Part shown: positions 1 through 35,884 of the stretch, piece after piece
Layout: every line of letters starts with the position of its first letter
Numbering within the stretch: the first letter of the stretch is position 1
Origin: Maricaulis sp.
GTDB taxonomy: Bacteria; Pseudomonadota; Alphaproteobacteria; Caulobacterales; Maricaulaceae
Direction of reading: 5' to 3'
NCBI RefSeq assembly: GCF_030149235.1
Contig: NZ_JASBRW010000083.1
Coordinates: 111,964-147,847, forward strand
Length of the DNA stretch: 35,884 nucleotides
Notes under the pieces: generated by a model
Told to the model about the DNA's origin: nothing
Database searches by the model: none
Seen by the model: the letters and a program-made list of their open reading frames with translations, nothing else
Made by a program: the position numbers and the translations under genes

Positions 1-8
1 CTCACCAG

Positions 9-33
9 CCCCGGAGATTCCAATCATCCGGGG
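9..33. repeat. GC-rich hairpin upstream of the TonB-dependent receptor
   Basis: CCCCGGA at 9-15 pairs with TCCGGGG at 27-33, and GA/TC extend the stem inward. The same heptamer arms recur at 8108-8126. It could be the terminator of a gene left of the window, a 5' UTR hairpin of the receptor mRNA, or one copy of a dispersed palindrome. No T-run follows it, so a classical terminator is not well supported. Confidence 0.4.
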
Positions 34-67
34 CGTGTATCAAACGGTTGATCAGGATCCACTACAC

Positions 68-2284
68 ATGACGACCATCTCTACTGCCCGCGCCGCGCTG
101 CTCGCCGGTACCGCTCTCGCCGCTGCTATCAGCACCGGCTTTTCTGCTCCGGCCATCGCGCAGGACGCTCAACTGGAAACCATCACCGTGACGACCAATC
201 GTCGCGAGGAAAGCATCCAGGACGTTGCCGCGTCGGTGACCGCCGCATCCGGCGAAGCCATCGCACCGCTGTCTGAAGGCGGCGCTGATATCCGAGCCCT
301 CGCCGCCCGCGTCCCGAGCCTCTACGCCGAAAGCTCCAACGGCCGTGTTGCGCCGCGCTTCTACATCCGCGGCCTCGGCAATACCGATTTCGATCTGGCC
401 GCTTCCCAGCCGGTCTCCGTGATCATGGACGACATCGTCCAGGAAAACGTGATCCTGAAAAGCTTCCCGCTGTTCGATATCGAGCAGGTTGAAATCGCAC
501 GCGGCCCGCAGGGCACGCTATTCGGTCGCAACACCACCGCCGGTACGATCAAGTTCGACAGCGTTCGTCCGAGCGAAGAAACCGACGCCTATATCGCCGC
601 AACGGCGGGTACGCTGGGCACGCTCAACGCTGAAGCAGCCCTCGGCGGCACGATTGTCGACGACCTGCTCACCGGCCGCGTCTCGATCATGACGCAGAAC
701 CGTGGCGACTGGATCGACAATGCCTTCACCGGTGAAGACGACGCCCTGGGCGGTCACCGCGAATGGGCCGGCCGTGCGCAGTTCATGTACACGCCGAGCG
801 AAGATTTCGACGTCCTGTTCAATGTCCATGGCCGTTCCCTGGTCGGCACGTCGGCTGTCTTCCGCGCCAACATCCTGACCGCAGGCTCGAATGATCTGAA
901 CTCGAACTTCGTTCGTGACGAAGTCTATTTCGATGGCGGCTACAACAACCCGCAGAGCTATGACAGCTGGGGTACGAGCGCGACGGCCAATGTCTATTTC
1001 GACGACGGCATCACCCTCACCTCCATCACCGGTTATGAAACCGCTGAAGGCCGCTCCCTCGGCGATATCGATGGCGGCAACATGGTCTCCGGCCCGGGCT
1101 TCATCCCCTTCCCGTCCCAGACCCAGGACGGTCTCGATGATCTCGACCAATTCACCCAGGAATTCCGTCTGGCGTCTTCTGACGACCTGACCACGACCTG
1201 GCAGGTGGGTGCGTATTTCTTCGACAGCGAGTTTGACATCACCACGACGGATCCGGACGGCATCTTCCCGCCGACCACCACCGTGCGTCACTCCAACGAG
1301 CTGTGGGCCCTGTTCGGCCAGGTCAGCCACCAGGCCACTGAGCGCCTGCAGCTGTCCGGCGGCGTGCGCTATACCAGCGACGAAAAAGGCCTCGAGGTTG
1401 TCCAGGCTGTCTGGCCTGCCGGCGGTCCGGTTGAAGTGTCGGATGAAGAGTTCAGCTGGGACCTGTCCGCATATTACGACCTCGACGACAGCACGGCCCT
1501 GTTCGGCCGTGTCGCCCGCGGCTTCCGTGGCCCGTCGATCCAGGCGCGTGATGTCGCCTTCTTCAACCCGCCGTCCGTTGCCGACAGCGAAACCTCGATC
1601 TCCTACGAAGCCGGTATCAAGTCCGAGCCCTTCGGTGGTCGCGCCCGCATCAATGCAACGGCCTTCTACTACACCGTCTCCGATCTGCAGCTGTCCGCTG
1701 TCGGCGGCGCCGGCAATCTGGTCCAGCTGGTCAATGCCGACGAAGGCGAAGGCTATGGCTTCGAGATCGACAGTGAGTTCCTGGTCTCCGACAACCTGCT
1801 GATCACCGCAGGTGCAAGCTGGAACAAAACCGAGCTGAATGATGACGACCTGCTGGTCGGCATCTGTGCCCAGTGCACCGTCACCGATCCGCTCGTCAAT
1901 GTCGGCGGTACCGATCGCGCCGCTGTGGACGGCAACCCCTTCCCGCAGGCTCCGGAATGGATCGTCTCCTTCACGGCCCGCTATTCCATCCCGGCCGCTG
2001 ATGGCGGTGAGTGGTTTGCCTACACCGACTGGTTCTACCAGGGCGAGACCAACCTCTTCCTGTACGAGTCCCAGGAATTCAACTCCGACGGCAATTTCGA
2101 AGGCGGTCTGCGCCTCGGTTATGCCGGCGAGAATTCCGGCGGTTACCCGTTCGAAGCCGCCATCTTCGTGCGTAACATCACCGACGAGGAAAACCTCGTT
2201 GGCGGCATCGACTTCAACAACAATACCGGCTTCGTCAACGAGCCGCGCGTGTGGGGCCTGTCCTACCGCATGAGCCTGAACTAG
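68..2284 (+). CDS. TonB-dependent outer-membrane receptor
   Basis: A 738-residue outer-membrane beta-barrel transporter that would use TonB/ExbBD energy to import a siderophore, vitamin or organic ligand; the substrate cannot be read from the sequence. The start at ATG 68 gives an immediate Sec signal (basic start, Ala/Leu-rich core, cleavage near APAIAQ). An in-frame GTG at 35 would add 11 residues in front of the signal and is less likely. After cleavage comes a TonB-box-like LETITVTTNRR, then the plug domain (about residues 40-150, with the IRGLGN and RGPQGTLFGRNTTAGTI signatures), then the barrel. The C-terminus reads SYRMSLN, so the usual final aromatic residue is absent. The gene converges on the acylase gene and is separated from it by a terminator. 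Size and Cys-pair loop resemble the receptors common in Caulobacterales and sphingomonads. Confidence 0.93.
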   Translation: MTTISTARAALLAGTALAAAISTGFSAPAIAQDAQLETITVTTNRREESIQDVAASVTAASGEAIAPLSEGGADIRALAARVPSLYAESSNGRVAPRFYIRGLGNTDFDLAASQPVSVIMDDIVQENVILKSFPLFDIEQVEIARGPQGTLFGRNTTAGTIKFDSVRPSEETDAYIAATAGTLGTLNAEAALGGTIVDDLLTGRVSIMTQNRGDWIDNAFTGEDDALGGHREWAGRAQFMYTPSEDFDVLFNVHGRSLVGTSAVFRANILTAGSNDLNSNFVRDEVYFDGGYNNPQSYDSWGTSATANVYFDDGITLTSITGYETAEGRSLGDIDGGNMVSGPGFIPFPSQTQDGLDDLDQFTQEFRLASSDDLTTTWQVGAYFFDSEFDITTTDPDGIFPPTTTVRHSNELWALFGQVSHQATERLQLSGGVRYTSDEKGLEVVQAVWPAGGPVEVSDEEFSWDLSAYYDLDDSTALFGRVARGFRGPSIQARDVAFFNPPSVADSETSISYEAGIKSEPFGGRARINATAFYYTVSDLQLSAVGGAGNLVQLVNADEGEGYGFEIDSEFLVSDNLLITAGASWNKTELNDDDLLVGICAQCTVTDPLVNVGGTDRAAVDGNPFPQAPEWIVSFTARYSIPAADGGEWFAYTDWFYQGETNLFLYESQEFNSDGNFEGGLRLGYAGENSGGYPFEAAIFVRNITDEENLVGGIDFNNNTGFVNEPRVWGLSYRMSLN

Positions 2285-2305
2285 TTCGGGTTCGACCACG
2301 AAGCG

Positions 2306-2341
2306 AAAGCCCCGGGCCAACAGGTCCGGGGCTTTTCTTTT
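2306..2341 (+). terminator. Rho-independent terminator after the TonB-dependent receptor
   Basis: A perfect 10-bp stem, AAAGCCCCGG (2306-2315) with CCGGGGCTTT (2326-2335), has a 10-nt loop and is followed by TTTCTTTT-like sequence. It lies 21 bases after the receptor stop. Read from the other strand it sits just beyond the acylase stop and could act weakly in that direction too. Confidence 0.9.
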
Positions 2342-2350
2342 GCCTGCAGT

Positions 2351-4477
2351 TCACTGCGCCGGCGCGGCCAGCTCCCAATCGATTTCCCGCCATTCTTCGC
2401 GCGCGAACAAAACCGCCTGATCGTCAAAGTGGGGTGAGCTTTCATCGATCGTGGCGGAGCCATATTGATGGATCGCCTGCGAGCGCATCTCGCCCTCCGC
2501 GCTCCATTCCACCGCCATGATGTAGGTGTCACCGGCGACACCGCGGATGCGACCGTCCGCGTCGAGCCCGTCATTCGCGCCATAGACCGCGCGCAACACG
2601 TCCGGCCCGCCGCCCAGCGGCATGTCGACATCACCGCGCACCATGCGATTGATCTCGCCCCACTCCGGATCGAGGCGGCCATGATGCTGCATCAGCTCGG
2701 CCGCCGCCGCCAAGAGCGCCTCGCGCGGGTCCATCAGCCAGGGGTCCTCGTGATGCCGGTTGCCTATGCAGCGCACCGCCGTGAGCACGCCGATGGCGGC
2801 GTGACGATTGGGGATGTCGGTCGAGAGATCCCAGTCACCGATCAGGCCCTGGGCCTCGGCCAGCAGCGGATCATCCGAGACATCCAGGGCCAGAACCTCG
2901 CGCATCAGCCGTCCGACGGCCGAGTTCTCCGAATAGGTCTTGTCGAACTTGATCTCCAGCAGCCGCTCGCGCGACAGCGAGGTTTCGGCCCGCAGTAATT
3001 CCAGCCCGCGATGACCACGATTGGTCATGCGCGGCTCGATGCCGAAGGTCGGCGAGAAATCGGCGGGGTCGATATTCTCCTCAACCACCGTCGCGTCAAA
3101 AACGGTCTGATTGGCCGACAACAGCCAACCGGCTTGTGGATTGATATAGGCCGGCAGCGTGCCGAACGGGTGATAGCCCTGCCAGATCAGCTCGGAGCGG
3201 TCGCCGGGCAGATACTGGCGCCAGTCATAACCCTCGACCCGGTCCGGCATCACCGCATTGTAGAGATAGGCGATATTGCCCTCGCGGTCGGCATAGATGG
3301 TGTTGAGCGAGGAGATCGCATCCATCTCCATGGCGCCAAGCCAGTCGGAGAGGTTTTGCGCCCGGTTCATGCGATACCATTGCTCGACCTGGCGTACCTC
3401 GTCCATGCCGGAATAGCGAATGGCATAGTCGCCGTGTTCGGTGCGTACGACCGGACCATGCTCGGACCACCACAGATCGCGCTCCACCGTCCAGCGGATC
3501 GAGCCGAACAGGCGCACATTGAGCCGCGCCGTGCCATGCTCGAGATCGCGCCATTCACCGTCGAGCAAATAGCGGTCGCCCTCGGTCTCCAGCACATAGA
3601 TATCCGCGAGGTCGGGCAGGTTGACCGTGTGCGCCCAGCCCAGATCGGCATTATGACCATGCAGGATCAACGGTGCGCCGGGGAAGGTTCCGCCGGCCAT
3701 GTCCCAGCCCTCCTGCGAGCGCAGCCGCGCCTCATACCAGGCCACCGGCCCCTCATAGGGCTGGTGCGAATTGATGATCAGGCGGGTGGCGCCATCGTCG
3801 GAAAAGCTCGGCGCAATGGCAAAGGCGTTGGACCCGAAGGGCAGGCGCTGGCCTTCCAGCCATTGAAACGCCGTATCGGTATCGGCCATGGAGATAGTGC
3901 GCTGGCGCTCATCCTCGAACAGTTCAGCCAGGTCACCATCAAGCCCGTACATGAAAGGCGTACGCAGGACAAAACCGGCGACGATATCCTCACCCGTCAC
4001 CGGCAGGGCGCCGCCCCAGACGCGCATCGGGTTCTCCGCCGCATAAAGCGTGATCCCGGCCGCATAGGCCTCGAGAATGGCACGCGTTTCCTCGGTCAGA
4101 TCGGAGGTGTAGCGCTCCGAGACCAGCTCGCGGATACGCAACAGGCGCACGATATAGTCGGTCGGCGCCGCATCGGGACCTTCAAACCGCGCCAGCTGGC
4201 CGCGCGCCGCGATCAGCGTGGTCTGGATCGTCTCCCAGTCATCGCTGGCATGGGCATAGCCCAGCCCGAAGGCGGTATCGGCATCGCGTTCACCCCAGAT
4301 ATGCGGCACGCCATATTCATCGCGGGTGATGGTGTGCCTGGCGTAAGGCGCAGCGGCCTCCTCGGCCGCTTCCAGGCTGATGCCCGGGCCGGGCCCGAGC
4401 GTGAATTTTGCCAGCCCAGCCAATACCAGCGCCAGCACCAAAACACCGGCAAATACCCAACGGTTCAATCCAATCAC
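2351..4477 (-). CDS. Penicillin acylase family (Ntn) hydrolase
   Basis: A 708-residue member of the penicillin/AHL/aculeacin acylase family. These hydrolyse N-acyl amide bonds after autocatalytic splitting of the precursor into two chains. I chose GTG 4477 because GGGAGG lies 7-8 bases upstream and an N-terminal signal/anchor (about residues 5-25) follows at once; the frame stays open another 42 codons upstream but reads as non-coding. The N-terminal part has the family pattern TRDEYGVPHIWG and GYAHASDDW. The likely processing site is PFG|SNAFA, placing the nucleophile Ser near residue 216, with Asn next to it as in the family. INSHQPYEGP follows, with further typical segments (HGHNADLGWAHT). 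The substrate is unknown: beta-lactams, acyl-homoserine lactones and N-acyl amino acids are all possible. It lies downstream of the amidohydrolase on the same strand but is separated by a terminator. Confidence 0.88.
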   Translation of the reverse strand: MIGLNRWVFAGVLVLALVLAGLAKFTLGPGPGISLEAAEEAAAPYARHTITRDEYGVPHIWGERDADTAFGLGYAHASDDWETIQTTLIAARGQLARFEGPDAAPTDYIVRLLRIRELVSERYTSDLTEETRAILEAYAAGITLYAAENPMRVWGGALPVTGEDIVAGFVLRTPFMYGLDGDLAELFEDERQRTISMADTDTAFQWLEGQRLPFGSNAFAIAPSFSDDGATRLIINSHQPYEGPVAWYEARLRSQEGWDMAGGTFPGAPLILHGHNADLGWAHTVNLPDLADIYVLETEGDRYLLDGEWRDLEHGTARLNVRLFGSIRWTVERDLWWSEHGPVVRTEHGDYAIRYSGMDEVRQVEQWYRMNRAQNLSDWLGAMEMDAISSLNTIYADREGNIAYLYNAVMPDRVEGYDWRQYLPGDRSELIWQGYHPFGTLPAYINPQAGWLLSANQTVFDATVVEENIDPADFSPTFGIEPRMTNRGHRGLELLRAETSLSRERLLEIKFDKTYSENSAVGRLMREVLALDVSDDPLLAEAQGLIGDWDLSTDIPNRHAAIGVLTAVRCIGNRHHEDPWLMDPREALLAAAAELMQHHGRLDPEWGEINRMVRGDVDMPLGGGPDVLRAVYGANDGLDADGRIRGVAGDTYIMAVEWSAEGEMRSQAIHQYGSATIDESSPHFDDQAVLFAREEWREIDWELAAPAQ

Positions 4478-4566
4478 GAAAAGCCCTCCCCGGCCTGTTG
4501 CACAGGAGAGTTGCGGTGTTTTGGGCTGGAGGCAAGGCCGGCCCACTCGCATTGATGTGCAGCCCC

Positions 4567-4597
4567 AAAAAGAAAGGGCGCCGCAGCGGGCGCCCTT
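4567..4597 (-). terminator. Rho-independent terminator after the PD40-amidohydrolase gene
   Basis: On the minus strand the 9-bp stem AAGGGCGCC/GGCGCCCTT (4589-4597 with 4574-4582) is followed by TTTCTTTTT (4566-4575). It lies about 25 bases beyond the stop at 4621. It should separate the amidohydrolase transcript from the acylase gene, which then needs a promoter in 4478-4566. Confidence 0.85.
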
Positions 4598-4620
4598 CCT
4601 CAATCAGATCAGCCCAAGGC

Positions 4621-7600
4621 CTATTCCCAGTAATACGCCTCGCGCGCTTCCTCGCCGGTGATGACTTCATTCATCGTCACCGGGTCATAGAGGCGGCCAT
4701 TGAGCATCACATAGGCGATCTCGTCGGTCTGGTAGATGTCCTCGAGCGGGTTCTCGCGCAGCACGACGAGGTCGGCGAGCTTGCCTTCTTCCAGCGTGCC
4801 AATGTCATCGATGAAGCCGAGATGACGCGCCGGAGCGACGGTGGCCGTGGTCAGCACCTCGAGCGGGGTCATGCCGCCGCGGGCGAAGGACCACATCTCC
4901 CAGTGGGCGGCGAGGCCCTGCTGCTGGCCGTGGGCACCGATGGAGACATGGATGCCGCGCTGGGCCAGCTGGCGCGCCGAGGCGGCCGAATTGGCATCGG
5001 CGAAATTGCTCTCCGGTACCGTGGTGCGGCGCACGGTGGCGGGCAGCAGCACGTGCGGCGGCACGTGCTGGGACAGGATCGGATGCTCCCAGACATTCAT
5101 CGCCTGGCGCCAGAACGGGTCACCGGCGAGACCGCCATAGGTCACCGTCAGCGTCGGGGTCAGCGCCACAGAGGTCTGCTCCCACATGCTCAGCACGTCC
5201 TCATAGAGCGTCGACACCGGAATGTTGTGCTCCATCGAGGTATTGCCATCGATGATCATGGACATGTCCATGTGATAGTTGGAGCCGCCTTCTGATGCGG
5301 TGATCAGATTGGCTTCCATCGCGGCATAGGTGACCTGCTGACGCTGTTCACGGCGCGGCTGGTTATAGTTCTTGATGCCGTGAGCACCCTGCGCCTGCAG
5401 GCGGAAGACGTGTTCACGGGCATCGGCCTCGCCATCGATCGCGGCATGGAAACCCGGAGCCCGGGCGCCATAGACGATCTCGCCGGTGGAATAGGTCCGC
5501 GGCTGCAACTGCACGCCGGCGCGCTGGTATTCGGCGGCCGGGAAGATCGATGCGGCCGAGCTGGACGGGTCGAAGATCGTGGTCACACCAAGCGCGAGAT
5601 GCGCAAGGGTCGACCAGTTCTGCTGCGGGATAATGCCGTCGCTGGCCTGCGGGCCGTGGGCGTGGGCATCAATGAAGCCCGGCGTGATGGTGTGGCCGGA
5701 CATGTCCGACACAACCGCGCCCTCGGGGATCTCGACAGAGCCGGCCTCGCCGATCGCAACAATGCGGTTGCCGTCGATGACGATGACGCCGTTTTCGATC
5801 ACGCCGCCATCTTCACCGGCCATGGTGATGAGACGGGCACCGGTGATCGCCACCATGCCGTCAGGGCGATCGGTCTCGATCGTCATGGCCAGGGAGATAC
5901 CCTCGCCCGGCTCCGGCGGCGTATAGGCTTCCGCCTCGTCATCGCCCGGATTGGGGCGGATCTGGTCGATCGTGGCCGAGAACAGCTCGGCCCCCATGGT
6001 CCAGTTGACGCGATTGCCGTCTTCCGACCAGTGAATGTCCGTGCCGCCATTGCCCGACAGCTCCACCACCGGCAGCGCGCCGGTATTATTGGAGACCGAC
6101 AGGTTTTGCGGGCCGACCGGCATCGGCATGACCCAGGCGTCGTAGTTTTCGCGGAAGGCGAGATGACGCTCATCCGGGGAAACATGGAACTCACCCGTCA
6201 TGCCGCCATTGGCATGCACGCGCTCGTCAAATCCATCCAGATTGACCGAGTAGAGCTCCAGGCCCGGCGCGCGCCGCGTCAGGAAGATGCGGTCATTGGA
6301 GGCACCGAAATGCGGGTTGGAACCGCTATCGGCCACTTCACGCATCTCGCCACCGCGGGCGGAGACCGTGAAGATACCGGTGCTCTCAGACCATTCATTC
6401 GAGGTCAGGAAACCGCCGCCGTCTTTTTCAAACACAACCGTATTGCCATCCGGCGAGAAGCGCGGGCGACGATAAATGCCCGGCTCACGGGTCAGCGTGC
6501 GCTCGCCACGGCCGGCGGCCGTGACGGTGCGGATCGAACCGAGCTCGGCATCATCCCAGGTGGCGAAGACGATGCGGCTGCCATCGCGGCTCCAGGAGGC
6601 GAACAGTTCGCGGCGATCGGAGCTGTCGCGGGTCAGCCGGCGCGGCTCGCCACCATCGGTGTCCATGATGTAGAGCTTGCCGAGGTTCTCAAACACGACT
6701 TGGCTGCCATCCGGAGACACCGAGGTGAAGCGCGGCATGCGCGTCTCGAACGTGTCCGGCGCGACCGGCACCGCCGGGCGGACCGGGTCGATCACCTCGC
6801 GCGTATCGTTCACTTCGAACGGGATCGGGGTGACTTCCTCGGTCTCGATATCGATGCGGTGGATACCGCCGCCGGACCAGAACACGATGGAGCCGCTGTC
6901 CGGCGTCCAGTCCATGTTCGGATACATGCCGACAACACCCCAGGTTTCCTGGTTGTCGCGGTCCAGATTGTCATAGATGCGGCGGGTCTCACCGGACTGA
7001 AGGTCCTTGATGTAGAGACCGGACTGCATGTGAACCCGGCGCACGAAGGCGATATAGCGCCCGTCCGGAGACGGCGCAGCGCGCACCGCACCACCGGCCC
7101 CGTCGACGGCGGTATCGATCTCGCCGGTCTGCATGTCATAGCGGCGGATATTGAACAGATCGCCGTTGGAATCGTCCGCATAGGTGAAGCTATTCCCCGG
7201 GCTCACGGCGCGGGTATAATAGATATAGCGGCCATCGGGCGAGAAAATCGGCTCGCCCTGTTCCTTCTGGTATTGCGGGTTCGGGCGTTCCACCAGCGCG
7301 GAACCGCTCCCGCCGAGCACGTGGTAGAGCCAGATCTCGCCGGTACCGGCCGAGCGCGAGGTGGTGAAGTGCTTGCGCGCGGCGATATAGCGGCCATCCG
7401 GCGACCAGGTCGGGTTGTTCAGAAGGCGGAAGTTTTCCTGCGTCACCTGGCGGGCATTCTCGCCATCCACGTCCATGACCCAGATATTATCCCCACCCCC
7501 GCGATCCGAGGTGAAGGCGATCTGGGAGCCGTCCGGAGAAAAACGCGGCTGGATTTCCCAGGCCAGGCCGGAGGCGATATTGGTCGCTTCGCCACCGCTG

Positions 7601-7860
7601 ATCGGCATGGTGTAGATGTCGCCCATGAGGTCGAAAGCGATGGTCTGCCCGTCCGGGCTGACATCGACCGACATCCAGGTGCCTTCGGTGACGTTGAAAT
7701 CGATTTCCCGCGTTTCCATCGGCGGGTTGGACACATCCCAACCTTCCGGCGCCGCCTCTTCTGCTTCCGTCTCGGCTTCCACGTCGGCTTCCTGGAAGGC
7801 CCAGCCCGGTGCGGATGCCAGAATCGTAGACGCTGTCAGCGCCGCAATAAATCGTTTCAT
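4621..7860 (-). CDS. Exported PD40 beta-propeller amidohydrolase fusion protein
   Basis: A 1079-residue protein. ATG 7860 has GAGGGGAG upstream and opens directly into a Sec signal (MKRFIAALTASTILASAPGWA), so it should be periplasmic. Residues about 60-640 carry many TolB/PD40-type repeats with SPDGxxIAF motifs, forming one or two beta-propellers. The last 400 residues are an amidohydrolase (imidazolonepropionase-like) TIM barrel with the metal motif HAH near residues 733-735, later histidines in SNYHMDM and MEHNIP, and the usual closing segment GKLADLVVLRENP. The position where many amidohydrolases carry the catalytic Asp reads GAHGQQQG; from memory this is typical of this fused subfamily. 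Such proteins are often annotated as Xaa-Pro dipeptidase-like or TolB-like peptidases, but the substrate is unknown. Confidence 0.9.
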   Translation of the reverse strand: MKRFIAALTASTILASAPGWAFQEADVEAETEAEEAAPEGWDVSNPPMETREIDFNVTEGTWMSVDVSPDGQTIAFDLMGDIYTMPISGGEATNIASGLAWEIQPRFSPDGSQIAFTSDRGGGDNIWVMDVDGENARQVTQENFRLLNNPTWSPDGRYIAARKHFTTSRSAGTGEIWLYHVLGGSGSALVERPNPQYQKEQGEPIFSPDGRYIYYTRAVSPGNSFTYADDSNGDLFNIRRYDMQTGEIDTAVDGAGGAVRAAPSPDGRYIAFVRRVHMQSGLYIKDLQSGETRRIYDNLDRDNQETWGVVGMYPNMDWTPDSGSIVFWSGGGIHRIDIETEEVTPIPFEVNDTREVIDPVRPAVPVAPDTFETRMPRFTSVSPDGSQVVFENLGKLYIMDTDGGEPRRLTRDSSDRRELFASWSRDGSRIVFATWDDAELGSIRTVTAAGRGERTLTREPGIYRRPRFSPDGNTVVFEKDGGGFLTSNEWSESTGIFTVSARGGEMREVADSGSNPHFGASNDRIFLTRRAPGLELYSVNLDGFDERVHANGGMTGEFHVSPDERHLAFRENYDAWVMPMPVGPQNLSVSNNTGALPVVELSGNGGTDIHWSEDGNRVNWTMGAELFSATIDQIRPNPGDDEAEAYTPPEPGEGISLAMTIETDRPDGMVAITGARLITMAGEDGGVIENGVIVIDGNRIVAIGEAGSVEIPEGAVVSDMSGHTITPGFIDAHAHGPQASDGIIPQQNWSTLAHLALGVTTIFDPSSSAASIFPAAEYQRAGVQLQPRTYSTGEIVYGARAPGFHAAIDGEADAREHVFRLQAQGAHGIKNYNQPRREQRQQVTYAAMEANLITASEGGSNYHMDMSMIIDGNTSMEHNIPVSTLYEDVLSMWEQTSVALTPTLTVTYGGLAGDPFWRQAMNVWEHPILSQHVPPHVLLPATVRRTTVPESNFADANSAASARQLAQRGIHVSIGAHGQQQGLAAHWEMWSFARGGMTPLEVLTTATVAPARHLGFIDDIGTLEEGKLADLVVLRENPLEDIYQTDEIAYVMLNGRLYDPVTMNEVITGEEAREAYYWE

Positions 7861-8012
7861 GGTGCTCCCCTCGCAATGCGATGTTCTCATTGCCGCCCAA
7901 ACTAGTGCGCATCGCGAAAGAGGCCAAACTAATCATTCGGTGGGCACGGCTTTGTTATCGCGCGGGCGCTCTTTATTGTTATGTTATATCGTTTTTTTCC
8001 TGGTGGCACTTT

Positions 8013-8031
8013 CCCCGACTTCATGTCGGGG
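8013..8031. repeat. Palindrome CCCCGAC-N5-GTCGGGG
   Basis: Arms CCCCGAC (8013-8019) and GTCGGGG (8025-8031) are perfect complements around TTCAT. It belongs to the group of short GC-rich palindromes clustered in this intergenic stretch. Confidence 0.65.
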
Positions 8032-8107
8032 TCTGGCGTTATCCCGGCGTGGATGACTCTGGGCGCTTACGGTTCCAAGAGTCATCGACGGATTTGCGGT
8101 CACCAGG

Positions 8108-8126
8108 CCCCGGAACAAGTCCGGGG
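8108..8126. repeat. Palindrome CCCCGGA-N5-TCCGGGG
   Basis: Arms CCCCGGA (8108-8114) and TCCGGGG (8120-8126) surround ACAAG. The same arms occur at 9-33 before the TonB receptor. Sequences of the type CCGGA-CTTGT-TCCGG are dispersed intergenically in many alphaproteobacterial genomes. Confidence 0.65.
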
Positions 8127-8157
8127 GAAAATGGGGCAGGATATCAACACATACCCC

Positions 8158-8235
8158 CCTCATCCCGGGCTTGATCCGGAACCTAGAGAGGTCACGCTCA
8201 ACGTCATCGGGGTCCCGGATCAAGTCCGGGATGAG
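8158..8235. repeat. Inverted pair of CATCCCGG-CTTGATCCGG palindromic elements
   Basis: The unit at 8158-8184 (CATCCCGGGCTTGATCCGG followed by AACC) recurs in opposite orientation at 8209-8235, where the reverse complement reads CATCCCGGACTTGATCCGGG. Each unit is itself a palindrome; the second is perfect, TCCCGGA (8213-8219) with TCCGGGA (8225-8231). Two facing copies about 25 bases apart can also pair with each other into a long stem. This matches the look of repetitive extragenic palindromes in alphaproteobacteria. Confidence 0.65.
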
Positions 8236-8437
8236 GGAAAACTAATCCTCGGCCCCTGAAGCTCGGCGATAATCCCCCCCAGCTCCCGGGATGAGAGGCG
8301 ATGTGCACGTCGACATCGCCCGGGGGCCAGCGGAGCCTGTCCGCGGTGGGTGCGGTGACGCGCGCTCACCTCCGGCAGGGCGTCGGGGAACGTCGCAGCG
8401 GCACTAAACGAACGACCGCTTCTACGTCCCCGGTTGG

Positions 8438-8603
8438 ACACGGTCCGGAGACGGTCCGGGAAAGCTCCGTGTGCGGGATGCCAGTCATGCCACACAACTA
8501 CACAACAGATACCGGCGCGGCCGGCATTCCGCACGTCCTCTCCTCTTGGAGGGCTTCAGGCCCTCCGAGCGAGACCCCTTGTCTGGATGGTTGCGGAATG
8601 GAG
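8438..8603 (+). ncRNA. Candidate structured RNA element with two alternative pairings
   Basis: Direct observations on the + strand follow. A nested 5' hairpin has ACACGG (8438-8443) with CCGTGT (8467-8472) enclosing CCGGA (8445-8449) with TCCGG (8455-8459). A 12-bp helix with one G-U pairs GTGCGGGATGCC (8471-8482) with GGCATTCCGCAC (8523-8534). A competing 9-bp helix pairs CATTCCGCA (8525-8533) with TGCGGAATG (8592-8600). A perfect 7-bp hairpin GGAGGGC/GCCCTCC (8548-8566) lies inside the second option. The last paired base touches the GGAG (8600-8603) that serves the small ORF at 8611. Two exclusive pairings next to a ribosome binding site are the layout of an RNA switch or attenuator. I recognise no known riboswitch core, so the class is unassigned. 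Confidence 0.35.
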
Positions 8604-8610
8604 ATTTTCA

Positions 8611-8664
8611 ATGAAACGCCATCGCTGGATGAACCCCACGGCGCGTGAGCCGACGCGGGGCTGA
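8611..8664 (+). CDS. Putative 17-residue peptide (possible leader peptide)
   Basis: ATG 8611 to TGA 8662 encodes MKRHRWMNPTAREPTRG. GGAG lies seven bases upstream, an ideal spacing, and the reading frame follows the structured element directly. A terminator-like hairpin follows 12 bases after the stop. The peptide is basic (six Lys/Arg/His in the first half plus two later Arg). It could be a genuine small protein, a regulatory leader, or chance. I do not recognise it. Confidence 0.3.
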   Translation: MKRHRWMNPTAREPTRG

Positions 8665-8676
8665 TCCACCAACTCG

Positions 8677-8712
8677 CCCCTCTTCCTGACGCAAGTCAGG
8701 ATGAGGGGTTTT
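8677..8712 (+). terminator. Long hairpin followed by TTTT, terminator-like
   Basis: CCCCTCTTCCTGAC (8677-8690) pairs with GTCAGGATGAGGGG (8695-8708) with one mismatch around the GCAA loop, and TTTTG follows on the + strand. It could end the putative structured RNA/small-ORF transcript. Its inner core CCTGAC-N4-GTCAGGATGA recurs at 23215-23234, so it may equally be a member of a dispersed palindrome family. It also lies just beyond the SulP stop, although no T-run follows on that strand. Confidence 0.5.
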
Positions 8713-8720
8713 GAGTGCCC

Positions 8721-10409
8721 CTAATGCCCGCTGCCCATGCGGCCGAGGCGCACGCCGTAATCCACGGACACGCCATAGACCGGGTCATCATCGCTATCGA
8801 TAACGAGCTGGCCCGCCTTGGACAGGAGCGCGTGGCAATCACGGCTGAGATGGCGCAGTTCGACCTGTTTGCCGGCCTTTGCGTATTTCGCCGCCAGGTC
8901 CTCGATTGCCTGTAGCGCAGACTGATCGACCACGCGGCTGTCGGCGAAGTCGATGATGACGCGGTCCGGGTCTGCTTCGATGTCGAAAATATCCATGAAG
9001 CCCTCGATGGAGCCGAAGAAAAGCGGGCCATCGACACGATAGATTTTCTCGCCGTTCTCGCCCTCGTCCTCACGCGCATGGATGTGCGAGGCAGCTTTCC
9101 AGGCATAGACCAGCGCCGAGACGATCACGCCGACGATCACCGCGATGGCAAGGTCATGGGCCACGGTCACGCCGGTCACTAGGACGATGACGAAGGCATC
9201 CGATCGCGGGATGCGGCGCATGATCATGAAGGTCTGCCATGCGAAGGTGCCGATGACGACCATGAACATCACGCCGACCAGGGCCGCGAGCGGGATACGC
9301 TCGATCAGCGGCGAGGCGAACAGGATAAATCCGAGCAGGAAAAGCGCTGCAGCAATGCCGGACAGGCGCAGGCGTCCGCCCGATTTCACATTGATCATCG
9401 ACTGGCCGATCATCGCACAACCGCCCATGCCGCCGAAGAAACCGGTGACCAGATTGGCCGCACCCTGGGCCACACATTCCTGCGAGGCGCCGCCCTTGCG
9501 ACCGGTAATCTCGCCCACGAGGTTGAGGGTCAACAGGCTCTCGATCAGGCCGATGGCAGCCAGGATCAGGGCATAGGGCAGGATGATGGTGAAGGTTTCC
9601 CAATTGAGCGGCGCCAGCGCATCGCCGAACGGGCCGACACCCTCACCAAAGGGCACGTGGAATTGCGGCAGCCCGCCTTCGATCGAAGCCAGGTCACCGA
9701 CGGTGGGGACGTTGAGGCCGAGCGCAATGACGATGCCGGCGACGACGACAATGCCCATTAGCGGCGCCGGGATGGCCTTGGTGAGCTTCGGGGTCAGCCA
9801 GATCACCGCCATGGTCAGGATGACAAGGCCAAGCATCATGGAAAGCTCGGGCATGGGCAGCCAGCTGGCGTCGGCCAGGCCGGGACCATGACCGCCCGCA
9901 GCATCTGCGCCGGCATCGGCTTCGGAACCGGGAACCTGGAACAGCTTCAATTGCGCCAGACCGATGACGATGGCGAGGCCATTGACGAAACCGAGCATAA
10001 CCGGGTGCGGCACCATGCGGATGAACTTGCCAAGCCGGAAGATGCCGGCCCCGATCTGGATCAGGCCCATCAGGATGACGGTGGCGAAAAGGTATTCGAT
10101 GCCGTGCTCATAGACGAGGTGCACCATGACCACCGCAAGCGCACCGGTCGCGCCCGAAATCATGCCCCGTCGGCCACCGAAAACCGCCGTAATCAGGCCC
10201 ACGATAAACGCGGCATAAAGACCAACCAGCGGCGGCACGCCGGCCACAAAGGCAAAGGCTACGGCCTCGGGAACCAGCGCCAGCGCCACCGTCAGACCGG
10301 CCAGGACCTCGATGCGGACCTGGGAGACGGTCAGCGGCGGCAGCTCACCGCGATTGCGGATAGAGGCGGAAAAGCGTTCGGCGAACGCAGCGAGCGAGTT
10401 TTGCAGCAT
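8721..10409 (-). CDS. SulP family anion permease with STAS domain
   Basis: A 562-residue inner-membrane protein of the SulP (SLC26) family, which carries sulfate, bicarbonate or other anions, usually with H+ or Na+. Ten or more hydrophobic segments fill residues about 30-430. Family signatures include the N-terminal [27 protein letters not shown] pattern (about residues 38-66), a GLIESLLTL segment in the middle of the membrane domain and the following [20 protein letters not shown] segment. A cytoplasmic STAS domain occupies about residues 460-545 (DGPLFFGS and [13 protein letters not shown]). No carbonic anhydrase is fused. The segment [17 protein letters not shown] is a soluble loop. The ATG at 10409 has only a weak GGGA upstream. 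The gene is divergent from hfsE, and nothing nearby tells the substrate. Confidence 0.92.
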
Positions 10410-10599
10410 GGTCTTGTCCCGTTTTTGGTGCAGCGCACCAAGTCAAGCCGCCCCCGTTAAGCTGATATGGTCTTTAAAGCCACCCCCGTTGTCCGATAGC
10501 CGGCATCAGAAAAAGCGCCAGAAACGCCTTGTTAACCACGCTTTTCAACGGATTATCAGCCTGATTGTGGGAGGCTGTGCGGTAGAGGGAGATTATCCG
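10410..10599. promoter_or_regulatory. Divergent promoter region between the SulP gene and hfsE
   Basis: This 190-base spacer must carry start signals for both genes. It contains TTGTTA (10530-10535) followed after 17 bases by ATTATC, a weak sigma-70-like match toward hfsE. The overlapping GTTAAC (10531-10536) contains the TTAA half of a CtrA box, but the second half seven bases on reads TTTC, so a full CtrA site is not supported. Confidence 0.3.
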
Positions 10600-12129
10600 A
10601 TGACGTTTTTCCCAGCCCCGGCCGCCCCGAGCGGACCTGCGAATGACTGCTCCGAAACGCCGGTGCGCCAGGAGCGCGACACCGCCGCCTTGGCGCGTGC
10701 GCACCTCAAGGCCAAGACGCGGGCCCCGTCAAACCGGGTCAATCGCCGCGCCGCCGGCCGGACCTTCCAGATCATTGATACGGCAGCCATCCTGGCCCTT
10801 GCCGGTTTTTCAGCCATGATGGTCAGCCAGGGCCGCCTGGCCGCAACGCCGCTGGTCGACCTTCTGCCTCTCATCGCCCTTGCTGCCGTCGCCTTGATCG
10901 CTCTGCCCCTGGCCGGCGTCTACCGCATCGAACCGCGCCGCCCCCTCGCCCTGCAAATCCTGCGCGCTGTGAGCGCCACAGGCCTGGCTGGTATTGCCGG
11001 GGTGGCCACAGCCCTGGCTACAAGCCCGGCATCTGCGGACCTGCATGCCCTCATTGCCGTTGTTCTGACAGTCGCCTTGTTTGCGCTGCAGATGATCTAT
11101 GCCGGCATCGTCAATCACTGGGCCCGGGCCGGCCGTCTGGCCCGCAATGTCATCCTTGTCGGCGCCACGCACAATGCGCGCCATCTGATCGCGGCCAATT
11201 CCGGTTCCGGCTATGTCAATGTTGTCGGCGTGTTCGATGATCGCCAGACCCGCTCGCCCTCATTGCTGGCCGGCGCACCCTATCTGGGCACCACCGATGA
11301 CTTGTTCAACTGGCCGCTCCTGCACGAGGTCGACCGCATTATCCTGACCGTCTCCGCCAAGGCGGAGGAGCGCGTGCAGCACCTTCTGGAAAAGCTCCGC
11401 GCCCTGCCCCAGCCGGTCATCCTGCTGCTCGACATCAACGGCTTCAGCCCGGTCGAAACCAGTCTTGATGACCTGGTCGGCGTTCATGCTGCCCGTATGA
11501 GCGGCAGCGAGGAGCAGCTTGGCCGGCAAATCTCCAAGCGCGTGCAGGACGTGGTGTTCGGCTCCATCCTGACGCTGGCTGCTCTGCCGTTCATGGCGGT
11601 GATCGCTGTGGCGGTGAAACTGACCAGCCCCGGTCCGGCCCTGTTCCGGCAAACCCGCGAAGGTTTCCACGGCCGCCCGATCACGGTCTTCAAATTCCGC
11701 ACCATGCGGCATGATCCGCAAGCGGACAGCAAGGGCGTGCGCCAGGTCGAACTCAATGATCCGCGGGTCACCTCGATTGGTGGTTTCCTGCGCAAGACCA
11801 GTCTCGATGAACTGCCGCAGCTCTTCAACGTGCTGATCGGCACCATGTCGCTGGTCGGTCCGCGTCCGCACGCCCCCGGCATGCGCACCGGTGGGACCGA
11901 GACGTCAAAGCTGGTGGCGGAATACGCGCATCGCTATCGCGTCAAGCCGGGCATTACCGGCTGGGCCCAGATCAATGGGTCCCGCGGCCCGCTGCATTCC
12001 CCCGAAGCGGCCCGCGAGCGGGTCCGGCTCGACGTGGAGTATATTTCCCGCGCCGGTTTCTGGCTCGATATGTGGATCATGCTGCGCACCGTACCGGCAC
12101 TGCTGGGCGACAAGATCAACCTCCGCTAG
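10600..12129 (+). CDS. hfsE: Initiating polyprenyl-phosphate sugar-1-phosphate transferase (HfsE-like)
   Basis: A 509-residue membrane enzyme that transfers a hexose-1-phosphate from a nucleotide sugar to undecaprenyl phosphate, the first step of holdfast polysaccharide repeat-unit assembly at the inner membrane. I chose ATG 10600 because GAGGGAG lies about 8 bases upstream; the open frame further upstream overlaps the antisense SulP gene. Four N-terminal membrane segments (about 57-170) are followed by a CoA-binding-like domain (about 183-290), a fifth membrane segment (318-340) and the PF02397 catalytic domain. That domain has KFRTM (about 365-369), DELPQLFNVLIGTMSLVGPRP (about 403-423) and QINGSRG (about 457-463). 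It has the length and architecture of WcaJ/HfsE proteins. The gene leads the hfs-like cluster but is separated from hfsF by a minus-strand pair. Confidence 0.9.
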   Translation: MTFFPAPAAPSGPANDCSETPVRQERDTAALARAHLKAKTRAPSNRVNRRAAGRTFQIIDTAAILALAGFSAMMVSQGRLAATPLVDLLPLIALAAVALIALPLAGVYRIEPRRPLALQILRAVSATGLAGIAGVATALATSPASADLHALIAVVLTVALFALQMIYAGIVNHWARAGRLARNVILVGATHNARHLIAANSGSGYVNVVGVFDDRQTRSPSLLAGAPYLGTTDDLFNWPLLHEVDRIILTVSAKAEERVQHLLEKLRALPQPVILLLDINGFSPVETSLDDLVGVHAARMSGSEEQLGRQISKRVQDVVFGSILTLAALPFMAVIAVAVKLTSPGPALFRQTREGFHGRPITVFKFRTMRHDPQADSKGVRQVELNDPRVTSIGGFLRKTSLDELPQLFNVLIGTMSLVGPRPHAPGMRTGGTETSKLVAEYAHRYRVKPGITGWAQINGSRGPLHSPEAARERVRLDVEYISRAGFWLDMWIMLRTVPALLGDKINLR

Positions 12130-12140
12130 CCGCGGCCGGG

Positions 12141-13352
12141 TCAGTTCGGTGCCTTGACCCCGCGCTGACCGGCGTCCTCGCGATTGCGCACGCGCCGCAG
12201 CACCGGGTGCAGCCAGCAGGCAAGGGCCGGTGCCGGATCACGCCAGCTGAACACCAGGTCGACATTCGACCGGATCAGTCCACGCAGCAGGCGCAGTGCT
12301 CCGGTGATGCTCTCGCCCAGACTGGCCCCGTTTCGCATCCGCCAGACCCAGCCGGAGAAATCCCCCTTAGCCCAGTGATAGCGAACCCCCGTACGCGCCT
12401 TCGTCCACGGGTCCTCGGCCAGCGCGATATCCCGGCCCATCATCAGCTCGAACAGGACGCTGGCGATATCTGATCCGGCCGCCTCGGCACCGGCGATATT
12501 GGCCCCCAGACGCGGATTGATTTCCAGGAAGGAGGTCTCGTCGCTGTCGTGCGCCGTCATAAACTGGGCGCACCCGACACCGGTATAGTCGAGCGCCTCG
12601 ACAAGCGCCTCGGTGTGCTCGACCAAGTCCGGTCGCGGTGTGATCGAAATGCCCTCCACGGCATAGCCGGAACCGTCGGCCCGGTCGGTGCGTTCAATTT
12701 CGATGGCACAGGCGGTCAGGATGTCCCCGCCCCAGGCGACGAAATAATGGTTGATCCGGTTGCCATTGAGCCGGCGTTGCACCAACAGGTGAGCATGCTC
12801 ACCCGGCCAGGCCGGGAAAAGGTCGGCGAGCTCCGCCGGCGTATTCAGCGTGATCACCTTCTGGCCGAAAATGAACTGCCCCTCCCCGGTCGGCTTGACC
12901 ACGAGGGGGTAGCCGAGGCTTTCGCAGGCGCGGCGCAACTGGCTCAGATTGGCGACCGGGAGAAAATCGGCCAACGGCACGTTTTCCTGCCGGCACAGCT
13001 CGGCCATGCGGGTCTTGGAGACACAGCGGGCAATGACATCCGGGTCCGGCGACATGACCGTGACGGATTTGGGCAAGGCAGCGCGATAACCCGCCAGCAG
13101 ACGTGTGGCGCGGTCGGTCACCGGCACTATGACGTCGAATCCATAGTCCTCGCAATATTCCGCGATGGTCCGGATGCACAGGGATTCATTGGAGAAGTCG
13201 GGAATCGCCAGACTGCCGGCAACGCTGTTGGAACGCTCGAAATAGTCGCAATAACCGTTATGGCCGGCCCAGATTTCATGCCCCTGGCGATGCAGTGTAC
13301 GCGCCAGGGCGAAGGATGGACGATGATTCCCGATTAGGAACAGTTTGGCCAC
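12141..13352 (-). CDS. ATP-grasp ligase, function unknown
   Basis: A 403-residue protein with a CarB-like ATP-grasp fold. It has a pre-ATP-grasp Rossmann part (KLFLIGNH... to about residue 110), nucleotide-binding Lys at YPLVVKPTGEGQ (about K153), and the metal-binding ExN in SFLEINPRLGANIAG (about E277 and N279). The GTG start at 13352 is supported by AGGGGAG seven bases upstream. Such enzymes join a carboxylate to an amine or thiol through an acyl-phosphate. The last 80 residues (Trp/Arg rich) are not part of the common core. It lies 62 bases after the HfsK-like acyltransferase on the same strand and overlaps no neighbour. It is embedded between hfsE and hfsF, so modification of the polysaccharide or its precursor is an attractive inference, not shown by the sequence. 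Confidence 0.85.
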   Translation of the reverse strand: MAKLFLIGNHRPSFALARTLHRQGHEIWAGHNGYCDYFERSNSVAGSLAIPDFSNESLCIRTIAEYCEDYGFDVIVPVTDRATRLLAGYRAALPKSVTVMSPDPDVIARCVSKTRMAELCRQENVPLADFLPVANLSQLRRACESLGYPLVVKPTGEGQFIFGQKVITLNTPAELADLFPAWPGEHAHLLVQRRLNGNRINHYFVAWGGDILTACAIEIERTDRADGSGYAVEGISITPRPDLVEHTEALVEALDYTGVGCAQFMTAHDSDETSFLEINPRLGANIAGAEAAGSDIASVLFELMMGRDIALAEDPWTKARTGVRYHWAKGDFSGWVWRMRNGASLGESITGALRLLRGLIRSNVDLVFSWRDPAPALACWLHPVLRRVRNREDAGQRGVKAPN

Positions 13353-13414
13353 GATGTCTCCCCTTTTGCGGAAGGCGTCGCAAGCCGTGGACCATTGCCT
13401 GGGACCGGGCCGGG

Positions 13415-14500
13415 CTAGAGCGCGTAAAAACCGGCCATTTCGTCAATTCGTCTCAGGGCCTTGCCGGGCCAGCGGGCCGAGGGCACCGGGAGGCGTTCAA
13501 GCCGCTCCACCCACCCGTCCACGCTGCGGTGGATACGATTGCAAATCGGCGACGGGGCCAGGAAGCCCGATGCGAGACCCGTTTGATAACTGGCCAGCTC
13601 CTGCTTGAAGCCATAATCGCCAGGTCCAAGCTCAACGGAGGCCAGGCCGAGGTCGGCGGCCATGCGGATGAATTCCTCGAGCATTAAAAGACCAGGGCTG
13701 ATCCGTGAAAAATCGGCGTGGTAGGCCGGGAACCAGAAATGCGCCATGCGGTCGCTGACCATGCCGAGATGCACCGCTGCCAGGCGATTATCGACGGTCA
13801 GTGTCGACAACACGCCGCTGAAGCGAGGCGATTGCCGTTTCAGCACCGCGGCCAGGAGCTTTTGCGTCCACCCGACCCGGAAGGCATCGAACACGCCGGT
13901 TCGGCGGTATTGCGCACTCTTCCATTCCAGCAAGGTGGCAAAGGCCTCAGGACGCGGGTCGGCAAGCCGCACAGTATACCCAGCCTCGAAACGCTCCAGA
14001 CGCCGGCGCCGCATGTCCAGATTCTTGATCACCTTGGGCACAATCTCGCGCCGGTTGGCCCTCCAAGCTGCGAACCCCTCACTGGTATCGACTTGCCAGG
14101 AGCCGTCGCGGACCCGGGCATTGGCGGAGAACCCCGATTGGGCGGCCAACGCACTCTTGAACTCGAACAGGGAAATCCCGGCCTGTGAGATCAGCGCGGT
14201 TGGGGCCAGCCCATAGCCGGGTTCGGTGATCACACCATGGACATCCCCGAGCGGGCCACCGATGGGGCGGGCAATTCCGAGGCGCCCGGTCTGTAGCGGC
14301 AGAAAGGCCTTGATCGCTCCCTTCCGGCGATGGATGACAACCCGCGTATCGGCCCGGGCTTCTTCGCAGCATTCGGCAAATTCAGGCGCAAAATATGGAC
14401 TTCCGAGCAATGGATCCGCCGCGACGAAAGCCTGCCAAGCCTCGCGTTCTGCAGCCGTCAACTCGCTCGGCCGCTTCAGCTGTGTCTCGCCCTGGTTCAT
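13415..14500 (-). CDS. hfsK: FemAB/GNAT-fold acyltransferase, HfsK-like
   Basis: A 361-residue soluble protein of the BioF2/CelD-like GNAT group (Acetyltransf_6). The N-terminal half has SPYFAPEFAE, and the C-terminal half has RLAAVHLGMVSDRMAHFWFPAYHADFSRISPGLLMLEEFIRMA (about residues 240-285), the typical fold of FemAB-type transferases. The following SVELGPGDYGFKQELA matches the family's closing motif. In Caulobacter, HfsK is an N-acyltransferase and c-di-GMP effector that alters holdfast cohesion; placement inside this locus suggests the same job. The symbol is tentative. The start is uncertain: ATG 14500 has AGG directly abutting it, and GTG 14530 gives 10 more residues but no better ribosome site. 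It is divergent from hfsF and probably co-transcribed with the ATP-grasp gene. Confidence 0.7.
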   Translation of the reverse strand: MNQGETQLKRPSELTAAEREAWQAFVAADPLLGSPYFAPEFAECCEEARADTRVVIHRRKGAIKAFLPLQTGRLGIARPIGGPLGDVHGVITEPGYGLAPTALISQAGISLFEFKSALAAQSGFSANARVRDGSWQVDTSEGFAAWRANRREIVPKVIKNLDMRRRRLERFEAGYTVRLADPRPEAFATLLEWKSAQYRRTGVFDAFRVGWTQKLLAAVLKRQSPRFSGVLSTLTVDNRLAAVHLGMVSDRMAHFWFPAYHADFSRISPGLLMLEEFIRMAADLGLASVELGPGDYGFKQELASYQTGLASGFLAPSPICNRIHRSVDGWVERLERLPVPSARWPGKALRRIDEMAGFYAL

Positions 14501-14651
14501 CCTGAGACGCCCGGTTCGGCCGCTCCCCACTCAACTGCATGAGAAGACTATTGCAATCGCCTTAGCAGGCAGTGAATACGCTGTCTCATCCCTCCCCTGC
14601 CAATCGGCACCGGATTTGCAATCTTCCCCTCTGAGGCGAGCGGAGCGTGCC
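14501..14651. promoter_or_regulatory. Divergent intergenic region with direct repeats TTGCAATC
   Basis: This 151-base spacer between the HfsK-like gene and hfsF holds two copies of TTGCAATC, at 14551-14558 and 14616-14623, 65 bases apart. They could be binding sites for a shared regulator of the two divergent units. No clear -35/-10 pair is visible. Confidence 0.3.
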
Positions 14652-16106
14652 ATGCTTGGACGACATCTTCTGGGGTATCTGCCGGTGCAACTGGCACAGG
14701 CCATTGTGGGCTTCGGCTCCGTGGCTGTGTTCACGCGGCTGATGTCAGCGGAGGACTATGGTGTCTATGCGCTCGCCATTGCCTCTCTGGCCCTGATTCA
14801 CATCCTTGGCTTCACCTGGCTGGAAGCCGCTGTCGCACGCTATCACGCCCGGGCAGAGATGCGCGGACGGTTGCGCGATCACCTGGCGACGGCCTATGCC
14901 CTTTACGCCGGTGCCGCCGTCATCGGCGTTCTGGCAATCGGCACGGCGCTCACGCTGCTCCCGCTCGACATCAAGCTGAAAAGCGCCTTCGCCTTCGCTG
15001 CTGTTTCGCTGCTGCTGCGTGCCCTGTTGCAGATCGGTCTGGAGACGCATCGGGCGCAGGGCGATATCGGCCGCTATTCCGCAATCGAAGCCAGCTTTCT
15101 CATGGCCGGTTTCATGCTTGGCGTCGGCCTCCTGATCACAACCGACCTGGGTGCCGGCGGTATTTTCCTGGGCACCGCGATTGCCGCTGGCCTAGCGCTG
15201 CTCGTTGATCTGCCGGTAATGCTGCGCCGGACGCGCGGTGGCCGTCGGCAGACGGTACGCGCGCAGACCTATGGCCGCTATGGCGCCGCCATTTCTGTCT
15301 CGCTGGTGTTTGAACACCTTTTGTCGATCGGCGACCGTTTCCTGATCGCCGCCTTTCTCGGCTCCGGAGCTGTCGGCATGTATGCGGCCGGCTACGGTCT
15401 CGCGGATCGCTTGCTGGACATCATTTTCATCTGGTTCGGCACCGCCATCTGGCCGCTGACCATCCGCGCCCTTGAAAGCGAAGGCGAAGCCGCCGCCAAG
15501 GACATGGCGCACAAGGCAGCTGGCATGATGGCCCTGATCGCCTTCCCGGCGGCCGCCGGGCTGGCTCTCGTTGCCGAACCTCTGACGACCCTGATCATCG
15601 GCGAAAGCGTCCGTGCACAGGCCGCGACCATCCTGCCCTGGATCGCCTTTTCCGGGCTGATCAACGGCATGATGACCTATTATTTCCACGAGGCCTTTAC
15701 GTTGAAACGAAAGACCGGCGTGATGGCGCTTTTGATGGCTGGAGCCGCGGTTCTCAATCTGGGTCTCAACCTGGTCCTGATCCCGCATTTCGGCATTACC
15801 GGCGCCGCTGCCGCGACGGTCATCGCCTACGCATTGGCCCTGGTCGCCTGCGCCATTATCGGTCGTCGCCATTTTGTCCTGCCGCTGCCGTGGAATGACT
15901 GGATCAAGGCGGCCAGCGCCACCTTCGTGATGGCGGCTGCCGTTATCAACCTGCCCTCCACGGGCGTGTCCTGGGTGGACCTGCTGGCACAGGCCAGCGC
16001 TGGCGGCGTGGTGTATGCGGCCCTCGCCCTTGCCTTCAATATCGCCGGCTGCCGCAGCTGGCTCGCCACCTTGCGCCCAACGCGTCAAACCATCGAGGTC
16101 CAGTAA
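14652..16106 (+). CDS. hfsF: Polysaccharide repeat-unit flippase (Wzx/HfsF-like)
   Basis: A 484-residue polytopic membrane protein of the MOP superfamily (PST/Wzx branch), with about 12-14 hydrophobic segments along its whole length. It should flip undecaprenyl-linked repeat units from the cytoplasmic to the periplasmic face. It starts with a typical flippase pattern (LPVQLAQAIVGFGSVAVFTRLMSAEDYGVYALA), and the centre carries the conserved SIGDRFLIAAFLGSGAVGMYAAGYG segment. I chose ATG 14652 since GGAG lies 6-7 bases upstream; the frame is open further upstream but runs antisense through the acyltransferase gene. The stop TAA overlaps the next start by one base (TAATG), so hfsF and hfsG should be translationally coupled. 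Its position before hfsG and hfsH matches the Caulobacter order. Confidence 0.88.
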   Translation: MLGRHLLGYLPVQLAQAIVGFGSVAVFTRLMSAEDYGVYALAIASLALIHILGFTWLEAAVARYHARAEMRGRLRDHLATAYALYAGAAVIGVLAIGTALTLLPLDIKLKSAFAFAAVSLLLRALLQIGLETHRAQGDIGRYSAIEASFLMAGFMLGVGLLITTDLGAGGIFLGTAIAAGLALLVDLPVMLRRTRGGRRQTVRAQTYGRYGAAISVSLVFEHLLSIGDRFLIAAFLGSGAVGMYAAGYGLADRLLDIIFIWFGTAIWPLTIRALESEGEAAAKDMAHKAAGMMALIAFPAAAGLALVAEPLTTLIIGESVRAQAATILPWIAFSGLINGMMTYYFHEAFTLKRKTGVMALLMAGAAVLNLGLNLVLIPHFGITGAAAATVIAYALALVACAIIGRRHFVLPLPWNDWIKAASATFVMAAAVINLPSTGVSWVDLLAQASAGGVVYAALALAFNIAGCRSWLATLRPTRQTIEVQ

Positions 16107-17044
16107 TGCGAGAACTTGCGACTTTCACGACCACGACCAATGCCGCAGCCAATCGCAGTGCGGGTGCACGCCTGTCGATCCTCATCCCCTTCTACAAGGA
16201 TGATCCGACGCGCCTGATGACGTCCCTGAACACGCTGATCGGGGCGCGTTGCGAGTTTGAAATCCTGCTGCTCGATGATGGCTGTCCGAACATGGATCTC
16301 AACAACGCTGTCGCCCGTACACTGCGCGCCATGGTGACACCCGCCCGCTTGATCTCGATGGCGGAGAATGTCGGCCGGGCCGAGGGCCGCAATCTGCTCG
16401 CTCGCGAGGCCCGCGGCGACTGGCTGCTTTATCTTGATGCCGATATGCAGCCCTGTGACGACGCCTTCCTCACCGCCTATCTCGAGCGCATCGAGGATGG
16501 CGGGTTCGACGCCGCTTTCGGTGGCTATGTCGTCCCAGAAAGCGCCGAAGCCGAGCACGCCCTGCACGCCGCGCTGTCCCGCTCCAGCGACCACAGCGAT
16601 GCCAGCCTGCGCAGTGAGATTGGTGCGACAGCCTTTTGCTCCAGCAACCTCCTGGTCCGCCGCTCGGTCATGATCGATGTGCCGTTTGATAGCGGTTTCA
16701 CCGGTTGGGGCTGGGAAGATATCGACTGGGCTGTCCGCGCCGGGGCAGCCTTCCGGCTCATTCATCTCGACAATGCCGCGCGCCATGACGGGCTTCAGCC
16801 CGCCGAGGCCCTGTTGTCCAAATTCCGGCAGGGCGCGGTCAATTACGCGCGTCTCTTGGACAAGCACCCGGAGCTGGAAACGTTGCCGGGGGCGAAGGCT
16901 GCTCGCGCCCTTGGCGCCATTCCGTTTCAGTCCGCGCTGCGCGGGCTCTGGTCCCGCCTGGTGAAGAGCCGGAAAGCCCCGATGCGTGTGCGCACCCTGG
17001 CGCTGAAACTCTGGCGCGCCAGCTGGACTGCGGAGGCCATTTGA
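16106..17044 (+). CDS. hfsG: Family 2 glycosyltransferase (HfsG-like)
   Basis: A 312-residue GT2 enzyme (GT-A fold) that would add a sugar from a nucleotide donor to the lipid-linked holdfast intermediate on the cytoplasmic side. It shows the N-terminal LSILIPFYKDD strand, LLLDDG near residue 57, NVGRAEGRNLLAREARGDWLLYLDADM (DxD near residues 111-113), and the galactosyltransferase-like GFTGWGWEDIDWAVRAG near residues 196-212. The start ATG overlaps the hfsF stop by one base and the stop TGA overlaps the next start (TGATG), so it lies inside a coupled operon. The gene name rests on position between the flippase and deacetylase; sugar specificity cannot be read. Confidence 0.85.
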   Translation: MRELATFTTTTNAAANRSAGARLSILIPFYKDDPTRLMTSLNTLIGARCEFEILLLDDGCPNMDLNNAVARTLRAMVTPARLISMAENVGRAEGRNLLAREARGDWLLYLDADMQPCDDAFLTAYLERIEDGGFDAAFGGYVVPESAEAEHALHAALSRSSDHSDASLRSEIGATAFCSSNLLVRRSVMIDVPFDSGFTGWGWEDIDWAVRAGAAFRLIHLDNAARHDGLQPAEALLSKFRQGAVNYARLLDKHPELETLPGAKAARALGAIPFQSALRGLWSRLVKSRKAPMRVRTLALKLWRASWTAEAI

Positions 17045-17811
17045 TGAACGCTCCATACAGCCCGTCGAGCTTTTCTGCCCGCATTACCCGCCAGGTTGCC
17101 CGTTTCGCGGCGCGCCGGCCACTGCCGATCCATCCCGACCACGCCATCGTCTCCTTCAGCTTCGATGACTTTCCAAAATCCGCCGCAACTCTGGGGGCGC
17201 CGGCCCTGGAGCAGCGCGGCTGGCGCGGCACCTATTACGCCAGCGCGGGCCTGGCCGGTACGACGAACCATCATGGTGAGCAGTTCGATGCCGGTGACAT
17301 TGTCGATCTGAACGCCCGCGGTCATGAGATCGGCTGCCACACGTTTGAACATGTCGACTGTGCCCAGGCCGACGTCGATACGGTGATGGATAGCCTCGAT
17401 CGCAATGCCAATGCGCTTCGGCGCATGGGGTTGAGCGAACCGCTGAGCAGTTTTGCCTTTCCTTACGGAGAAGCCAGCCTCGAGGCCAAGCGGGCCCTGT
17501 CGAGCCGTTTTGCCTCCATGCGGGGTGTGCGGGCGGAGATCAATCGTGGAACCGGTGACCTCAACCTGCTGCGCGCTGTCGCACTGGATGGTGGGGACGC
17601 CGGTATCGAACGGGCCATCGAGGCCGCGAATAGCCTGATCCAGGCGCCGGGCTGGCTCATCTACTACGCCCATGACATCCAGGAACAGCCCAGCGAATGG
17701 GGCTGCACGCCTGAGCAATTCGACCGGGTTTGCCACGCGGTTGAGGCCAGCGGAGCACGTGTCATGACCGTACGTGACGCCCTCAAAAGCCTGCTGGAGG
17801 ACCAGACATGA
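17044..17811 (+). CDS. hfsH: Polysaccharide deacetylase (HfsH-like)
   Basis: A 255-residue NodB-fold (CE4) deacetylase. In Caulobacter, HfsH removes acetyl groups from N-acetylhexosamine of the holdfast, needed for adhesion and anchoring. The catalytic motifs are present: SFSFDDFP (base and metal Asp, about residues 39-42), HEIGCHTFEHVD (two metal His, about 94-105) and FAFPYGEAS, where the classical Arg of motif 3 is replaced, as in other FAxPYG members. No signal peptide is seen, so it probably acts in the cytoplasm on lipid-linked precursors. I used ATG 17044, which overlaps the hfsG stop; an in-frame TTG three bases earlier is less likely. Its stop overlaps the next ATG (ATGA). Confidence 0.88.
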   Translation: MNAPYSPSSFSARITRQVARFAARRPLPIHPDHAIVSFSFDDFPKSAATLGAPALEQRGWRGTYYASAGLAGTTNHHGEQFDAGDIVDLNARGHEIGCHTFEHVDCAQADVDTVMDSLDRNANALRRMGLSEPLSSFAFPYGEASLEAKRALSSRFASMRGVRAEINRGTGDLNLLRAVALDGGDAGIERAIEAANSLIQAPGWLIYYAHDIQEQPSEWGCTPEQFDRVCHAVEASGARVMTVRDALKSLLEDQT

Positions 17812-18710
17812 GCCTTGCTGTCATCATTCCAACCTACCGCCGGCCCGGCGGACTGAGGGCTGCGATTGAAAGCGTTCTGCGCCAGAGCCGGACGGCGGAC
17901 GAAATCATCGTCGTCGACAATGCGCCAGAAGGCTGTGCCAAGGACACGGTTGAGGATTTCCGCGATCCAGCCATCGCCTACATCCATGTTCCCGAACCGG
18001 GGGTCGCCAATGCGCGCAATGCCGGTCTTACCGCGACCGACGCGCGCTATATCGCCTTCCTCGATGATGACGAGATTGCCTCGGAGCACTGGCTTGCAGC
18101 CTTGTCCAACACTCAAGCGGCGCTCGATGTTGCCGTGGTCTTCGGGCCTCTTCAGGCTCGCGCCCAGGCCGACGGCCGGCTACGGCAGCACTTGCTCAAC
18201 CGGCTCTACTCACGTCCGGGTCCCGAAGAGGACCAGCGTTTGGACAAGCCCTATGGGTGCGGCAATTCCCTGATCGATCGCGAGGCCGTCCAGATTGGTG
18301 CGCGTCCCTTCGACACAGCGCTGAACGAAACCGGCGGCGAAGACGATGCCTTCTTCGCGATGCTGGAGGATCAAGGCGCACGTTTCGGCTGGGCCAGCCA
18401 GGCCCATGCTGTGGAATGCGTCGATCCGAAGCGGTCCAGCTGGGACTATATGTTGTCTCGCAGCTTCGCCTTTGGTCAGGGTCCGAGCCAGACCTGCGCC
18501 CATGGCCCCCGCCCGGACTGGCTGGGTGTGGCCCGCTGGATGGCGATCGGTGTTGTGCAACTGGCCGTGTTTGCGCCGCTGGCCGTGCTGGTCAGCGTCG
18601 TCAATGCGCGCCAGGGCGCCAGCCTGATCGATCGCACCGCCCAGGCGGCTGGCAAGGTCTGCTGGTTCGACCGGTTCTCGCCGCGCTTTTACGGTCGAGC
18701 TGCCGGGTAG
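17808..18710 (+). CDS. hfsL: Family 2 glycosyltransferase (possibly HfsL)
   Basis: A 300-residue GT2 enzyme. The N-terminal AVIIPTYRRPGGLRAAIESVLRQ and IIVVDNAPEG are followed by PGVANARNAGLTATDARYIAFLDDDE, a metal-binding DDD near residues 84-86, and NETGGEDDAFFAML near residues 177-189 (catalytic ED). The C-terminal third has a hydrophobic stretch (about residues 243-266) suggesting membrane association. The ATG overlaps the deacetylase stop by four bases. In Caulobacter the HfsL glycosyltransferase lies away from the main cluster, so the name here is only positional and needs a homology search. Its last 22 bases overlap the convergent hfsC coding end. Confidence 0.8.
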   Translation: MSLAVIIPTYRRPGGLRAAIESVLRQSRTADEIIVVDNAPEGCAKDTVEDFRDPAIAYIHVPEPGVANARNAGLTATDARYIAFLDDDEIASEHWLAALSNTQAALDVAVVFGPLQARAQADGRLRQHLLNRLYSRPGPEEDQRLDKPYGCGNSLIDREAVQIGARPFDTALNETGGEDDAFFAMLEDQGARFGWASQAHAVECVDPKRSSWDYMLSRSFAFGQGPSQTCAHGPRPDWLGVARWMAIGVVQLAVFAPLAVLVSVVNARQGASLIDRTAQAAGKVCWFDRFSPRFYGRAAG

Positions 18711-19966
18711 TTTCGGGGCCGCGTCAGAGCAGCTGCCGTTACAACGAACAGCACCCAGCTCAGACCATTCTGTTCCATCAGATTGCTCTCGGAAATCGAG
18801 ACCACGCCGAACATGGCCAGGAAAGGCAAGGCCCAATAGGCTTCGCCGCCCGTGAACATGCGTCCCAGGGCGCGCGTCACGGCGCGCAGATAGACCAGCG
18901 CCATCAGGATGACGCCCGGCAGGCCAATCGCCAGGGCGGTCTCGATCCAGCCATTATGCGCGGTCGGCACATCCCAGGAGGTTTCCTGGCGAACCCAGAA
19001 AACCGGTCCGTTATCGGCCGCCCAGAAGGCATTATAGCCATAGCCCGTCCACGGCGCCGCCTGAACCTCGCGGATCAGGGCGGCCCAGATCTCCGTCCGT
19101 CCGGTCAGGGTGGCGTCGCGACCCAGGAGTTCAAGCATATCCAGCGGGGCGATCAGCAGGATCAGCACGGCCAGGGCAAAACCGCAGACCGCCAGGGTTA
19201 GGCACATGACAGCAAAACCGAAGCCCTGCCGGCAAAACCCGACAAGCGCCACGAGACCGCAACCGAGCGCCCAGGCCAGCAGCGCGGTCTTGGAGGTCGA
19301 AAGAACCACCAAAGCACTGCACAGCACCGCGGCCCCCGCCCAGATCCAGGCGCGACGCGGATCATTATTCAGTGCCGCCAGGGTGGCGACCGTGCCCCAG
19401 GCCATCATGGCCCCGAGCGTATTCTTCTCCCACCAGACACCTTTCCAGGCCCCGGCATGGACGGCCTGGTCGACCCCCAGGGACGGCATCACAACCGCCA
19501 TCAGGGTCGAAGCGACAGCGAGGCTGGCAAAGACCGAGGCAATCAGGGTGATCAGCGTCGCCCAGTCCCAGCGCGAGGCAAGCCACAGACCGAAGAGCGT
19601 GGTCATAAACAGGGCAAAGCCGCGGCGCAGGGACACGTCCGGCGCGACAGACCAGACGACCGATAACAGGGTCAGACCCGCCAAAGTCAAAATCGCCGGT
19701 GAGCGCAGCAAGGCCCCCATTGTGCGGCCCGGGTGCAGCACCATGAAAACCAGGGTGATGGCGTAAACCGGCAACCAGATCAGGCGCAGCACCACCGAGC
19801 TTTCAGGATCGGCCGGATCGGCGAAAAGCGGGCCGACCAAACCCTGCGAGAACAGGAACAGGGCGAGGAAGGCGCCGGCGCGTTCGATAACGCCGCCGAG
19901 CGGGAAGGCCGGGGCTTGGCGCAGCGCCTCGATAAAGGGCGGATGGATAATGACCGCGCGGCTCAT
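18689..19966 (-). CDS. hfsC: Wzy-type polysaccharide polymerase/ligase (HfsC-like)
   Basis: A 425-residue integral membrane protein of the O-antigen ligase/polymerase family (PF04932), with about ten hydrophobic segments. It would polymerise flipped repeat units on the periplasmic face. The diagnostic Wzy_C region is near residues 285-350: LTGRTEIWAALIREVQ, APWTGYGYNAFWAAD and a periplasmic loop ending AHNGWIETALAIGLPGVIL with the conserved His. WWEKNTLGAM (about residues 180-189) is another family motif. The start ATG overlaps the hfsB stop by four bases (ATGA). This hfsA-hfsB-hfsC transcript on the minus strand is arranged as in Caulobacter, and it ends convergently with a 22-base overlap with the upstream glycosyltransferase gene. 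Confidence 0.85.
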   Translation of the reverse strand: MSRAVIIHPPFIEALRQAPAFPLGGVIERAGAFLALFLFSQGLVGPLFADPADPESSVVLRLIWLPVYAITLVFMVLHPGRTMGALLRSPAILTLAGLTLLSVVWSVAPDVSLRRGFALFMTTLFGLWLASRWDWATLITLIASVFASLAVASTLMAVVMPSLGVDQAVHAGAWKGVWWEKNTLGAMMAWGTVATLAALNNDPRRAWIWAGAAVLCSALVVLSTSKTALLAWALGCGLVALVGFCRQGFGFAVMCLTLAVCGFALAVLILLIAPLDMLELLGRDATLTGRTEIWAALIREVQAAPWTGYGYNAFWAADNGPVFWVRQETSWDVPTAHNGWIETALAIGLPGVILMALVYLRAVTRALGRMFTGGEAYWALPFLAMFGVVSISESNLMEQNGLSWVLFVVTAAALTRPRNYPAARP

Positions 19967-20583
19967 GCCGCCTGCCCGGCCTCGGCGGCGCGGTTGACGA
20001 TGACGCCGGCGACGACACCGCCAGCGGCCTCAATCGCCTCACGGCGGGCCATCAGGCCGGTCGAGTCGTGCTGGCGCGCATCCGCCACAAGGATCACACC
20101 GTCGACATCCGGCGCCAGCACAAGCGGCGCCCGGGATTGCCCCGGCGCGTCGATAATCGCCAGGTCGATGGCCTCACGCAGCGCCTTCCAGTAGTCCGGC
20201 ATGGCGCTCAAACGGGCCTGTAAACGGGTTTCCGGAGCGGTCTGGATTTCGCTGACGAAAAGCTGGCGCTGTGCCGACTCCCGCATCACAAGGCGCGAAC
20301 CGGCACCAAGCTGCCAGGGCGTCGGCCTGCCAAAACCGGCATCAAAGGCCTGCCCCCGGACGCGTGTCGCACGGGCCTGGGCCGTGTCGGTGAAATCGAG
20401 ATCAAAGAGCCAGACACCCCGCGCCGTGCGCTGGGCACAGAGCCGAGCCAGTTCGCGGGCAACGGTCGAGGCGCCCGCACCGCGTGATCCGCCCATCACC
20501 ATGAGGACGCGACCGACCCCGCCCGGACGGGCGATCGGCTCGAACTGGTCGACCAGTCCGGCAAGTTCGGAAGCGAGGTTCAT
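19963..20583 (-). CDS. hfsB: Kinase-like P-loop protein of the holdfast export system (HfsB-like)
   Basis: A 206-residue protein with the fold of the cytoplasmic half of Wzc/CpsD BY-kinases. It has a P-loop-like GGSRGAGAST (residues 31-40), a Walker A'-like LFDLDF (59-64) and Walker B LAIIDAPG (141-148). The P-loop Lys is Ala (codon GCC), and the position of the second, ParA-type Lys is Arg. There is no C-terminal tyrosine cluster. It may therefore be a structural partner of HfsA rather than an active kinase. The C-terminal part (VDGVILVADARQHDSTGL, VVAGVIVNRA) matches the ParA/BY-kinase fold. It overlaps hfsC by four bases and follows hfsA after 66 bases. The symbol rests on position and fold. 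Confidence 0.78.
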   Translation of the reverse strand: MNLASELAGLVDQFEPIARPGGVGRVLMVMGGSRGAGASTVARELARLCAQRTARGVWLFDLDFTDTAQARATRVRGQAFDAGFGRPTPWQLGAGSRLVMRESAQRQLFVSEIQTAPETRLQARLSAMPDYWKALREAIDLAIIDAPGQSRAPLVLAPDVDGVILVADARQHDSTGLMARREAIEAAGGVVAGVIVNRAAEAGQAA

Positions 20584-20649
20584 CAGACGTCCACGCGCGC
20601 GATTCGTAACAACCGGTCCAAACTGCCCAATACGTGGTTAACGCAGCGC

Positions 20650-22212
20650 TTACGCCCGACGCTCGGCAACACGCGCGAGGATCGGCAGATCGCCATAGGA
20701 CACCGGCGGCGGGTGCGGAGTATAAGCCGCGGCTGCGGCGGGCGGGGCATAGGCCGCGGCAGCTGGTACCGACATGCTGACCGGGGCATAACGGGTCGGC
20801 TGCGAATAAGCCGGGCGGCGAGCGCGCAGATAGGCATCCCAATAGCCGCGCAAAAGACCGGCCATCAGCGCAACGCCGCCGGACAGGACCAGGACCGCGA
20901 TCAGAGCCAGTTTCTTCAGAGAAGAGCCCTGCAAGGGCGGCGCGGCGCGGTCAAAGACCCGGACGGCGTCAGCGGCGCCCGGGCCGAGCGAACGACGGGC
21001 GGCAGCGATGGCTTCCTGGCCAGCGAGCAGTCCCGCAGTCGCCTCGGCAGCCGTGACGTTCTGGGACAAGCGGGTAAAGGCCGGCTCGAGATCGCGCAAA
21101 CGCGACACTTCAGCCTGGGCCGCCACCAGCTGGCGTTCCAGCACGGCGACGCGATTGGCCTCGGCCTGGGCATTGGCCCGGCGGGTGGCCAGATCGGTCT
21201 CCATCGCCTGGCGGACAGGGTTCACACCCGTGCGCTGTTGCCCCAGCCCCACCGCACCACCAGCAGCCAGAAGGCCCTCGATCGCTTCGATTTCGCGATC
21301 CAGTGCGACGACGGGCGGAGCGCCCGGCTGATAGCGCGACAGCAATTGCTCGCGTTCGACCCGCCGTTCCAGCAGGAGATTGGTCGCACCATTCTCGACG
21401 TAGAGCTGGATGCTTTCGGGAATATTGGCGAGGCGGGCCTGCAGGGCATTGGCCCCGGCATTAGCCGAATCGCGCTCTGCCGCGGCCAGGCGCAGGCGAT
21501 CCTGAATTGCGCTGACGCTGGTTTCGGCCGCCAGCTTGTCACTGTCAAAATTGGCCAGCTGGTTTGAGGTCAAGAAGACATCCAGCGCAGACTGGGCCTC
21601 GCGAACCGCAATATCGGCCTGACCGCGACGCTCGGTCAGGGTCGACACTCCGGCCTCGACCAGGACTTGCTGGCGGTAAGCGAGATACGCGTCAACGACG
21701 GCATTGAGCACGAGCGCCGCCCGATCCGGATCGGCGGCTTCATAGCGCGCGATCAGGGCGGAGGAATTGGGCTCCCGGCTGATCGACAGCCCGGTTTGCA
21801 AGGCCTTGCGGGCCGCGCGATCGGCATCACCGACAACGGGCTCACCCAGCACCGCAGCCGCCCCAATCGTCTGAATGGCCAGGCGCTGAACGGCATCGGA
21901 GCCCAGAAGCTCGCTCTCCGACTGCATGATCTGGTCGAGCATAAACGCCCCACCGGCACCTGCTGCAGACGGCGTAGGGTCGTTCTCGAGCAGAACGAGG
22001 AGCCGCGACTCGGCCTCATAGCTCGGCTTCACCAGAAGCAGGACAGCGGCCACACCGGCCGCAAAAAGTACGGCGAAAATCAGCGCGATAAAGCCCTTTT
22101 GCGCCCAGGCCAGGGCCAGGACGTCAAACAGGTCGAGCCCCTCACGGCTTCCGCCGCCAGGAGGCGGGGCGGAACCGGCGGGCGCACCGGGGTAATCATG
22201 AACGCGCGTCAT
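20650..22212 (-). CDS. hfsA: Wzz/GumC-type polysaccharide co-polymerase (HfsA-like)
   Basis: A 520-residue inner-membrane protein with two transmembrane segments (about 40-62 and 434-455) enclosing a large periplasmic domain with long alpha-helical, heptad-like stretches (about 180-400), as in chain-length regulators of PF02706. It should couple polymerisation to export through HfsD. The N-terminus is a Pro/Gly-rich cytoplasmic tail (residues 8-24). The C-terminal cytoplasmic tail (462-520) is rich in Ala, Pro and Tyr (Tyr near 461, 469, 475, 488, 497, 506) and ends GDLPILARVAERRA, like the linker that leads into the kinase domain in fused Wzc proteins. hfsA is divergent from hfsD (88-base spacer) and is followed by hfsB and hfsC. 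Confidence 0.85.
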   Translation of the reverse strand: MTRVHDYPGAPAGSAPPPGGGSREGLDLFDVLALAWAQKGFIALIFAVLFAAGVAAVLLLVKPSYEAESRLLVLLENDPTPSAAGAGGAFMLDQIMQSESELLGSDAVQRLAIQTIGAAAVLGEPVVGDADRAARKALQTGLSISREPNSSALIARYEAADPDRAALVLNAVVDAYLAYRQQVLVEAGVSTLTERRGQADIAVREAQSALDVFLTSNQLANFDSDKLAAETSVSAIQDRLRLAAAERDSANAGANALQARLANIPESIQLYVENGATNLLLERRVEREQLLSRYQPGAPPVVALDREIEAIEGLLAAGGAVGLGQQRTGVNPVRQAMETDLATRRANAQAEANRVAVLERQLVAAQAEVSRLRDLEPAFTRLSQNVTAAEATAGLLAGQEAIAAARRSLGPGAADAVRVFDRAAPPLQGSSLKKLALIAVLVLSGGVALMAGLLRGYWDAYLRARRPAYSQPTRYAPVSMSVPAAAAYAPPAAAAAYTPHPPPVSYGDLPILARVAERRA

Positions 22213-22300
22213 GGGCCCAATAGACGGCAGGCCCGCTTAATTTTTTCTTATCCAAAGCAACGCGAAATAGCGGCGAAACAGCAGTCTTTGAGGATAGTCT
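22213..22300. promoter_or_regulatory. Divergent promoter spacer between hfsA and hfsD
   Basis: An 88-base spacer with an AT-rich core (TTAATTTTTTCTTATCC, about 22238-22254) amid GC-rich flanks. This is the expected place for promoters of hfsA-B-C and hfsD. No canonical pair is clear. GAGG at 22289-22292 is the hfsD ribosome site. Confidence 0.35.
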
Positions 22301-23032
22301 ATGCGAGCGTCCCGCCTCGGCCTGACCATTGCCGTCTCTCTCGGCCTTGCGGCCTGCGCCAGCTCCGGTTCTCAAGCCCCCCACCCCGACCCGGACTGGG
22401 CAGGCCGCTTCGCCGCCTGGGAAGAGACCGATCCCGCCTATCGCTTCTTTCCGGGCGACAGCATTGTCGTGACAGTGCACTCCGCCCCCGAGCTCTCGAC
22501 CACAACGCCGATCGGACCTGATGGCCGCGTCAGCCTGCCGCTTCTGGGCAATGTCATGGTGGCCAACCGGACCGATTATGAAATCGCCGGTGTCGTCGCC
22601 GACGCCTATGCGCAATCGGTCCTGGTCTCACCCATCGTCGAGGTGCGCCGCGGCGATCTGGGTCGGCAAAATATCGTTGTCGGTGGTGAAGTGACCAATC
22701 CGGGTCTGGTCGAAATGACAGGCCCGGTCGGCGCGCTCGAAGCGGTGATGCTGGCCGGAGGATTCCGCAACACAGCCGCTCGCGGCGAGGTCGTCGTCCT
22801 GCGGCGTCAGCCGGGCGGACGCTTGATGATGCGGGTGGTGAATGTACGCCAGGCGCTCAATGGCCGTGTCGATGCCGACCAGATTCAGCTAAGGCGCCAT
22901 GACCTGGTCTTCGTGCCGCGCTCGACCGTGGCGGAAGTGACGAATTTCGTTGAGCAATATGTCTACGGCGTGCTGCCACTGGATCAGGCGCTGTCGTTTG
23001 CGATTGCGGATGCGATCAACGACAATAACTAG
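22301..23032 (+). CDS. hfsD: Outer-membrane polysaccharide export lipoprotein (Wza/GumB, HfsD-like)
   Basis: A 243-residue lipoprotein with signal peptide and lipobox LGLAAC (Cys19 as lipid anchor). A Poly_export (PF02563) domain covers about residues 46-120 (FFPGDSIVVTVHSAPEL and IGPDGRVSLPLLGNVMVANRT). An SLBB-like domain follows (NIVVGGEVTNPGLVEM and GALEAVMLAGGFRNTA, about 125-165). It would form the outer-membrane pore through which the holdfast polysaccharide leaves the cell. ATG 22301 has GAGG about 8 bases upstream. The end contains HDLVFVPRSTVAEVTNFVEQYVYGVLP, a membrane-spanning helix pattern of Wza-like proteins. Divergent from hfsA, as in Caulobacter. Confidence 0.9.
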   Translation: MRASRLGLTIAVSLGLAACASSGSQAPHPDPDWAGRFAAWEETDPAYRFFPGDSIVVTVHSAPELSTTTPIGPDGRVSLPLLGNVMVANRTDYEIAGVVADAYAQSVLVSPIVEVRRGDLGRQNIVVGGEVTNPGLVEMTGPVGALEAVMLAGGFRNTAARGEVVVLRRQPGGRLMMRVVNVRQALNGRVDADQIQLRRHDLVFVPRSTVAEVTNFVEQYVYGVLPLDQALSFAIADAINDNN

Positions 23033-23327
23033 CTCGCCAGTCCAGTTCGCCGGGCTGCGAGGTCCCGGCCCAGGTGACTCCGGCTGACATGGCGGGTGAC
23101 AAGCCGTGCTGATCATATCACAGGAAGGTAAAGTCGGGCGAGGAGCTGCGCTCGACGCCCCCGGTCTCCGGTTCACCCCGGAGTTCGACCGTGACGCGGG
23201 TGTCATCGCGAAAACCTGACTGGCGTCAGGATGACGGCATCAGCGCCCGTCAATTGCACACCCAGTCCGTCAGCCAGCGAGCAGTCCCCCCGCTCGCCAG
23301 CTTGCCCGGACAGGATGGCTGTACCGC
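23033..23327. other. Intergenic region with small GC-rich hairpins
   Basis: No coding frame is credible here. Hairpins seen are GCCGGG/CCCGGC (23049-23069), CTCCGG/CCGGAG (23166-23183) and CCTGAC-TGGC-GTCAGG (23215-23230) followed by ATGA. The last shares its core with the hairpin at 8677-8708. None has a T-run, so they look like dispersed palindromes rather than a clear terminator for hfsD. Confidence 0.5.
23215..23234. repeat. Palindrome CCTGAC-N4-GTCAGGATGA
   Basis: CCTGAC (23215-23220) pairs with GTCAGG (23225-23230) and ATGA follows. The same unit CCTGAC-N4-GTCAGGATGA occurs at 8685-8704, 14.5 kb away, so it is probably a dispersed element. Confidence 0.5.
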
Positions 23328-23600
23328 TTAGTGGCGGGTGGCCAGCCATTCACGCGCAGCTTTCTGCGCGTTGGCGATGTCGAGATTGGACATCTGGTCG
23401 GAGATTTCCTGGCGATAGTATTTCGCCGGCTCCGAGCCCATCAGGGCCGCCAGATTGAACCATTTGTGAGCTTCGATGTAATCGACTTCGCCGCCCTGGC
23501 CGGTCGAATACAGAATGCCCAGCTTGCAGAGATCTTCCCCCGTCGGGTCCGTGCTAACGGCTTCATGGGCCTGTGCGGTTTCAACGTCGGTAAACGCCAT
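23328..23600 (-). CDS. Small Sel1-repeat-like protein
   Basis: A 90-residue soluble protein. Its middle (LGILYSTGQGGEVDYIEAHKWFNLAALMGS, about residues 27-56) is one Sel1-like repeat (TPR-like helix pair with the AxKWFxxAA pattern), and a second partial helix follows. ATG 23600 has GGGGAAG six bases upstream. Sel1 proteins mediate protein-protein contacts; a partner cannot be named. The 160-base AT-rich spacer before it (TTTAAAGG and TTAACCTTAA on the minus strand) may contain its promoter. Confidence 0.75.
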   Translation of the reverse strand: MAFTDVETAQAHEAVSTDPTGEDLCKLGILYSTGQGGEVDYIEAHKWFNLAALMGSEPAKYYRQEISDQMSNLDIANAQKAAREWLATRH

Positions 23601-23761
23601 AGGTCTTCCCCTGTACTACTCGGCGAATGCGATCTTTTTAGATCTGTCATTCGCGCCACCATCCTGTCCGAATGCCTCCGAACATTTGCGATGTTGACAA
23701 CAGAGGATTGCATTAAGGTTAAGAAAAATCGGGAAAATTCCGCCTTAAACCTTTAAATCGG
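23601..23761. promoter_or_regulatory. AT-rich spacer upstream of the Sel1-like gene
   Basis: This stretch is much more AT-rich than its surroundings. Several TTAA words occur (around 23714, 23720, 23744 and 23753), but none with the 7-base spacing of a CtrA box. TTGACA occurs at 23694-23699 on the + strand with no matching -10. No terminator is clear for the gene ending at 23762. Confidence 0.3.
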
Positions 23762-25357
23762 TTAGACTTTCTTGCCCAAGAATAAACGGCTCAAACGCGC
23801 GTCAATGGCTCGCAAACGACTGGCCGAGCGGATCAGCGGCGAGGTCAGAATGCGGATCACGCTGAGCAGCAAGACCATGGATGCCGAGACCAGGGCAGCG
23901 ATGACGCCATGGACATGGCGCCTGTCCGGCGCGCCAAGGACGGTCGCCTCCTCACTTGAGTAATCGAGCAAGGCGAACATGTCCGCGCCGCTGATCTCGT
24001 GCAGAACCAGAACGCCCGGCCCGATCTCCTGCACCAGGACATAAAGAGCGTGAGCCTGGTCGAGCTGAACCAGAGCATCGAGGGCCCGGATCGCCAGGGT
24101 CGGGCCGGTGCGGCCGCGAATGGAGTCGATATGGGCGAGCCCGGTCCGCAGGCGTCCGGCCTGGGCTTCATCGTCGACCCGCACCAGGCGTTGCAGCCGT
24201 TGCGAGACACGCTGCGGCGTCGCATAGGCCAGGTCCGGACGGAACTCCGCCATCGCGGCGGCACTCAGCAGAGCCTGTGGTTCAACCAGCTCGGCCAACA
24301 GGGTCCGTAATTCGGCTTCCAATTCCGGAGTCAATCGACCGGCCGCATAAGCCGCTCGGATCATTTCCGCCCCTTCCCGGCTCGGTGTCGCCTGCCCTCC
24401 CAGGTCAATAATCCCCGCCTCGATGCCAGAGAGCGCGAACAGGAAGGGGTCAAAGCGCTCGCGCGGCATGTCGATACCGGCACAGGCTTCACCAAACGGC
24501 CGTTGGGCGCCGGGCGCTCGGCAAAGCTGGTGCACGAAATGGCGCATACCACCATAGAGCCGTGTCCCCCCGGCTTGCCGCCGGGACAGTCCCGGCAGGC
24601 TGAGCAATTCCAGTTGACCGGCCTCATTGCCGGTAAAGAAAGAACGGGCCTGATCGCCCACCAGTTCCCAACGCGACCGCGCGGCCTCGTAGCGCTGGCG
24701 GATCGCTGCCGGCGCAAAGATGATTTCCGGGGGATCAAGATCCATTCGCGCCGCTTCACTGTAGGCGGTGGCCAGGGCGGCGTTGATCGCCTGCTCGCGC
24801 TGCGGCACTGGCCGGGCGCGAAGCTCGGCATCAAGTTCGCGCGGGTTCCGGCCCGGCGACATCAAGCGCAAGGCCAGTTCGTCGCGGCCGATCCAATAAG
24901 GACCGATCGAGGCCCAGGCCGCAAACTGGTCCACATCCGGGCGCCGGCGCAGATCACCGTCGAGCGCTTCGCTCATACCGTCGATCCAGGTGTCAAAGAT
25001 GTCCGCCGGCCCGGTCTCGGCACGGCTTTCTTCGAGCAGCTGTTCGACGCGTTGACCAAAATCAGTCGGTACCGGAGCAACCGCGTCGATACCGCCGAGA
25101 TCCTCAACGATCTGCAAGGCGAACCAACCGGCCACGCCAAGCGACACCAACAGCCAGGTCGGCTGGAAGCCTTTCAGCAACAGCTTCCAGATCAGCCAGA
25201 ACACGATCCCAATGGGCGACGCCTTGAGGACGGGGCGCGTGTCCTCAAGTGTCTGCTCGGTACGCGCCAGCCGGCGCGCCTCGGGCTCGGTCAGCCCGGC
25301 GCGGCGGAATTTGGCAGCGTTTGATGATTGTCTGTCCGGCCCGCTCGTTTCGGCCAT
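23762..25357 (-). CDS. Unrecognised membrane protein
   Basis: A 531-residue protein with no family I recognise. ATG 25357 has GGGGA five bases upstream; a GTG at 25372 lacks a spaced site. A soluble N-terminus with SEPEAR-like charged helices (TEPEARRLARTEQTLEDTR) is followed by two close hydrophobic segments (about 48-62 and 66-85), a long soluble region (about 90-470, many Arg/Glu and Ala), and one hydrophobic segment near 484-506 with a basic tail. The soluble part contains EVxAxx helical stretches but no catalytic motif I can name. It could be an inner-membrane scaffold with a periplasmic domain. It stands alone, downstream of an unrelated intergenic region and divergent from the oxygenase gene. 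Confidence 0.75.
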   Translation of the reverse strand: MAETSGPDRQSSNAAKFRRAGLTEPEARRLARTEQTLEDTRPVLKASPIGIVFWLIWKLLLKGFQPTWLLVSLGVAGWFALQIVEDLGGIDAVAPVPTDFGQRVEQLLEESRAETGPADIFDTWIDGMSEALDGDLRRRPDVDQFAAWASIGPYWIGRDELALRLMSPGRNPRELDAELRARPVPQREQAINAALATAYSEAARMDLDPPEIIFAPAAIRQRYEAARSRWELVGDQARSFFTGNEAGQLELLSLPGLSRRQAGGTRLYGGMRHFVHQLCRAPGAQRPFGEACAGIDMPRERFDPFLFALSGIEAGIIDLGGQATPSREGAEMIRAAYAAGRLTPELEAELRTLLAELVEPQALLSAAAMAEFRPDLAYATPQRVSQRLQRLVRVDDEAQAGRLRTGLAHIDSIRGRTGPTLAIRALDALVQLDQAHALYVLVQEIGPGVLVLHEISGADMFALLDYSSEEATVLGAPDRRHVHGVIAALVSASMVLLLSVIRILTSPLIRSASRLRAIDARLSRLFLGKKV

Positions 25358-25570
25358 CAATGTCCCCAGCACTCCCCGTTGCCGACATTTCTCCGGAATG
25401 TGGCCTAATGCAAGCGCTTACCCGTGCCGGGCGAAACCTCAAGCCCGACACATGGCAGTTGGGACGATCCAACTGCCCGTGATGCTGCGAATGCGACGTT
25501 GCGGCGCTTGGCACGAGCGGGGCAAAGCCTTATCCCAAGGCGCGAGAAAACATATGCAAGAGGCCGAGCG

Positions 25571-26518
25571 ATGACCGCCACTGATTCCCTGACCCGTTTC
25601 CCGCCGGTTTCGATGAAGCTGCAGAAGAGCGATCCGAAAGCCTTCGCACATGAGCTGGGCAAGAGCTTCCGGGAATATGGCTTCGCGGCAATTGCTGATC
25701 ATGGCCTGGACCAGGCGCTGATCGATCGCGCTTATGAGGTGGCAGCCAAATTCTTCGCCCTGCCTGAAGAAACCAAGATGAAATACTTCATCGAAAAGGG
25801 CGGCGGCGCGCGCGGCTATACCCCGTTCGGCACCGAGATCGCCAAGGATGCCCAGCACGTCGATCTGAAGGAATTCTGGCATGTCGGCCGCGACCTGCCC
25901 GCAGGCCATCCTTATGAAAAGGACATGGCACCGAATGTGGTCCCGGAAGAAGTCGAGGAATGGGTCTCGGTTATTCACGCCCTCTACGCCGCCTTTGATG
26001 AACTGGGCAAGGACGTGTTGCGGGCCATCGCGACCGATCTCGGCCTTGAGGAAAATTTCTTCGAAGACACGGTTCGCGACGGCAATTCGGTCATGCGCCT
26101 GCTGCACTATCCGCCGGTGCAGGGCGATACTGGCGGATCGATCCGCGCCGAAGCGCATGGCGACATCAACACCATCACCCTGCTGCTCGGTGCCGATGAG
26201 CCCGGCCTGCAGGTGATGACGCGTGACGGCGAATGGGTCGATATGAACCCGCCGGCCGGCTGCCTGGCGGTCAATATGGGCGATATGCTGTCGCGCTCGA
26301 CCAATGGTGTCCTGCCCTCGACGCAGCACCGGGTCATCAACCCCAAGGGCGCCCGCACCGAGCACTCGCGCTACTCCATGCCCTTCTTCCTGCACTATCG
26401 CCCGGACTATCTTATCGAGACCCTGCCCGGCTGCGAACGCGAAGGCGTGGAAAGCCCGGAACCGATCACGGCGCACGACTTTCTGCATCAGCGCCTGAAG
26501 GAAATCGGCCTGATGTAG
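25571..26518 (+). CDS. 2-oxoglutarate/Fe(II)-dependent oxygenase, isopenicillin N synthase family
   Basis: A 315-residue cytoplasmic oxidoreductase of the isopenicillin N synthase-like family. The iron ligands are visible as EAHGDIN (H196, D198) and TQHRVINP (H253), and the 2-oxoglutarate binder is SRYS (R267 with S269). The N-terminal half carries the DIOX_N pattern (GFAAIADHGLDQALIDRAYEVAAKFFALPEETK). I chose ATG 25571, with AAGAGG about eight bases upstream; the frame is open for 49 more codons upstream but they look non-coding. The reaction cannot be named from the sequence; hydroxylation of a small molecule is likely. The gene is followed by a strong terminator. Confidence 0.9.
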   Translation: MTATDSLTRFPPVSMKLQKSDPKAFAHELGKSFREYGFAAIADHGLDQALIDRAYEVAAKFFALPEETKMKYFIEKGGGARGYTPFGTEIAKDAQHVDLKEFWHVGRDLPAGHPYEKDMAPNVVPEEVEEWVSVIHALYAAFDELGKDVLRAIATDLGLEENFFEDTVRDGNSVMRLLHYPPVQGDTGGSIRAEAHGDINTITLLLGADEPGLQVMTRDGEWVDMNPPAGCLAVNMGDMLSRSTNGVLPSTQHRVINPKGARTEHSRYSMPFFLHYRPDYLIETLPGCEREGVESPEPITAHDFLHQRLKEIGLM

Positions 26519-26528
26519 GACCGGGCCA

Positions 26529-26556
26529 GGCTAGACCGGGCCTTGGTCTAGCCTTT
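26529..26556 (+). terminator. Rho-independent terminator after the 2OG oxygenase
   Basis: Perfect 9-bp stem GGCTAGACC (26529-26537) with GGTCTAGCC (26545-26553), loop GGGCCTT, then TTT. It overlaps the last bases of the convergent MscS gene and could act in both directions. Confidence 0.8.
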
Positions 26557-27919
26557 AGCCCCTGTCAGCACCTGCCGGCGGCTGGCTGGGTAGTTCCTTT
26601 ACATGCACGTCCATTTGCGGGAACGGGAATTCCACGCCGGCCTCGTGCAGGGCATCCCAGATCGCCAGATAGACCTCGCTGCGCACATTGGAGAGGCCAT
26701 TGGACGGGTCGACAATCCAGAAGCGCAGATCGAAATTGACCGAGCTGTCCCCATACTCCATCAGATTACAGACCGGCGCGCGCGAGGCGATCACTCGATC
26801 AACGCCCTTGGCGGCCTCGACCACGACGCGCTGAACCTCGCGCAAATCCCGGGTGCCGTAAGACACGCCAAAGGGCGCATGCAGGCGGACCTCCTGATCA
26901 CTCTTGGACCAGTTGACCACCCCGTTGACGATGAAATTCTCGTTCGGGATCAAAAGCTCGGTTCCGTCCCGCGTCCGGATAGCGACATAGCGCGCCCGCA
27001 TATCCGTGACCCAGCCAAAGGTTCCATCAACCTCGATGGCATCGCCCGGCTTGATCGACTCGTCGGCCAGCAAGGTAAAACCGGCGGCAAAGTTCGACAC
27101 GGTCTGCTGCAGTCCCAGCCCGATCCCCAGGCCAATGGCGCCGGAGAAAATCGCCAGCGTGGCCAGGTTGAACCCGGTCATCTGCAAGGCCACCAGGAAG
27201 GCGACAACCGGCAGGGCAATACCGATAATCTTGCCGATCAGCGCCCGCAGGGCCGGTGAGAGTTCGTCGGCCTTCTCGAGTTTGGAATTGATCGTGCGGC
27301 CCGCGAAAGAGGCCAGCCAGAACAAGACCCCGAAATAAATCAGGGTGCGCAACACGTCGAACAGGGACAGATCGACCGGTTCGCCCTCGGCGGTTTCGCC
27401 CAGCGGTATGGCGAAGGCCTGCAATTGCAGGACGACATCGTCCAGGAGGCCGAACACATCGAGCGCGGCGACCGGCCAAGCCGTGTAAAACGCCACGGCT
27501 GACCAGAATTTCGACCGGATGACCAATGTCACCGCCCGGATAATCGTCCAGGCGGTCAACAGGCTCATCGCCGCCTCGACGATGGCCCGTGGACGCTCGA
27601 AACTGCCCAGACCAACCCAGATCAGGGAGATCACCGCCAACAGGGCCAGCGGCGTGGCCAAGGCCCCGAAAGCATAGACTAAACGCGTCGGCAGGCCTTT
27701 GGGCAGACGCGGCCCGAGCTGGCCCCGGATAAGATCGCGCAGCCGCGGCCCGAAGATCAGGGCCGGCAGCAAGGCCGCAACGACGAGCCCGGCCTGCAGG
27801 GCGATATCAAAGTCGAGCAAGGTGGCGAGCAGCCAGTCCATCCCGGCCTCGCCGCGCTCACGCAGCTGGTCCATGGGCACCAGGCTATCCAGCGCAGTCT
27901 CGTCCTGGGCAGGCGTCAT
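26555..27919 (-). CDS. MscS-family mechanosensitive ion channel
   Basis: A 454-residue inner-membrane protein. Several hydrophobic segments occur at about 40-56, 79-102, 115-134, 187-206 and 226-247, followed by the pore helix (residues 251-282) with the glycine-rich signature GAIGLGIGLGLQQTVSNFAAGF. The cytoplasmic beta domain follows (about 285-345: PGDAIEVDGTFGWVTDMRARYVAIRTRDG and LIPNENFIVNGVVNW) with the usual C-terminal part. It releases osmolytes during hypo-osmotic shock or has a related regulatory role. It is larger than E. coli MscS (286 residues) because of extra N-terminal helices. ATG 27919 has GGAG six bases upstream. It converges with the oxygenase gene. Confidence 0.92.
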   Translation of the reverse strand: MTPAQDETALDSLVPMDQLRERGEAGMDWLLATLLDFDIALQAGLVVAALLPALIFGPRLRDLIRGQLGPRLPKGLPTRLVYAFGALATPLALLAVISLIWVGLGSFERPRAIVEAAMSLLTAWTIIRAVTLVIRSKFWSAVAFYTAWPVAALDVFGLLDDVVLQLQAFAIPLGETAEGEPVDLSLFDVLRTLIYFGVLFWLASFAGRTINSKLEKADELSPALRALIGKIIGIALPVVAFLVALQMTGFNLATLAIFSGAIGLGIGLGLQQTVSNFAAGFTLLADESIKPGDAIEVDGTFGWVTDMRARYVAIRTRDGTELLIPNENFIVNGVVNWSKSDQEVRLHAPFGVSYGTRDLREVQRVVVEAAKGVDRVIASRAPVCNLMEYGDSSVNFDLRFWIVDPSNGLSNVRSEVYLAIWDALHEAGVEFPFPQMDVHVKELPSQPPAGADRG

Positions 27920-28041
27920 GAGATCTCCGGCTAGAGCGTTGATGCGTCATGCCTAGCACGGGTTGCCGCCCGGTTGGAAGCGTGGCGTCCAACCTGGCTT
28001 CTGTCCTTCCGGGCACCCTGTCACAAGGCGTGAGAAGCCTG
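27920..28041. other. Spacer between MscS gene and gatB
   Basis: A hairpin GGTTGGA (27972-27978) with TCCAACC (27988-27994) lies here; no T-run follows on either strand. It could be a weak terminator for the gat operon or an mRNA end structure. Confidence 0.3.
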
Positions 28042-29700
28042 CTACCCCAGCAGCTTCTTGCGCAGGATCTCGTTCACCGCTTGCGGATTGGCCTTGCCTT
28101 GCATCGCCTTCATTACCTGACCGACGAACCAGCCCATGGCTTTGGGCTTTTCCTTCACCGAGGCCGCCTGGTCGGGATTGTCGGCAATGAGCTGGTCGAT
28201 GACGGCTTCGATGGCGCCGGTATCGGTGACCTGTTTGAGGCCGCGGCTTTCCACGATCTCGGCCGGGTTACCGCCCTCTTCCCAGAGGATTTCGAACACG
28301 TCCTTGGCGATCTTGCCGGAGATGGTGCCGTCCTTGATCAGCTTGACCAGCCCGGCCACATCGATTTTGCGGGCGACGTCAGCTGCAGAGACACCCGCTT
28401 CCGCCGCCTTGGCGCGGACCTGTCCGCACAGCATGTTGGCAAGAGCCTGGGCGTCCTTGCCATAGACCTTGCGGTGATCTTCCGCATCAAAACCGAGATT
28501 GTGACCGAGGAAGTCCTCGACGACGCTCTCGGCCGTCTCCTTACCCGGATAATCTACTGTCACATGCAGGTGCTGGTAGATCGCCAGACGCACATCTTTC
28601 GCGAGATCATTGCTCTCGAAGAGTTCGACAAAGGCCTTCTCGAACTCGTCGGCAAATTCGCGCTCAGCCGTCAGGGCGTCGAGATATTCAACATTGTCGA
28701 TGCCGAATTTCTCGGCAAAGCGGACACGTTTCTGGTCCGGCAGCTCCGGCAGGTGCTCGCGCACCATCTCGATCCAGTCTTCATTGAGCTCGAGCGGCAG
28801 CAGGTCCGGATCCGGGAAGTAGCGGTAATCGTGCGCCTCTTCTTTCGAGCGCATGGAGCGCGTCACACCGGTATTGGCGTCGAACAGACGGGTCTCCTGG
28901 TCGATCGTGCCGCCTTCCTCGATGATATCGATCTGGCGCTTGGCCTCGAATTCAATCGCTTGGCGGATGAAGCGCAGCGAGTTGACGTTCTTGATCTCAC
29001 AACGCGTGCCGAGATGGCCGAAATCACCGGTCTCGCGGAATTTCTCATAGTCGCCCGGGCGGCAAACCGAGACGTTGACGTCGGCGCGCAGCTGGCCTTT
29101 TTCCATGTCGCCGCCACACGTGCCCAGATAGCGCAGGATGGTGCGCAGCTTGGAGACATAGGCCGAGGCTTCGTCCGGCGTGCGGATATGCGGCCGCGAG
29201 ACGATTTCCATCAGGGCCACGCCGGAGCGATTGAGATCGACATAGGTATGGCTGGGATCAAGATCGTGGATCGACTTGCCGGCGTCCTGCTCGAGGTGCA
29301 GGCGCTCGATGCCCACGGTAAAGCGCGAACCGTCCTCGCGCTCGCACTCGATCTCGCCCTCACCCACGATCGGGAACTGGAACTGGGAGATCTGATAGCC
29401 CTGCGGCAGATCGGGATAGAAGTAGTTCTTGCGATCAAAGCGTGACCACGGATTGATCTTGGCATTGAGGCCGAGGCCGGTCTTCACCGCCTGCTCGACG
29501 ACATAGCCATTGATCACCGGCAGCATGCCCGGCATGGCCGCATCGACCAGGGAGACCTGGGTATTCGGGGATGCGCCGAAGGCCGTGGCTGCTCCGGAAA
29601 ACAGCTTGGCGTTAGAGATCACCTGGGCATGGACCTCGAGGCCCATGACGATTTCCCAGTCACCGGTCGCGCCGGCAATGCGATAGCTGGTCCCGCTCAT
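28042..29700 (-). CDS. gatB: Aspartyl/glutamyl-tRNA amidotransferase subunit B
   Basis: A 552-residue subunit of the GatCAB amidotransferase, which converts misacylated Glu-tRNA(Gln) and Asp-tRNA(Asn) to the amidated forms. The kinase domain shows the hallmark segments [40 protein letters not shown] and [26 protein letters not shown] and the C-terminal GatB/Yqey domain ([30 protein letters not shown]) follow. The usual length is about 475-500; here a segment of about 50 residues (roughly 358-415) is inserted before the C-terminal helices. ATG 29700 overlaps the previous stop by four bases, so translation is coupled. It ends the operon gatC-gatA-X-Y-gatB. Confidence 0.97.
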
Positions 29701-29972
29701 TTTGTCTCTTCGTCCTCATCATCCCAGGTCGGCCGGTCTTCCTCCGGCACCGCCTGTGCTGCAGCCAGGACTCGCCCGGCTGCCGTAATCGTCAATCCAA
29801 ACATTATGAAACCGCCGCCCGGAACCATCAGGACGATGGTCCAGATCACAGTCGGCTCCAGCGGCACGATGCCGCGATAAACCAGGGCACCGGCCAGCAG
29901 CAAAAGCGCGCCGACCAGGAAAACCGGGCGTGCCCATTGCAGGGCTCTCGGCTTGGCGTTGGTGTCCGTCAT
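29697..29972 (-). CDS. Small two-transmembrane protein in the gat operon
   Basis: A 91-residue protein. It has two hydrophobic segments (about residues 14-34 and 41-68), a short basic N-terminus and an acidic C-terminal tail ([16 protein letters not shown]). It has no family I recognise. The start overlaps the previous stop by one base (TGATG) and its stop overlaps gatB by four, so it is translated within the gat operon. It could be a membrane accessory of unknown role; I would not assign an amidotransferase function. Confidence 0.7.
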
Positions 29973-30952
29973 CAGCCCACCCGCTCCACGACGGCACCCG
30001 CCGGCGGTTTGCTGTGATAAATCTCGATTGGCTCGAACTGGACCTGATCGCCCTCACGCACCCATTTCGCGCGCATGACCTCAGCCTTCATGTCCATCGA
30101 CAGGAAGGCCTTGGCTGCATTGATGATCGCTTCGCGCCCCGGCTCGACATTCAGGATACGGCCCAGCTGCTGCAGGGTTTCCGAGGCAAAGACGCCGTGC
30201 AATTGCCAGGTCTGGCCCGGCTCACCGCGGACCACCATCGCCTCTTCGCCGACCGCGATCCAGAACACGCCGTTCTCATCGAGCTCGCCGGGCTGTTCGA
30301 ACGTGGTCCCGGCACCGTAGACAAAGCCCAGCGATTGCAGGTGAAAGAGCGATTTGAGCTGCGCCATATCGTCCTTGGCGACGGGGATGAACTCCCCGCT
30401 GATCACCATGGGGGCGTATTTGTTGACCAGACCCAGCTCACGCGAACCCAGCTTGTTGAGCTGATTGAGCAGGATCGGCGACACGCTGCCCGGATCCAGA
30501 ATTTCCGAGGCCAGGGCGGCGGCCCAGACACGCTGCATGACCGGCTCGGCGGAGCGCTGTGACCGCGCCGCCAGGGTCAAGAGCCAACCGGTTTCGACCA
30601 GGCGATCGGTCTCAACGGCATCGCCCTGGCGCAGGCGGATCTGATCCACCGCGGCCTTGGCAATGGCTTCGCGATGCGACTGGGTCAGCATGGCTTCCGA
30701 CAGCATCCGCGCGGACGCCCGGCCCATGATCGCGGCGTCGGCCTCGGTCAGCTCCTTGGCTTCAACCCCCAGCGCGCCATCAACCGCCTCACCATCGCTG
30801 AAGCGGGCGAGGACCAGGGCGCTGACCTCCGGCTCTTCGGCCCAGGGCACACCGATATAACGGCCAAGCGCGGCCGCCGCCCGACGCCGCAGGGGCTTGG
30901 GCAGGGCCAGAACGGCGGGCCAGTCGATCGGCGATGTCTCAGGCTTGTCCAT
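29972..30952 (-). CDS. DUF2806-like hypothetical protein
   Basis: A 326-residue soluble protein. The segment near residues 135-185 (SAEPVMQRVWAAALASEILDPGSVSPILLNQLNKLGSRELGLVNKYAP) resembles the pattern of the DUF2806 family (tryptophan-containing helix, LAxEI, PGS, leucine-rich helices). The function is unknown. It lies between gatA and the small membrane protein with a 32-base gap after gatA and a one-base overlap on the other side. No catalytic motif is visible. Confidence 0.65.
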   Translation of the reverse strand: MDKPETSPIDWPAVLALPKPLRRRAAAALGRYIGVPWAEEPEVSALVLARFSDGEAVDGALGVEAKELTEADAAIMGRASARMLSEAMLTQSHREAIAKAAVDQIRLRQGDAVETDRLVETGWLLTLAARSQRSAEPVMQRVWAAALASEILDPGSVSPILLNQLNKLGSRELGLVNKYAPMVISGEFIPVAKDDMAQLKSLFHLQSLGFVYGAGTTFEQPGELDENGVFWIAVGEEAMVVRGEPGQTWQLHGVFASETLQQLGRILNVEPGREAIINAAKAFLSMDMKAEVMRAKWVREGDQVQFEPIEIYHSKPPAGAVVERVG

Positions 30953-30984
30953 GAGATCCTCTAGGGAAGCGGCGGGTCGTCAGC

Positions 30985-32457
30985 CTACCACCACTTCTCC
31001 GGCTTGGCGTTGAAGCCCGATGCGTCTTCCAGAGCGGCGCCGACCTTGAACATGGTTTCCTCGTCCAGTGCCCGGGTGATGACCTGCAGCCCCAGCGGCA
31101 GACCGTCCTTGTCCGTGCCCGCCGGAACCGACATCGCCGGGACACCGGCAAGGTTGGCGGTCACAGTGAAGACGTCGTTGAGGTACATGGCGATCGGGTC
31201 ATCCGACTTGGAGCCGAGCGCGAAGGCGGCCGACGGTGCCGACGGTGTCAGGATGGCATCAACGGTTTTGAAGGCCTCGTCGAAGTCCTGGAGAATACGG
31301 GTCCGAACCTTCTGGGCGCGCAGATAGTACGCGTCGTAATACCCCGCCGAAAGGACATAGGTGCCAATCATGATACGGCGCTGGACCTCATGGCCGAAAC
31401 CGGCCGCGCGCGTGTTCTCATACACACCCGTCAGATCCTCGCCCTCTTCGCGCAGCCCGTAACGCATGCCGTCATAGCGCGCCAGGTTGGAGGAGGCTTC
31501 CGCCGGCGCCACGATGTAATAGGCCGGCAGGGCGTATTTCGTGTGCGGCAGGGTGATGTCGACGATCTCGCAACCGGCGGCCTTGAGCCACTCGATACCG
31601 GCCTGCCAGGCCTTCTCGATCTCTTCCGGCATGCCGTCGACACGGTATTCCTTCGGCACCCCGATCTTCAAACCCTTGACCGACTGGCCTACGGCGGAAA
31701 TCCAGTCCGGAACATCCTGCGGCAGCGAGGTGGAGTCCTTCGGGTCGTGACCCGACATGGCCTGCAGCAGGATGGCGCTGTCCTTGACCGTCTTGGCAAA
31801 CGGGCCCGGATGGTCCAGCGAGGAGGCGAAGGCAATCGTGCCCCAGCGCGAGGTCCGCCCATAGGTGGCTTTCACCCCGACTGTGCCGGTAAAGGCTGCC
31901 GGCTGGCGGATAGAGCCGCCGGTATCGGTGCCGGTGGCACCAAAGCAGAGATCGGCAGCAACAGCGGCCGCAGAACCGCCGGACGAGCCGCCCGGGGTCA
32001 GCATCTCGCCGTTCGGGCCTTTCCAGGGATTGTTCACCGGACCGGAATTGGCCGTCTCGTTGGAGGAGCCCATGGCGAACTCATCCATCGAGGTCTTGCA
32101 CAGGAAGACCCCGCCATTGTCCCACAGCGTCGAGGTGACAGTGGATTCGTAGGTCGGCTTGAAACCCTTGAGAATATTCGAGGAGGCCGTCGTCGATACG
32201 CCTTCCACCGCGAACAGGTCCTTGATGGCGATCGGTGCGCCCTCGATGAGACCGCCCTCGCCCTTGCCCAGTTTCTCGTCCGACGCGGCCGCCATGGCGA
32301 GCGTCTTGTCGCCATCGAACGCGGTGAAGGCGTTGAGCGCCGGCTGCGCCGCCTCACACGCCGCCAGGGCTTCCTTCGCCAGCTCGGTCGCAGAGACCTC
32401 CTTGGCCTTCAGCTTCGAGGTGACCTCGTCGAGGGTGAGTTTGAGAAGATCGCTCAT
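30985..32457 (-). CDS. gatA: Aspartyl/glutamyl-tRNA amidotransferase subunit A
   Basis: A 490-residue glutaminase subunit of GatCAB. It has the amidase signature with its Lys-Ser-Ser triad: K79 in [10 protein letters not shown]158 in [12 protein letters not shown] and S182 in [10 protein letters not shown]. Ammonia released here is channelled to GatB. Length and motifs match the family. ATG 32457 follows gatC after six bases. Confidence 0.97.
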
Positions 32458-32463
32458 GGGTCC

Positions 32464-32751
32464 CTACTCCACCGACTTCGGTACAACGAAGAAGCCCTCA
32501 TCGGACTTCGGGGCATTGGCCAGCACCTTGTCGCGGCAATCTCCGTCCGTGATGACGTCCTCGCGCTGTGGCAGGGCGAATTTCACGGGCGTCGTCATTG
32601 CCTCGACACCCTCGACATCGACCTCGTTCAATTGCTCGATCCAGGTCAGAATGCCATTGAGCTCATCGGTCAGGGCATCAATACGGTCTTCAGGCTCGGC
32701 GATGCGCGCCAGCCGCGCAATGCGGCGTACGTCGTCAGCGGTCACGGACAT
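32464..32751 (-). CDS. gatC: Aspartyl/glutamyl-tRNA amidotransferase subunit C
   Basis: A 95-residue helical clamp protein that stabilises the GatA-GatB contact. The pattern MSVTADDVRRIARLARI at the start, ELNGILTWIEQLNEVDV in the middle and LPQREDV in the second half is typical of GatC. It is the first gene of the gat operon and is divergent from ruvX. Confidence 0.96.
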   Translation of the reverse strand: MSVTADDVRRIARLARIAEPEDRIDALTDELNGILTWIEQLNEVDVEGVEAMTTPVKFALPQREDVITDGDCRDKVLANAPKSDEGFFVVPKSVE

Positions 32752-32853
32752 GGGAAATCACTCCGGAAAAGTCAGTCGACGTTGACTAACAACCGTCTCT
32801 CGCAGGTGCAAGAAGACTTGACGGCTGCGCCTGCGCCGCGCATTGCCGGAAGC
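32752..32853. promoter_or_regulatory. Divergent gatC/ruvX promoter spacer with an inverted repeat
   Basis: The spacer contains AGTCA (32770-32774) and TGACT (32783-32787) around GTCGACGT, a possible operator. AGAAGACTTG occurs at 32811-32820 and again at 32871-32880 inside the ruvX start region, exactly 60 bases apart; I give this little weight. Confidence 0.25.
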
Positions 32854-33309
32854 ATGGCTCTGATCCCTCTAGAAGACTTGCCAGAAGGGGCACTTCTCGC
32901 GCTCGACCCCGGCACCAAGACTATCGGTGTTGCCGCTTGTGGCGCGTCGCGCGGCATTCCCATGGCGGTCGAGACCATCAAACGTACCAAGTTCAAACAG
33001 GACGCCGAGCGCATTTTTGCGCTTTATGACGAGCGCCAGGCCGTGGCGATTGTCATGGGGTTGCCGGTCAATATGGATGGCTCGGAAGGACCTCGGGCCC
33101 AGTCGGTGCGGGCGATGATCCGCAATCTGATCGCGATGCGGGATATTCCCATAGCGGTGCAGGACGAACGCCTTTCCACTTTTGAAGCCGAAGAGAAACT
33201 CATCGCGGCCGGTGTCCGCCGGGACAAGCGCAAGGATATTATCGACGCCCATGCCGCGGCGAATATCCTGCAAAGCGCGCTCGACCGGCTGGAGATGCTG
33301 GGCGAATGA
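32854..33309 (+). CDS. ruvX: Holliday junction resolvase-like protein (YqgF/RuvX)
   Basis: A 151-residue RNase H-fold protein. It shows LLALDPGTKTIGVA (first metal Asp, about residue 18), VMGLPVNMDGSEGPRAQ and IPIAVQDERLSTFEAEE (Glu after DERLST), ending with DIIDAHAAANILQ (metal Asp). RuvX/YqgF is implicated in resolution of recombination intermediates and in 16S rRNA 5' processing. ATG 32854 is used, although its ribosome site is weak (GGAA close by). A TTG at 32818 would add 12 residues. Its stop overlaps the next start (ATGA). Confidence 0.93.
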   Translation: MALIPLEDLPEGALLALDPGTKTIGVAACGASRGIPMAVETIKRTKFKQDAERIFALYDERQAVAIVMGLPVNMDGSEGPRAQSVRAMIRNLIAMRDIPIAVQDERLSTFEAEEKLIAAGVRRDKRKDIIDAHAAANILQSALDRLEMLGE

Positions 33310-34220
33310 ACCATATCGCCGCCGCCTTGCTGCCGGTCTTCGGCATTATCTTCATTGGTTGGCTCTTGCGCCGGTCTCACCTTCTGCCCGATGCCAGCTG
33401 GGGGCCGATTTCGCGCCTCGCCTATCTCGGCCTGTCTCCGGCGATTCTCTTCACCTCGATTGCCCGCGCCGACCTGTCCGAGATCCAGCTGGGCCCCTTC
33501 ATGGCCGCCGCCATGCTCGGTTTTATCGCCATGGCCGTGATCACCCTCGCCATCAAGCCGGCGCTCAAGATACCCGGCCCCACCTATACCAGCCTGTTCC
33601 AGGCCACCTGCCGCTGGAATGGACTATTGATCCTCGCCCTGGCCATCGCGCTTTATGGCACTGAGGGCGAGGTCCTGGTGGCCCTGGTCATGGCCGCGTC
33701 CATTCCGCTGGTGAACATGGAATGCGTTGCCGTCCTGTCGATCTGGGGGGATGGCGCTAAGCCCGACTGGCGCTCGGTCGCCTATCGCATTGCCACCAAC
33801 CCGCTGATCCTCGGCTCCGGGCTCGGCGCGATCGTGAACCTCACCGGCATTGGCATACCCGAGCCGATCTGGGATGCGGTCGACATGCTGGGCAAAGCGG
33901 CCCTGCCCCTGATCCTGCTCGCTGTCGGCGCGGGCCTGAATTTCACCGCCATGCGGGCCCGGCCGCGCCTCCTGGGGCTGTCTGTCTTTCTCAAACTGAT
34001 GATTGCGCCCATGGTCTTCTACGGCCTCGGCCTGGCCTTTGGCCTTTCCGGTGTACCGCTCATGGTGCTGTTGCTGACCGGAGCCTCACCGGGTGCCGCA
34101 TCCGCCTATGTCCTGGCCAAGCAGCTGGGCGGCGACGCGCCCTATGCGGCGGGCGACATCACGGCGGCGGCGCTATTCAGCTTTATTACTATTCCCTTCT
34201 GGCTCGCCGTTCTGGGCTAG
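33306..34220 (+). CDS. AEC (auxin efflux carrier) family transporter
   Basis: A 304-residue inner-membrane carrier with about ten hydrophobic segments. It has the AEC pattern FGIIFIGWLLRRSHLLP at the N-terminus, the paired central helices and the C-terminal LMVLLLTGASPGAASAYVLAKQLGG (the conserved S-P-x-A/A-x-x-Y-V-x-A segment). The family carries organic anions such as malate or small metabolites; the substrate is unknown. It is translationally coupled to ruvX (four-base overlap). Its stop TAG shares the palindrome CTAG with the stop of the convergent metallo-hydrolase gene. Confidence 0.88.
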   Translation: MNHIAAALLPVFGIIFIGWLLRRSHLLPDASWGPISRLAYLGLSPAILFTSIARADLSEIQLGPFMAAAMLGFIAMAVITLAIKPALKIPGPTYTSLFQATCRWNGLLILALAIALYGTEGEVLVALVMAASIPLVNMECVAVLSIWGDGAKPDWRSVAYRIATNPLILGSGLGAIVNLTGIGIPEPIWDAVDMLGKAALPLILLAVGAGLNFTAMRARPRLLGLSVFLKLMIAPMVFYGLGLAFGLSGVPLMVLLLTGASPGAASAYVLAKQLGGDAPYAAGDITAAALFSFITIPFWLAVLG

Positions 34221-35149
34221 CGCGACAGGCAATAGACCTCGTGGAATTGTGCCACGCCAAAGCCGGCCTCGAGCACCTGGGCGCGCTCCGGGCTGTCGGG
34301 ATAGCGCACCGGGTTGGTGTGGTTGAGGTGGATGAAGCGGATCTTCGCCTTTTCATCGTCCGGCAGGTCGGCAAAGCGCGCCACGGAGTGCGTGATAAAG
34401 GGATGCGGGAAGCCGGACATGTCCCGCCCCGGAATTTCGCCATTGGCAAAGAAGGTCGCATCGAGAAAGGCGTAGTCGACCGAGGCGATCATGTCCTCGA
34501 TCCGGGTGCCCATCTCGTCCCACTCTTCCCAGCTGTCGATATCGGGAATGAAAATCGCCGATTTCCCTCCGCCATCGATGCGGTAGCCGACCACTTCGGA
34601 ATATTCCTGCCGGTGCGGTACCAGGAAGGGCGTAACAGTGGCGCCGGCGATCTCGACCGGATCTCCATCGACCAGGCCACGCAGCTCGATATTGCCGTAG
34701 CGGACAAGCTGGTCCCAAGGTCCGTTTGAACTGAGATATTCGCCCATGCGCTCCATGGCATAGACGGGGACGTCCTCGGCGCCGACGCTCTCATGCCCGA
34801 GGAACATCAGCCCGGTATAATGCCCCATATGGGCGTGGGTCAGGAAAATCCCTTCCAGCCCGGGCCGGTCATCGCGGGGTTCGAACATGTCGAGCCGGTA
34901 GAGCTGCTCTCGCAGGTCCGGCGTGGCCTCGAACAGAACCCGCTCGCCGGTTTCCTGGTTGATGATCGCCAGCGAGGTCGCAAAGCGACGCAGCGAGCTA
35001 TCGAACCAAGCGGGGTCATTGCGATTACCCAATTGCGGCGAACCGCCATCCTGGGAGGTGCCGAGCACCATGAGTTCGATCGGGCAGGTCTGGTCCAGCG
35101 GCGGCGGGATCGAGGCGGCGAGCGTAAGCGCGGTCAGGGTCGTAATCAT
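34217..35149 (-). CDS. PqqB-like MBL-fold metallo-hydrolase, exported
   Basis: A 310-residue protein of the metallo-beta-lactamase superfamily. The N-terminus MITTLTALTLAASIPPPLDQ looks like a signal peptide, so it is probably periplasmic; a GTG at 35179 would add ten residues before it. The first strand LGTSQDGGSPQLGN matches the PqqB-type start. The metal motif reads LTHAHMGHYTGL, that is HxHxGH, with Gly at the usual Asp of HxHxDH; IDSW and LDATFF supply later acidic ligands, and HLNHTNP gives the last His. It is not in a pqq cluster, so the role is unknown. Confidence 0.82.
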   Translation of the reverse strand: MITTLTALTLAASIPPPLDQTCPIELMVLGTSQDGGSPQLGNRNDPAWFDSSLRRFATSLAIINQETGERVLFEATPDLREQLYRLDMFEPRDDRPGLEGIFLTHAHMGHYTGLMFLGHESVGAEDVPVYAMERMGEYLSSNGPWDQLVRYGNIELRGLVDGDPVEIAGATVTPFLVPHRQEYSEVVGYRIDGGGKSAIFIPDIDSWEEWDEMGTRIEDMIASVDYAFLDATFFANGEIPGRDMSGFPHPFITHSVARFADLPDDEKAKIRFIHLNHTNPVRYPDSPERAQVLEAGFGVAQFHEVYCLSR

Positions 35150-35193
35150 GGAACCGACGGTGGCCTGAGCCCGCCCCACCGGTCAAGCCGGGA

Positions 35194-35703
35194 TCAATCG
35201 ATCCCCACCACATCGCTGCGCCGCTCCATCCAGGCGATATCGCGCCATTGGCCCTGCATCGGACCGTACAGCATCTTGCCAAGACGCTTGCGATAGCCGA
35301 GCAGCTCGAACCCGCATTTCTCATGCAGGGCGATGGAGGCCTGATTTTCGCGCATGATGCCGGCGACGAGCATCCAGATGCCCTCGGCTTCAGACGCCTC
35401 GACCAGGGCGCCGAGCAAGGTCTTGCCCACGCCCTGCCGCTTGGCCCGGTCGGCGATATAAATCGTCACCTCCGCCACACCTCCATAGACACAGCGCGAA
35501 GAGGTCGGGCTCAAGACCGCCCAGCCGGTCACGCCATCCGCGTCTTCCGACACCAGGCGCGGCGTTCTCAGCTTGCCGTTATCGAAATAGGCCCAGTCAG
35601 GCACCTTTGTCTCAAAGGTCGCGTGACCGGTCTCGATCCCCTCCTGATAGATGGTCAGAACCTGGTCGGCGTCAGCGGCGATCATGGGGCGAATGCGAGT
35701 CAT
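35194..35703 (-). CDS. GNAT N-acetyltransferase, phosphinothricin-acetyltransferase-like
   Basis: A 169-residue enzyme of the PAT/MnaT branch of the GNAT family. MTRIRPMIAADADQVLTIYQEGI is the family N-terminus, AEVTIYIADRAKRQGVGKTLLGAL holds the acetyl-CoA loop (R-x-x-G-x-G), and NQASIALHEKCGFELLG and DIAWMER complete it. Relatives acetylate small amines such as methionine sulfoximine, phosphinothricin or amino acids. ATG 35703 is chosen; the 29 codons upstream look non-coding. It is divergent from pyrB. Confidence 0.9.
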   Translation of the reverse strand: MTRIRPMIAADADQVLTIYQEGIETGHATFETKVPDWAYFDNGKLRTPRLVSEDADGVTGWAVLSPTSSRCVYGGVAEVTIYIADRAKRQGVGKTLLGALVEASEAEGIWMLVAGIMRENQASIALHEKCGFELLGYRKRLGKMLYGPMQGQWRDIAWMERRSDVVGID

Positions 35704-35801
35704 GACCCCAGTCTTAGTCGAGCCGCGCTCTTGCCTCCACCTCCAACCCCCACTATACCGCCGCAAACCTTGTCCAGGGCCTTTCAACACCGGGAGAGAT
35801 G

Positions 35802-35884
35802 ATGAGCCGCGCGGCCTTCACCTACGACTTTCCCCACCGCCACCTGATTTCGGTGGCTGACCTCAATCCCGTTGACATCCAGAT
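35802..35884 (+). CDS. pyrB: Aspartate carbamoyltransferase catalytic subunit, 5' part
   Basis: Only the first 27 codons are in the window. The reading MSRAAFTYDFPHRHLISVADLNPVDI matches the start of alphaproteobacterial aspartate carbamoyltransferases (PHRHLL-S-LxPxDI). GGGAG (35792-35796) is spaced better for the second ATG (35802) than for the first (35799). This enzyme makes carbamoyl-aspartate in pyrimidine synthesis. ruvX and pyrB are neighbours in related genomes, which supports the call. The gene runs off the right edge. Confidence 0.75.
   Translation, partial: MSRAAFTYDFPHRHLISVADLNPVDIQ

Follow-up and report, generated by a model that had tools for sequence, protein, structure and literature searches.

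A Maricaulis lineage with an ATP-grasp ligase-like gene beside hfsK in its holdfast locus

Introduction

The holdfast is a very strong biological glue that works under water. In C. crescentus, HfsK is a GNAT/FemX-like protein (PF13480) with an Arg pair near its C terminus and two further paralogues, traits that it has in common with the Maricaulis protein described here. The available text of PMC5362036 proposes that HfsK acylates polysaccharide precursors of the holdfast, and it already places hfsK inside the hfs locus in Maricaulis maris, for which orthology is stated, and in two relatives. This position differs from that in C. crescentus, where hfsK lies outside the hfs locus according to the available part of PMC8449245. 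The same part reports that Hirschia baltica lacking hfsK and both paralogues was unimpaired in biofilm formation and holdfast binding as assayed by the authors. As for a partner of HfsK, the main texts of PMC5362036 and PMC8449245 nowhere use the term ATP-grasp. Moreover, no paper containing both 'ATP-grasp' and 'holdfast' was found in the searched literature.

Iyer et al. (2009) reportedly introduced the concept of operons linking an ATP-grasp peptide ligase and a GNAT protein. A further point of comparison is the peptidoglycan precursor branch, with its Mur ligases, FemABX and MurJ. This branch resembles the Maricaulis locus in bringing together an ATP-dependent amide ligase, a FemABX enzyme and a flippase of the MOP superfamily on a lipid-linked sugar; it differs in that the Maricaulis locus has no Mur-family ligase, and the likeness is one of analogy only. 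In the linked ATP-grasp and GNAT operons, as described in the available part of PMC4431377, a ligase stands beside a GNAT and the two are predicted to act successively, which is the likeness to the Maricaulis pair. Ligation would there be succeeded by the action of a second ligase or by acyl capping, and the products attributed to linked ligases include O-antigen and teichuronopeptides (PMC4431377, same part). The Maricaulis ATP-grasp protein differs in being carbamoyl-phosphate synthase (CPS)-like and in being encoded in a Wzy-type holdfast locus or, for a second pair, beside a dedicated flippase.

Results

Gene content of the holdfast locus

The window (the whole stretch of Maricaulis sp. 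DNA analysed, 35,884 nucleotides of contig NZ_JASBRW010000083.1) carries the following genes. NCBIfam hfs names are best matches, every one scoring below its curated equivalog cut-off, and gene starts outside those listed are guesses.

10600-12129, plus strand: hfsE, initiating sugar-phosphate transferase (NCBIfam HfsE, 481 bits, cut-off 750; Bac_transf, 206 bits; longest ORF starts at 10312)
12141-13352, minus strand: ATP-grasp carboxylate-amine ligase-like gene, 403 aa, GTG start (CPSase_L_D2)
13353-13414, no strand: gap of 62 bp between hfsK and the ATP-grasp gene
13415-14500, minus strand: hfsK-type GNAT/FemAB acyltransferase, 361 aa (Acetyltransf_6, 116.8 bits, cut-off 22)
14501-14651, no strand: divergent intergenic region between hfsK and hfsF
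14652-16106, plus strand: hfsF, Wzx/MOP-type flippase (NCBIfam HfsF, 424 bits, cut-off 700; longest ORF starts at 14226)
16106-17044, plus strand: hfsG, GT2 glycosyltransferase (NCBIfam HfsG, 275 bits, cut-off 500)
17041-17811, plus strand: hfsH, oligosaccharide deacetylase (NCBIfam HfsH, 233 bits, cut-off 400)
17808-18710, plus strand: GT2 glycosyltransferase, probably hfsL, a name taken from its position in the locus (Glycos_transf_2, 88 bits)
18689-19966, minus strand: hfsC-like Wzy polymerase (Wzy_C, 63.9 bits)
19963-20583, minus strand: hfsB-like protein, by position (no Pfam family; weak tyrosine-kinase/CpaE-like NCBIfam matches)
20650-22212, minus strand: hfsA-like Wzz chain-length protein (Wzz, 29.2 bits, cut-off 25.5)
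22301-23032, plus strand: hfsD-like Wza export protein (Poly_export, 62.8 bits)

By best-match names and domains, genes for HfsE, F, G and H, Wzy (C), Wzz (A) and Wza (D) occur together, in agreement with the preliminary description of a Caulobacter-type holdfast locus ordered hfsE ... hfsF-G-H(-L) / hfsC-B-A / hfsD. This gene set and order is common to 16 Maricaulis loci, as far as the stretches and contigs reach. The same description had two minus-strand genes splitting hfsE from hfsF. Both genes do lie there, 62 bp apart exactly as it said; only the ATP-grasp gene is inserted, since hfsK stands between hfsE and hfsF in 16/16 Maricaulis loci compared, a constancy that partly reflects selection of these loci through their HfsK match (G068, G071 and G072 fall outside the comparison). 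The presence of hfsK in the hfs locus was already known; the ATP-grasp gene beside it is the new element.

The hfsK frame is intact and encodes 361 aa, or 371 aa if an upstream GTG is used, the size (about 360 aa) of a GNAT/FemX-like PF13480 protein of the HfsK type. In a tree without Caulobacter sequences, HfsK falls in the hfs-locus clade, whose genes occupy the same place in the genus and its sister genera; it is a candidate orthologue of CC3689, as opposed to CC2278 or CC1244. Arg350-Arg351 are present near the C terminus and may correspond to RR352 of the published HfsK, where an Arg pair in a C-terminal extension contributes to c-di-GMP binding. The genome holds two further HfsK paralogues. 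No solved structure matched the HfsK profile at E<=0.01.

The ATP-grasp protein

The ATP-grasp frame is also intact, and its product reaches CPSase_L_D2 (PF02786) at 30.4 bits against a Pfam cut-off of 19.8, a domain that all 18 aligned homologues match at E<=0.01. The view that it is CarB-like with K153, E277 and N279 in place held up well: Q263, E277, N279 and R281 are invariant in 18/18 family homologues, and 14 of them share K153 of the Maricaulis protein, the other 4 having R there. The profile matches CPS structures (E 2.6e-18), and by homology the protein shares the fold of the ATP-grasp unit of the CPS large subunit (1bxr). By hand-counted positions, Q263, E277, N279 and R281 correspond to Q829, E841, N843 and R845, and K153 to R715; we take these to be catalytic ATP/Mg residues. 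Compared with the CPS large subunit, the Maricaulis protein consists of a single short ATP-grasp unit and a C-terminal region of its own, about 90 residues long. It has the domain with the ATP and Mg residues that marks the superfamily, and acyl-phosphate chemistry on a carboxylate is predicted.

No NCBIfam equivalog was reached, the CPS-like PRK12767 group included (best score, 46.4 bits against 218), and ATPgrasp_Ter (PF15632) scored 24.8 bits, below its gathering cut-off of 29.1. With no curated NCBIfam family reached, identity with a housekeeping family is not supported. Neither this protein nor HfsK matched PADLOC at E<=0.01, and a defence-system reading of the pair was dropped. Judging by its sequence, the product of 12141-13352 is a putative carboxylate-amine ligase belonging to an ATP-grasp subfamily not described so far.

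AlphaFold2 on the Maricaulis and L023 ATP-grasp sequences gave an unusable model (pLDDT 43.5, pTM 0.33). A plasmid search returned only two haloarchaeal matches at 23-24% identity and is uninformative; no exopolysaccharide genes are named near the annotated match, and the other record is unannotated there. Several distant ATP-grasp homologues lie among housekeeping-like genes, as read by eye.

A single gain within Maricaulis

The ATP-grasp gene occurs in 3 of 19 Maricaulis genomes, the other 16 lacking it, so the few marine Maricaulis that carry it have a gene dispensable for the holdfast as such. The hfs tree, with 16 Maricaulis and four g8 rows, shows a single gain (100/99), and the gene is kept in all three genomes of the gaining clade. 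It is a newcomer that one Maricaulis lineage acquired once in its holdfast locus; with this history and this rarity, its linkage to hfsK is not conserved in the plain sense. In G075 the gene stands in the same arrangement with hfsK (86% and 79% identity). Against G075, the ATP-grasp gene has a dN/dS of 0.089, compared with 0.067-0.108 for hfsE, hfsF, hfsG, hfsH and hfsK. A recurring arrangement and a dN/dS of 0.09 indicate that the frame is not a chance one. Across the clade dN/dS is 0.09-0.19, the higher values being those against G073, where dS exceeds 2 (saturated) and the figures are rough. The gene is under purifying selection.

The two genes are adjacent in two of the three carriers and one gene apart in the third, G073, where a GH5-like gene stands between them. 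The tree gives this GH5-like gene two changes, for which two losses are the best reading. Rarity in the genus and a slot that is also losing a gene are what would be expected if an amino-acid or small-molecule ligase had landed as a bystander in a permissive hfs gap, with no role in the holdfast. We regard such a bystander as rather unlikely, though to be taken seriously; the low dN/dS across the clade speaks against it, as do the gene neighbourhoods described below.

A second FemAB/ATP-grasp pairing

In three other genera of the family, a FemAB paralogue (FemAB2) is followed by ATPg2, which is distantly related to the Maricaulis protein within one ATP-grasp subfamily. Of 137 family genomes, 9 carry FemAB2 at E<=1e-100 by a profile built from 8 of these 9, and ATPg2 lies directly downstream in 9/9, the ninth ending at a contig edge after 74 aa. 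In all pairs FemAB is upstream of ATPg on the same strand; the gap is -10 to +10 bp in seven loci of the second pair, compared with 62 bp in the Maricaulis locus. AU tests rejected a single origin of the pairs for both ATPg (p 3.45e-5) and FemAB (p 9.51e-6), with groups named after the trees were inspected, long branches in the tree, and 26 of 28 loci in the ATP-grasp tree (L060 and L066, which run off contig ends, excluded). The two pairings were assembled independently. This favours joint function of the two enzymes, and suggests a common role for them in decorating the building blocks of a sugar polymer.

In all seven genomes where the contig reaches far enough, the second pair has an HfsF-like flippase (37-39%) as its neighbour, and these seven also carry canonical hfsF and hfsG elsewhere. 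The canonical genes are on a different contig from the pair in six paired genomes and on the same one only in G109, where the FemAB2/ATPg2 module directly follows hfsC-B-A/hfsD; in the paired genome G111 they were not found. In f13, a third lineage, ATPg and a Wzx-type flippase are neighbours among the matches listed (L128 by Pfam, L130 by eye), together with a CCH membrane protein and no FemAB in the locus.

These neighbourhoods weigh on the bystander explanation from both sides. Among the matches listed, the g8, g15, f2 and f3 homologues lie in unrelated contexts, as it would have them; against it, the gene has the same position downstream of FemAB as in the independent pair, and flippase neighbours recur in three lineages. 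Conserved linkage across relatives, which the preliminary description had set as a check, did not emerge: besides the rarity in Maricaulis, 17 of the 27 other ATP-grasp loci (the source locus excluded; context <=20 kb, sometimes shortened by contig ends) have neither FemAB nor a clear hfs match. For all these counts, class and phylum were sampled, at most four candidates per genome were scored in part of the genome searches, and profiles A2, A3 and A5 were built partly from rows later counted as matches.

Discussion

A proposed model for holdfast decoration

The intact catalytic residues, the gene order, the single gain, purifying selection and the second FemAB pairing beside a flippase are observed, and a model to which we give an even chance builds on them: a cytoplasmic carboxylate-amine ligase and a FemAB acyltransferase would modify lipid-linked repeat units before flipping, in the order HfsH, HfsK, ligase, HfsF. 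We infer the cytoplasmic site because no transmembrane segments are predicted by hydropathy in the ATP-grasp protein, HfsK or HfsH. There, on the undecaprenyl-linked holdfast repeat unit as presumed shared substrate, HfsH would free amino groups on N-acetyl sugars and HfsK would N-acylate an amine from acyl-CoA or aminoacyl-tRNA. Spending ATP, the ATP-grasp enzyme would then join a carboxylate to an amine within that decoration through an amide bond; it may extend the group placed by HfsK, or ligate an acid directly onto the sugar amine. HfsF would flip the decorated unit for polymerisation by HfsC.

The preliminary description had proposed a two-step decoration: a free acyl or peptide group would come from the ligase, and HfsK would pass it on to the glycan. 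Its idea of joint function is favoured by the second independent pairing; its order of steps, for which only the physical pairing speaks, is chemically weak. Known GNAT/FemAB enzymes draw on an activated donor, either acyl-CoA or aminoacyl-tRNA. What an ATP-grasp ligase sets free is a completed amide, which is no such donor. A further activating enzyme would be needed, and none is apparent among the annotated hfs-locus genes. We consider this order very improbable; the reverse order, or direct ligation to the sugar, fits better.

The ligase might also act on the holdfast independently of HfsK, amidating a uronic acid carboxyl or ligating an acid to an amine freed by HfsH, adjacency then reflecting only the layout of modification genes. 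The f13 loci, which lack FemAB, and HfsH as a possible source of free amines are in line with this. It would, on the other hand, leave it to coincidence that pairing with a FemAB arose twice independently with one and the same gene order, and we hold it to be unlikely.

Under the joint-action model, the ligase beside hfsK and the second natural pairing offer a handle on HfsK, as a ligase-dependent mass difference may reveal its donor and acceptor. Holdfast composition would evolve by swapping decoration genes (GH5-like or ATP-grasp) at one slot, a candidate basis for species differences in adhesion. A more speculative extension, which we find improbable, is that a peptidoglycan-precursor-like module (amide ligase, FemX-type transferase, MOP flippase) was co-opted on more than one occasion for the synthesis of holdfast-type polysaccharide and makes aminoacylated or peptide-bearing lipid-linked repeat units. 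If so, part of the reported protein-like holdfast component in these lineages would be a non-ribosomal, sugar-borne decoration and not a secreted protein.

Other features of the window

Promoter and terminator prediction was uninformative, with no promoter-like sites and no terminator-like site in the 62 bp separating the ATP-grasp gene from hfsK. The frame at 25439-26488 (minus strand) was rejected as a gene, since it lies antisense to the gene for a 2OG-Fe(II) oxygenase at 25424-26518 (plus strand). The single terminator-like site predicted lies on the plus strand within the ATP-grasp gene, and such sites are rarer here than in shuffles.

An ATP-grasp gene in a Maricaulis holdfast locus

By their domains and best family names, the genes around the pair form a Wzy-type holdfast (hfs) locus, four hfs names each scoring under the curated equivalog cut-off for the window proteins. 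The source genome is assembled in 87 contigs and is 90% complete. The pair consists of the following genes:

13415-14500, minus strand: HfsK-type GNAT/FemAB gene (hfsK), between hfsE and hfsF
12141-13352, minus strand: ATP-grasp gene, between hfsE and hfsF, 62 bp past the hfsK-type gene

Two more HfsK paralogues (38% and 34%) lie elsewhere in the window genome, and excerpts from PMC5362036 likewise give Caulobacter two further ones. No close second ATP-grasp homologue was found in the window genome (next best E 3.1e-4). About 2.4 kb beyond hfsD, the window also carries a 2OG-Fe(II) oxygenase gene (25424-26518, plus strand; PF14226 and PF03171).

The Pfam carbamoyl-phosphate-synthase ATP-binding domain was matched by all 18 aligned family homologues of the ATP-grasp protein, and the ATP-grasp profile matched carbamoyl-phosphate synthase structures (E 2.6e-18). 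Q263, E277, N279 and R281 are unchanged in 18/18 homologues, and position 153 is K in 14 and R in four, namely three genes of genus g8 and one of g15, all outside hfs loci. No NCBIfam equivalog was reached (best score 46.4 vs cut-off 218). The window protein is thus a genuine ATP-grasp enzyme, and probably an active one. Its counterpart in Maricaulis sp. BWSM_11 is 86% identical.

Distribution of the ATP-grasp gene and its place in the locus

At the thresholds used, and counting the window genome each time, the ATP-grasp protein is rare: it occurs in 17 of the 137 genomes of the family (at 18 loci), 22/398 genomes of the order sample, 5/387 of the class sample and 1/397 of the phylum sample. 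The linkage across relatives that the preliminary description looked for is not conserved. The gene is missing from 16 of the 19 Maricaulis genomes (three of those <90% complete), and of the 27 ATP-grasp loci fetched besides the window, 10 have a FemAB gene, while the other 17 show, over the stretch retrieved, no FemAB and no clear match to hfs genes. In g8 and g15 the gene sits among apparent housekeeping genes, the neighbours being read by eye. Full-length distant homologues (23-24% identity) also occur on two haloarchaeal plasmids (L210:8001-9227 and L211:8001-9149), and no exopolysaccharide (EPS) genes are named near the homologue on the annotated plasmid.

The window proteins were compared with 42 fetched loci. 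hfsK adjoins hfsF in all 16 Maricaulis hfs loci compared (the window and 15 others chosen by HfsK match; G068, G071 and G072 are missing), and also in the hfs loci fetched from g6, g8 and g15. In 15 of 22 loci (L053, L054, L070-L089; L082 runs off its contig), hfsK is followed or preceded by another gene, of which the window has no copy and which is not seen as a holdfast component in the excerpts of the holdfast literature consulted:

L054:9044-10222, L070:10786-11985, L083:8300-9565 and others: GH5/cellulase-like gene (PF00150, 42.8 bits for the L054 copy)

The window and genome G075 have the ATP-grasp gene in its place; G073 carries the two together, arranged hfsK, GH5-like, ATP-grasp, hfsE. 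In a tree built from concatenated HfsE/F/G/H proteins (20 rows, of which 16 are Maricaulis and four g8), the three ATP-grasp carriers form one clade (100/99), and the tree requires one ATP-grasp gain and two GH5-like changes (19 rows scored). The dN/dS of the ATP-grasp gene, 0.089 against G075 and 0.18 against G073 (dS 2.1, saturated), resembles that of its hfs neighbours. hfsK is thus resident in the locus, and the ATP-grasp gene was added in one lineage and is retained by selection. Both genes do lie between hfsE and hfsF as first described, but only the ATP-grasp gene is an insertion. Two hfs genes of the compared loci, hfsC of G073 (L054:2494-3737) and hfsG of G086 (L087:11873-12767), align in two pieces, suggesting a frameshift or assembly error.

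A second FemAB and ATP-grasp pairing

Genera g16-g18 have a different FemAB gene, immediately followed downstream by the gene of a distant ATP-grasp protein (27-29% identity with that of the window). Of the 137 family genomes, nine contain this second FemAB clade at E ≤ 1e-100, by a profile made from eight of the nine, and the ATP-grasp gene is adjacent in 8/9, at gaps of -10 to +10 bp (seven loci measured); in the ninth, G105, the contig stops 74 residues into the adjacent ATP-grasp gene (84% identity). Chance adjacency to a FemAB gene would be about 0.5% per genome, a rough estimate rather than a computed test, assuming a density of two to three HfsK-like genes in 3 Mb and a 6 kb window.

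In the ATP-grasp tree (26 rows), the Maricaulis clade (100/100) falls outside a separate 100/99 group made up of the paired clade and unpaired genes of two other families, and in the FemAB tree (45 rows) a branch with support 100/96 lies between the two partner FemABs. Constraining the two pairings to group together was rejected, with p 3.45e-5 on the ATP-grasp side and p 9.51e-6 on the FemAB side, the groups having been named after the trees were inspected and the ATP-grasp tree being flagged for long branches. In both trees, then, the second pairing stands apart as an independent one.

Two further genes accompany the second pair (L128, listed with the second of them, belongs to lineage f13):

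L061:10347-11786, counterparts in G098, G106, G110-G112, G114 and G124: second HfsF-like flippase, part of the module
L061:11783-12556, L058:6829-7551, L123:9125-9772, L128:10741-11514 and others: undescribed multi-TM protein of 215-257 aa, with the motif S-x-DCCH-x-YYG in most

In the seven genomes whose contig extends far enough, the flippase (37-39% to window HfsF) is a direct neighbour of the pair; the same seven have a canonical HfsF copy (42-48%) beside hfsG elsewhere. Canonical hfsF/hfsG are on another contig in six paired genomes. G111 (79% complete) yielded the second kind alone, on another contig. In G109, the module directly follows hfsC-B-A and hfsD, and hfsF-G-H-L end ~12 kb upstream on the same contig. 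The f13 lineage has no FemAB in the locus; its ATP-grasp gene stands beside the DCCH membrane protein and a Wzx-type flippase, which was recognised by Pfam in L128 and by eye in L130. A flippase neighbour therefore recurs in three lineages: Maricaulis, g16-g18 and f13.

The DCCH protein, which had no family match above cut-off, is encoded beside the ATP-grasp gene or close to it in 12 of the 27 loci. A profile built partly from genomes later counted as matches gave E ≤ 1e-100 for precisely those eight genomes that have a complete pair, and weaker matches in four more. It also has conserved DD, H, ED and K residues, and this polar pattern suggests a membrane enzyme.

Possible function of the pair

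The hfs locus and the ATP-grasp/GNAT type of enzyme pairing are known; the ATP-grasp ligase subfamily and this holdfast-locus component are undescribed. In the literature searched, which lacks most subscription journals, no paper combined 'ATP-grasp' with 'holdfast', or 'ATP-grasp' with 'FemAB' and 'exopolysaccharide'. As a general idea, sequential action of ATP-grasp and GNAT genes is already published (excerpts from PMC4431377), and HfsK has been proposed to acylate holdfast polysaccharide precursors (excerpts from PMC5362036).

All statements on the function of the pair are ones that we infer. No membrane segment is predicted in the ATP-grasp protein, HfsK or HfsH, so the simplest site would be the cytoplasmic face, where the three may act on the repeat unit in its lipid-linked form, ahead of HfsF. 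GNAT/FemAB enzymes require an activated donor, and an ATP-grasp ligase yields a finished amide. This established enzymology disfavours the order initially put forward, in which the ligase makes an acyl or peptide group that HfsK then transfers. We favour instead a ligase that would extend or complement the group placed by HfsK, or alternatively one that would join an acid to an amine freed by HfsH. According to excerpts from PMC8449245, Hirschia baltica lacking hfsK and its paralogues showed no defect in biofilm formation or holdfast binding in the assays of that study. The same excerpts mention loss of protein constituents from the holdfast of an hfsH mutant, and it is a speculation that this protein-like material could be sugar-borne.
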